Shown here one piece after another: positions 1 through 64,000 of a stretch of 64,000 bases of DNA. This DNA comes from Blastomussa wellsi (Eukaryota > Cnidaria > Anthozoa > Scleractinia > Plerogyridae). The notes beneath the pieces were generated by a model that saw only the letters and a list, made by a program, of their open reading frames with translations, did not search any database and was not told the origin of the DNA. The DNA lies in contig OX393561.1 of the NCBI GenBank assembly GCA_947652115.1, positions 28,104,256-28,168,255 of the forward strand, in the 5' to 3' direction. Position 1 is the stretch's first letter. Each line of letters starts with the position of its first letter. The translations under genes and the position numbers were made by a program.

Positions 1-1312
1 TCATTCTTCACTTTCATCTACATCCGCCGTTCAAATATGAATTATTTCATATATACTTCATGAGTTATTACCGTATTGTGTAAATCACAATCAAGACAGA
101 GAACCCAAGGAAAATATAAACATTCAGACATTTTCATCAATAACAATAAGTTAGGAAAATATTTTGAATGAATACCGGTAATTCTTACCAAACAACCTTG
201 GGAAACAGTTTTGGCTTTGAAATTCTTCTAGTCAGTCGAGTGGCCTTTGCCGTTCTACGAGTGTATATTTGCAAATAATGAGAATGGAACTCAACTCAGC
301 CGTACATGTATTTACCTGCCCACGTTTTCATGACAGAAAACTTTGCAATTTTTAGAATGAAATCATGCAACATTATTGTGCCATGGCATTATCCCTGTGG
401 TGTTAGATCACCTTATTGACAGGTATGTCACAGACTAATGGATAGTGGGCGGATAAGCAGAATCAAGGAAAGTCTGCAGGCTCTCCCTCAGATCACGCTC
501 TATTCGCTTCACACTTCAAAATTTCCCCAAACTTTCCCACTGAAGAGCGAGTTTGCAGGCTAGCAACTTACAGTAAGTTTTGTACAGACAGAGCTTTTTT
601 AGGCCTTCTGTTAACGAGAAGTAACAATAGGTGATATTTCGGGCGATGTAGCAGCTCTTGTAAAGTCTCACATGAATGGCTCGATACCCTGTGTGAAAAC
701 AATAGAATAAGCAACAGGAACAATGCCCCTAGACCCTAAAACAATAGCAACTGCTACCAGTAGAATTGCAAGCTTATGAGAGCTGCTACACTACCGGATA
801 TTCCTACTAGCTGCTCCACTGAATCATTCAACATTTTTACGTACCGGTACCTTTTGCCAGATCATAGCTATGTTGGGTTTTGATGTGCCGCCCCCCCCCC
901 CCCCCCCCCCTTACCCACCCACTAACTACACTACTGATTGTTATTCATGTTTCCCTGCTACCCTGTTTGCTAAAATAATACATACATACTTTACTTGGTA
1001 ATGCAGGTTGATACGAATGGCAGTAAATACTGATGTGAACCTTCTCTAACAATAATAAATAACAAATGAGTAAATGCAAAAGTAAGAAAAATGCTAATAA
1101 TCAATTAATTAAGTGAGAAAGCTGTTTACAGTTATGATACAAATTACCAATAGGCATGATTATTATTGATTGTTCTTTTTGGTGGGCGCTGGTCGCTGGT
1201 GCTTTGTTGTGATTTATGTTGGCATTCACAGCACAAGTAAATCAGATATAATTGAGTATTTAGCTACTCATTTGACTGATGCTGAACTGCTAAATTTCAT
1301 TTCATTTTCTAG

Positions 1313-4300
1313 GCCACTTACAGCTTATGAACTCTTCTTCAAGGAAACTCAAGCAACCATACGTTCAAGAAACCCTGCAGTAAGTGCATTAAGCTTCACA
1401 CAGTCACTGTCTTGGTTATGAAATTAATTTTAGTCAAGTTGTTTATGTTTTCTAAGAATGGATATGTTTTATTTACTGGCAATTCCCTTCAGCAGCTCCC
1501 AATGCTTCCAAAGACTTCCCACTTCCATATGTGAGGAGTGAAATGTTCACCTGATAAATGAATTGATATCTTGGCACTCAAAGCATGCCAGTGAAATCTC
1601 CTCCTTTGTGGGAGCTGTTACTAGTTAGTAAGTGTTGTACAGATTGGTTTCAGAGCCACTTCAAGAATGTGGCCCACTCAGAATGTGGCCTCTGCAGTGC
1701 TGGAAATTACTGTTGGTCATGTGACCTTGTCCGATCAAATTACAAATAATTTTGCACTGTGTTCAGACATTATATCCGGGCACTCTTTGCTTTACCTTGA
1801 AACTAGATAAAAGGTAAGAATCCATGCTATGTAGCTCCCATTTTTGAGGAATGTAAAAAACCTTCATGTATTCGTCCTACAATGCATGGCCAAATCAGTT
1901 TTTGTAGTCGATGTGATGTCCCAGAAACAGGATAGAGTTTCTGACCGTGAAACTGTTTCAGATTAAACACGCTTTTCGTATCTCAAAAAGCAAAATACCC
2001 TGTGCTGTCATGTAACGAATAAGCGCACATCAAGCAATCCCCAAAACAAATTTAATCCATCACCAGAATTGTGTGAAATTCTTTTCCACTGGTTCTCTTG
2101 AATTATAAAAAAATATGAATTAGGAAGTGGTTTGGCCATTTGTTATAAAAATAGGGTCACTGTATTACACTGTAAAAGTGAAGAATGATTGTCGCTGTAT
2201 TTTCACAGAACAAGTAAATAAATGTAACATTGGCATAAATGATAATTGAATTAAATCTCTACAAGACCACTTTCACTTTACCACTGACACCGAGCTACAT
2301 GATCCTCATTCACAAGGGCCAAGTCACCTTTACAGATTTCTCAACCAATCTTACATGTACACCATTTCTTGAGGGGTGTCAGAGACTTCAGATACTCTGC
2401 ATGCCAACAGTTCCAAAAGCTATTTACAAGTCTGTGATGGTACTGAAAACCTTTGCTGATGTCTCTTGATTTCTGTTCTGAAACACGAGTGTCTTTAGTT
2501 GGGGATGCTTGATGGTTAATCACACTGTGGACCAAGGTAAGTAAGAGGACGACTTTTCAGCTGAGATTCAATTTCAGCCAAAATAGTACTTATGTTAACT
2601 AACGTTGATTTGCCAAATCTTCAGTGGTGTCTTGACACTCTTAACAAGTCGCTCATAAAACCCACCGCACCATGAACCACAATGAACTTCCACTGAATCT
2701 TCTTTTCTGACAATGCGACTTGGGTTTGGTCAGATTCTAGTACTTGCCAACATCGCTGTAACTCTTTATCCACAGCATTCTCTGACCAAATAATGCTGCA
2801 CATTCCTCTTCTAGTGATCATGTGTGTCAGGACGAGGAGAAAACGCTCGGTTTTGTTTTATCAGACAACAATTCTAAGTGTACCGCACGAGTAACTGCAC
2901 ATGTAAATAAACAGATGTAAGCTTTGTCACCACTGTCTTTCAAATACAAAGGACCATTAAAGCCCAGACCCACATTTGTGAATGGTGGCGCAGGTTTAAT
3001 TCTGTCTTAAGAAAGGGATGCCATAAGATTTGCTGCCCAAACAGCTTTGCTTGGTAATGGTGACAAAGTAAACAGTTGCTTAGTGTCTGACAGACAGTTG
3101 AGCTTCCTTTGATCATTCAAAATCTCTGTTGCACAACTGACAAAGTGTGCTCAACTCCAGCTTGTAGTTCACGGTGGTGAACATCATCAATCCACAACTT
3201 CACAATGGGATGGTTAGAAGGCAAGATAACAGGATGCTTCTCTTTCTCTGGTAACAGTGACTTGCGCAAAGAAAACCACTAGTAGGGCACATAAATGGGT
3301 TTAAGTTGGCCAGGTTGCTGTTCTTCATGGGGCCATTCTGTTTACTTGACAAAATCTCTTCAGGTAAACTTGCTTCTTGTACATGGGTTATCAACCATTT
3401 TCCTGCCTTTTCTATCTCTAAACCAGTTAAAGGGCTATCAATTATTTCCTCTTCTTTCACCCTTGAGTCACAAATGAATCTCCTGATCCACGCAACAGTT
3501 TGTAGCAAGCGACCATGCTTGCTGAACCTTGCAAAGTCAATAAATGGCTCTTTGGGTTGAACAACACAACTGATACTAGCTTTACTCTTATCTCTCAGGG
3601 TCAACAATTTCATTGGGAGGTTCTGACCTTAAATCTTCAGGCCAATCTTTTTCAGATTCTTGCAACCAAGAGGGTGCTGTCCATCACAAATGACTCTCAC
3701 TCAACTGGCTGGCAGATAGCCAGCCAGTTTGCACATGCTCTTGAATAGTGCAGACTTGAAATAACTCCAAATGTGACCGTTAACTTGTCATTAGATAAAT
3801 CGTGGGTGTGGCCTTGGGGTCCAAATCTCTTCAAAGGTACCAATGCAAATCTCCATCTTCTTCCTTTAACTGAATCTGCAAAAACATCTTCTCTATATCA
3901 CCCATAATTCCCAGATGATTCTTTCGGAAACTCAGAAGGATCCCAGTGAAATCTAACTGAAATACAGGACCTGCTTCTAGCAGCTATTGGGAGACACGCC
4001 ATTACTATCTTTCGCTGATGCATTTAGCACAACAAGTGTCTTGGTTGTCTGCTTGTCTTCTCTGGTGACTGCATGATGAGGAAGATAGAACACAGGACAC
4101 CCATCTGGTAGTGTAATTTGATCACAAGGCACTTCCTCAGCAACACCACTCTCAACATACTTATTAATTGCATCTCTGTAGGAACTGGCCTTAGTTGGCT
4201 CTTGGAGCAGCTTCTTTTCTAGATTGTACAGCCTACTTTTGCTTGCTTGTAATTATCTGCCAATACAACTTGATCTTCCTTCCATGGTAAAGAAACTTCA

Positions 4301-7300
4301 TACCAACCTGTTTGTACATCGATGTTTCTTTAAACTTCATTAAGACGATATCTCCACTGTCGGTAGCAGAAACTGAACTTTCAGGCCTAATACCAATGGA
4401 CTCCAAATCCCAGAACTTCTGAGGTGTTTCATTCAATTGTCCCCCAACATCAATTTGAACATTCATAGACACAGTGCATTTTTGGTCATGACCACCTGTT
4501 GGTCCATAGAAGACCCAACCTAAAGTTGTGCAAATTGTAACTGTTTTATTGGAGCCGCCTCTTACAATGTCTTCTCTTACAAAGGAATAATATACCTGGT
4601 GTAGTGAGTGCCTCAATACATTGAAGCTATCCAGGTTTGTCAACAGGTGCCACAGTGAATGTAATTACAAATTCATGCAGAGCAAACTACGAATGTAAGA
4701 TAGTACTTCAATCAATACTATGGCACAAATATGGCACAAATTACCATTTGAATATGTTCAAAATGCGCCTTATATCTAAAATAACATAGTTCAGACTGAC
4801 TACATGCTGCAGGGTCTGAAATTGAGCGCCAATGTGACTAAAATTTCATCTGTGGCGGCTAAAAGTTCAGGTTTAGTCGCCAAATGCCGACTACATTTCT
4901 TTGTATTGAAAGATATTTGCTTCTTAAGCATTCAAAATAAGAAAAGAAGTAATTAAAGGCCTTTCAAATAAGCTTATTTTTAAATAGCTTGTTTTTTCAT
5001 TTCATAGGCACTTTAAAGTCAACATTTTGTACTCAATCCTACTGTACCATTAGATACGCAACCAGGTTTCGTTGTCTGTGTTTGCAAGACAGTAATAGTA
5101 TGGGAGGGTCTGAGTTTTTTCGGGTCTCCGTTTTTGAGACATGGAGGGTCTGAGTTTTTCGGGATTGAGGTGTGAGTTTTTGAGAAACCCACAACAGCAG
5201 AGGTTAGTTTCTACCTTTTATCTGGATTGGGAAAATCAGATCACTGTGTTAAATATAGAATTCAGTTGCTTAATATTATTTATAAGGATAATTTATTGAT
5301 GCTAAATTCTCAACAGGCGCAGTTTGAAGACATAAAGAAAATTGTCGACCAGTTGTGGGAAAGTTTGAATGAAAACCAAAGAAAGGTTTGTCTGTACCTC
5401 TTTTACAAGTTACTGTGATATTTTGTGAATATGTAGATTGTGTGTGAAATTTTTTCTACTGATGGGAGAAAGAATCCTCCGTTCAAATATGTCTTTCATA
5501 TATTCATAACATCAAGGCCTAAACTATTGTGAACCACCTTAAGGTGTTTTTTTCCTTTCTTGGTAACATATTCAGAGAACCCACCCTTTTTACATCTACA
5601 AGTCATTACTAAATCATAATCTCACAGTGGTGGAAGGTTTAGAAAAAGATCAGTCTGCAGTTTGTCAGAAGCTGGGAGACACAAAGGAAAAACTATGACA
5701 AAACCACTGGTTAAATTTATGAACAAAATATCTGAAAAGTTGTAGATATGCATCTTTATTGACGATTTAGCAAGAAAACATTGAACAGTAGAGAAACTGA
5801 ATGGATCGAGAGGTTATTCTGTGACAAGTTGTCTACACTCAGCCTAATTACATTTACTGCAGTTCAAAAAGAATATAAAACAAAGTAATGAACTCTTTGA
5901 ACAAATGCATTAACTTGTTTCTGAAAAGTTTTCTAAGAATTTTAGATTAATAAATATTTATTATTAAATATTATTGAACTGGTCGAGTTTCAATAAAGGA
6001 ACCCAGGAACAATAACCAATAAAAACTTGCCCTAGTTGACAGGGCATGTGAGCACCCATTCACAGGTTACGTATTATTTTTAGGGTCTGCAAGAGAAAGC
6101 ACAACAGGAATACCAAAAAGCTCAAGAAGAACAAAGAGCTAAGAAATTATCACAAGTGGTATGCTGTATTCCAGAATTAAACATACTGGACATCTAGCTG
6201 TCAGAGCATTTTCTAAGTGATCACCTCCTGTGTGGGACCACTATTCCAAAAGTATACCAAAATTTCCCCAGTCCATCACTACAGCTATAACCTCACATGG
6301 GTGACTGTCACAACTTTTATGGCTGTATGCTTAGAAATTCTATTTTTGTATTGTTTTAACCACTTTGGTAAGCAACCACTTAACTTTATCAACTTACCTA
6401 TGGACCAGTTCAAGATACTGTGATAGGTAAATGTTTTTACTTGCTTCAGAACATATTTTTCTTACAGCTGATGTTTACAAGTAGCTGTAGTAATATTGTT
6501 CATTGCAACACTGTTGTTATTGCAATTTTGGAATTGCACTGGGTACACTAGAGTATTAAATATGTTCTTGAAGTATAAGCTTTATCTTATTTATAGACGA
6601 ACGTTTGCATGGATTCATCCTCTGTTCAAATGACTACAGACTATGGCTTAAAATTTAGACTCTCTATGGTGTGCCTTCTCATAAGCAGACATGCATGTGC
6701 TTTCATGTTCGGTTTCATAAGGAAATATTTGAACTTATATCACACTTAGAATGAGACTGGATTGCTTCAGATTTAGACTTGCTCCAGTTTTCATATTGGC
6801 ACTAATGGGCTGTTTTGCAGTTTATTTTCAGTCACATGGCACAAAAATAACACCTGGTTGGTTAGAAAGCAGCTATGTGCTGGATATAAAAAAACAAACC
6901 AATTTCTTCATGTCCCAGCACGTAGCTTGCTCACCAGCAAGGTGTTATTCTGTACCACATTACTGTAAGCTATTCACTATTGGTGTCTAACACAAAATTA
7001 CGTAGAAGAATTAACATTCATATCTGCTTTACAAATTTTTCTTCAGGATGAACCAAGTCCAAAACTGAGGAAAGTTGATAAAACAGATAGCACTGTAGTG
7101 ATTGACAGTGCTGCAGGTGCTGCTGTACTGGACAATAGCAATGATTCCTGTGCAGCTGCTGCTGTGGCGGCGGCTATACCCAGTAAACCCTTTAGTCTTG
7201 CTCAAAGTCACATTCCTATGGCTGGGAAACCTGTAGCAACTGTACCTCCAATGGCAACTAGCAAAGCAATCAGTAGTACTCAACCAACCATCCAACCTAA

Positions 7301-10300
7301 GCCCAAGGTCAGTTTGTACATCTGTTAAAGGGACACTGTCATGCCTGATTTTAGGAATTATTGTGCTGTAATTTCCATATTATTGTGTGAAATGTCACCA
7401 AATACACGAATAAATTTGATAAAAAGATTCCACATAACAAGATAGAACAAGTATTTTGGGGAAGTAGTACAGGATTACAAGGATGAAGTGGATTGCAATT
7501 TACCAAAATTTATTTCTTGTTAGTTGATATTTCTTTGCTTTTACCACTTTTAGCATTTTTTCCCTTCTATTGCAAGACAATAAAGCACGATTACAACAAG
7601 TTACAGGCCACACTTGTTAAAATGTGATATATCAGGCATGACAGTGTCCCTTTAAGAGTAACCTGACAAGCTGCATTGAGTAACAACACTGGTACTTTTT
7701 GTTTTGCTTACCAATTACCTTCAGGTGTGTCTGCAGTAGTGCACCCAAGTTATTTCGCAGATAATATATACTACCGGTAGTTATGCAATGGTTTCTCATG
7801 GCATACCATGAGATATCCCACGAGTGACTTGATTTTTCAGTACACACACTCGCCTTTAATGTTTCCGTATCCAGTTAAGATTCCTCTGTCTGCTTTTCGG
7901 ATAGCCCACAGAATACAGCATAAATAACTCTGAGTTGTCCTGGCATTGTCCTGGCGTTTGTAAATCATAGAGAATTCTTGTGCCAGACTATTTGTTTTGC
8001 AGGAACTTGCAATCCAAAGTTGTTTTATCGGTTCCTGGGTTTTTGGTCATTGTTTGGGTAATTCCTTGACATCTACGCCCAGTTTTCCGTCTCTGGTATC
8101 AATTATTTCCAAAGATTTAAACTGAAGGAATTATTTGTTTCTTCATTCAAATTTGAACATTTTCCCACAAAATTTAAAATGAATGAAAAAAACGTTTAGA
8201 ACAAAGTCAAAATTACAAGGATTTGTATGGAGTCACTGAAACATGACAGGGCCAATATCTGACCCCCAAATTGAAATAAGATGCAAGTAGGCATTCTTCA
8301 TCATGTTCTTTCTGAAGATCTTAACGAATCCCATAATTTCAAAAATTTAAATATTTGTGACGTCACACTTTACCACTCAATAGTCAACTGTATTTCTAAT
8401 ATATCCTTATTAGAATAATACACTAAGACGTATTATCAATTATCTAGATGGACTACACAAATGTCATGATCAATTTAATATGTACTCATTAGTTCCTGTA
8501 TTATTTTGTTTTTTGCTTGATTCTCTGTTTCTCTACCCACAGAAGGGCAAAGTGACTGTGAACCCAATAAGCCAGCGTATATGTTTGTGTGATGGTTGTA
8601 ACAAGCCAGCACGTACAACCAAGGAACGTGGCACTCAGTACTGTAGCAATGAATGTATTGTCAAACACTGCCGGTATGATTATTACCTTTTACAAGTACA
8701 TTAAACACAGTTATGCTGAATTATACACTTCATGGATGAATGCCATGCGTCACACCATACATTCCGTATTTCCAACCACATGTACTTGTTATACTTCACT
8801 TGGTGCAGTTGATGTACTTGCATTGCTTGGTGCACTTGACTTAATCGCTTGCAGTGCAATGCATGATACCATTGCCACTTGAGAAAGTTTTTCATCTTTT
8901 GCTGGCTTCTATTTGACCTGGCCCATCAAAACATGGGATTGCTATCGAGGGCAGAGATTTTAACTGTAGTTGTCAAATCTGCCATTGATACCACAGCTGT
9001 GGGAATGTCACAAGTCTTAACCTGTGAATGTGGTAGTATCACATTTTTTATTGGCCACTGAAAACAGAAGCCAACAGGAGTCAAAAAGTTCTCAAACTTT
9101 ACTGGGTGATAACAGTGGCATGCATCACTTGCTTGGTACATAGAAAGCATTTGTAGAAAGGCTTAAGGTGGCTGAACACAGTTTCTCTGCAGCTGGTTGG
9201 TCTGTGGTATTCCATGGTGAGGCTTTTAAAAATAAAAGCAATCATGGTGTCCAAGTTGGCAGCAAACTTATCTCAAAAAGTCTTGCCAGCTCGTAAACTG
9301 TGGTTTAGAGTTTTTTTTTTTGTATTTCAAAAATGGGTAAATTTATGGCCAATGCATGCTCAGTGTGTTGCACAATTCAGGGTGAGCGCTTCCTTAAACA
9401 AATTGAATTTTTTTGAAATCCAGTCATTAGAAATTGATTATTTTTTACCTGCCTTCAAACAACATTATGACTCAAACACCTGAAGTAAGAATTAAAATAT
9501 GACAGAGGAAATCAGCAATACAATTTAAGTTCAACGAAATGTTTATAAATAAATAAAAAGCTTTCTGTCAGAATCACATGAAGTTCCTGCCATAGAGACA
9601 TCATGGCCATGGCTCCATTAACATATGGACATTTTTTTAGGTTGCATTTGATCTCTACCATTGGCATGGAAATGGCCCATTTTACAAAAACAAATTCAAC
9701 AGTATTGTATAATATACATGCCAAATATGGGCTCATCAGTTGCAAGCATTTAATTGTGGCCTCATGATGAAGTGCAGGTACCCAAATCTTCCAAAACTGT
9801 GTTCAGCCACCTTAAATTATGTAACTGGTAACAAGGGTCCACAATAGGGTTCTCAAACATTTGTTATCTTTGCCCTCATATCAGGACCTTTATCAGTACA
9901 GAATACTGTAATGCTGTTTGTTCTTCTTATGCTTGTGCTTATGTCATTATGCCTATGCTTATGCACTTATGAAAACCAGCCTTAAAGTGCCTATGAAGTA
10001 CACATTTTTTTTGCACATTTTTGTAGTATAATTGTACCCTTATTCCAAAATGACAAAAGAAATTTGGTGGAAAGCAAAGAAAATCCATTTTTTTGCTGCT
10101 TGAAGTTCGTAAATAGGGGGTTCCGGAGACTGGAAACGAATTAAGTCTTGATGATGTAGTTACTGGTTCCAGCGTGTTGTTTACACATAGTTTCCTGTTG
10201 CTTTTGAGTGAACTTCTTCCAGTCAGAGGACTATAGCTTGTATTTTCATGGACCAAATTTCAACTATGTCTGTCAGTAACGATTCTTCGCTGGAAATTTA

Positions 10301-11456
10301 GATAGTTGGACATACCCAACGGCCTTATGTGCGTTATGTGGACGAGCCGATCGCTCGTGACATTTGTTCATTTGCCGTTGATCTGTTTGTTAATTTGGTC
10401 TTCTGACGTATTTTGCTTCACATTAGTTTCTTAAGGGCGCTATAAACTGTAATGAGCACTAGCAGCCCTGGTGCGAGCTTGACCAACATGCACTCGCACC
10501 TGCTTCCTGGCTAGCAATTCTCACAAAATCTGATATCTAGGACATCTAAGAAAATCGAAAGGCTGTAAACAGACTAAAAATTTCAAACTTGAGTCAGTAA
10601 AGCTCAATCTTGAGGGAAAGCTTAACCTCTTGTCACTGTACCAAACGGAGACCAGTTCAGCTGCACTAGCGGGCACAAAGTTCATATAAGGTCTGCCTTG
10701 ATCATACTTTCAGATATCTCCAGATAAATCATGTTGAAAGATCACCAGATCAGATGTAGAAAGGATAAATAAATGCCGACTCACGTGACAGTTTCTTTTA
10801 AGACCTTTTCTGAAGGCCTTTAGAAGTAAAGCATATCTACTACATCTGTCCCGCAGAGATCGGTGCAGTTGATATTGGTGTGGCCATACTGGCCAGACCT
10901 TCCACGACAATCCAGCTTTAAGATCAGAAGACTAGACAGCGAAAGTGACCTCTGTGATTTGATACCCCTTTCTTATGACGGAATAAACACCGGAAAATAG
11001 CAATGGCCAATGTAAAATCAAGGTGACAATGGATAAGTTTGACAGGCTAAACTTCCTTGAGATTACTATTTATTAATTGAAACCTGACACAACTACAAAT
11101 CCCATATCCCGCTAGTTTTTCTTTACGATTGTTGCATCCCGACCGCCCAATATCCTGAAATCCCGCTCTCGCTTGGAAATTAAATGCCTGCTTCCCGCTC
11201 CTGTTTTCCGCTCGCATCCCGAATATCGCTTATCAATTAGCCAAATCCTGCATCCCGCAAAACCTATTGTGGACCCTCTGTAACTGAGATTAAAGTGTGA
11301 CTAGGATGTTAATTGGTAGGCACTGATAGAGGATAAAAACTGAGTGGGTTATAATGTTGTTTGAAAGTATTGTTAATGAGTTTTATTGTTCTGTCTTTTA
11401 GAATGGTTTTCACTGTGTGGGTTGAACAGAGAAATGTGAAATCAGAAGCCACTTGA
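1313..11456 (+). CDS. TOX-family HMG-box protein (3' part of gene)
   Basis: This is a nuclear DNA-binding protein with one HMG box of the TOX type. The visible coding exons are 1313-1379, 5317-5385, 6084-6158, 7047-7307, 8543-8673 and 11402-11456; all join in frame with AG/GT borders. The first three exons encode the HMG box (PLTAYELFFKETQ, IVDQLWESLNENQRK, GLQEKAQQEYQKAQEEQ). The fourth is a low-complexity Ala/Ser/Pro region. The fifth carries a Cys-rich motif (CDGCNKPARTT..YCSNECIVKHCR), and the last exon completes it with MVFTVWVEQRN and a TGA stop. As I recall the family, this tail matches the conserved C-terminus of TOX4/TOX3-like proteins, which supports orthology. The 5' exons, including the start, lie outside the window or were not found: exon 1313 begins on the third base of a codon. 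The exon 3 donor could also be at 6156. Confidence 0.85.
2240..4650 (-). mobile_element. Decayed BEL/Pao LTR-retrotransposon remnant
   Basis: Reverse-strand reading gives, in order, pieces of a BEL/Pao polyprotein. A segment with LGWVFYGP and KFWDLESIGI lies near 4640-4230. A reverse-transcriptase start with YLPHHAVTRED and VVLNASAKD lies near 4200-4000. An RNase H/connector segment lies near 3610-3200. An integrase piece with IIWSENA and IQWKFIV lies near 2820-2620. Frames are broken between the pieces and no LTRs were recognised, so this is a dead internal fragment. It sits antisense in the intron between the two halves of the TOX HMG box. Confidence 0.75.
4945..5016 (-). repeat. Fragment of TTAA-flanked MITE (AGTGCCTATGAAGT family)
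   Basis: The sequence ends in TTTCATAGGCACTTTAA, the terminal repeat seen complete at 43927-44715. Only one end is present here. Confidence 0.6.
7325..7655. repeat. TTAA-flanked MITE, AGGGACACTGTCATGCC ends
   Basis: The terminal inverted repeat AGGGACACTGTCATGCCTGA pairs with its complement at the right end (about 7631-7651). TTAA is present immediately outside both ends (7325-7328 and 7652-7655). There is no coding capacity. It lies just 3' of TOX exon 7047-7307. A TTAA duplication fits Kolobok- or piggyBac-type mobilisation; the ends do not show which. Confidence 0.8.
9163..9815. repeat. TTAA-flanked MITE, GGTGGCTGAACACAG ends
   Basis: The left end GGTGGCTGAACACAGTTT and right end AAACTGTGTTCAGCCACC are inverted copies, each bounded by TTAA (9163-9166 and 9812-9815). 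The short open frames inside show no recognisable domain. Confidence 0.8.
9982..10060 (+). repeat. 5' fragment of AGTGCCTATGAAGT MITE family
   Basis: TTAAAGTGCCTATGAAGTA matches the left end of the complete copy at 43927-44715. No matching right end was found nearby. Confidence 0.55.
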
Positions 11457-11989
11457 TCCAGTGGATAAAGCTGTTTAGAGTTCAGATTAGGGATAAAAAA
11501 ACTTCATAAATTTATTTATTTACAAAGAAACACATTGGGTTGATATGTACATGTAACTGTTTCCATCAATCAATTAATTAAGCATTCAATACTGAACAGT
11601 ATTACATGGCAAGCATAAGACTACTCTGAAGCTTGCTGGAAATGATTAGTATGATTGTGAGAAGGACAAGGAGGAAAATGTTGCTTATAATGAAAATCAC
11701 ATTTTTCCAAACAGGTTGAAGATAACTTTAGTCAAGCTTTTTGTATATTTGAAACTCTGTTATATTATTGTAGCAGTTTAGTTAGTAGTGAGACATGCAA
11801 TATTATGTGATGCTTACCTTGCTTCCTGATAAATAATTTGATATTACTGGACAAATATAAGCACTGGACAAATATACAAGCACAAGCTGTTGAGTGGGAA
11901 ATTGATGGGTTGAAATTTGAGAGGATGTTGTGGCTTTTAGTGGCACAATTTCACAAAGAATTAAAGATGGCCTGCAACAGTCTTGAGGG

Positions 11990-12540
11990 GAAATGTTCAG
12001 AAGTGTTTTATATTTCTCTTACTGCTACTTGTTACAGCGTTCAATATGCAATATAGTCAAAATGAGCGACCAAGTACCTAGGAAGGGACTGGGCACTAGT
12101 AATTTCAGCAGAGTTTTTCTCAAAATCTATCAGCATGACCTCACCTCAAAATTTCAGAAAATAGTAATTGGCTTTGATTATACATTCATGCAAAATAAAA
12201 TAAAAATCTATAAGACAGATTTTTTGCTATTTTTAAAATAGGGAAAAAATTACATTTTCCTATTTTGCTAAAAATCTACAAGTTTTACAGATTTTTACTT
12301 TTTTTGGCATGACTGTTTAATCAAAGCCAGTTACTAATTTCTGAAATTTTGAGGTAGGGTCAGATTTTGAGAAAAACGCCATAGAAAGTATTAGTAACCT
12401 GTTGCTTTTTATGATCTTTGGCACTCGATTGTTCACTTTGGCTGTTTATTAGCCTTTTTCTTTCAAATGTTGCATATGATTGTTGTACGCTGTAACAAAG
12501 AGTAATAAGAGAAAGATATAACACTTATAAACATTTAACA
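11990..12540. repeat. Long imperfect palindrome (MITE-like)
   Basis: Sequence near 12013-12060 (GTTACAGCGTTCAATATGC) recurs inverted near 12475-12500. The inner segments 12110-12185 and 12310-12385 are also inverted copies (AATTTCAGAAA..TAATTGGCTTTGATTA). The centre is AT-rich. No coding sequence is present. Confidence 0.6.
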
Positions 12541-12600
12541 AAAGAGTTAGGCTCATTCACTCCCTCGAAACTGTAGAAAGCCACCTTAAAGTGCCTGGAT

Positions 12601-12780
12601 ACTTGGGGAGCGAGGGTGGCACAGTGGTGGGAATGCGCCCAGTGCCATATGTGGGTTGAGTTTGTTGTTGGTTCTCTCCTCGCTCCTTAAGGGTTTTTCC
12701 TTTGGGTCCCCGGTTTTCCTGCCTCCTTAAAAACCAACATTTCTAAATTCCAATTTGACCTGGAGGCCGAGGCTCTAAAT
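12601..12780 (+). repeat. tRNA-derived SINE
   Basis: The head GGTGGCACAGTGGTGGGAATGCGCC resembles an RNA polymerase III A box. It is followed by a body with GGTTTTTCCTTTGGGTCCCCGG and CTCCTTAAAAACCAACATTTCTAAATT. I recognise that body as common interspersed coral repeat sequence (from memory). Confidence 0.6.
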
Positions 12781-15094
12781 ATATCGTTGTTTATATTTTA
12801 TTCACTCCAGGTAGTGTAAAGTTTAGCACCTATTTCAACTTTAAAGGGTCATGGTGAAGCTGCTTTGTGGTTCATGAACTAGTTGTTTGAAAACTGTGGT
12901 CCCCTGAAAGGCCTCCAACCCTAAGGCATTACCGGGGCATTCACTTTTTATGCTTGAAAGAGTGGGTGAAGTCACTGGTCTCCGGGAGAAAACTGAATGG
13001 TGAACTCCCCTGCCCCGCATGTTCCATACACTTGGTACTTCCATGTAAAAAACTTGTTATGGACAAGTGTAACAAGATTAAGGAATGCTTTTCCTTGGGG
13101 GTGTTAATGACCGAACTGCTCGTTGTTCTTGCACGTGACTGAAAGTATGCAAGGATCAAACGTGTACATTTTCATATTATTTTATATCAAATTGCTTTTC
13201 GTATTAAAAGAAGCCAGTCAAGCAACCCTCTTTTTTACTATAAATGGACGTGAATTCAGATGGAACAAAAGAATGTGTAATTAACCATGTCGCATATCAA
13301 ATGGTGTAGGCCATCTTCAGGTCAAGGTTTCTATTATAACAAATTTAATATAATATGAAATGTCATTGAAATATCCCTACCTTTTGCAACCAGATTTTTA
13401 AAATGATCAGCCACAACAGCTTTCTTTGCTGCATGCTCATACGGAACTTTGCAGAGCATTTTTTGCTTCATTTGTCTTGGGTTGTCGTTGTTGAAAGTCC
13501 AGTCAAGTCGATACAAAAATGTATGCAAAATTACTATGCAGTGCGCAAAATAAAAACTGACAAAGGAGTGCATGCCCCACTTATTCCCCTGGTCCGGGAT
13601 GTAAAGATGGTGATTTCTAGCTCACCCCCCCCCCCCCCTTATGGAGGACCATAATTGAGTGAAGATGAAGTGAAGTGTGTGTGTGTTGGGGGGGGGGGAG
13701 GATTTCACATGACTGGTGCATTAGGTTTCTGCCACTATGACCACCAGCTGAAGAAACTTGCTCTGAGCACAGCTGAAGCAATGGACTGTTTATTTGTAAC
13801 CTTTGTGTCCTATACTACAAAAAATGCATATAATTAAATGTACATTTATTTACCTGTTACCTACAATCCCCGACATAAGTACTTGGGACACCTCGTTTGC
13901 CAACAAATGGCGTGGCGATTTGTAACTATTGCTGTGAAATAGAAGCCCCCCTCCCCTGAAACAATGTTGTAAATTAGGTAGCAGTCTCGAAGTATTGTTT
14001 TTTTTTTTCGTGAAACAACACTGCAAGGGGGGAGAGGGGAAGTGAGAATATTTGTTCTTGTTTCTAGTTATAAACATAAAATTAGTGTCCCAACAATTTC
14101 AACGTGAATTGTAGCTCCTTGAGCCAAAGTGGCATGTAAGGCCTTCACATTCGTTCTCCATCGACTCTTTCCTTGTGCTATGGCACTCACTCTAGGATTT
14201 CCACCCTGCTCTGGATCTCCCCTTCTCCACTGTACTATAAATATACATTAGCGCACACAGAAAACATACTTAAAATGAAATATGATATGTGACCTGGAAA
14301 ATCCAGTCATTGACCTGATGCCATCCACTCAGTTTCCATCGCCATACTTTTTTGTTAATCAATCAATCAATCAACTATTTAAAACACGGTAAATGGCTCA
14401 GCAAGCTGGTTTTGAGACATGCCGTGTAAGAAAATAAATTCCAAAAACAATATTGTAAAACCTTGATTTAGATGTTTTGTGTATACATGTAGCAGACCCT
14501 AAATATAGCAATTTACAGATGTTTGCTTGTATTTATGTGCTTTTCTTTCCATAAATTACTCTTCTCTTGTGTTTGATGTATTACTTCTCATGCAGGGATG
14601 CAACGAATGTACAGCTGTCCAGGGGTTTCAAAACAAGGCGGCAACTGCCGGAGTTCCACGGCTACTTGGCTATTATGCTGCCAGCTACTCTGGTCATAGC
14701 AATCAGCTTGTGACAAAAAATCTCACTTATAACAACCGCCTACTCTTTCAGTTGGCGACACCTACTTCAAACAATCTTGAAACCCCTGGCTGTCTAATTA
14801 TTGTAAACAATAATGGGCATTTCTGTTCCTGAAATCTTTTTCAAATCATAATATAGATCCCCTCTTTCAGTTATTTTGCATTTGACCTTTCTAACTGCCT
14901 GAGTGCTACGCTTTCTACTTTATTACTTGTGCTGTAATGCAGTTTGCAATTTCTTGAGTTTATTAACACTTTTAATTAGCAGCTGAGTAGGGATGTGTAT
15001 TTGTTTTTGCTACATCTACATGTTCTTTCGTCTATACTGTTATTAATATCAATTAATTAACTTTTAATTATTGAATCAGTCAGTGTACATATAA

Positions 15095-15871
15095 CTATGG
15101 AGTAGTGAGGCTCCTGCCATTCTGAGAGTGGTCTATCGACAAAATAAATGGACAAGCAGTCTGAGCCCATTCCTCTGCTGTCTTGTGCATTGCTGCACCT
15201 TGTTTTCCAAAGCACGTCTCTAACATGGGTGTGTTGATAACTCCAGGATTAAGAGGAACACAGGACAAAGGTGCAGGTAGCTCAAGGGCCATAGCTTTTG
15301 AAAGCCCCTCGATTGCCCACTTTGAAGCACAATAAGGAGCCACGTGAGGAGAAACGCTTCTTCCCCAACCGGAACTAAAATTGACAACCACACCCTTTCC
15401 AGCTTTGATCATCTCGGGGACAAAATGACGGATAACATTTGTGGCACCTTTTATGTTGATATCAATAACACTGTTAAACTCCTCGGAAGAAATTTCCCAC
15501 AGAGAAGAGTTATTGTTGATGATAGAAGCATTATTCAGGAGAAAAGTCGGTGCTCCAAAGCAAGAAATAATATCATCTGACCAACGTTTCACCTCCGCCT
15601 CGTTCACAACATCAACAACAGAAAACTGCTTCGGTTTGTTTCCTTGACAAAACTCATCGTTCAACTTGCTTATCTTCTGTGCCGATCGTGCACATCCTAA
15701 CACTATATGGCCCTTGGATATATACCATTTCACCATTGCAAGGCCTAAACCCGTTGAAGCTCCTGTAATTGCAATAACCTCACAGGGAGCCCTCACATCC
15801 GTGTAGAATTTAGAATATGAATAAAAGATTAACCTACCTTTATCGCGTGTCTGTTGTGTTTTGGCGGCCAT
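15095..15871 (-). CDS. Short-chain dehydrogenase/reductase, 5' end replaced by transposon TIR
   Basis: This is a classical-type SDR, expected to be an NAD(P)-dependent cytosolic oxidoreductase; the substrate is unknown. In the present frame the Rossmann motif TGASTGLG is at residues 36-43, NNAS at 113-116, the catalytic Ser at 166/167 and Tyr180-x3-Lys184 in APYCASK, followed by LNPGVINT. The frame is uninterrupted to the stop at 15095. The first 30 residues (codons from 15871 to 15782) come wholly from the terminal repeat of the inserted transposon; genuine SDR sequence starts with EVIAITGAS. The original start (ATGGCGCAAG, encoding MAQ plus the first base of Glu) lies 11.5 kb away at 27326-27317, which would give a 231-residue protein of normal SDR length. 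The gene may therefore be dead, or expressed from the TIR-borne ATG as a 258-residue protein. Confidence 0.85.
   Translation of the reverse strand: MAAKTQQTRDKGRLIFYSYSKFYTDVRAPCEVIAITGASTGLGLAMVKWYISKGHIVLGCARSAQKISKLNDEFCQGNKPKQFSVVDVVNEAEVKRWSDDIISCFGAPTFLLNNASIINNNSSLWEISSEEFNSVIDINIKGATNVIRHFVPEMIKAGKGVVVNFSSGWGRSVSPHVAPYCASKWAIEGLSKAMALELPAPLSCVPLNPGVINTPMLETCFGKQGAAMHKTAEEWAQTACPFILSIDHSQNGRSLTTP
15775..15780. repeat. Left target-site duplication (TAACCT)
   Basis: TAACCT lies immediately outside the left transposon end and is repeated exactly at 27311-27316 outside the right end. In the uninterrupted SDR reading frame only one copy exists, which confirms it as a duplication. Confidence 0.85.
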
Positions 15872-16195
15872 TTTGAATTTTTAATACCCGCGCGGTCTAC
15901 TAGTGCGAGGTCTGGAACCGAAATAAAGGAAATCGCTCGGAGCGGCCGCTCGGAGCGTCCTCGGAACTCTAAGAAAATGACAAGGGATGAAACTAAAAAG
16001 ATTGCGTTCCAAATTTTGCATTAGTTCGAGGGGAAAATCACTTCGTAATTTGCCAAAAATTACTCTGTGGGAAGAAGAAGCATCAAACTAAATATATCTA
16101 CGCTCACTTAGCCGAAACATCTAGAAGGTCTGCGATATTTTGGCGTTGTTTTAAACTACTCGCTTTCGCGCTATGTCTCTGCCAGTTGGGGGCCA
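15781..16195 (+). repeat. Left terminal inverted repeat of the 11.5-kb transposon
   Basis: The outer 91 bases are identical (inverted) to 27220-27310. The next about 40 bases (GAGGTCTGGAACCGA region) are near-identical, then homology becomes patchy. A stretch of roughly 140 bases around 16010-16150 is absent from the right arm. The shared CTCTGCCAGTTGGGGG near 16181 marks the inner edge. Read outward (minus strand) it contains AAAATGGCCGCC, an ATG in good Kozak context, and a splice-donor-like AAAGGTAGGT. Confidence 0.85.
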
Positions 16196-16442
16196 CGGAA
16201 GTGAGAAATGCGAAACTTTGATTGACAGAATCGAAGCGGAAGTGATAGTGCTGCCTTTTCTGATTGGTCAGTTTTAATTCCGGAAGTTTGATGATATTAT
16301 TCCGGAAATAGAATGCCGCCACAAGGTCAAGGCCAGATATTCCCGATTTATGACGCCATAGTGACGGGAATTAAGAGTTCAAGAGTTTTTTGGCAAGAAA
16401 TTTCATGACTGTTCTGTTAAGACATTTCGTCCTCCTGATAAC

Positions 16443-19400
16443 ATGAGGTAAGTATTAACTGTAATAGAAGATTTTGCCAATGTCAGTCAACTCTAAGGTG
16501 ATTTTGTGACAGCGAGGTTCTCATTAATTGGCGACCTTTTCGGTCCTGCGATTCAGATTAGCTTTAAAATTATGTTGCTGTTCGTTTTCCTCTAGCGGTT
16601 TGACTGACTGTCAAAAGAAAGTGCTGGATCTCATTTTGGCTGGCCACAACACTTTTTTTGCTGGCGCAGCCGGTAGTGGCAAGTCATTTCTGGTAAAGCA
16701 AATTTGTGAGAGTTCAAAGAAAACTGTTAGTATAACAAGTACGACTGGACGTGCGGCAAAGGTTTTGAAAACTAAAGCCAAAACAATACATGCATTTGCG
16801 GGGATTGGTGACTGCCACGAACCTAAAGAGGTATGTTTTGTGTTTCATCTTTTATCTGGGTGTCTTTTTTTTGTTTACTTCAGAGAAATATATTTTAAAA
16901 ATAATTATGGGCGCAGGCTACTAGGGTACCCTATCGTAACAACATGGGGATGCACGAAATTCATATATCGCAGAATCTAAACAAATTTTCTATGAAACAT
17001 AATTGGTAAAAAGAGTCCGATAAATTGTCGTGATCTGTACAGTACCGCAAATGATCCCCAGACTGAAAATGATCCCCATATTGGACCTCAAATGACCCCG
17101 AACTGCAAATAATAATAATGTGTCGCAAACATAATTCAGGTCGGGGTCACCGCGTTCGTAGTGCAAGGTCAAATAGACCAATTTCGATATATTAAAATTC
17201 AGCGTAAGACAATAGGCCTCAGCACGAGGCTCTAGGGAATAAACTCCACAAACTCTGTATTTATTCCCCAGAGTCTGGTGCTGAGGTCTTAAATTGACTT
17301 AGGCTGAATTTTATTATATCGAAATTGATCTATTAGTTGACCGGGAGTCCAAATTATTTTATTTTTAATTTTTGTAAATTTAAACAAGCTTGCTAATCAA
17401 AATCATGATATGCCGATTTAGAAGTGCTAAGATTCGGAAGAATTTTATCCCCTATAACAAGACCTTCTACAATGAGTAAATATAAGTTACGGACACTGCA
17501 AAAATCTCCAAGCATGTCAAGCTTTTGTATATTTCATTTTATTTTGGAGGGCGATTTGAAGGATTCGTAGACATTTTAATGCTTATTGTAACTTTTATGA
17601 TTACTCAGGTGATCTTGGAAAAAGTCCTAAGAAGTGAGAGAGTAGTCAAGAGATGGTGCGATACGGAAATTCTCGTAATAGACGAAGTTTCAATGCTAAG
17701 CTTGAGAACCTTTGAGATAATTCATTTTATTGCTCAAGGAGTGAGAAAATCAAAGCAAGCTTTCGGGGGTGTACAAATAGTTGCGTGTGGGGACTTCAAG
17801 CAGTTACCACCTGTCTCCAGTAGTATCGATCCTGGTCGATACTGTTTCGAAAGCCTCATCTGGGAGAAATGCTTTTCCCATCTTCTCTATCTTGACAGAG
17901 TAATGAGGCAAACCGACATTCAGTATCTCAATATGCTGAATGAAATAGCAGAAGGAGAATGTTGCGCTGCAACTGAAGCGTTTATCAAAGAGTTAAGCCG
18001 ACCAATTGACAAAGAGAAGTTAGGTGTAACTGGGCATATTCCTGAAGTTTATTCTCATAATGAGGACGTTGACTTCGTCAACACCCAGTACCTCAACAAG
18101 ATTGAGAATCGAGTTCATGTGTTTGTTTCGCAAGATACTGGAAGTAAATGTCTGCTAGATAAGCAAGTGCAGGCTGCACACACCCTGCCGCTTAAAGTGG
18201 GTGCCCGTGTAATGTTAATTTGTAACATAAACGAATCGTTAACAAACGGCGAAATTGGAGAGATAATTAAGTTTGCGGCTGAGGATGGTCTTCCTATTGT
18301 CAATTTTCCGGAAGTAGGTCTAACGCAAAAGATCGAGAAAGTTGTGTGGAAGTTATATGACAAGGATGACTATACGAAGGTGAAGGCCGAAAGATACCAG
18401 GTGCCGCTGAAGTTGGCCTGGGCATTCACAGTACACAAAGCTCAGGGCATGACCCTCGATGCTGTCAAGGTTAATGTCTCGGGTATTTTCGCTCCGGGAC
18501 ATCTTTATGTGGCCCTATCCAGGGTAAGGTGTCGAGAAGCGATTCAAGTCGTGGGCTTTCGTAAGAGCAAGATAATTGCACTTCCGCAGTGCGTTAAAGA
18601 CTTTTCGACCCGCCTTTTAGCTTTAGACAATGACACACACCTTGAAGTAAACAATCTTGCCTGTTGCCGGGAGGAAACAATAAATTTGACGTATTCCAAC
18701 AACGAGGTAAACCTGTCGGATGGCGTTGATGACCTTTGTGATGACGTTTTTTCAGTGGAGGAAATCCGAGAGTTGGATCAAATTGTGAGTGAATTTTTTG
18801 ATCAAGAGATAGAGGAGCGCGGGACCGAGGAAGAAGTTGACCTTCGTGAGGTACTTGAAAATTTAAGTTTCGAAGAAGACTTAAGTAAGCCACCTGAAAC
18901 TTTCAGCTTCCCTTCGTTTATATCTGCTCTTAAAAACACTAGCTTCCTTGCAAAGCAAAAGCATTCGCTTGTACATCGCAAAAACACTCTATTTGATGCA
19001 ATGCTAACGCCCGATTGCATTGACGCTGGAGAGTGCTTCATCAAAATTCTCTGGAATCGACTACATAACTGCATTAGGAAAGCTTTAGAGCCTCACAGAA
19101 ACGAGACTATAAAGAGAAAGTACTTTAGAGCGCACTTTTCCGACGTGCATCTTTTAATTCTGAGTTCTGAACTGGAGAAAGAATTTCTTACTATTTTTGG
19201 AATTCCTCCAAGCCAAAAACAGAAGGAACATTGGTCATGTTTGGCGGACATCGCTTTTGCCATCAATGCTGCGATAATTCACGAAGCCTCCAAGGCAACA
19301 TCAGATCACATTCCCACCCAGGTGCCAGTTTTTGTCGATGTTAATAGTTTGCCCGTCGAAATGCAAGGGAAAATTAGATACTGTGGAGGTTGGGCGCTGG

Positions 19401-20233
19401 CGAAAACGCGTGATAACTTTCGAAGATACATCAAAGAAAATTTGTTTTCCACTAAAGAATCCTTGCAAGGAAGAGTGAAGGAGTGCTATGTGAAGAAGAA
19501 AGCAGTTGATAGTCTTACATCTCCATCATCATCGATACACAGTTCTTCTGAGTTTCCAGAAACTTTATCAATTACCGACCGGAGGCAATACAGCACAGGA
19601 GGACTTACACACATTACTGATTCTGCCCACAAGTTTTTCTTGGCTTTGGAGGAAAAAAGAATTCAACACATGAACAGCGAGCGACTCAAACTTTGTAAGT
19701 CAAACTTGGTATCATCCACGATGGATATCGCGCAAGCTGACAGCAGACTGCTCGAAACATGGAACAGTTGCCTTAGTGTATCGTGCGATGAAGACACAAC
19801 ACAAGCGTTGACTCCAGACCTCAGAAAGGATGTTTTTGATGACGTAGTGGAAAGATATTTTAAGATGGGTGCAGGCCAGTTCCTGCGTGATTTCAGACGC
19901 GACAATCAATTACAACGCACGGAGGCACATAGAAAACGAGTGGCAGAAAAAGCAAAGAAAGATGATGCTAAGAAGTCCAAAATCACAATCCAAGAAGTTA
20001 AAGAAGACAAGTCTGAAGGCAAGGTTGTAACCCACAAGCAGCTGCAGGCACTATGCACAAAACACCCTAAAGTATTTGAGAGTCGCCTGTACAGTAAAAA
20101 TGAACTTGCACCCTTCTTCGCGGCGTATGGTATCATTTTCCGCAGCAGTTTTACGAAAGCAAGACTCAACGAGATCCTGATTGCAGAAATCATGAAACAT
20201 GACTTTATTCCGAACATACAAGCACTGAGCTGA
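16443..20233 (+). CDS. PIF1-type DNA helicase carried by the transposon
   Basis: This is a superfamily 1B helicase expected to unwind DNA 5'-3', here presumably serving transposon mobility. Exons are 16443-16447 (ATGAG), 16596-16830 and 17609-20233, totalling 955 codons including stop. Motifs are Walker A GAAGSGKS (25-32), ITSTTGRAAKVL and HAFAGIG, Walker B VIDEVSML (103-110), GDFKQLPPV (141-149), then WAFTVHKAQGMTLDAV and HLYVALSRVR toward residue 370. About 500 residues follow the helicase core; they are acidic then mixed, and I do not recognise them. The last roughly 120 residues are Lys-rich and end in a helical segment near KNELAPFFAAYGI. No HUH/Rep domain is present, which argues against a Helitron. 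I chose the ATG in the 5-base exon because the 16596 exon has no upstream in-frame ATG; only a TTG at 16528 is available without splicing. Confidence 0.85.
17174..17332. repeat. MITE (TAGACCAATTTCGATATATT ends) in helicase intron 2
   Basis: The left end TAGACCAATTTCGATATATT and right end inverse (ATATCGAAATTGATCTA) enclose an inner inverted repeat with GAGGCTCTAGGGAATAAA. A second member of the family lies at 36761-36923. Confidence 0.7.
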
Positions 20234-20329
20234 CTTTCTTATGTACTGGAACATGAGAACATGGAATAACTAGGTAAGACTAGGATAGGAACTACTAAAA
20301 ATTTATTTGTTCTAAAAATTTAACCCTGC

Positions 20330-20465
20330 ATGGGGGCAACCCTGCGATGGACTAGCACACCATCCAGTGGGGAGTATAAATACTCCTATTCGCTTCATGC
20401 CACTGATCAAACCGGGATACGCTCCGGCCTGATGGGCCACTTGGTTCCAATGCAGACTTTACTTT
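20330..20465 (+). repeat. 3' part of a tRNA-derived SINE between helicase and transposase 3' ends
   Basis: GGGATACGCTCCGGCCTGATGGGCCAC matches the tail of the SINE at 46296-46575 (GGGATAAGCTCCGGCCTGATGGGCCAC), with the same CGCTTCATGC spacer. The tRNA-like head is missing. Confidence 0.6.
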
Positions 20466-20560
20466 ACTTACTACTTACTAGCACTGCTCCAAGGTGGTGG
20501 CATAGGAATTTTCGCCAAAAACTGGTTCCAAAAATAATGTGTTGCAAACATAATTCAGTT

Positions 20561-23500
20561 TCAATACTTGATCCTTTTTGGCTTAGAAAATGAAAAGCTT
20601 GAAGTTTTACCAATGTTAGACTTGGAAGTGGAGCATGTCTGCCCCAAAAGAATGCTGTTGATGGTCGGTCCATACTGACAGTAGGTAGGGTTGTTATTTT
20701 GCCCATTGCCTCCCCTAACCTGGCAAAATATGTTTTCTACCAGGTCACTGTTTACAAACATGGACTTAATGATGCAACCAGGGTTCAGCTGAAATGAAAT
20801 GCTGCATATCTGTTCAAAGCCAATGACCATCGACTTCAAATCAAATAACAGCTTGTCAGAGAAAATTAACTTGTTCCTGTCTGATGCATTTAGGTCTACC
20901 CTGCCACTGATTTCTACTTCCCAATCTTCGATCCAGTTCAAAACTCTTCTGTTTTCGAAGAACCTCTCATCTTCGGTGCTCGCATACGGCAGTGGACTTC
21001 TGAAATTTTTCACTAAAATGCTGGTCATTTGCAGGAGTTCCACAGTCGAGTCCAGGTGTGTTGACTCTTTTTTGTGCTTCTTGAGATCATTCTGATATGC
21101 CTATTAGAGAGAACATCAAACCAAAGTATTCTTTCCATTTCTATTGACAGAAGTACATTTCATCAAATTGAAACTTAATAGGGGAGTGCATTCTTCTACT
21201 GATCTTTACTTTTCATGATCACAAATTTGCCATATCAGAAGTAGTTATCTTAAGTTCAATAGGAGTATTTATATTCAAAAAACAAAAAATTAATTATAAT
21301 TGGAATTATTTTCTCTGGTTCTATAAAGCCTGACTTACTAGTGTATGGTAATTGGATACTTGTTGGAGATTGCAAAGCTGTAATATCATTATACCTTTGA
21401 AGAATTTTACCTGATAGTATTAATAATGTGGCCCACAGTTTTATCACTGCAAAATCTCAAATATTAATGCAACCCTTTGCTCAGTCATGTATTGCTAGTC
21501 ATCCCCTCAACCCAAATACAAGAAATAGGTTTAAAAATAAGGAAATGAAAGAACATAATTAAGTGTAATGACTTTCGTTCACTTTGTTAGTAAATTAAAA
21601 ACTAACATTTCAACATTTGGCTGAGGAACACTTGGACAAATATTAAACTACAGTCACGTATTGTGATGATATCTGAGCGAATTGGGACCAGTTACCTGAA
21701 GTAATTCCAACATTTTATCATTCAGCACATTTTCGGCCAAGTGATTTCGCATTCGGGTGGCATAGCCCAATGTGAAGTGATCTTCATTAAGTTTCTCATG
21801 GATTTTAAGGGACGGGTTATGCTGGTCCCATTTGTAGGCTTCTTTGAGATGAGACCAGTACACTGGCTTTCCATGGAGCAACAAATTTCGGGATGTTCCA
21901 TTTTCAGAGCTCTTCTCTATGTTATTTCGTAATTTCTTGAAGTTGTGCTGTTATAGGAGACAAGCAGTCTTCATTAAAAATTTGATATTTAAAATTATAA
22001 TGATTATAACTTTACGCCGGTTTTATACCGGACAAGTTAAATTTAATGCCTTTGAGTTTAATGACAAAACACACCTAGTAACATGCCACAGCATCAATAA
22101 AAAGAAGTTAATTACTTCATACTTAATTGGACATTCAAGTTATTTTGACATTTAAGAAAGAAATTGATTTGAAATATTGATTGCAAAGGAATTAATTTAA
22201 TTAGTAATTCTGAATTTATGAACACAGCTCTATTAAATACTGAGTAATAAGCAAATAAAGAACTTGAATGCTGAGGTTCTGACAAGTTTCGTTATGTCCT
22301 TTTTGAAAACTGTTCAGTGCATATTACAGTATATAATAAATCTTAAACATAATCATTGTAATTGTACACACTTCACAAATTAGAGCACCACTAACTTAAG
22401 AATTATTAATGATTTTACAACATTTTGTTAAACTTACAGAAGAATCTAGAAAAAACACAAGAGGTTGTCCAGTGTGGATATTTGTTGTGGTGTATTTCTC
22501 CTTCACAGCATCCTTTCCTTTGAAGTGCAATTGTATGAATGAACGGTTTGCCTGACCACCATCACAACAGCAATAGATGACACTAAATCCTGCCATTTCC
22601 AGCCATCCTACAATTTCCCAGAATTTGATGTACAGAGTTGACGGGTCAACTTCACGAGTCGGATAATGAGCAATAGGGAAACGAAAACCTGTGTTTCCCA
22701 GGTAAACAAATTGGAGAACATGAGTCGCTGTTTGCACTTTAGCCTCACCTGCAATAGGCACATTATTACCAATTATAGCAGCTAAAGCATCATTACAATG
22801 TTTCCCATTCGTCTAAAAAGTGTAGAAATTTCCAAGGTAAAATTCTGAAACAATTTTCACTTTACATTAATTAGAAGTTCTCTGCTGTGCTTAAATCAAA
22901 TAATTTATATTAGGATGTATACATGTTGAACGATGCATAGCTCTGAAATTATATTCAATGAATAATAAGTCTATAATTGGACTGACCCCAAAAATGACTA
23001 CACATGATTGTATAGTTTTAAAATGGTTGTCTCTTAAAATAATGCCTTTTCACACTTTTCACACTGTGTATTTGAGACCATTTTTGGCTGAAACTACTGA
23101 ATAGCTTGAAATTGCCTCTGGTGTCTTGCTAGATTTTACTGACTTAATGCAAATGAGCAACAATAAAGTTCTGTGAAAAGGGCTCTTAAATTTCTTACCT
23201 GTCTGAATGAAGTTCATGTCGTCATATTCAGATCCAAGTGCAACAAGCCCAACCAACTGCCACTTGCCATTAAAAGATTTCATCTGAAGATCTTCCTAAT
23301 TATAATGACAACAGAATATGAAATGGTTAAAACTTCAAATAACAATAATTTTGTTGTTACTTATTTATAACTTCCCTGAGTTTTGAACGCAATCAGGCAA
23401 TTTCATAATATATGTTTGATGGTTTGGCAAGTGCTGGACACTAATGCTAGTCAGGACTAGTAAAACTTCATGGTGGGCTAGTGAAAATGCGCTCCTACTA

Positions 23501-26500
23501 GCCTCTAGACTAGCAAGTTTCATGAAAAAAATTACTACAACTTTGAAGAACTATATAGTTTTGAAGAACTATATAGGAAGCTAGTTTCTAACAACTTGAT
23601 TAATCTAAACCAAAGGATTTGCAATCAAATCCATATCGTAGTCTGTTTTGTACAATCGCTCTGCAAAACAGACACCATCTTGAAGAGGCCTCGCTTACCG
23701 GTATCTGGGGGAGAGCCAGCAATAGTTCCCCATCGAAAAATTTATACGGCTAAAATGAAGAAGATTTCAAGCACTTAAAACACTTTATGTTTGAGGAAAC
23801 TCCCTCCACAGCTCTCCGTAAGCCCCAGAAAAATCACCGTCTAGTTGTCCTGGGTGTGCCAGCTACTCAGCTCCAAATAAAAATAAATGTTTTGGAAGAT
23901 TGTAGAATTCACTGTGTTTAAATAACATCAGAAACAGTATAACTGTGATTAGAGAGGTTTTCAATTGAGTGTCGTAAAACCAAAACCAAACCAATTACTT
24001 ACCAATTAGACTACTCAGCCAACCTCAAACCATAGTAAAACCAAAACCAAAACCAAAGAAATTTTCTAACTACTTTTGACACTCAATTGAAAACTGCTCT
24101 ACGATAAAACAAAAAATTGCTACGTAATAGCACCTGTATGGCCATTTCATCTAGTATAACACCCCCTGTTTTTCCTGCTGTGCCAATATTTTTCTTCTCT
24201 GCCTCATGAACCATCCACTGGAGAACATCTTCATTGCAACCAGGTTCTTGACTGGTTATATTCTTGTGATACTGTAACAGCCGTCCAGAAGGAAGCTTCA
24301 ACATTCCACTTGTTTGGAGTTCTTCATAGGCTTTGGGGCTTCTGCACCATATTGAGAGACACGCACTGATGACTCTGCAAGAAAGAGTAATAGTTAGGGT
24401 GAGGTTACAGTCAAACCTTGCTTGTTCCAGCTTTGTTAAGGTGGATGGAGGGAAATAATAGATTGATTAAATAAACTTAGAGGAATAGAAAAATATTCTT
24501 ATAAAAGTTCCAAAGAAATAATGTGAAAATGGATGTTTAACTGCTTTCTAGAAGTCAAGGGAATGGATCAGGCAATCAGAAGCAGTTTTCTTTAGTACCT
24601 AGGTTGCCAAACTATCCATTTCTGTCACATGAGTTATGACTCAATCCTCTCTGCACTTATACACTCAATAAAGAATGCAATATTTCTAACAGATTATTTT
24701 ATACTTTTGCAATATGCATGTTCACGGTTTCAGAATTCCTGGCTGCCAGTTTACTTTGAATTTGCAAAATTGACACATTTCCAGAAAAGCCCCATATTTG
24801 GGGAAGTAATATGGGGAAGTGCTCAATTAAGACTTTTTTTATTAATAATTAATACAATTACGAAAATTATTTTGGTAAACGCACTACAAGTGCAATTTGA
24901 AAAAATTCCAGTTACAAATTGTATCACAAGTAGTGTAATTTAATTACTTATTAATTGCTTTAGCATTCATACAATAAAGACTTATATAACCAAGAAAAGT
25001 TTGAATGTATCAGAGTATTAATTTGCACTGCAGACTGTACAAATTGGAAATTATTGACCTGCTCTCAGCCTGCAAACACAGTGAAATGCGAACAAATTTT
25101 CTTAGTGATATAATAAATCTGTTGAGGTAGTTAATTATTTCATTAATTATTTCGAGCAATTTTTAATTGAGTGTCAAAAGTAATCAGACAATTACTTTGT
25201 TTTTGGTTTTCGGTTTACTACGGTTCGAAATTTGTTGTTTATTTGAATAGGAAAGTAATTATTTTGGTTTTGGTTGTATAACACTCAATTGTAAACCACT
25301 CTATTTAACAAATTGAATGTGGTTTAGCATGGTCTGTACTCTTATTGACAATGATAAGCATTATCACAGTCAAGTCACAGTCATCATCACAGTCGGTTCC
25401 AGTCCACAACAAATTTTGACCACTGTGATGACACAAAATTATCGTTGTTGATAACAGTACAGACCATGCTAACCCACCTTCGATTTGTTTTTTACCATAA
25501 TATAAATGTTAAAGAAAATTTTTGTTAAAAATGTCAGCTGAAAAAGACATTGCATGACACAATCGACGCAAGCAGCGTTGTCGGGACCCTTAGCGACAAC
25601 AGCAAATTAGCCAATCAGATTGTGAGATTAGTAGTAATTGCTGTAAAATTATTTATAAATAATTATCACCATACTATATTTCACACTTACTTTGGATGCC
25701 ATCGGTGACCTCTCGGGCCTTTGTTGCAAAGAGCATCAGCTTGCGCTTCCCAAAATATGCGCATTCCCTCGGGTAACTTTTCTTTTTCCACATTTTTAAA
25801 CAAGGAAACAAAGTCGTCATGGTCAGACTCTTCAAATTCTTTCATTTCTAATTCAATTCTACGATACTTCTCTCTCCTTTCCAAGTTGACACGTTTTTTC
25901 TTCTCATCATGGATTTTTTCAATCAGTTCTTCCCTTGACATAAGGGTCTCAGGTTTCCTGCTCTTTTCCTTCTCTACTAGAAAATGACTTTGCTCCTTAG
26001 CAGCTGCCCTTGTTGATCTTTTTAAACAATAGCAGTTTTCACACATTGCACATTTGGACGTTGGAGCATAGACAAGGCTGCATTCTGGAGACCTCACCCG
26101 AAACTCAGCAATCTCCGTGTTGTCTAAGATCCACTTCTCAGTGACTAGTTCTACAGAACTTCTCTGAAGAATTTCGCCATTCGAGCAAGGAAATCCTTTA
26201 CAAATGTCTACTTTAGAAAGTACAGAAAAAAGAATATCCAGAGAACTCTTCTTTGAAAGCTCGGATGCAATGTTGTCGATGTTCTCTTTGGAAACTATCT
26301 TTCCCATAACTTTCAGTTCGAAGGACCAATCTTTAAAAATAACAACTTCTTGCAATACTTTACGGTCATTACATAGTAGAGGAATAACTCTAATGAACTC
26401 TGCTGCATTCGCACTGACACTTGATTTCAACCATTCAGGGTGGCTGTAGTTGAGGGTAAAAAAGGACCAAGATGGAAAACTTCTGTCAGGTGTGGAAGAA

Positions 26501-26982
26501 TCACAGACAACAGGATAATTATTCTTCTGTAGCCCAAGATAGACACGAGTAGGTGGCTTCCCTCTTTCATTTCTTCGTTTGGTTTTCGTGACATTTGGGA
26601 AGACCTTCCTAATTACACGACCAAATGTGCTGGCATCCACTGGCTTGAAATCCGGGCTGTTTTCTTTCCCCTGCCAACCATTCGCCAAATATCTTTCGTA
26701 CAACTCCGCACAGGGCACATAATTAATTTCATTCGCTTCGATGTAGCTTTCAACCAGCCTAGTTTTATAAGTCGAGAAAAAAAATTTTCACTGCCTGACG
26801 CGTACACCATCGATCTTCATTAAAATTCGACTGGCGAACTAAGCCTTAAGCTTGAACTTCTGTACTCACCATTCCGTTATTTTAAGTTTGGTTGTCGACT
26901 CATTGTCGATTTCTTCACATTCCACAGCTGAATTATTTTTCAAAACATTTGACACATTAACAGGACGCCATTGGTCCGCCAT
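20561..26982 (-). CDS. P-element-type transposase with N-terminal RFX-like DNA-binding domain
   Basis: The product is 873 residues from seven minus-strand exons: 26982-26870, 26758-25691, 24374-24134, 23295-23199, 22748-22438, 21947-21696 and 21100-20561. All borders are GT-AG and the total, 2622 bases, is in frame. Residues about 34-118 read like an RFX winged helix (ITEWLVESYIEANE, VDASTFGRVIRKVFPNV). Cysteines (CAMCENCYC) and a charged coiled-coil stretch follow. Then comes the P-transposase catalytic core: RWHP, SPKAYEEL, GVILDEMAIQ (Asp469), ATHVLQF, CCCDGGQANR (Asp569), FFLDSSHNFKKLRNNI, a GTP-binding-type insertion around NLLLHGKPVYWSHL, and LVENIFCQVRGGNGQNNNPT (Glu816). Asp469, Asp569 and Glu816 are the likely DDE triad. 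P transposases typically start with a THAP domain; none is seen here. The start ATGGCGGAC follows GTTGCAAC. Confidence 0.88.
23952..24100. repeat. MITE in transposase intron 3 (CAATTGAGTGTC ends)
   Basis: GAGAGGTTTTCAATTGAGTGTC pairs inverted with GACACTCAATTGAAAACTGCTCT. Between them is a run of AAAACCAAAACCAAA. A related copy lies at 25153-25303. Confidence 0.7.
25153..25303. repeat. Second CAATTGAGTGTC-type MITE, in transposase intron 2
   Basis: GAGCAATTTTTAATTGAGTGTC and ACACTCAATTGTAAACCACTC are inverted ends of the same family as 23952-24100. The interior is rich in GTTTTGGTTTT. Confidence 0.65.
25321..25475. repeat. MITE with TTAGCATGGTCTGTACT ends
   Basis: GGTTTAGCATGGTCTGTACT and AGTACAGACCATGCTAACCC are inverted ends. 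The centre is rich in CACAGTC. It adjoins the previous MITE within transposase intron 2. Confidence 0.7.
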
Positions 26983-27044
26983 GTTGCAACTTTGCAACGA
27001 ACGTCACGAAACCCGCATTTTGACTTCCGGTCTTTTAGTCACAT

Positions 27045-27310
27045 CTTATTTCCGTTCCCCCCAACTGGCAGAGACATGCGACGAAAGCCAGTCATAAGTT
27101 TCATCCCTTGTCACCTTATTATCCTCGGTGAGCGATCGGCTCCTTCCGAGGATTTGCGATATTGTTTATCTCGGTTCCAGACCTCGCACTAGCAGACCGC
27201 GCGTGCATAAAAATCCAAAATGGCCGCCAAAACACAACAGACACGCGATAAAGGTAGGTTAATCTTTTATTCATATTCTAAATTCTACACGGATGTGAGG
27301 GCTCCCTGTG
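27045..27310 (-). repeat. Right terminal inverted repeat of the 11.5-kb transposon
   Basis: This is the inverted partner of 15781-16195. The inner edge is near CCCCCCAACTGGCAGAGACATG, and GTTTCATCCCTTGTCA is shared. The outer 91 bases are identical. Read outward (+), it supplies an ATG at 27220 whose frame runs through the end of the element into the flank. Confidence 0.85.
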
Positions 27311-27316
27311 TAACCT
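27311..27316. repeat. Right target-site duplication (TAACCT)
   Basis: Exact copy of 15775-15780, abutting the terminal CCCTGTG of the transposon. Confidence 0.85.
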
Positions 27317-27326
27317 CTTGCGCCAT
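27311..27326 (-). pseudogene. Displaced start of the SDR gene
   Basis: On the minus strand this reads ATGGCGCAAG followed by the AGGTTA duplication. Continuing directly into 15774 and below on the minus strand gives MAQEVIAITGASTG, a textbook SDR N-terminus. The transposon therefore inserted inside codon 4 of the SDR gene. Confidence 0.8.
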
Positions 27327-27408
27327 CTTGGAAGCAAAATTAGCCCCGCGGCTACAAGGAGACTGGAGAGGACTGGAGTCCATTCTCTTGCTTTGCCTTC
27401 ATGTTGCC
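27327..27408. promoter_or_regulatory. Compact bidirectional promoter of SDR and RSPH4A-like genes
   Basis: Only 82 bases separate the original SDR start codon (minus, 27326) from the radial-spoke start codon (plus, 27409). Any core promoter elements must lie here or in the first exons. No TATA box was seen. The 11.5-kb transposon begins 10 bases into the SDR coding sequence, so most of the SDR gene has been separated from this promoter, while the radial-spoke side is intact. Confidence 0.55.
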
Positions 27409-27416
27409 ATGGGAAC
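27403..27416 (+). promoter_or_regulatory. RFX X-box-like site over the radial-spoke start codon
   Basis: GTTGCCATGGGAAC has two half-sites (GTTGCC, GGGAAC) around a 2-base spacer and differs by one base from the symmetrical X-box GTTGCCATGGCAAC. RFX factors are known to drive ciliary genes through such sites. Here the site overlaps the ATG itself. Confidence 0.6.
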
Positions 27417-30400
27417 TTCCGCCGTACTGCCAGTAAGCTGAAGTATAATCGACACGGCCAAAAACTTATTGTCCTTTCTGTTTTTTTGCCTCCCTTCTTA
27501 AAATGCAGGAAGAAATAGAAAAAGCCAAAGCTTTTCTGTTGAAGACCAATGCGACATCAAACAAGAATCTGTAAGTACAATTCCGCGTAAAGCATATATA
27601 TTACTGGTACCAATGGCGCCAATTGTACCAACTGGCTGCAGTCTTGTAGTTGAGGCGGCTTAATTTTCAAAAATACACGTCTGTGCTTGAGCTTAGCTTT
27701 TAAAGGTTAAATCATAGTTATACTTAACTATCTGTTACTCATAGGAAAAATTTATTTATGGGCGTGCAGAGGGAATAAAGAACTTCCAAGTATACGAGGT
27801 TTTAAATCAATTTGTATATACAAAAAATAATAATTTAGACATGTTTAGGAAGAAGTGGGCAATATAAATACTAGAGGTAGTTGAATAACTTAGAACATGT
27901 CAGGCTCATATAGGTGTGATTTTGCTATTTTCGTCAGTGTATATGTATGCGAGTGTATGTGAGTAAGTGTGAATTAGTTGTTATACCGTAGGTCCTTTTA
28001 AGTAAAGTATTGTAATGTAAGTTGTGTAAATAGCTGTGTGCAATGCAATAAAAAAAAAATTAAAAAAAAAATGGTTAATGGATGGTTAACTGCGTCTAAA
28101 GGAAGGCCTAAACCTCTTTAAGTTTAAGCTTTCTTTTCCCTTTACTTGTGATCCAGATATGACCATCTAAGTGAGGTACTGGGCAAAATCTTGGACGAAA
28201 GACCGAATCACTGTATCGGTAAGTTATTTAGAGGGCCATTGGCATGACAATGTGCATGTGTAGCCTAGATTCATGCAGAAAGTGTTGAAAGTCTCTTTGC
28301 CTTGCCTCATTCCTTTGTTTTAGCTTTATCTCGAGTATCACTCCTCAAGAACATCATATTTCTGCGGCAACACTAAAAGCAGGAATGACGGAATGGCAGA
28401 ACAGTGGAAAATGACCCCAAATCTGAAAAGATGGAATCACAGAAGAGTGGAACGGCGGAATGGCAGAAAATGACTCCAAATCCTAGAAGACGAAATGATA
28501 GATCACCCAAAATCGTAAAAGACGGAATGACGGAAAATCACCCGAAATCCTGAAAGACGGACACAGGGAAAATCATCCGAAATCCTAAAAGCCAGAATGG
28601 CGGAAAGTCCCCCAAAATCCTAAAGGAGGGATTAGGAGAGGAGTTAGGGAAAGTGAAAGAAGGCACGGGTTTGTGAAACCCCCCTCCCCATGTAAAATAA
28701 TATCTTTTGTTGTTGTTTAAGGTATTTGTTGCTGGAGGACAGGAGAACTGGGAAGCGCCTTCTTTTACTTGGACCAACACTAATACACCCGAGGAAGAAC
28801 AGCAACACATTCAGCTATTTTGGAACCACACTCACAGGCTTGACAACGGCACAAAAAACATACGATTTGTAGAGTCAGACCGTGAAGACACAGTTGAGAA
28901 GGGAATGAGTCCTTATCTTCCCATAGCAACATGGCTTGCATGTAAAAGGCATGTAGAAGAAGACTGTAAAAGGAAGCTTAGCTCATTAGGAATTTCAGCA
29001 GAGTACTGCACAGCGTTTCTACATGATGTCAACCATGAAAAAGGGCTTATTGACTCAGACAGGTGCAAAGACTTTCATGCTAAGCTTGAAAGTTTGGAAA
29101 ACGTTTGGAATTCAAGAGAAAAGAAATCAAGGGGTGCAGTGCTCTCTAATTCATATTTTGTGGCACATGTTGCAGAAGACATGAAGAAGATGATTTCACC
29201 TGTTAGAAAATGTGCTGGCCTTGGGGAATTATTTTTTTACAACAATGGGGCAGAGTCCAAGCATCAGCAGATTAAGGCAAGGAAGGGACAGGTGTATAGA
29301 GAACGATAACTTGCCGGGACAGAAGTAGTTGACTTGCAGAAATTTATTTCCAAACAGGAGGAAAGGAATTGCAAAAGAGCTATTGTGGATGAGTGTCCTT
29401 ACAAGATAGGCCAGCCATACTGTGCAAAGCTTCAAGTCACATTCTCGGCCTACATCAGCAAGTCTCACACCCAAAAGGAGAAGACCAATGAGAGAGTGCA
29501 CAAACTTACGATGGAAGAAGCCTTACCACAGTCCAACGTTTCAGTTAATCATGCGAAGAAGAATTTTACTGAACGTGCCTAAGTCAGTCAGTGGGAGACC
29601 GGGAGAACCGGAACGAAAAAGAAAACTTCTTCCACAAACCCAACATTCCATTAGTGAGTATACAAGGAGAATTGGAACATCACCGAAACCAGCTCTCGAC
29701 ACAACCACATTTAAAGTCAAATGGATCAAGAACTCTAGGGTCTTCAGATGTTACGGGTGTTAGCAAAACATCCATCCCAAACCCCAGAAAGGCAAAGTGG
29801 AAGTAGTTCCTCCACCACCTTGGGACTTTGTTCTTGCTCGACTAGAACTCGGACCAATTCCTAATTGTGATGGGAAGTTAAGAATGTCCGTCGAGCCGGT
29901 GCATTATCACCCAAAGTTGTTAGGTGACTAAACCTGCGCTAACTTGGTTGATATTGACAGTTCCATCATTCCGGCTTTTAGGATTTTGGGTGATTGCCCG
30001 CGCTTCTGTCTTTTGTGATTTTGGGGAATTTTCTGTCATTCCGTCTTTTAGGATTTGGGATCATTTTCGGCTGTTCTGTGATTCCATCTTTTAGGATTTG
30101 GGTCATTTTCCAATCGTCCCGTGATTCCGCCATTCTGACGTTTCGCCGTTCCGTCATTCCAGGTTTTGGCCTATTTCTGTGATGTTGATATGAAAATACA
30201 AGCAATATGTTCTGTTTATAACTTCCACGAATGACCAAAAACGTTTACGTTAAAGTGCTACTATGATCAAATTTTTATACACCTTACTTTTTGAAGCGAA
30301 TCATGTAGTGCTTGATGTGAGATTGAAAATGCCGTTCTCTGTTTTCAAATATCTGTAGTAGTTCCCGAGATATTCAAGTTTAGAAAAATGGTAAAATATG

Positions 30401-31434
30401 CAAATTAGGAGACTGATGACATCATCTATGCAACCCAATATTATATCAAGTAAATAAATAGGGCTATTTCGGTCAGTTTTCTACAGAGACAATTGAAACT
30501 TGGCACACAAATAGTTCTTCAAGCGACTCACCTTTGGTTATAACTAAATCCTGTTTCCATGGCAACACACTCTTTTCCAGTCCCCTTGAATCTGTTTTCA
30601 GTATTTGAGTGATTTTCAGCCCAGAAACATTAGACCAGGTCAAAGAACCTGCCTAACACATTAAATATACTTGTGAAATCATGTAGATCTGGAGTCATTG
30701 AGAAATATCAAAATGGCCAGGATAGCTAGAACATTGGGGAGGTTTGGGACCCAGCTTGTTGCCATAGTAATATAATTGTTAATCTCATATTGCACAACTG
30801 ACCTAGTAGAGTCATGATGCAAAGAATCAAACATTTCTAATACAAACTGGGTGAGAAATGTTTACTTCATCTATTTGATTAAAATTTGGATGAGTCTATG
30901 ATGTCATCACTTAGCTAATTTGCATATTTTAAAAACCTGAATATCTCTATAACGAAAAAAGATATAAAGTAAGCAGCATTTTTCTAACTTGCAGACTGCT
31001 TTTTAATGCTTTAAAACAACTGGCTTAGATTGTAGACATGCAAATTTCATCATAGTAGCACTTTAAAACTATGTTGTTTAATTCAAGCATGAACATATGA
31101 TGTAAAACATGTTCTGATTGGCTATCAAATCAGTTTTAATGTGAAAACTATTGTCCCAGAAATTGAGGGGGTGCTTAATTTGAAACTGTATGTTAATAAT
31201 TTAGAGCGCATATTAAAGAGATGAAGAATACTGTATATCTGGTATATGGTTGATCCTTTTTTGTATTAATTACACAGATATATTTGAAGACATAAGCAAA
31301 AGCATAAAAAGGGGAAAACCTGAAGAGTCAGAGGTATGTTCATTGTTTTGTGTATGATTCAAATCCTAGTTTGCTTACTTTTCATAAAAAAAAAAACAAT
31401 AACCATTAAATAGATATATGTATTTTCTATTCAA

Positions 31435-31474
<40 letters not shown>

Positions 31475-31931
31475 GTTAGATAGCTGAGAAAGATACTGAG
31501 CCTTATCATGTTGTAATCACTTGGCTCAGGACACAGATTTCGTTTGAACTCTTAAGATCGGTACATGCATGCGTTAGAGGTTCGCGAACGCCGTTTCGTA
31601 GCAAGATAGAGCAATCATTAGACTGTAAAATAAATGTAGCCAGTGCGGATATTTGAAATACACGGCTTATGTGCTTTTATACTTAGGGCGTTTTATGGAC
31701 ACTGGTTTAGCCGTCATTAGTATAATTCGATTGTTGATTTTAATATCTCGGTATCATGGGATTTGCAATTTTATAGAATTTTGAACTTCTATTATCAATT
31801 ATCTAATTTTTACTTCTTTTATGTAAGAAGTTATTTTTGTTATTAGTATTATTACTTTATATAATAAATATTGTAATAAGTTCCACATGGATGCATGTAA
31901 GATTCGAGTTTTATTTCTCAATAAAGGTTGA

Positions 31932-32010
<79 letters not shown>

Positions 32011-35000
32011 CATTATTATTATGGATGGTAGTTGGGTGAAAGATATTATAATTTATATTTTTGAATCATAGGAAGTTACTGATGACCAGGAAAGTAAAGT
32101 AATTGCTGAAGTGCACCAGAAGTTGTTTGAGGTAAGCTGCAGCTGCACTTTTCGCAACCAGACTGTTAACAACAAAATCTTAACATGGCAGTGATATTAG
32201 TTGTAGTTTATATGTGATTGTAAATTAAATAATTATTAATTTCTTGTAGAAAATAAAAAAAAACCAGTAGATATAGAAAAATGTCTACTAACATGTGGTG
32301 TATCAATTTTCTCCATCCTTGTTCCTTTTCAGTTCAGTATCACCTCTTTGGTGTTTTTCTTCCTAGGGTATCTGCTATTTTGAGGTTACCAATGTTCTAA
32401 GGGTAATTTGGATCGTCGCAAAATAGACTAAAAAAATTGTGACGTAGTTCCTTTAAGGTCATTCCCCTGAAATAGAACTGACAATAGATTTTCGTTCAAA
32501 CTTTGCCCATTTGTTGTTCATTGTAAGGGAATTTAAATTTTGTAATGAAAAAGAGGGGTTCCCATATTCGTTTAGGAGCGGGAGCACCTTGAAAATACCC
32601 CATAATTCGTTAAAATATCAGCTTCAGAAATGTTTTCATTTGACTAGCTCATGCCATGTCTTACGGGAGAAGAAAAAAATAAGGAGAAAGCAAAACAAGG
32701 GAAAAAACTATAGATATACTGTATCACCTTCAAGGAACAATTTAATATATGTTTCATTATGAAAGCACGCATTTCCAGTCGACCTTGATTCAACTTGTTA
32801 CTAGTATGCAGTGATCTCGAGGCCACAATATCTGTTCAATAAGTTCACGTCTCCGTCGATTATTTATTTTTCTGCAATGGGAATTTGTTTATATTCCTGT
32901 TATAGGAAGAAAGTGATTGCTAGTCTCAGAAAAAGGGTAAAGAAATATAGGTCACCATACTCGTTTACGAGAAAACGACGATTTATCTCCTTCACGAGCA
33001 AAGCCGTAAATAAAACGCCGCAGTTTTCTTTAGGTGCACGTGCTGATAACGCAATAAATCGTGCGCAGTAAGGATGCGCAATGCAATACAGGGGAGCGAC
33101 CTTAATGGCCAAATAAGCAGAAAAAATAAATAACTGATAAGACGTCCTTTAACAAATTATTCAGGCTTGTTAGTGTAGGCATCTGTGTAATTTTTGATAA
33201 TCCCAGTGCCTTGGTTGGTCAAGATTACGGGTAGTCCTTAAAAAAGCACAGATATCTGATCCTTTCATGGCAGTCTACTCTCCTGGTTTGCAGGAGTTGG
33301 AGAGTGGATTGAATGCTTGAGTTTGCTGTGCATGTCTCTGCTTCCTGTTCATGTTTGTGATTTTCCTTGCTCTTCTTGACTACTTGAACAGTGAGGTGCT
33401 AGCTGCTGTGGTAATTTGCAAGCAGTTCCCAGCTGTCTGGGTTGATGCTTGTGAGTTTCAGGTCAGGACAGTTTGGTTTACTTGTTATTGTATATAGTGA
33501 GTCACTTAAACACTCCAGAATTAAACCTACTTGTAACTGTTTTAAATGGCTCTGAATCTTATTTCTTATTTCTAACATGTAGAAAGACGGTGATGGGGAA
33601 GGAGGTGAACCTGAAACAGAAGAAGATGTAGAAACTCCTCTTCCTGATCTCATGAATTTAACTTTCTACTTTGAACAAGCTGGAGTTGGACTGAGTCGTG
33701 AAGAAATGTTTAGAGTATTTCTTGCATTAAAGCAGCTAGTGGATACCAAGCCATTACAAATGGTCCGTTTTTGGGGTAAGGAATTAAGACGGAATCCATC
33801 CAGAAGTTGAGTAATATTTATTTAAGTTGGACAAAAATCGAGTACCAGAATAATTTAAATCATATTGCATTATTTTTTACCCTTAATAAAAGGTAAAGAT
33901 GTAAGTAATTATTTGTGACAACACCAACAATAATTTCTTATCAGAGCCCGAGAAAATGATTTTAAAGATCACAAGCTATAGGCAAAATCTTATGTGTAGC
34001 CATTTTATAAAATCGTCTTTAAGCAATTCAGTGGAATTATAGTGGAACTTCGAAATTTGTTTTCGATGTTTAGTGTTGTTAGAAAAGATTTCTTTTGATA
34101 AGATATTTGAAGCAGTAACTCAAAAGTTTGCAGTAAGGTGTAAATAATTTTGGTACAACAATTTCTTATAAGAGTCTGAGAAAATGAATTTTAAAGCTCG
34201 CAAGCTATAGGAAAAATCTCACATCTTTTAAGCGATTCAGTGGAATTCAGTGGAACTTCGAAATTTGTTTTCAACGTTTGGTGTTGTTAGAACAGATTTC
34301 TCTTGATAATTTATTTGAAGTAGTAACACAAAAGCTTGCAATAAGGTGTAAATAATTTTGGTACATAATTTTGTCCAATAAATACTCGAAGTCCTGGCGG
34401 TTTTTTTCTTAACTAAATGAATGTAATTTCTAAATTCCATTTGCAGTATCTTGCTAATTGTCCAATGCAATCTCTTACCCAGAACTGGATCAGCACCAGA
34501 ACATGGACTCTGGCCAGTTCCAATTTGAACCTCTGCAATTCACAGACCTCTCCTGGTTGTGCACAGACACAGAATTTAGTTTGCTCAAAGCTGATTCCCT
34601 GACAATTGATATTAAACACTCTGTGCATATTCAAAGTCCGAGTAGACCATAGGTAGTTTTCTTGATGTTGACTAATGGAGCGTCATCGAAGCAGGCTCTG
34701 GGGACAAGATTGTACTCAATACTGTACGAGCGCTATTTAGGCTAACCAATGTGATACATGTATGTAGGCTAACCAATGTGTTGTTTAAGTTAACCAGAAT
34801 GGCTCACACTTTGTCAAGACCCTACAGCAACAGGGGACTAATATGTGCAATGAATCTCAACCATTCTAAGTTTAATTAATTGAAAGTGATTTGTTATTTT
34901 TTGCAGGTAAAGTGTTTGGAATTGAGTGTAATTATTATGTAGCAGAAGTAGAATACAGAGAAGGAGAAGAGGAAGAGGATGAAGAAGATGAAGAAGTATG

Positions 35001-38000
35001 TACTTAACATTGATTGAAATGTGATGGTAAACCTGAGGGTCAAACTATTACAAATAATTTGCCAGAGCACACAGAAAGAACACTGTACATGAAAGCTGTT
35101 TTAAAAGTCCCATCTGACCAGTGATAGGTCTGCCTGCTAACAGATCTTACCAGATATAAGCTTCCTCTATTAGAGTTTTCCCTCCCAGAACATTGCACTT
35201 CAAATAATTGCAGTCAGTGATTAAGGTAGTAGAACTGCTATAAGGTAAAAAAAAAAAACCATCTCCAAAAGTTTGATAACTGAAAAGTTCATGATAAGTT
35301 GTTTTCAAATCAAAAATATTTCGGCTTCACGTCCGCTGCAAGCAGAGATGTCCACAGCCGAAATTTTGTTGTCAAGGCCACCATTTTGAGACACCGTATT
35401 GGATTACAGGAATTCAATTGCGTGGGATCACGTGGAAGATGCGAAAATTATTGTAGTGTGCATATTACCCGCTGTGCTCAACAATCAAAGCCTCGCATTT
35501 CTTTGGTTGCTACGCATCATTGTTTAAATCGCCATATTGAAAATCCGATGCAGGCCGACTTCAAATGAAGATTTCATTGTTTTAATGTCGGCTTTCATGT
35601 TATTATCAAGTCTAAATTGCAGCAGACATTAAGACCACCAGTTCACTCACTAAAATTCAAAATGACGACGAATAAAGAGCATGACATGACAGGAATCAGG
35701 CCTAATTTTGAGGGTTTTAGAGACTATACTGACAAGAAAATCAAGGAAAGAAATGAATAATTTTCGCATCTTTTTATAACTTGGCTGGTTTATTTGCATA
35801 ATGTTGTGGAAATGCTCCTTCAATACCCGGGATGTAGCAGGCATTCTGGAGTGAATTATTGTAGCTGAAAGTCAACGACATTTCAAATTATTTTGAGCAT
35901 GATATCTCAAGAACATTTTGCTGGCATATCCCGGGAATTTAAAGGTAACTTAATATTCTAAGCATGAATTGGTTTCAATGTTTATTTTTCCCACAACTAA
36001 CAAGGAAATCCATAAATCTGCAATCTTTTTAGATGCTACATGTATATAATTAATAGGTAATAGGACTACTATTTGGCAGTTTGAGGAAAATTTTGAATCC
36101 AATTATTTCCAAATTGGACAAGCATGTAGTCCTGTTACCAATTAATTATATAGCATCCAAAAATATATGAACATGGCAAATGTTTCGCTCTCCAAACTAG
36201 TTCTTCTTGACAATTGATTGGTTTATGGAAGGTATCCAGATTTTTCGTAAATTGGACAGTTTGAGCAAAAACTGTCCAATTTATTTTATACCTGGGCAGT
36301 TGCCAAAAATTAACAATAATGTTGACAATAATGGATTTTGATGTAGCCATATGATTAAAATAGGAATTCACATGTATGTTGTGAAAATTGACACCTCACA
36401 TATTAATTTTCTGAATTTTCAAGTCTTGGTTACTAAGTGTATATAAGTTTAATTTCTTAAAATTATTTGACATTGATTTATGAAGATACTAGTTTTCAAA
36501 ATGGACATTCTTATAGTAGTTCTACCACCTTTAGTTTGAAAGTAAGCTGCAAATCAAAGCAACAAATCAGGTCACCTTTTCAGTGTATAATTATTGTTGT
36601 TGTCAACTTCTTTCCAAATATTTTTTGAGACTGCGTATAAGTCCCCAGTTATAAGCACATCCATCCCCTTTTTAATGCCCCAGGCTATCAGCTAACAACT
36701 GGCATTTGAAGGAACAGATTTATAATATTGTTCAACACAATGCTATTATTGTGGCAGGAATAGACCAATTCCGATATATTAAATCCTTACATGGTGCCGA
36801 GGCTTAGGGGAATAAAACAAAAGAAATTATTTATTCATCCGTAAGCCTCGATGCAAAATCTTTTGTTTTATTCCCCTGAGCCTCGGTGACATGTTCCAAT
36901 ATTAATATATCGGAATTGGTCTATTATTCACCTTTCAAAAATGACTAACTGGTAGCAAAATACATCAGCTTTTTCGTTTTCATTAAATTTCTAGCGCAAA
37001 ATTTAATTTTGCTATTTTGGATGGTATAACATTTCTTTCAATATCAACATCAAACTTTTGCAGTGTGGTAAAAAATGTCATGCAGTTATGGTAATTAGTC
37101 TTGTTGGTGTGTTGCAGGCTGAAGGAGAAGGTGATGATCAGGCAAAAGAAGAAGATAAAGGCGATGAAGGTATGGAGTTTGCTTTTCCATGTGGTAACTA
37201 CTGATTGATTGCAACAGTCACTGTGTTTCATTTTCCATTCATTTAGAAGAGGAAGGTGGTGAAGAAGATGATACTCCCAAGCCAGACTGGAAACCTCCTC
37301 CAGTTATTCTTAAAGAGGAGAACAGAACTGGCACAAACAAGAGAACTTTCTTCGTCACAACTGAGCGTAGGTTCTTTACAGCGCGATACGCCTTAGTGTG
37401 GCCACCTAAAAGTTGTTTTGGCTAGTTATAATTAGCCAACCAGAGAGTGTGAATTTGTTTGAGCTGTCCCGCCTCCTGGAAATGTTCAAAGCTGTTGTCA
37501 TGAAACCTGTTGCGTTTTTAACAAGGAGGTTGGACAACTCAACAAATAAGAACTCAGTAAAAATGACCTAGCTCTCCATGAGTTCTCGTAGCTCAGTTGA
37601 TAGAGCGGCCGCCCGGTGTTCGGGAGGTCATTGGTTCGATTCCTGTCAGGGGCTCAGAAGTTTTCTTTGTCCCACGCTCGTGTCATGTTGATTAATTTAA
37701 GTAGTAAGGGGGGATGGTTTAGGACGTAACCGAGCAGAAGTGAGGGGTTTGGGTCACAGGACTGAGAAAAAGCGTTTCAATAAAATGACGTCATGATGAG
37801 AATCAAAGTAATTGAGCATGCAAGAAAACTATCTGTAATCCGCCATTTTGTTTTTTTCGTCACACAAATAAAAATCACGCAAAATTATAAAACAAAGATT
37901 GTATTTTCAAACAAATCCCTTCCTTTATAATTAATCAGAATGTCGTGCGCTTTGATATGTTAATCGATAGTGTACCCCCTGTCTGTTTCCCTATAATTAA

Positions 38001-41000
38001 TCTGAATGCCGCTCACTTTGATACGCTAATGAATGGTATACCTCATATCCCTTTCCCATACAATTAATCACAATTTCGTACGCCTTCGATACGTTAATGA
38101 ATGGTATATTGTACTGAGAGGTAAATGGTCAGGAAGGGTATCCCCCACCTTTGACATGTGCCAGTTCTTGGTTCCTGAGAACGATTCTCCCGGCTCTTAT
38201 AAATAGGTGATTCAAATGGATTGAAAATAAAGAAATGGAAAGCACAAGACATGATATTTTGTTGAACACTTTTTATTGGTTAACATTTAAATACTTTCGA
38301 TCACATGCACAATCGTCTCCCTTTTCTCCGTTCACTTCTAAGTCCCNNNNNNNNNNNNNNNNNNNNNNNNNNNNNNNNNNNNNNNNNNNNNNNNNNNNNN
38401 NNNNNNNNNNNNNNNNNNNNNNNNNNNNNNNNNNNNNNNNNNNNNNNNNNNNNNNNNNNNNNNNNNNNNNNNNNNNNNNNNNNNNNNNNNNNNNNNNNNN
38501 NNNNNNNNNNNNNNNNNNNNNNNNNNNNNNNNNNNNNNNNNNNNNNGAGGAAAAACACAAAATGGCGGATTACAAATAGTTTTCTTGCATGCTCAATTAC
38601 TTTGATTCTCATCGTGACATCATTTTATTGAAACGTTTTTTCTCATTCTATATGCAACATGGTCCTGTGACCCAAACCCCTCACTTCTGCTTGGTTACGT
38701 CCTAAACCGTCTCCCCTTACTACTAATTAATCTTTCACAACTCAAACAAATTCACACTCTCTGATTGGCTTGTCAAGAAAGTTTGTTGGGTTGCCATGCT
38801 AAGGTGCATCACGTTGAAACTCACTTTTTTCATTTTAAAATGTTTTGTTAAATTATACTTAATAATAATAACAACAACAACAACAGTAATAATAATATTA
38901 ATAAAAACCAAAGTTGTACCAATTCTAGTGGGGGCTTTAGGAAAATAAATTTAAAGGGTATAGGAGTAGACACATCAATTACCCCAGTCCAGACGTCTGC
39001 ATTGCTGGGATCAGCAAGGATATTAAGAAAAGTATTGGAAATGTAATGGACAGGAAGAAGAAACATTTTGGTGTTCCTTGGCAACTTGTTGTTGCTCGGC
39101 ACCATGACTTTACCAATATGCTTTAAGAACTTAACTCAGCTGAGCAGTATGATAATGACAATAATAACAATGATAACAATAATAATAGTTTAAAAATTGA
39201 TATATTTTGCAGTATGCCTATTGTGACTGCCTACCTTCCTACCTAGTACAATTTTGTTTCATCGTCATCTTCCTGAGTTTACACTATGATTTTTAAACAC
39301 CAGCCACTGTCCAATCCCTTTATCCTAATTTGGAAATTATGTATACCTCAAACATGAAACTATTCCAATCATAAGGATAAGATGAGCCAGTTGTGGCTCA
39401 AAGGTGGCAACTGTGGCACTTGACTCCATCCCCCCCTATAACATTAGCTAACATTGGGTCAACTTGCCATGGCTAACAATGTATAGTGTATTTTTTGAAC
39501 ACAGATTTTGATGTACGGGTATGATTATTTGATTGTATAATTTGATGATAATTATAATTATCGTATTATGTAGTTTGTAATAGCGAAGTGTCGGGGCGTG
39601 GTGGCCTAATGGTAAGTGTGCTGCAAACAGCCCGGGTTCAAGCCCTGGCACTGCGTTCTGTTCTTGGGAAGACACTTTACTCTCACAGTGCCTCTCTCCA
39701 CCCAGGTGTATAAATGGGTACCAGTGAATTGTTTGGGCAACCTAACAGAATTCTGGGGAGTAACCTGTGATGGACTAGTCATAATACTTGTAGCCACTTC
39801 ATGCTACAGAAACTGGAGTTAAGTGCCAGCAGCTACATGTATGAGTCAGTTTGGCTTTTTTACTGTATGTCTAAAAATAGAATGCAAATTGCTGGCCCCA
39901 GCAAGACTCTTTAACCATTAGTACGTTCTGAGAGAAAAGTTTGAATGTTTTCTTGAGTCTTGTCTGAGTCATAATGTCTCTTGCACGCTTCATTATTCAT
40001 GTGTATTTAAGCAATAGAGACGGGGGTGTCGACTCTAAGAAAGCCTGTTTCGGGAGAAAAACGAAATTCTTTCCGGGAATCTGAAAATTTTGCTGGGAAA
40101 AGGGGGACTCAGGAAATTTTTGGGGAAACAAGAAGTGATGAAACTTAAGTCTTGGGAAGGCTGAGATTTTTTCGAGAATGTCTCCAAAACTTTCGGAACG
40201 ATATTCCAAATTTTCGGGATGACCCCATTTACACATAGCACTGCTCAAACAGCATTTGTTAGAGTTGTCACTCCCTTTAATAGAGGACTTTGTTCATGTT
40301 TACATAGCCTCATTTAAACATGAGATGGTTTGGGAGAAATCAAGACAGTTATGCACGAAACTAAAACATCACGACCGTGTGTACATACATATAGTCTCAT
40401 CTAAAGCTAATGAAAGCATGTGTCATATCTTGTTTTTATATTTTAGCTGGTAAGCCGTGGATAAAGCTTTCAGCTGTAACTCCTGCACAGATAGTTGCTG
40501 CTAGATCTATCAAGAAATTCTTTACTGGAAGGCTCGATGCTCCGGTAAGATGTTACTTCATATGTATTGGACGGAGTTTAAAAATTATAATTTGGCAACA
40601 ACATCTTGAAGATTGTGTTGATTTGGTCCCGGGGGACTCCCCTATGAAAATGAGGGGTTGCTCGTCATACCTTTTAGCGGGTAAAATTGATGGATTGGTA
40701 CCGCTTAGGGTACTTTAACCTATAATTACCACCGCTAGAATTGTTGCAGTACCTTTTAGGGTATTGAGCCAAGAAATGACTGGAACGGTCTTTGACTCCG
40801 CTGATTTTTATTTGAGGTTTTATGTGGTACCTTTTAGAGTTGGGGACCACGCCCACTAATCGAGATTCTGGTACCTTTTAGGGGTTCTTTTCAAAATTTC
40901 CGACGAGACAGATGGCTTAAGGACATCTTTAATATTTTACCCAGTGTAAATTATTGCAAAACTGTAGTCAGGGCCAAATGAGGATGACAGTTGTTGCGGG

Positions 41001-44000
41001 TTCAAGATCTCGCTCTTGTTTGGCCTGAAACTCTCATACACCCTCATTGACTCGCATGCGCTCTCATTGAGTTTGAATGTGTTCGCATTTTTCATGAGAG
41101 TCTGAGAGTTCGTTTTCCCCGAGTTGATGAGAGTTGACGCAAACTCTCATGAGATTCATCGCACATCATCTCTCATCCTCGTTTGCCCCAAGTCGTTGTG
41201 AGCCTCGCTCTAACCTTCAAACACAGCGCTCGTTCTGACAAAATACTCCTGTACAGCAACTAGATGCGCGTTAGAAGCTGTGAAGACGATCACTAGATTA
41301 ACAAAAAAGACTGGCAACCTTTAGATAGTCGTACGAATACGATAATTGAATTCCCGGTCCTCACTCCTCCCCACTGCCTGACCGTTATAAAGGAAAAGGT
41401 CTTGTAGTATGAGATTGGTCTAAACCATTAGCACAAAGCTTGAAAAGTCGTACTCGTAATCAATCTCGTACTCATACTCCGATCTAAAGGTCGTTACTGC
41501 TTTAAAGTCAAATGAGAGAAAGAAGAACAGGAAGAATTCTTGTTTAATCAGTATTACACAATACTAAGCAATTACACCAAGACGCAGTAACCTCTTTAGT
41601 TTGCTAAACAAGAAACCCAAACTTCTCGCGTACCCGGCCACTATAGCGGGCTTATTGAGAAAATTATTTACAATTTCAGCGAGCTTGACGTTTCTGTCGG
41701 CTAAATTTTCTCCGATTCTGATTGGTTTAACACGTGACGCGATAGCTGGTGTTCATCCGCGGAGTGCCCGTCCGAGGAAAAGTATCGTTCGTGAAAATTT
41801 TTGGTAAATAAGCGGGCGTACGGACAAAAAGCTTCTGCATTTAGTGGATTTCTTGTGTGGTTTTGCGTTTTCGTTTATTACATTTCGGCTAATTGAAGAC
41901 CCTCGTTTTTGGAATGGGCGCGTGGATGAAAAGTTAGTGGTGAATAATAAATACAATAGAGTGTCTCGGAACTATTTGTCTGATAGTTGCGCCTTCTGTT
42001 CGCTAGCAAATTAGTTTTAAGAACATCCGATTTCCGCGGGAAGGTAAAGCGGTCAGAAATTACAGTGCTTGTATGGGAATCGGATGGTAAATACCTTTTT
42101 TGTACAATTTATGAATCTCAACATTAAAATACTATGCAGAAGATTGTATTCATCAAGTTTGAAGGATGTAACCGGCCTGCGAATAGGCTCCACCACCGCC
42201 CGAGTGTTCGCGAAGCCTATCCGCAGGCTAGGATGTAGCTGGGATAGAAGACGCTCATTCAAGTTTTTAATTTTGCATATATTTGTCTGTAATTTTATTT
42301 CCTGCGAACCGCGTCAATTTACAGACAAATGCATGGAAAATTGAAAATCAACTGAGCGTCTTCTATCCAAGCTACATCCTTCAAAATTGGTGAATACATT
42401 CTTCTGACTCTTCTGCGTAGTATTTTAACGTTGTGATTCATAAATTGAGCAGCCTTTATTTCTTAAAAACAATTATTCAACATCAGATTCTCCGACATAC
42501 AAATACTAATTCCTGGCCGCTTTGCCTACCCGTCAAGATGACGTCGAAAACCGTGATAAGACCTATTGCGTTACGATTTTAGCCGTTTGGGCCATAGGAA
42601 AGAGGAATACTTCAAAACATGGAAAGAATGAACAAAAGTATCTTACATTAGGAACTCAAGGAATCTTACACAGGAATGTATTGAACACCCATATTACCTC
42701 GTGACACCAGGCAAAAATCACCCTCAAATGCCACTGGAAAGTTAGCGACCGTTAGTGTACAAAGCTTGTTCAAATACTGATACCATGTCATGGCTAGTTC
42801 AAGTTTATTGCACAAATTTATTGCTAAATAAATTACTAATTGTTTCCTTTACAGATCGTGAGTTATCCACCATTTCCAGGAAATGAAATGAATTATCTGA
42901 GGGCGCAGATTGCACGAATTTCAGCTGGTGCTCAGATAAGTCCTGCGGGCTATTACATGTTTGAAGAGGAGGAAGAAGAGGAGGACGAGGGAGAAGGTAA
43001 CTTCACGAAATTTTCGCGATTTTGACGGTCGCGTATTTTGCGACACCTTATTTTCGCGATTTTACCAACGTTATAAGTTTGACTGTTTCCTTCTTTTTTG
43101 AATTACGATAAAACGACTTTACACAGAAACAACAACACTAACAAAAGCAAAACGATTTTGTTGCGTCAACAGCGAAGTAAACAGTTCTCGGAAGCCATTC
43201 ATATTTTTTGTATACTCTTTCTTATAAAAATGTAAGAATCTTTTTATAAGTAGGTCGAGACTGAGAAAAGCAAAAATTTAATAACATCCTTCTTTATTTT
43301 CGCGCAATCTTACGTTCGTGACACTTAAATTTTGTGATTTTTTTTAAATCGCGAAGTTCGCGAAATTAAAGTGTCGTGAAAATTTCATGTATTGGTAATG
43401 GCCGTTTTTATGCTAGAGACGTTAAAGCCGTCTAGACGTCTTTAACGTCTAAGACGTCAAAGACGTCTAGTATAAAAACGGGACGCATTAAACAGACTGC
43501 TTTTCAGAAAAACAGAAATAAAAAAACAAAAAAGACTGGGTTCTACACTCGGAGGACACTGGACACGAGTAAACTTTTCACGCGCATTTACGAACAAATC
43601 GACTTGCAACTTGCTGGAAACATGGCCATTCAGGTTCATCCACAGCAGCTTTTCCACTCCCTGTCTTCGCCCTTTCTGTGTATTTTCGCCACTGATCCTT
43701 TAACCATTTGTACTTTGCTCTAAGCTTTACAACTGACGTATCGATCTCCCGAATCGCTTTCCCTTTCTTAGAACTAGACGAGCATGCGTTCTCCTTCTGT
43801 AAACGACCATCGAGCTCTTTCTTAATATCTTCAAAAATATGAAGATTTGATGACTTTTTGAGTGCCAGAGTCTCCAAAGACAATGCAAATTCAGTTTCGT
43901 CGTCAGCAAGAACAGCTGCAAATACTTTAAAGTGCCTATGAAGTAAAAAATATCTTAAGCCTATTTGAAAGTCTTTACAAAATGAGGAAGAATGGTGTTT

Positions 44001-46918
44001 TTGTTTTTTTAATATCTTGTTTCATTCCAGAGATATTCACGTTTTTGTATTATGCAAATGAGATCACCGATGACGTCATTAGTGGTTCCAGTGTGGGGTC
44101 AAAACACAAAGTGAAGAATATCTTTACAAATAATAAAGCAATGCAGTTGAAACTTGGCATGCTTATTGTACCCTAAGAAATACACCACTTGGTGCCTATT
44201 TTGATGTTGCTATGGTAACGCTTTTGGTTCCAGTCTCTTTCCTCTCTGAATGCATTATTGCTATTTGTGGCTTTGAAATAAGAGGTACATGAACCTATTA
44301 AAACATGTACAATGTCCACATTGCACTAGGTCTCCTCATTACCGTTTTGGAAGTGGACAATGTTTGGTAGACATAAAAACAGTAATTGTCATTGCCGCAT
44401 AAAAGAGATCTCTATCCAAAAGTTGTTGCCATAGCAACATCAAAATTGTCACCATGTTGTGTATGTCTTAAGGTACAATACTCATGCCAAGTTTCAACTG
44501 CATTGCTATATCATTTGTAAAGATATTCTTCACTTTGTGATTTGACCCCACATTGGAACCACTAATGACGTCATCAGTTATCTAATTTGCATAACACAAA
44601 AACTGGAATATCTCTGTAACGAAATAAGATATTAAAAAAAGAAAAACACCATCCTTCCCCATTTTTGACGGGCTTTCAAATAAGCTTAACATTTTTTACT
44701 TCATAGGCACTTTAAGTTCACTTTCACTCCACTTTCTGCTCCGAGACTCTTTGGCCGCCATGTTGTTTTGCGTTGAGCCTCGATATCAGGATGAAAAGCT
44801 GACTAGTTCCAGTCGTCTCGGGACGAGGCAGACGTTAAAGGCGTCCAAGTTAACGGCGTCCCGTTTTTATGCTAGACGCCTTTAACGTCTGAGACGTTAA
44901 AGCGGTCTGTTAAGGGCATCGTTTAGACGCTCTTACGAGAAGACGTTAAAGCTGTCAGACGTCAAAGCTGTCTGTCTAAATTACCGTTTTTATGCTAGAC
45001 GTTAAAGTCGTCTCGAGACAGCTTTAACGTCTCGGACGGCTTTAACGTCTCTAGCATAAAAACGGCCAAAAAGGTAATTTTACTCTTGAATATGAGCGCT
45101 CGGTAATATTATATTTATTTGCTCGAATTTTCTCTTACTTGGCTTCGCGAAATCTACATCGGTTAATAAGGACACATGTAACTCGGGCGATATGCTCAGT
45201 CTTTGTAGATCGCGGTCATCTGCGCATTGAATATTTTCATTTGTTTCGATTATGGGCCATCCCCGATGCTAATTGAAATTGAAAGCTTTTATAGGTTAAT
45301 GCGGTTTAACTTCTTAACTTATTAACTTCACGGTTACTATTTAAAAATTAGACTTGAAGCCCAACTTTTCTATGAGTTTAGTCAACCCTCGTTTTTTAAA
45401 AGCCTTTGAAAGAATGTTCCATGTGCAGTGGATTTCAAATTTAAACATAACTTTGGTGGTTTAACATACCCTGGTCTCCTCTTGTCTAAATAGTTACTGT
45501 ATAAAAGAGGAACTACCATCAATTTATTGCAAATTGAAATTTTAGAAACTATCTCGCAGTGTTTGGACGCATTCTACTCTCACGGATGAAACTGGTTACA
45601 AACATGCATTGTCTGCTAGATAAGCTGATAACTTGATATCAAATAGTTTCAGTAGATGTATCAACCAATCTGGCAGTGTTATAAAATGTGATTGAATTGT
45701 TTTTGGCAGTGCGCGATTCCTACATGTTGAATGTTGATTTTGAGGGAATTAGTGTGAGAGAGCTGGCTGATCCATCACTTCACAACTGGGTTCATCATGT
45801 ACAACATATATTACCACAGGTAAATTACCATAAACTACAGACATGAAACACCGCGTTAATGTTCATAAGTAACATTTCATTAATTAGATTTTGTTCAAAT
45901 GGCGAAGTGACGACAATCGATATAGAATATTTTTACAAACAGACGTGAGCTTGTTGTGGTACGTCATGTAATCGACCACGATTTTCTTCATCACATTGTC
46001 AAATGAGGCCACCGAAAAAACTCGTGGTCGATTCCAGGACCGTACCACAACAAGCTAACGTCTATTTGTTTTTACCATAACAAAACAAAGCCATGTGGCG
46101 AAGGCTTGCTTTCACAAAGTAAAAGTGCGAGCGAACCCGAAATAATTTTCTAAAAACGAGTCGAAACTTACAGTTCAAACTACGTAAAGTAACTCAAAAC
46201 CAAAATGAAGAAACGTATTTTTATCAACTAACCTTTATTCCATTCGGAAATTTTCGAAAACCAGGTGAATTAATACAAAGTTCAGTCCCATCCGTGGGAG
46301 GCGCAGTGGCCTAATGGTTAGTGCACTGGACTCCTGATCGGATGGTCCGGGTTTGAGCCTCTAGCCGGGGCACTGCGTTGTGTTCTTGGGCAAGACACTC
46401 TACTCTCACAGTGCCTCTCTTCACCCAGGTGTATAAATGGGTACCGGCGAATTTAATTTAGCATTGCATCCAGGGGGGAGTAGATATACTCTCTGTCGCT
46501 TCATGCTACAGAAACCGGGATAAGCTCCGGCCTGATGGGCCACTAGGCTTCGACTTCAGAATAACCTTACCTCAGTTCCGTCCATTCGCGGTACCTCGGC
46601 AGAACACGGCAAAAATAAACGATCCCATTCAACGAGTTTCACGTCAAACTTTGGTGTTTTCCTTTCACAGATTAATTCAATCCGAATCCATATTCATCTT
46701 GAAAACGAATTTGATGATTTCCTCTTTAAAGGAGTCCCTTTGGATGCAATCTGTTGCATATTTCTGAGAACTGACAGCACCGAAGACTGTACACAGTTTG
46801 AGCGCGCGCGTGAGGCGTCATTCTACGTCATCGTGTTTCGATGAATTTTTCGACCGCGAACATTAGCCAATGAGCGCGCGAGAATTTTTGCAGTTATGGT
46901 AAAAATTATAATTGATCA

Positions 46919-46952
<34 letters not shown>

Positions 46953-48361
46953 GTTAATAACTAATGTTTACAAGGCTAAAAATTGTACACTTTTAGCCTT
47001 GCAAATACCGGTATTAGTTATTATGAATTATAAGCGAATATTATGGTCAATAATAATAATAATATGATTGATACATGACTAATCAATGAAAATCAAAATG
47101 TTCGTCATCGATTAACGATGTTAATAACGATTATTTTCCATGAAGAGAAACTGTTTCCGTGGATGGATTACCCTTCGGCAACCTTGCGCCATTCTTATAG
47201 CAGTCGTGTTCCCAGTAGTTTGTTTTGTCGAACCACTCCTTGCGGACACTTTTACAATACAGACACCTCCCTTTTTTCGGACAGCTAACTTGGTCCAAAA
47301 GAGTACAAACGCCATAGAAATTCTACCTCTGTAATAGGGACACATCCATGATAAAATAATTTTTTCGAACGTTTAAGGTTTCCTCTCTCCATGCATAACC
47401 ATTACTGTATTGAAAACTGCTTTTTGTATCGCTTTAGGGTCGTTGCGTTTGGCACAATCCTGTAGAAAAACCAGAAGATGATTTTGAAGAAGAAGAGGAG
47501 GAAGAAGAAAGAGAAGATTTAGAAGAACCTCAACCAGAGTCAGGGCCACAACTATTAACCTCCATTGCTGAAGATGAACGTGAGTCAAACTATCAAATTG
47601 TTCTTCGTGTAAGTTCGTGCGTGCGGAATAAAGTATTTTCGTGTGGAATACTTTAATATTTTTCGAGATTTCATAGTTCGCAGTGGCCTGCGAGGTCAGC
47701 CAGTTTTCTTTTTCGTTTACTGTTTGTGCAAAAGAAAGCTTAGTTAATTTTTGTGTGTATGTGTTACAGCTGTAAACGGAATGCCTGCCTGGACACCAAA
47801 TGTCTCGTCGGAGTTACTTCCTCAGTACGGCCTTGCTATCGTGCGTTCCAGTAGGTGGCCTGGGGCGGTCGCCTTTGCAAAAGATAGGTAGGTTACACAT
47901 GGTCTTGTCCATTATAACGAATTAGAGGCCAGAAACAAACAAAACGTGAGCGTGATGAATCCAGTAAGGGAAAAGTTGTTGGATGGCTACAATTCTCCAT
48001 TTCTGACACAAAAGGCCAAATGCAGTAAAAAAGCTGGTTGTTCATCATAGTATGAAGCATAAGGCCTAATGGTAAACTGTGTAGAAAAAGCGAAGCTTAC
48101 GGTCTGGGTATTTTTTGTTGTTGTTCTTTAAGGAAATTTGAAAACATCTACGTCGGATGGGGCCACAAATTTGACGCGGATAACTACACTCCACCCCCAC
48201 CCCCTGGGACTATGGAAGAGTACCCAGTGGTCCCTGAGGTAACGGAAGTAGATGACCCAACAGTGGAGGAGGAGAGGGCGCTCAAGAAAGCGCAGGAGGA
48301 AGCTATGGAAGCCGCTGAAGATATGGATGATGTTGATGATGACGACGATGACGACGACTAA
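27409..48361 (+). CDS. RSPH4A: Radial spoke head protein 4/6 homologue
   Basis: This is a structural component of the radial spoke head in motile 9+2 cilia. Exons are 27409-27432, 27509-27570, 28157-28218, 31278-31333, 32072-32131, 33583-33775, 34907-34995, 37118-37169, 37247-37366, 40447-40544, 42855-42996, 45710-45819, 47438-47579, 47770-47887 and 48133-48361; they total 1557 bases, encoding 518 residues. All joins keep frame at GT-AG borders. Family hallmarks are [97 protein letters not shown] and [14 protein letters not shown]. Glu-rich loops lie after the EYREG and YYMF blocks, and the tail is poly-Asp. It is shorter than human RSPH4A because the long N-terminal extension is absent. Vertebrates have two paralogues (RSPH4A, RSPH6A), so the symbol marks the family. 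The start is the ATG in GCCATGG context; a TIR-borne ATG at 27220 is also in frame. Confidence 0.92.
28375..30180. mobile_element. Foldback-like element with iterated inverted arms, in RSPH4A intron 3
   Basis: The left arm (28375-28640) is a tandem series of degenerate units of about 35 bases of the form AATCCTAAAAGACGGAATGACGGAAAATCACCC. The right arm (29960-30180) carries the inverse units (GTCATTCCGTCTTTTAGGATTTGGG). Between them is a broken open frame that looks transposase-derived. Long arms built of direct repeats are the hallmark of foldback elements. Target duplications were not identified. Confidence 0.65.
28722..29582 (+). pseudogene. Broken transposon protein inside the foldback-like element
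   Basis: The open frame runs from [16 protein letters not shown] to VYRER before a stop at 29307-29309. Related sequence continues in another frame ([16 protein letters not shown]) to a stop at 29582. [14 protein letters not shown] and [20 protein letters not shown] resemble the C-terminal parts of DDE transposases of other eukaryotic transposons, but I cannot name the family. The start is unclear, and the frame change makes it a remnant. Confidence 0.55.
30250..31066. repeat. TTAA-flanked MITE, AGTGCTACTATGATCAAATTT ends
   Basis: TTAA at 30250-30253 and 31063-31066 brackets inverted ends AGTGCTACTATGATCAAATTT / AAATTTCATCATAGTAGCACT. The total is about 0.8 kb with no coding. Internal blocks such as GATGACATCAT with nearby ATTTGCAT are also mirrored. 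Confidence 0.8.
31435..31475. repeat. (TTA)n microsatellite
   Basis: Uninterrupted TTA/ATT repeat in RSPH4A intron 4. Confidence 0.9.
31935..32022. repeat. (TTA)n microsatellite
   Basis: Long TTA repeat with single-base interruptions, about 50 bases upstream of RSPH4A exon 32072-32131. It produces a spurious poly-Tyr open frame. Confidence 0.9.
33784..34412. repeat. TTAA-flanked MITE starting 8 bases after an RSPH4A splice donor
   Basis: The left end (TTAAGACGGAATCC..GGACAAAAATCGAGTACC) and right end (GGTACATAATTTTGTCC..CCTGGCGG..TTAA) are inverted. The interior contains two direct copies of a segment of about 150 bases (near 33950-34150 and 34140-34350). A related right end occurs at 62520-62815. 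Confidence 0.7.
35221..36534. repeat. MITE of 1.3 kb in RSPH4A intron 7
   Basis: AAGGTAGTAGAACTGCTATAAGG at the left is inverted at the right as CTTATAGTAGTTCTACCACCTTT. Inside, 36030-36150 is a further palindrome (GATGCTACATGTATATAATTAAT and its inverse). No coding. Confidence 0.65.
36761..36923. repeat. MITE (TAGACCAATTCCGATATATT ends)
   Basis: Inverted ends TAGACCAATTCCGATATATTAA / ATATATCGGAATTGGTCTA, inner mirrored GAGGCTTAGGGGAATAAAAC. Same family as the copy in the helicase intron at 17174-17332. Confidence 0.8.
37464..37693 (+). repeat. SINE-like insertion with tRNA-like head
   Basis: Within this interval, 37589-37655 has TAGCTCAGTTGATAGAGC (A box-like) and GGTTCGATTCC (B box). The anticodon arm does not pair cleanly, so it is read as tRNA-derived repeat rather than a tRNA gene. 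The interval is absent from the opposite arm of the surrounding element, so it is an insertion. Confidence 0.55.
38347..38546. other. Assembly gap (200 unknown bases)
   Basis: A run of 200 n. It lies at the centre of an inverted-repeat element, where hairpin structure may have blocked assembly. Confidence 0.99.
39591..39835 (+). repeat. tRNA-derived SINE
   Basis: The head GGGGCGTGGTGGCCTAATGGTAAGTG with GGGTTCAAGCCC (B box) is followed by the body CACTTTACTCTCACAGTGCC and AGGTGTATAAATGGGTACC, shared with 46296-46575. Confidence 0.7.
42104..42448. repeat. Palindromic MITE in RSPH4A intron 10
   Basis: AATTTATGAATCTCAACATTAAAATACTATGCAGAAG is mirrored at the right end, as are TTTGAAGGATGTA and AGCTGGGATAGAAGACGCTCA. 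The centre is AT-rich. Confidence 0.7.
43578..44761 (-). pseudogene. Myb/SANT-like transposon protein split by a MITE
   Basis: The start ATGGCGGCC is at 44761; the frame runs to 44712, is broken by the MITE, and resumes at 43930, ending at 43578. Excluding the MITE and one TTAA, the frame is continuous for 132 codons plus stop. [21 protein letters not shown] and PEWPCFQ resemble the Myb/SANT-like DNA-binding proteins of Harbinger-type elements. No transposase partner is present in the same element. Confidence 0.6.
43927..44715. repeat. Complete TTAA-flanked MITE, AGTGCCTATGAAGT ends
   Basis: TTAA at 43927-43930 and 44712-44715 brackets inverted ends AGTGCCTATGAAGT / ACTTCATAGGCACT. It is inserted in a Myb-like reading frame, which is restored exactly if one TTAA is retained; this demonstrates the TTAA duplication. 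Confidence 0.85.
45936..46070. repeat. Short palindrome, RSPH4A intron 12
   Basis: AGCTTGTTGTGGTACG..AATCGACCACGA is inverted as TCGTGGTCGATT..CCGTACCACAACAAGCT. It may be one end of a larger element reaching to about 46905, where TGCAGTTATGGTAAAAA recalls TTTTTACCATAA at 46070. Confidence 0.55.
46296..46575 (+). repeat. Full-length tRNA-derived SINE
   Basis: The head GGAGGCGCAGTGGCCTAATGGTTAGTG (A box) and GGGTTTGAGCC (B box) precede the body with ACACTCTACTCTCACAGTGCC, AGGTGTATAAATGGGTACC and the tail GGGATAAGCTCCGGCCTGATGGGCCAC. It is the most complete copy of the family that includes 39591-39835 and the fragment at 20330. Confidence 0.75.
46919..46952. repeat. (AAT)n microsatellite
   Basis: Uninterrupted AAT repeat in RSPH4A intron 12. 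Confidence 0.9.
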
Positions 48362-48510
48362 TATTGAATTAATATAAAAGACTTAGTGTAAAACATTAAA
48401 CACACGCAAATGAAGAGTTGTTTGGAAACTTACTATTATCATGAACACAAACAAATCTGTAAATACCACTAATGATGTTAATGTATATATTCTTTTCTTT
48501 CGCTTTGTAG

Positions 48511-48516
48511 AATAAA
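48511..48516 (+). terminator. Polyadenylation signal AATAAA of the RSPH4A-like gene
   Basis: AATAAA lies 150 bases past the stop codon and is followed by TTATTTGTCTCCG. It is the first canonical signal downstream of the CDS. Confidence 0.55.
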
Positions 48517-49435
48517 TGTAAAATAATTATTTGTCTCCGCCTTTATTTGTCGAGTTTGTGACTCTAAGTGGTTTAGATATTTATTAAAGCATGATCACCA
48601 GAAATATTCGCAGATTCTACAATGATCCTTGTTATTTACCAAATTGTGCCGAGACCAGAGAGGGGCCATGTTGGTGAACTCTACACCATTGCCTCAATGT
48701 CTTTCGTAATTACAATAATAAAGTGATGGTGAATTATGAATCATGATGCACTAATGATATCCGTGCGGATGAGAAATGAAATGATCGTGGCAGTTCAGAA
48801 TTGCAAGTTTTCTGGATTAATTTCACTTCACAGTAATATTGTTTAGGACAATTAATATTTGTGGTAATTTGGCACAGGAATACATTCCAAAGCCAAATAT
48901 GCTCTCGCGGCTTTAGCTCTCATGGCATCTCATTTCTGCATCCTTTTGCGCCAATCAATTTAATAATTTGGCTTCAATCTTGGCCCGCTTTTCGTTTGAT
49001 CAACACCAAGAAAAGCGGGCTCTGGGGACGAGATTGTACTGACATAGTAACTACCGGGTGTAGTAAATTTTGTTGAGAAACTATTGAACGTTTTCATGTT
49101 CTAGCGATCACTGTTAGCACATTGTGCCTTTAGTAACGCAGGTTAAATAAGCCAGTGATCAGTTTCCTTGCTCATACATACAGTGTTTCCTTTCGTGATT
49201 ATCTTTTAAGACGTGTTCCGAGAGAATTCATCTCTTCTCTGGATGCGCACACGTCTCGTGCTATCTGTGAAACCGCTTTCGGGGAATCAAACTTACGTGG
49301 TATTTAGTACGAGCATTCATGTCTTGCTATTAGCGTTCACGAAATATGTTCCAGTCACCCATTCCTCTTGGAGAAAAGTTTGAATTTATGTTTGATACCG
49401 CCAGGCAAGCAAAATGATTTTTTCTAACATGGTGT

Positions 49436-49717
49436 TTGATTTTGCTGGGCTATTTGGAAGTGAAGGTGTGCGGAGTTTGCTCCCGCAGACAAAAAATCCT
49501 TGGTACGGCCCTGAAAGTTCGGATCGCGGCCCTGGCGTATCTTCAGTCTCTGGCCCAGTGTTATCATTCTGTCCATTTTCTGTTTGGACGAGACCCATAC
49601 CACCGCTTTGCATTAGAACTGCCGCAAAAAGAAGCAATGAAACGAAACCTCTTGAAAACTTGTGAAACTATTGCACAGAAAGGTTTCAAGGAATGTGGAT
49701 GCGGTTTGAACGAATAG
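49436..49717 (+). CDS. Unrecognised open frame, possibly an exon
   Basis: From about 49484 the frame reads like coding sequence (LKVRIAALAYLQSLAQCYHS, HRFALELPQKEAMKRNLLKT) and ends GCGLNE at a TAA/TAG-bounded frame. CTCCCGCAG at 49484-49492 could be a splice acceptor. I recognise no family, and no upstream exon was found in the 1.1 kb after RSPH4A. It may be a remnant of a gene or a repeat. Confidence 0.25.
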   Translation: MILLGYLEVKVCGVCSRRQKILGTALKVRIAALAYLQSLAQCYHSVHFLFGRDPYHRFALELPQKEAMKRNLLKTCETIAQKGFKECGCGLNE

Positions 49718-50594
49718 TGGTGAATTCGCGTACCGCTATTCACCCTCTCCTTAACGCTGTTGTGTATTCTGTATATTTGAGTAACAAGATAACTGCGACG
49801 ACACACTGCGCACTGGCATGCAAGGAAGAGCCGTTACTTTCGGCACCGCAATCACCGACAGAAAGTCAACTTGGTTCAAACCTTCAATTACTTATATTAA
49901 ACAACAGGTTTGATTTTATGGCTAATAGACTGCTGAATTTATATCACGATTAAACAAAGAAATGACTAATCCAATTCCTGCAAATTCTGTTTAACAGCTG
50001 TCAACTGAAATACCTACTGAAAAGTTAGTTAGCAGAATTATTAAATCCTGTAGCGAGAAACAAAACATCGCCTTCCACATAAGAGAAAAGAGTTCGCGCC
50101 AAAAATTCTTTCGGCCAGATTTTTAAAAGTGTTTTCTGTAGTTAGATTATAGCAAACTCGTGACTGGGAGCCTAAAAGACCAGCCAATCACTCGTTTCAT
50201 AAACTGATATTATTTCCTTAAGTGGGATTGTTAAGTTTGAGCGCCCGATGACGTTTGAACAAGTAGCGCTTACGTCCTTAAACGTCCAAGCCCAACCTTT
50301 TGGACAACAAGAAAATAATATTGCCAGCTAGTTTCCGCAAAGTTGGGCGGCCTTAAAATAGTGAAATTGAACTATACGTCAATAGTTTAGAAATGGAGTC
50401 AACTTGGTCAGAGGAAGAGCTACGCACTCCCACACGTTTACCACAGTGGATATAAGGAATATTGGCACCATTCCAGTTAGAGCCGACAGTTAGCCACAAT
50501 GCCAGCTAACTAGCTAGTAATTTCAGTCAACTAAACTCATATTAGTTCCAGTAAACAACAATTGTAACGTTGTGTCTAAATTCAAGAAGCACGT

Positions 50595-53500
50595 TCATAC
50601 TGCAGTTCTACTTGGACAGAATTGTTGATGATCATATACCTCTGTTCCACTTGGGAAGACCTGCATACACAGCCAGCACATGTGCGCTTTGCATTGCGAG
50701 CACTCCATATGATTACAGCCTTGATTCTTTTCAATTGGTGCCTTGCATCTAGGACAGTTCTTCCTATTGCTTGGGTCTTTCATCATCCACTCCTTAAGAC
50801 GTCCCTCTACTTGTGTCTCCGATTTGAACATGGCACAGGTGAGCCCGTCGTGCCACTGCACGTGGCAAGAAGTGCAGATCTCAGCTAGGCAAGCGCCGCA
50901 ACTGTAGCGTCTTCCATCGGTTGAGACGCGGTACACCATGCCACAGTCGGCTGTTGGGCAATACTTAACAGTTTTAGGATTGCTTTTGACGTAGTCATCT
51001 AGAGCACTGAATGCAAGTTTCTTCCTTTCGCTTTGGCTCAACAGATTCTGCAAATCTCTCCACACAAGACGCTCTTCACAGTCTTCTTTGACACACGTCA
51101 GTGGAAACTCTGGAGATTTGAGTTGCTGAATAACGCAACTCTTGTCGTAGACATGGCCACAGCAAGCCAGTCTGTACACGTCAGCTGTTTCGTCCACGTC
51201 ACACAAGCAGACACCACAAGTAAACTGGTTTTGATCGTCACAGTGTAGAAGGGACGATTCCTGAGGGAGAGTCTCGCAACATTCCTCCACATAACGATTG
51301 ATTGTTTCCCGAGCCTGTTCTGAGCTCTGAATCTTCATTACATGACCTCGGAATTCAATTTGAACCTTTTGAACACCAGGAAGTTCTTGCAGTCCTTGAA
51401 GGCTGACGCCAAACCTTTTAAGTAGCGCTTTTAGTAGCCCACGGGGCTTGTTAGGTCCTCGAAGCTGAATCTGCCATAAGTGGCTGTTACTAGCAATGGA
51501 ATCATCGAGAAACTTGTTGATAGCTCGTTTTGCTGCTTCTCGGTTTGCCTCGCTACCATGTATTCGAACAACGTGGTTCCTCCAGTCTTGAGTTATTTCA
51601 GTTCCAGTGTCTTCCTGAATGCCTCGAAGAACGTCTTTTACTGGATTGCTCAAGAGTATTTCCAGGCCTTTAGAGATTTTGCAGTCAATTTGATCTCCCT
51701 TGAGAGTTTCGTTGAGAACGGTTGTTGCACAAATAAAGTGCTCTGTACAGTCACTTCGAATTTCTATGGCAACACGCATATCTTTTCTTTCATGTTTAAC
51801 CTTTACGACCAGCTTGGGGCCAAACTTCCTGTCTAATTCCTTGATAATTTCTTGTAGCTCATCTTTGATGACAGCGTAGACATTTCTTGTACAGAGCAAG
51901 GTTGTTGAAAGGTTGGGATGCAGGGTTACAACCCCAATGCCAGAAATGTTCGTCCCATTAAGACCTCTCATGGCAGCGTGACCATCCTCGGAGTTCTGGA
52001 ACGTCAGATACGCATATCCCTCAAAACTTTTAGGGGATTGTTTACTCAAATAGATGGAAAATTGACCTTCTGTAGCCAAAGTGCTTACACTTTCTTCAAG
52101 GGATTTCTTCTGCGACGTAAGCATCTCTTCCGTTGATTGAAATGCTGGTTGTCGGTGGATAAATACATTTTTCACTTTCACAGTGGAGAGCCTTTCTTCG
52201 ATAGCAGACTTCACTTCTTCTTCTGATGCTTCCGGATGGAGCCCCCTCATGAATATTTGCTCTTCATGAAACTTGTCCGCTTGAAAGACCGTCAGTCTTG
52301 TCTTTATCCTAAGGGAACTAAGACTGCCAAGAGCATGATAATAATCTTCACTGTTGAAGAATTGAACACAACCCGTACCTTTGCCAGGACGTCGGAGCCA
52401 CTTCGCTTTCACTTTAAACTGAGAAACATATGCCTGAGTGCCGTCAGATGTGGAGTGGCTAGGTTGAGCTTTAACGTCGATACCCAGGGAGTTGCCGCAA
52501 AAGCCCTTCACCGCCTTCACTGCATCCTCGGAATTCTGAAAAGTGACGAAAACTCGTACCTTGCAATTTTGGTCCTTGAAATTATATTTCACTATGTCTC
52601 CAAATGATTTCAAGTGATCTAAAACCACCAAGGCGTAGCCATCATCAATCCCGCCGACAGTGACAGTTCTATACATATGGGACATAAGCACTTCTTTTAC
52701 CACACCACCTTGACCCCAAACAATTCTGATTTCCTGGCAATCTTCTTTCAGACGTTCTTCTCTTTCCTCACTCCTCAGTGTCTTCCTGCTTTCCTCCAAG
52801 TGGCTTCCCACCACAGAAAGAGCTTTCGCTGTCTGACTTTCTGGCACGAAGATCTTCACTTTCCCTTGTGCTTCGTCTTTCTCTAGCACAACCAAACTAT
52901 CATCGCAGGATTTCGACACCCTCTCCTCAATTTGATCAAGCATCCGTCTTCTAAATCCTCCAAAAGCTAAGGTGATCAGGTCTGGACTACAAGATAAAAC
53001 AACTTCTGTCAGCACAGTTGACATCAGTTCTTCGAAATTATACTTGACAGCTCCTTCTGAAATCATTTCTCGGAGCCACGTTTCCTCTACAGGGGTCGCG
53101 TTGATGGCAAAGTCACGAGATGTCTTGAGCAGTTGTTCAAACACAATAAACTGAGGTGTTGTTCCAAGGAACTTAAGTGCTGAAGAAGGATGCAACTGTA
53201 CGCAGTGATTGAATGATAGCACTCTGTACCCTGCTTTCTCGTGGCCAGTAAACACACACAGGTTCGTTACATAGCAAGAAAGCAAAATTCTTTGTAGCCT
53301 CAAATCAGTCCTTTCATCTTGTTGAAGAGCATCCGGTATCGTAATGCACAGTTCGCGTTTTAAAGTCAGCTTGAGTTCTTTAATGGTCTCGTCAGTCAAG
53401 CGAAGTGACTTAGCATTTAGGCTGTTATCAAAGGCCCACTTGTTTCGTTTACCTTTGGGCTGCCTTAGGTATTGTCGGTACACTTCCAGCAGTGTTAGCA

Positions 53501-56333
53501 AGTCACCACCACTGTTACAGAAACAAACTTTTCTACTGTCAGCAAGTTGTTTTTCCTCTTCGGTGCCCATCCGGAAGAATATGCTTCCACTTACAGTTGC
53601 GATCGCTGATAAAGCCACTGCCTCTGCACCGATTCCTTGGTCAATTCCGTCAAAAATGAGCTTAGCTAAACGTGGCTCTACAGAAACTCGAGCAATTTTG
53701 TGGCCCATTTCTGTAAGCTTTCCGTTGGCTATGGCCCCAAGAGATTCCAATGTCTCTAAGGCAAGTTCTAAAGAGTCAAGTGGTGGTGATTGCACAAACC
53801 CGAACTCGGTAACGTTTTCAACACCAAGTTCCATTAGTTTCAACACTGCCTGGCCAAGATGAACTCGTAGAATCTCCGGTTTGGCTTGATCTTCCATCGA
53901 CTCATACTCCTCCTCGTTGTAAAGTCTAAAGCACTTCCCTGCTTGTGTCCTTCCCGCCCTCCCCTTTCGCTGTTCAGCAGAACTCTTGTTGATGGTTGTT
54001 GTTTCCAAAGAACTTTTGTTCCGTTTTGGTTCAAACTTCATTTCCTTTACCATGCCAGTGTCCACCACGTACCTTATCCCAGGAATGGTAATTGACGTCT
54101 CTGCACAGTTGGTTGCAAACACTACCTTGCGTTTGCCCGTGCCCTCCTCGAAAACCCGCCTTTGCTCTTCTTGACGTAGTTTTCCATGAAGAGGAAGACA
54201 AAGCAGGTTTGGATCAGGTTCGACCTTCGCTAGCTTTTCACATGCACTTTCAGTTTCTGCTGGAGAGGTAACGAACACCAGAATATCTCCTGGGCCTTCC
54301 TTGTAGTGAATCTCTCGAACTTTGTCAATAGCCTCTTGAAGGTAATTGTCATCAGTACTCGATAGAACATCTTTCCATATGATATCCACTGGAAACATTC
54401 TACCAGAGACCTTCAAAACTGGACACTTATCAAAATATGCTACAAAGATGGAAGGATCAATTGTAGCTGAGGTGATGACCACACGTAACTCAGGACGCTG
54501 TGCAAGGCTCTTCTTGATCATGCCTAGAAGTAGGTCTGAGTAAAGGCTGCGTTCGTGTGCTTCGTCAATGATTATGCAAGAATATTTAGATAAGTTTGGA
54601 TCCCTCAGACATTCGTTGAGAAGAACATGATCTGTTGCATACACAATACCAGTGGTTTTACTCGCTTGAATGTTTCCTCCTACATGGCAACCGACAACTT
54701 GTCCTGGTACTCCACCCATTTCCCGAGCGACGTGAGATGCTAAACTAGTGGCAGCGACTTTTCTTGGTTGCGTACAAACGATTACGCCTTTTTCAGCAAG
54801 ACCTGCTTCATAAAGATACTGGGTCATCTGAGTGCTTTTTCCTGATCCAGTTTCACCGAGGATAACGCACACCTGGTTTTTCTTAACGAGCTCAACAATT
54901 GTGGTCTTTTTTGCGTACATTGGAAGGGCTGCTTCAAGTCTGTGGCATTCTCTACCAAAACTCTTCCTTAATTCCTTGATTGTATTCTCAGCACTTGAAA
55001 GTGGCTGACATCTTTCGGCATCCAGGATAGAAGTGATATGTTCTTCGAAACGTTTAAACTCACCTAGCTGAGCTTCAAGTTCCTCTTTCTTGTGCCGTAA
55101 GGCATCTCTTTCGGAAGATATTTTTTCATACTCATCCAAACGTATGTGCCTCTTCACGTGAAGATGCTCTAAAAGATCACTGATATTGTTGATCTTTTTA
55201 GCGTGCTCTTCTTTTAGCGCTGTTATCTTTTCTTGGAGTTCAATTTTGCAGTTAGCCAGTATCGTCTCTGTGGTAACTAATGCTTCTTCTTTGAGAATGA
55301 AAACCTCAATCTCTTCGCCAGCATCCTCTATATTTTGTTTTAACAACTTCGCGGCTTGCCTTCCTTGGTTGGTACTCTGAAACGCAAATGTGAATTGGCA
55401 ACGGCCACCATCTACAGTCTTCACGTCTTCAGGGTGAAACTGAAACGTGGGCCCAAGACAGTCTTCTAGATAGCGAGTCATGATATCCTGATTCACCGAC
55501 ATTACTGAAGGAGGTTTAATGACCAAACGGCACCGTTTTGCATTCAAGGACTCAGATCTAACATTCTGAGTTTTATCTGGTGTGGGCTTCGCTGATTTCC
55601 TCATTGGTTGGTTAGTGTGTAAATTTCTGGCACCCTCCTGCGTTTTATCATCAAGTGCCATGCTGCACACCGGAGTTATGGTCTCAGCACGGGATTTTCG
55701 GCCTAATGTTTTCTTCGATGTCTGCTGATTATCTTGGAATGTTTCTTGCTTGGAGTTCTGTATTGAGCTATTCTCAGGAATTACTCTAGAGCTTCGATGT
55801 GCCTTCCCACTTGCCCGTCCAGGAGACTCGTTTCTTCCAGCCCTTGGCGGTATCTGTAAATCTTCAGAAGATAGACCAGATAAGCTTTGATTGCGTACTT
55901 GGCTTGGGGTGGGCTTCGTGAATTTTCCTTGCTTTTCTGATTTCCAGTGTCCTTTTGGGAATTCATTGCTATCATGTGGTTTGCGATAAGACAAAAAAGG
56001 GTCTTCTCCATTTTTGTTTAAACCTGAAGACTCCACACCAACACTGGCTGTTTTTTGCGCTCCTTTGCTGGATACCTTCCTATTATGACTATTATCGCTG
56101 TTCAACTTGGAGGAGTATTGAAGCAGATGACTGCAAGCTGCCGATTCACCTGCAGACATCTTTGGTTTTCCCTGCCTCCTTTTGTTTCTACTTCCTCGTT
56201 GATAAGATTGTTCTCCACCATCTTGTTGACCACTAAGCCGCATGTCCAGGGAATCATGCATGTGTGGAATTTTATCTTCTTTGCCATCAGGTACGTTCCC
56301 TGTAGTTGTGTTATATGACTGTGTGTGTGACAT
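50595..56333 (-). CDS. DEAH-box RNA helicase fused to RING-IBR-RING ubiquitin ligase
   Basis: One uninterrupted 1912-codon frame resembles plant DEAH11/DEAH12 proteins and their invertebrate relatives. Residues 1-260 are polar and disordered-looking, and a coiled coil lies near 350-450. The helicase core follows, with GETGSGKS (about 493-500), DEAH (about 590), SATID (motif III), QRKGRAGRTQAG (motif VI), then the helicase-associated C-terminal region. The middle part has RRM-like or KH-like segments. The C-terminal 210 residues form an RBR module: CGVCLCDVDE (RING1), KYCPTADCGMVYR (IBR) and NCPRCKAPIEKNQGCNHMEC (RING2), where the Cys of GCNHM is the expected catalytic thioester residue. The likely role is RNA remodelling coupled to ubiquitination; targets are unknown. 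A splice acceptor (ATTTGCAG) about 20 bases before the ATG suggests a 5'UTR intron, while the coding region is intronless. Confidence 0.9.
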   Translation of the reverse strand: MSHTQSYNTTTGNVPDGKEDKIPHMHDSLDMRLSGQQDGGEQSYQRGSRNKRRQGKPKMSAGESAACSHLLQYSSKLNSDNSHNRKVSSKGAQKTASVGVESSGLNKNGEDPFLSYRKPHDSNEFPKGHWKSEKQGKFTKPTPSQVRNQSLSGLSSEDLQIPPRAGRNESPGRASGKAHRSSRVIPENSSIQNSKQETFQDNQQTSKKTLGRKSRAETITPVCSMALDDKTQEGARNLHTNQPMRKSAKPTPDKTQNVRSESLNAKRCRLVIKPPSVMSVNQDIMTRYLEDCLGPTFQFHPEDVKTVDGGRCQFTFAFQSTNQGRQAAKLLKQNIEDAGEEIEVFILKEEALVTTETILANCKIELQEKITALKEEHAKKINNISDLLEHLHVKRHIRLDEYEKISSERDALRHKKEELEAQLGEFKRFEEHITSILDAERCQPLSSAENTIKELRKSFGRECHRLEAALPMYAKKTTIVELVKKNQVCVILGETGSGKSTQMTQYLYEAGLAEKGVIVCTQPRKVAATSLASHVAREMGGVPGQVVGCHVGGNIQASKTTGIVYATDHVLLNECLRDPNLSKYSCIIIDEAHERSLYSDLLLGMIKKSLAQRPELRVVITSATIDPSIFVAYFDKCPVLKVSGRMFPVDIIWKDVLSSTDDNYLQEAIDKVREIHYKEGPGDILVFVTSPAETESACEKLAKVEPDPNLLCLPLHGKLRQEEQRRVFEEGTGKRKVVFATNCAETSITIPGIRYVVDTGMVKEMKFEPKRNKSSLETTTINKSSAEQRKGRAGRTQAGKCFRLYNEEEYESMEDQAKPEILRVHLGQAVLKLMELGVENVTEFGFVQSPPLDSLELALETLESLGAIANGKLTEMGHKIARVSVEPRLAKLIFDGIDQGIGAEAVALSAIATVSGSIFFRMGTEEEKQLADSRKVCFCNSGGDLLTLLEVYRQYLRQPKGKRNKWAFDNSLNAKSLRLTDETIKELKLTLKRELCITIPDALQQDERTDLRLQRILLSCYVTNLCVFTGHEKAGYRVLSFNHCVQLHPSSALKFLGTTPQFIVFEQLLKTSRDFAINATPVEETWLREMISEGAVKYNFEELMSTVLTEVVLSCSPDLITLAFGGFRRRMLDQIEERVSKSCDDSLVVLEKDEAQGKVKIFVPESQTAKALSVVGSHLEESRKTLRSEEREERLKEDCQEIRIVWGQGGVVKEVLMSHMYRTVTVGGIDDGYALVVLDHLKSFGDIVKYNFKDQNCKVRVFVTFQNSEDAVKAVKGFCGNSLGIDVKAQPSHSTSDGTQAYVSQFKVKAKWLRRPGKGTGCVQFFNSEDYYHALGSLSSLRIKTRLTVFQADKFHEEQIFMRGLHPEASEEEVKSAIEERLSTVKVKNVFIHRQPAFQSTEEMLTSQKKSLEESVSTLATEGQFSIYLSKQSPKSFEGYAYLTFQNSEDGHAAMRGLNGTNISGIGVVTLHPNLSTTLLCTRNVYAVIKDELQEIIKELDRKFGPKLVVKVKHERKDMRVAIEIRSDCTEHFICATTVLNETLKGDQIDCKISKGLEILLSNPVKDVLRGIQEDTGTEITQDWRNHVVRIHGSEANREAAKRAINKFLDDSIASNSHLWQIQLRGPNKPRGLLKALLKRFGVSLQGLQELPGVQKVQIEFRGHVMKIQSSEQARETINRYVEECCETLPQESSLLHCDDQNQFTCGVCLCDVDETADVYRLACCGHVYDKSCVIQQLKSPEFPLTCVKEDCEERLVWRDLQNLLSQSERKKLAFSALDDYVKSNPKTVKYCPTADCGMVYRVSTDGRRYSCGACLAEICTSCHVQWHDGLTCAMFKSETQVEGRLKEWMMKDPSNRKNCPRCKAPIEKNQGCNHMECSQCKAHMCWLCMQVFPSGTEVYDHQQFCPSRTAV

Positions 56334-56764
56334 ATTTCAATATCAACCACCAACACCTGCAAATCACATGTAATAAAATAAACGAATAAGAAAGAAGACG
56401 ATTTTATCATAACGTTCGATGTTTCTTAATCATGGAGTCTAATTGTTATCATTATCATTATTGTTACGGCGTACTCACGATAAACACAAACGGTAAAGAT
56501 TTTGCAATTGAACATTTCTGATTTTAAAGCAGGGCTGGAGGAGGTGAGTTTCAATATACATTATCTATCGCATGGTCATAAGGGGGTGGGGGCTTTTTAA
56601 CTACAGATCTGGAGCAGTTTGTAAGGGATTGCTCAAGACGCTATTTGGAGGCAAAGGAGGCATACGATATTGTGCGTGTCAAACTGGTGCCAGTCCCAAA
56701 CCACGCATCAGAGGAAAAGAGTTTCTTAAGCATTAGAAATAACATAGCCTTCTTTATAATCGGT

Positions 56765-58815
56765 CGTATGAAAGTAGTAATTCAATTTCAAGCAACCCCA
56801 ATAGAATTGCTAATATTTTCAATAAACATTTTGCTTCGGTAGGGCCTAAACTAGCAAATAAGTTACCATCCGTCCAGCGCAACTATTTTGATTTTCTTAA
56901 CAGATCTAATTCTCCTGATACGTCGTTTGCTTTCAATTTAGTAACCCCATCTGAAGTGAAACTAGAAATTTCACGCACACCGAACAACAAATCTCATGGC
57001 TTATATTCATGTCCAACGCAGATTTTGAAGTGCTCGTCGAATGTTATCAGCAATACTCTTGCAGAAATCTTAAATCTATCTATTTCGACCGGAGTATACC
57101 CGAATAAGCTAAAGATGGCAAAGATCATTCCTATTTTTAAAACAGATGATGATACTGATCCTAGTAATTACAGGCCAATCTCTCTGCTATCTAATTTTAA
57201 CAGAATCTTTGAAAAATTGATTTTCAAGAGAATGGAATCTTTTATTGCACAACATAATATGCTTTCCCCATCTCAATATGGCTTCCGTAAAACACTTTCA
57301 ACTCAGCATGCAATCCTGGATATTGTGAGCACCATACAGACAAACATGGACAAACGCCTATTTTTGTGTGGAGTTTTTATTGACCTAAAGAAAGCTTTTG
57401 ACATGGTAGATCATAAAATTCTATTACACAAGTTAGATCACTATGGTTTCCGTGGTGTCTTCTTATCTACAAGGCCGAACTCAAACAACTCAAATTGATT
57501 CATATATATCTGCTCGAAATGATATTACTTGTGGAGTACCGCAAGGCTCCGTCTTAGGCCCACTACTTTTCCTAATCTATATTAACGATATTCAAGAATG
57601 CTCTGAAAAGCTTAAGTTTTTTTTGTTTGCTGACGACACGAATATCCTATATGCTGACAAAAATCTTAGGTCATTGGAGTTAATTGTAAACCAGGAGCTC
57701 TGCAAATTGTATGATTGGTTAACGGCAAATAAATTGACCCTGAATATAAAAAAAAACAAACTTCGTCATATTTTCTCCTGCTCAAAGAAAATTTACCTAT
57801 CAACCCAAAATTATGATCTTTGATAACGAGCAGAATAAAAATGTAGCGTTAGAATGTAAGGAATTTATAAAATATCTTGGGATACTAATCGATAGTCATT
57901 TAACTTGGAAACATCACATTGATCATATAGCAATTAAAATTAGTCGATCCATAGGTCTAATATCTAAACTACGGCATTTTGTTCCAAAACACACTCTTAT
58001 AAATATCTATAGATCTCTTGTTGCGCCTTATTTGACCTATGGACTGATCGTTTGGGGCCAGGCGTGTAAATCATATCTTGATAAGCTTCTCAAGATACAA
58101 AAACGAGCTCTACGTTTTATTTATTTCTCTGACCGCAATCAGCATGCAATTCCTCTATTTTCCGATGCCGGTATTTTACCGCTACAATTTTCTTATTATG
58201 AACTTACAGCTAACCTGATGTTTGATATTAGACACAGAAATGCACCTAGAAATATTCGAGACCTGTTTCAAGACATATCTAATATTCACCCCTATAATAC
58301 CCGATCCTCTGCTTCGCACAACTTTTACACACAAAGCTCTAGGCTCTCCATTCAACTGAACTCGTTTTCTAGAATTGGAACAAAAATTTGGAACGAGATG
58401 CCTCTTACATTAAGGAATCTTTCTAAACATGACTTTAAAAGAAAAATTAAAAGAGTACTTTTCAATATTCTGTCTTCTGAAGACTCCTATCTTGACATAC
58501 GAAACGTTATTCAAAAGGTCAAATTTTCTTAAGGTTTTTTTGTATTTTCAGAATAACAAGTATAGTCTTAATTGTAATATTGTTGTATTTTTGTTTCTAT
58601 ACCTACTCTTTTAACTTCCAGATTTTTGATTTCTGTAAACTTGTATACGTACTCTCTCTGGTTAATTTCCTGATTTCTGTTAACTTCTATACTTACCTTT
58701 TTCTTTTTAGTTAAGACATGACCCACCTAGATTCGCTAGCTACCCGTGGGCATGTCCAATTTGTTAAAATAATTATTAGAAAATAAAAGAAAGAATGAAA
58801 AAGAATGAATGAATA
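56765..58815 (+). mobile_element. 5'-truncated LINE (non-LTR retrotransposon), frameshifted
   Basis: The reverse-transcriptase order is intact: IIPIFKTDDDTDPSNYRPISLL, YGFRKTLSTQHA, FIDLKKAFDMVDH, GVPQGSVLGPLLFLIYIND, FLFADDTNILYAD, YLGILIDSHLTWKHHI and the usual C-terminal part ending VKFS at 58532. The frame changes near 57450-57470 and again at the A-run near 57750, so three frames are needed and the copy is dead. The endonuclease and ORF1 are missing. The tail has AATAAAAGAAAGAATGAAAAAGAATGAATG. The motifs suggest a Jockey/CR1-like clade. Confidence 0.85.
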
Positions 58816-59239
58816 CTGCTTACACGTAAAAGGGGAATGAGCTGTAGGGTCTGTAAATATGGGTGTTTATTACATCATAACCTTTATGACAAGATAAAAT
58901 ACTCCATAAAATCCATCATAACAAGCATCAAGCATGTGCACTTTTTTCATCTATCGGCAGTTCTCAGATTTATGTGCCTTAATAATTTTTAGGGATTTTT
59001 CTATTCTGGTCAGGTGAGCGGTCAAATAAAGCCTATATTTTAAACTTTTAAAGGACTCTTCGATAGAATAAACCTGTCCAAAAGCTTATCCGAGTAGGAT
59101 GTCTGGTTTTCAAAATATCGACGTTTAGAAACCTTCCTAAAGCAACAAACTCATGTGAACTGTCATTTTAATTGTTTGTGCGCATCGTTACTGCGCACGT
59201 AATTCGTCACGCCACGTCATCCATCGAGCGCGCGCGCTA

Positions 59240-59465
59240 ACATTTTCGTCCCCAGAGGCCGCGATCCTTTTGGTCAGCACCAAGGAATCGAGACCTCTGG
59301 CCGCAACCAAATTGTGAGCATGCGTAGAGGACTCAGCCAATCAGATTTGTCAGATTTGACAGTGAGTCCGTGAATCGCGGACTTCCCGTTTTGGAGGCGG
59401 CCAGAGGTCGTGATTCTTGGTGCTGACCAAAAGGATCGCAGCCTCTGGGGACGAGAATGGCGCGC
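59240..59465. repeat. Palindromic MITE with TCCCCAGAGGC ends
   Basis: GCGCGC..CGTCCCCAGAGGCCGCGATCCTTTTGGTCAGCACCAAG at the left is mirrored at the right by CTTGGTGCTGACCAAAAGGATCGCAGCCTCTGGGGACG. It shares the CTCTGGGGACGAGAATG terminal motif with 63543-63816. Confidence 0.75.
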
Positions 59466-60940
59466 TAAGGAAAAACCAGGGCGCCTTGGGAAAAACAAAG
59501 GACCAGAAGCCGTTTCATAGCTTTGCTGGTAGTTTACTCTCTTAAATGGTCGGTGACCCCTACTTTTTTCCCTGAACTAATTTTATTTACAATTCTCGGC
59601 AGATTGTCAAAAAAATGAACAAAAAATCAATGTGGGAAGTTTAAAAAATTTTGAAGTTTTCTGCCCATAGGACATCGAATCCTGCCATCTTGCGGCTGTT
59701 AGGCGAGTGGAAATGTGGTCGCTCACCAATTAAATAAATTTATTTTATGGGCCCATTTAAACAACATTTGACAGAGATACGTTCATTTAAAAGATTTATT
59801 TGCAATATTTTTGTGCTTACAGACACTGTAGCCGTATCCGCTAACGAAGCGCGAGCTTTCAGACTAGGTGTTCTTCTGGGCATGTTATCTCCAAAACGAA
59901 GTCGGTGACCCCCAATTTTTTTGCATTTCTGATATCAGTTACTCATTATCTTACAATGGTGAGAGTTTCAGAAAAAATCAATGGTAGAAAAATCTTGCGC
60001 GAAGGTGATGATCAAGGAAACAAGTGATTCACTTCTGTCAGCAGACTGTGTCTTGGCTGTTTCTCGACTTCCTCTTTCGATTCGGACGGAACGATAAACG
60101 AGTTTGAGTTTGCTTGTGAACGTGTAATAGCTCAGTATATATAAATCTGTGGCACGGTAAAAAATAACTTCCTAGTTTAGAAAATTTATTACACAATTTA
60201 AATTCAACAGTATAAAGAACAGGCCGTTGGCTGCAATATAAATGGGTTCTCTCTTGTTTTATATATATGTATGTTTATATATGTTGTTTTAGCCGCATTT
60301 CACACACAAACAACCCAGTTTATGGTTATGGGATAGTCCTGCAGCCATGCTTTTGTTTATGAGAATCAGCGATATTCTTGTGCTTTTTCTTCCAATTTAA
60401 ACTGGTTTTAATACTCCACTGCATGTAAAGGGTGTTCATGGCGTCTGGGCGCTGACTGCTCTGATATCGTGTTGTAAAAGTATACATACGATCCATTTTC
60501 AATCTTCCCAAACGCTCAGTACTACGATATATGAAATAACGCATAGGTTATTAAAATTTTCCTATCTGCCAACGTGTCAATGCTATTCCCAACGAAAAAG
60601 CGAATAAAATTTAAGGGAAACGGTAGAACATTGTAGGTGATGTGGATGTTTTCATACCTGTTGATTCAGGTCAGGCTGACTGTTCTCGACTACAATCCTT
60701 CGAATCCTTCCTCAGTTACATGGCCTTAGTGAAATTCAATGTATTCGCACACTGAAGGTATCAAGACTTATTTAAACACAGTTTCGAAATTACTTGTGGA
60801 CTAAAATTAGTTCATCAACAGTTTCGCTTTCATGGAAATAAATGCACATCAGATTCCGGGAAATACAAAACCGGAAACGGAAATTCAAGTTACTGAGGCC
60901 CAGTTCACTGCGGTCAAAGGACACTTCCGTCCGTGACACC

Positions 60941-61526
60941 ACAAGCCGAGGTATCTCGGCCTTTCCCGATTGCGCTGAGCACATTTTGAGTACTTTTTTG
61001 AGTTTGGGGCACTATTTTGCATTTTGAGCACCCTTAAGCACTTTTTCGCACTTTGGGCAACATTTAAACAATATTTCACATTTCTAGCAAATTTCGAGCC
61101 AAAACTCTGTGTCGCTCGCAACGAGAATCGTGTTCCAGGTCATAAATTTGAATAACTAATGATGTTGTCAAGAATAAAAGACCGTTGTCATGGAAAGACG
61201 CGTGGAATTATCCTTGCGTGAGAACTGAAGTTTCTGATTGGCTGATGTATCATGTGTGTGTCATCTCAAATTTCTCAATCATCTGACGTCTAGGCTTTAC
61301 ACTACTAAAAATTGACATATTTACGAAAAGCTTAGAGGCAACTGTTCACAACTTTTAGCACTTTTTGAGCACTATTTTGATATTTTGAGCACTTTTTAGC
61401 CATTTTTGCCAGCACTTTTTTAGGCTTTTACCAGCGCAATCGGGAAAGGCCTAGAGGTATCCACGATCCCAGAGGTCTTCTTACTACGCGGGAAGACGTC
61501 TGAAACTTCAGAGTACCTCGGCTTGT
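60941..61526. repeat. MITE-like element, ACAAGCCGAGGTA ends, internal GAGCACTTTTT repeats
   Basis: ACAAGCCGAGGTA and CCTTTCCCGATTGCGCTG at the left recur inverted as CAGCGCAATCGGGAAAGG and TACCTCGGCTTGT at the right. About 65 extra bases separate the two motifs on the right. The interior has many copies of (TT)GAGCACTTTTT. Confidence 0.6.
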
Positions 61527-62519
61527 AAAGTATGAAGAAAAACTGTGCAAAAGCACTGACGAGCCAAATTATGATCAGCCGTTTTAGCGGGAACTGCACG
61601 TGTAGTGCGTTTGACCAAACCTTCCTGGGCTCCTGTCGCCGCTGAACTGCTGAAGTAAGCCAATGTCCAAGTTCTGATCTAAATCCTGTGAAAGTAGCTC
61701 ACCGTTATTGTAAGACTACGATAACTGACATTATCGACACATACTGAAAACTGTTTACCCCTAACAATTTATCTTCTTCACAGCGTTCTTTCTATAACTG
61801 TCATGCTTGCAATGGACGTTTCTCACGCATAATTTTTATTCTTTTGTACTTTTGCTAATCTGCCCGCCCAACCTCATTTCTGAGTTCAAGTTCTTTTGTT
61901 CTTTGTACATGCCGACGAGGCAGACAAATGCGTGAGAAAGGTAACACACACAAAACTGCAAAGCTGATACTACCAAAAAAACTGACTTTGCGAGACATCA
62001 ACATATTTGTTATTTATTGAAAACCGGCTGTTCCTTGAACATTTTGGACAAGTAGTCGGTGCGGCTAATGGACTGTGCAATAATTACCGGGGGGGAGGGG
62101 GAATGAGCTTCGCAAGGAGAAATATTACATAATACCCCTCTCAACAAAGGCAAATTAGCTCTGACCCCCTCCTAATCTCAGTTGGGGGCTAATCGACTTC
62201 AGTTGAGGGCTAATCGACTGGGGGCTAAAAGGATTTGGGGCTAAACGACCTACATTATTCATCCTGACGCCGAAAGCGATGAAAAGTAAACAAGATAGAT
62301 AAAACAGCTAATATATTTAAAAGAAAATTGCCCGTTATTTCGGTTTGCAAAACAAACCTTCCTCAGGGACTGAGCGAACAAAAAATATGTGACAAAAAAG
62401 GTCCGGTTACAAATAATGTTTGAAATTAAATATTGACATTGATTGGTTGTTTTTGGCTTGTATAAACAAGTGTTGATGTATCATTAGCATGGTTTTGTAA
62501 AATTTTCCCATACAAACTC

Positions 62520-62815
62520 TTATATTTTTGCCGTGACAGTTAGAAAAGATTTCTTTCGATAAGATATTTGAAGCGATAACACAAACGTTTGCAATAAGGT
62601 GCAAATGAATTTCAAAGTTCGTAAGCTCTTGGCAAAATCTCACAGCTTAGTGGAATTCATTGGAACTTCCCGAACTTCGAAATTTGTTTTCGATGTAGAT
62701 TTCTCTTGATAAGATAGTTGAAGCAGTAACACAAAAGCTTGCAAGAAGGTGTAAATAATTTTGGTACATAATTTTGTCCAATAAATACTCGAAGTCCTGG
62801 CGGATTCCGTATTAA
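62520..62815. repeat. Partial copy of the MITE at 33784-34412
   Basis: GGTGTAAATAATTTTGGTACATAATTTTGTCC and ACTCGAAGTCCTGGCGG match the right end of the RSPH4A-intron element. The inner AAGATATTTGAAGC..AACACAAA segment is also shared. No matching left end was seen. Confidence 0.65.
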
Positions 62816-63055
62816 TTAGTTTCTCTTGTTAGGTACACCAACATGGCTGCCATGCCTTCTGTTAGTAGCGCTTAATTGCAGGAATGGCTGTTATTCGAAT
62901 CTCTAGAGACTGTGTGCATGCTGATAAAGTTGCCTCTGGGGGAGGGGTGTCTCGGGTACCGGGATACCCGAGACCATATACTAAAGTAACTGGGCCCTAA
63001 GAGTACAGTACGCGGGGCGATGAAGCAGCTTTCCCAACCTGCCTAACATATAATG

Positions 63056-63256
63056 TATAATTTGGTTTTATCAACTGGGTTGATAATGTCAATTGGCCAC
63101 CGTAAAAAGATTCAAGTGCTGACGTTTCGAGCGTTAGCCCTTCGTCGGAGCGAATCCGAGGGCGAATCCAAGGGCTAACGCTCGAAACGTCAGCACTTGA
63201 ATCTTTTTACGGTGGCCAATTGACATTATCAACCCAGTTGATAAAACCAAATTATA
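63056..63256. repeat. Perfect 87-bp-arm inverted repeat (hairpin)
   Basis: The arms 63056-63142 and 63170-63256 appear to be exact inverse copies around a 27-base loop. Each arm carries GACGTTTCGAGCGTTAGCCCTT; the loop has two CGAATCC copies. Confidence 0.85.
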
Positions 63257-63542
63257 TTGTTATACTTCCCACCGACGCAGCACCACATTTTCTTTAGAAA
63301 CTTACCCCCTCTAACATATAATGTGATTGGTTTGATACCCTAGCCCTAAACAAAAGACTCAACAATTGAAACAATGACTTTGTCTTGAAAACAATAGAAG
63401 CTGCTTACAATAACAAACAGAAGTAGTTTTGGATAAGCGAGCATGAACACAAAAGAATAAGAAATGGCCAAAAATTAGTAACTGAAATATGGAATACGAT
63501 ATAAAAACCTATGTATGTTCACCGGTTCCTTTCCTCTTTTTC

Positions 63543-63816
63543 CATTCTCGTCCCCAGAGCCACTTGGCCCTCTTAGCCGGCTGGGCCTGTGCACGAGAAA
63601 CAAGTGGCTCTGGGGACACACGATTTGATTCGCTTAAATCAAACAAAGGGAATCATATCACATCAGCCGTTTTAATCCTGCTAACGATAAAGGATTTTAA
63701 AACGGCTGATGTGATTGGACTCCGTTTGTTTGAATTCAGCGAATCAAATCGTGTGTCCCCAGAGCCACTTGTTTCCAGCCAGCTGATGGGGACAAGCGGC
63801 TCTGGGGACGAGAATG
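63543..63816. repeat. Nested palindrome with CTCTGGGGACGAGAATG ends
   Basis: The outer ends CATTCTCGTCCCCAGAGCCACTT / AAGCGGCTCTGGGGACGAGAATG enclose a second inverted pair, ACAAGTGGCTCTGGGGACACACGATTTGATTCGC and its inverse (about 63600-63772), and a third around CATCAGCCGTTTTAA. Confidence 0.75.
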
Positions 63817-64000
63817 CTCTTTTTCCAGCTGACGTTACTGATCACCAGTATTTTTCAAACCGTTCCAGCCGTGCAGGCCCATCCCCTTTGATAAACATGG
63901 CGGCGGAGATGAAGGGAGAAATTTTGTGAAGCACTTCCTTGTCAATTTATAGCAAAAGCGTAAATATAAGATGAGACCTCCGCCAGTGGTGACTGGCATC

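Follow-up and report, generated by a model that had tools for sequence, protein, structure and literature searches.

A TIR-bounded transposon of a stony coral carries a P-type transposase gene and a PIF1 helicase gene

Introduction

Cut-and-paste transposons rely on host gap repair, and the outcome of this repair decides whether a copy is gained. Pif1 is a helicase known to drive long repair synthesis in break-induced replication, and an element equipped with its own Pif1 would make the question of donor-site refilling directly testable, with versus without the second gene. The locus described here lies in a 64,000-nucleotide stretch of DNA from Blastomussa wellsi (the window) and raises two questions: do a P-type transposase and a PIF1 helicase belong to one mobile unit, and what would the helicase do there?

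Results

Our analysis showed that the element bounded by terminal inverted repeats (TIRs) spans positions 15781-27310 of the window as a single unit of 11,530 bp. Its TIR arms (15781-15883 and 27208-27310) are 99% complementary over 103 nt and identical over 95 bases (15781-15875 on the + strand, 27216-27310 on the - strand), the first mismatch being base 96; the first-pass annotation had been right about identical inverted ends, but had given them 91 bp. The likeness extends to about 15936 on the left (94% over 156 bp) and to about 27156 on the right, and there are two pairs of subterminal inverted repeats, one at 15970-15994 (+; partner 27097-27121, 88%) and the other at 16158-16206 (+; partner 27044-27092, 82%). 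A search for the 20-base TIR end with up to three mismatches gave two matches in the window, against none in any of 100 shuffled sequences. Small inverted repeats are also nested within introns of the element. On either side stands the target site duplication (TSD) TAACCT, at 15775-15780 and 27311-27316. The element interrupts a short-chain dehydrogenase gene (Pfam adh_short, 136.8 bits) within its first codons; the body of this gene lies at 15095-15780 on the - strand, and its start codon (27324-27326) is on the far side of the element. When the flanks are joined without the element, the dehydrogenase frame is uninterrupted again (MAQEVIAITGASTGLG...); the perfect 6-bp duplication reported earlier is confirmed. 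The element is apparently young.

The helicase and transposase genes lie tail to tail, their coding sequences ending at 20233 and 20561 (stop codons included), 327 bp apart; the two convergent multi-exon genes of the first pass could both be modelled as spliced genes without an internal stop. The helicase model, on the + strand, has three exons, a structure predicted from the sequence and from homologues, and encodes 954 aa. Predicted exon 1 (16443-16447) provides the start codon, exon 2 (16596-16830) the Walker A motif (GAAGSGKS) and exon 3 (17609-20233) the remaining PIF1 core, the Pif1 2B domain, a conserved C-terminal region and the stop codon. The features of the PIF1 family are present, namely the core with Walker A (PF05970, 111.9 bits), a DEVSM box and the 2B domain (PF21530, 29.5 bits). 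A fold search with the exon-3 model matched human, yeast and bacterial Pif1, the top PDB folds (best 50 matches) being PIF1 and other SF1 helicases. The C-terminal half, of about 500 residues, is conserved among distant relatives and predicted to be helical in the structure model, and it matches no Pfam family with E < 0.1. The source of the helicase looks cellular, since its profile scores eukaryotic cellular PIF1 proteins (301-332 bits) far above a Helitron helicase (113.5 bits). Three of its four close relatives (P0006-P0008) start within intron sequence and therefore look like genomic reading frames. In viral contigs, the helicase profile matched PIF1-like proteins, among which the C-terminal half was not seen: in the 80 of 180 loci that were kept, the match ended by query residue 442. 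With the transposase profile, 40 candidate stretches of viral contigs yielded no relative.

The transposase model, on the - strand, has seven exons and GT-AG introns, with splicing predicted from the sequence and homologues, and encodes 873 aa. Predicted exon 1 (26870-26982) holds the start codon, and exon 2 (25691-26758) an RFX-type DNA-binding domain (RFX_DNA_binding, 33.7 bits, cut-off 27) and a CxxC cluster. The catalytic set D469, D569, D608xxH611 and E816 is spread over exon 3 (24134-24374; D469 in LDEM), exon 5 (22438-22748; D569 in CDGG, and D608 of DxxH), exon 6 (21696-21947, which starts with H611) and exon 7 (20561-21100; E816 in VENIF, and the stop codon); exon 4 lies at 23199-23295. 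A broken transposase, as an upstream start of exon 5 that includes one stop would imply, was rejected, the homologue-supported acceptor at 22748 removing this stop. The P-type RNase H domain scores 46.4 bits (PF21787, cut-off 24.6), and PF21789, at 21.1 bits, is under its cut-off of 24. The profile match to the P transposase 6p5a has an E of 0.00025 over the whole chain, single stretches being weak; its alignment equates D469 with D230 and E816 with E531 of the P transposase and covers the DxxH region, and D569 pairs with D303 by spacing. At E values of up to 0.1, THAP was not matched. For the GTP-binding insertion, no Pfam match was found between the two RNase H parts of the transposase, whose structure model is poor (pLDDT 47).

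In the host genome, near-identical helicase sequence is found at four loci, all inside the same TIR family, and at each of them 1,828-1,829 bp separate this same TIR from the start of helicase exon 3, with transposase sequence following. The second copy (C1:29119885-29140144) has both genes, both TIRs, an exact 7-bp TSD and one large insert; the third consists of element positions 1-10352 split into three pieces, and the fourth of positions 1-7652 in two pieces. The copies had no flanks in common in the 500-bp stretches tested. The two-gene insertions are several and independent. The C-terminal exon of the transposase gave ten matches at nine loci, namely the same four copies, four deletion derivatives and one divergent locus, and no complete transposase-only copy of the TIR family was found in the host genome. 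The four 4-kb derivatives, 98.9-99.6% alike, are built of element positions 1-1350, 4715-6310 and 10517-11530 and hence retain parts of both genes. Derivatives of the L089 type and L104 contain filler DNA or an internal piece out of place and look like products of interrupted gap repair; because internal deletions with filler are usual in cut-and-paste elements without a helicase, the deletion derivatives do not point to the helicase. TSD sequences differ among copies and are mostly of 6 bp (6 bp exact in 11/16 copies, 7 bp in 3/16, none at the assumed ends in 2/16), a count that omits L103, which has an altered left end and shows no exact duplication. Among copies, the helicase has 14 silent and 16 replacement changes, the replacements being fewer than expected (nominal p 0.028), which is a weak sign of selection within the family; for the transposase (5 silent, 16 replacement, p 0.75) no selection was shown.

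Beyond these copies, a divergent and decayed locus (C4) holds both genes in tail-to-tail order with about 2.1 kb between them; its matching pieces are 32-58% identical to the proteins of the window. Two divergent helicase loci have no transposase alongside, one on C10 (9 kb read) and one on C5 (nearest transposase match 53 kb off), and no helicase match lies near the divergent, truncated transposase at C1:18.52 Mb. Relatives of both proteins are present in Oculina and Ptychodera, and relatives also occur in Actinostola; relatives of the helicase, several of them fragments, keep the PIF1 core and the C-terminal half at 28-39% identity. In Ptychodera, the annotated relatives sit on contigs of differing size. 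Oculina P0001 and P0016 are on contigs of equal size (32,227,393).

Discussion

One mobile unit carries both genes. This is what the first-pass annotation had proposed for its P-type DDE transposase and PIF1 helicase, and the TIRs, the TSD, the restored host frame and the multiple two-gene copies all speak for it. The name 'composite' transposon, on the other hand, has to be dropped, as no two insertion sequences flank anything in the element. We read the element as an autonomous two-gene DNA transposon and propose that its helicase drives long repair synthesis over the excision gap, a reading that we judge about equally likely to prove right or wrong. The transposase, with its RFX-type DNA-binding domain and P-type RNase H, would bind the long inverted repeats at and next to the ends, excise the element and join it to a target with a 6-bp stagger. 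The element-borne PIF1 helicase would serve the repair side of the cycle: with a sister or homologous copy as template, it would drive long repair synthesis across the excision gap, and this synthesis would recopy the 11.5-kb element, resulting in a gain in copy number. Pif1 belongs to the minimal machinery of break-induced replication (PMC13237216), P elements leave behind a double-strand gap that is not always repaired efficiently (PMC4168063), and the host Bloom helicase takes part in the repair of P-element breaks (PMC7776569).

Instead of acting in later repair, the helicase could work inside the transposition reaction, for example by unwinding ends or by driving copy-out or replication-coupled movement. 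We consider this somewhat unlikely, although helicases recur beside DDE transposases in the Kolobok and Academ lineages, in AcademH the length of the TSD seems, according to PMC10045372, to be linked with the helicase, and the TSDs of the present element are also off the P norm. Plain cut-and-paste fits the short TSDs and the deletion derivatives, the P-element review names, in its excerpted part, a host helicase only, and that in repair (PMC7776569), and a copy-out intermediate is not visible in any sequence. It is quite unlikely that the helicase serves some other interest of the element (damage repair, anti-silencing or replication timing) via its C-terminal domain; the conservation of this long helical half, with no Pfam family at E < 0.1, would suit such a role, but nothing points to a target or partner, and the best 50 PDB matches of the exon-3 model are PIF1 and SF1 helicases.

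A host PIF1-type gene captured once and carried without function would agree with a profile nearer to cellular PIF1 than to a Helitron helicase and with the weak support for selection within the family. Such a passenger is nevertheless very unlikely, given that the divergent C4 locus repeats the pairing with its tail-to-tail order, that relatives, several of them fragments, retain the PIF1 core and C-terminal half, and that Oculina and Ptychodera have relatives of both proteins. The chance insertion of a helicase-bearing element into a P-type element has general plausibility and the small inverted repeats inside introns in its favour, and is scarcely credible here: the best inverted match across the two sides of the helicase (22 bp, 86%, E 0.023) bounds nothing, because one of its arms is inside helicase exon 2, the arrangement is common to four independent copies, and helicases outside the TIR family reach at most 37% identity among the scored candidates. 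The nesting test suggested in the first pass came out against nesting, with near-identical helicase only inside the TIR family (4/4 loci), no complete transposase-only copy found and a helicase without ends of its own; for this family, with no inner ends and four copies alike, chance nesting is refuted.

Returning to a helicase that acts in gap repair, the element might represent an old, animal-wide, P-related lineage (anthozoans, hemichordates, perhaps molluscs) that exchanged THAP for RFX, shortened the stagger at its target to 6 bp, acquired a dedicated PIF1 helicase whose C-terminal module is new, and became an obligate two-protein system coupling excision to long replicative repair. We put this forward tentatively, as a rather doubtful extension.

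Among known systems, the P superfamily (Drosophila P element, Galileo, zebrafish P-like/THAP9) shares the P-type RNase H core with its D-D-DxxH-E set, the terminal and subterminal inverted repeats and the internally deleted copies, and the motif spacing of Galileo (88, 34 and 193 residues; PMC4168063) is similar to that found here (100, 39 and 208). In contrast, the superfamily has TSDs of 8 bp (7-8 bp in Galileo; PMC7776569, PMC4168063) where ours are of 6 bp, and THAP where ours has RFX; the second gene encoding PIF1 is a further difference, and the Drosophila P element has 2.9 kb (PMC7776569) versus 11.5 kb here. With its 6-bp TSD and RFX in place of THAP, the element is not a textbook P element. 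Dada elements resemble it in their TSDs of 6-7 bp, their DxxH motif and an extra DNA-processing enzyme, in their case an exonuclease domain, but according to excerpts of the same paper Dada-U6 and -U1 are without TIRs and Dada targets small RNA genes, and the word helicase has 0 occurrences in it (PMC3706591). The TSD length is Dada-like, and membership in Dada was rejected: our element has a 95-bp TIR, and its window copy is inside a dehydrogenase gene. RAG-like transposons also have two convergent genes, with an unrelated transposase and a RAG2-like second gene (PMC7204232).

Helitrons and Helentrons likewise carry a PIF1-family helicase, which here is a separate gene scoring closer to cellular PIF1. 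In Helitrons, the helicase is fused to a Rep/HUH nuclease, transposition is by rolling circle, and there is neither TIR nor TSD. Our element has both, and neither of its proteins has a Helitron-type domain (Pfam), so it is not a Helitron. Kolobok elements have a transposase of their own type and target TTAA, and RecQ belongs to SF2, PIF1 to SF1B. KolobokH and Kolobok-1_CCri are DDE transposons with an accessory helicase, RecQ instead of PIF1, and the helicase gene of Kolobok-1_CCri lies, as here, on the complementary strand (excerpts of PMC9587614); the PIF1 helicase and the TSDs of varying sequence, mostly 6 bp, exclude our element from Kolobok and KolobokH. AcademH, the helicase-encoding Academ, is also a DDE transposon with a helicase as second enzyme, but its transposase is of the Academ type and its TSDs are of 9-10 bp, as excerpted (PMC10045372), and the P-type transposase and mostly 6-bp TSDs rule out membership.

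The first-pass annotation had not recognised the pair as a described two-gene system. This stands for the pairing itself, no P-type transposase/PIF1 element having been found among the papers listed in literature searches, but not for the principle, since KolobokH, Kolobok-1_CCri and AcademH are known. After Kolobok and Academ, P-type is the third transposase type with a helicase, apparently by separate acquisition, and helicases in three transposase types suggest that large DDE transposons may generally need one. The helicase as an accessory gene of DDE transposons is already described, and the P-type/PIF1 pairing is a new variant on such elements.

An 11.5-kb element with identical ends

Comparison of the window with itself showed inverted arms of 103 nt, 99% matching, and the first 95 bases of the two ends of the element (15781-27310) are identical. 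The first-pass annotation had described identical ends of 91 bp and a perfect 6-bp duplication; the duplication holds, with TAACCT on either side, whereas the identity extends to 95 bases. Searched for with 3 mismatches allowed, the 20-base end was present at two places in the window and absent from all 100 shuffles. When the flanks are joined without the element, the beginning of a short-chain dehydrogenase gene is recovered. Together with the identical ends and the TAACCT duplication, this strongly supports the boundaries and an insertion of the entire 11.5 kb at once. Inside the ends lie two pairs of subterminal inverted repeats (15970-15994 with 27097-27121, and 16158-16206 with 27044-27092), resembling the terminal and internal repeats of P elements (PMC7776569).

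An exact target site duplication of 6 bp was found in 11 of the 16 copies measured and one of 7 bp in three; copies L104 and L099 have none at their assumed ends, and by eye none is present at L103, a copy outside this count. A true 6-bp duplication would read as 7 bp by chance in about one case in four, so the stagger is likely 6 bp.

A short way to the right of the element is a 202-aa open frame on the + strand (28701-29309) with no Pfam match. The window also holds a single 1,913-aa ORF on the - strand (50595-56336) with DEAH-type helicase, RRM and KH domains and an IBR-type ubiquitin-ligase end, several of whose matching Pfam models carry the name DEAH11, and two adjacent + strand frames resembling a non-LTR retrotransposon (56743-58532), the first with a reverse transcriptase domain and the second without a Pfam match.

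Two convergent genes

The coding ends of the two convergent genes are separated by 327 bp. The helicase gene (+ strand, three predicted exons, 954 aa) encodes PIF1 (111.9 bits) and Pif1 2B (29.5 bits) domains in Pfam, and the AlphaFold model of its exon 3 (mean pLDDT 72) matches the fold of human, yeast and bacterial Pif1. Against solved structures, the helicase profile scored 301-332 bits with eukaryotic PIF1 chains and 113.5 with the Helitron helicase Helraiser. Its C-terminal half has no Pfam match at E < 0.1 and can be aligned among relatives, several of them fragments, at 28-39% identity. A repeat of about 100 bp lies between the two genes (20353-20456) and again at 46459-46560 (80% alike), and several small inverted-repeat insertions lie within introns of both (23950-25489 and 17172-17334).

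The transposase gene (- strand, seven predicted exons, 873 aa) matches PF21787 (46.4 bits) as well as an RFX DNA-binding domain (33.7 bits, cut-off 27); PF21789, at 21.1 bits, falls below its cut-off of 24. A six-sequence profile matched the P transposase structure 6p5a (E 0.00025 over the whole chain, individual stretches each being weak), placing LDEM over D230 and VEN over E531, residues named in PMC7776569; D569 corresponds by spacing to D303. The proposal of a P-type transposase is thus borne out by domain and profile, but the Pfam search found no THAP match and the duplications are not the canonical 7-8 bp, and we have therefore assigned the element to a P-related lineage and not to the canonical P elements.

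Copies in the host genome

In the host assembly (368 Mb, 124 contigs), a 110-bp TIR query gave at least 42 matches and a query with 200 bp of the opposite element end at least 55. The helicase exon gave at least 59 (52 of 268 candidates scored), five of which, at 99-100% identity, represent four loci, one being split by an insert; the remaining 54 are at most 37% identical. At all four near-identical loci the distance from this TIR to the start of the exon is 1,828-1,829 bp, and transposase sequence follows, confirming that in this family both genes form one mobile unit rather than a chance nesting. With the transposase C-terminal exon as query, 10 matches were obtained at nine loci (13 of 13 candidates scored): the four two-gene loci, four derivatives of 4 kb and a divergent locus on contig C4. 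The Oculina transposase relative P0004 gave 53 matches, adding family exons at the same eight family loci and, at other places, transposase fragments that are more distant.

Besides the reference copy in the window, the two-gene copies are C1:29119885-29140144, with both ends, an exact 7-bp target duplication, a single large insert close to its right end and a short duplicated stretch inside; C1:25475367 onward (element 1-10352, three pieces); and C9:8003017 onward (element 1-7652, two pieces). Past the break of the copy at C1:25475367, the right part of stretch L125 (C1:25494867-25501866) resembles another mobile element by eye. Over the parts compared, substitutions in these copies relative to the window amount to 0.56-0.62%, and the 500-bp flanking stretches tested showed no relatedness.

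Comparing these three copies with the window (expected replacement share 71%, transition bias assumed), we counted 14 silent and 16 replacement changes in the helicase (nominal p 0.028, uncorrected), weakly suggesting that it is maintained by selection. The C1:29M copy accounts for two additional helicase changes, both of them stops, and its helicase also has deletions touching 10 codons. The transposase has 5 silent and 16 replacement changes (p 0.75), two copies covering only 626 and 399 of its 873 codons.

The four 4-kb copies, 98.9-99.6% alike and without common flanks, are made up of element 1-1350, 4715-6310 and 10517-11530, keeping the helicase gene start and both transposase gene ends; most simply, they descended from the two-gene element.

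Age of the pairing

At the C4 locus the remains of a transposase end (+ strand) and of a helicase (- strand), both decayed, lie tail to tail and about 2.1 kb apart. They are 48% (transposase) and 32-58% (helicase pieces) identical to the window proteins, and the transposase end is 65% identical to the Oculina transposase P0004. Because both genes are found there in this arrangement, the pairing and its orientation seem to predate this TIR family. Against an older pairing are two other divergent helicase loci with no transposase found alongside, on C10 (9 kb read) and C5, and some divergent transposase fragments without a helicase match nearby, such as that at C1:18.52 Mb, which yielded no transposase C-terminal end either. 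Among proteins, the transposase has relatives in Oculina, Ptychodera and Actinostola (5 matches), and helicase relatives whose similarity extends into its C-terminal half came from Paramuricea, Oculina, Mizuhopecten (incomplete) and Ptychodera, among others; the C-terminal half alone gave five matches, four of them close. Oculina and Ptychodera, matched in both searches, thus each have protein relatives of both partners.

Possible mechanism and known systems

In our model, the RFX domain would read the terminal and subterminal repeats, the P-type catalytic site would cut and join with a 6-bp stagger, and the element's own PIF1 would then drive long repair synthesis, restoring the 11.5-kb element at the donor site. 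The main rival is that the helicase acts inside the transposition reaction itself. The deletion derivatives, including L104, with a displaced internal piece, and the L089 type, with filler that blastn did not place in the element, look like failed refilling; such derivatives would, however, be expected even without a helicase.

No P-type element carrying either a helicase or an RFX domain turned up among the matches listed in the open-access literature. Target duplications are 8 bp in P elements (PMC7776569) and 7 or 8 bp in Galileo (PMC4168063), in contrast to mostly 6 bp here, while the 6-7 bp of Dada (PMC3706591) covers both lengths seen in these copies. An accessory helicase is also carried by KolobokH and Kolobok-1_CCri, theirs being RecQ rather than PIF1 (PMC9587614), and by AcademH (PMC10045372), and the convergent two-gene layout is shared with RAG-like transposons (PMC7204232).
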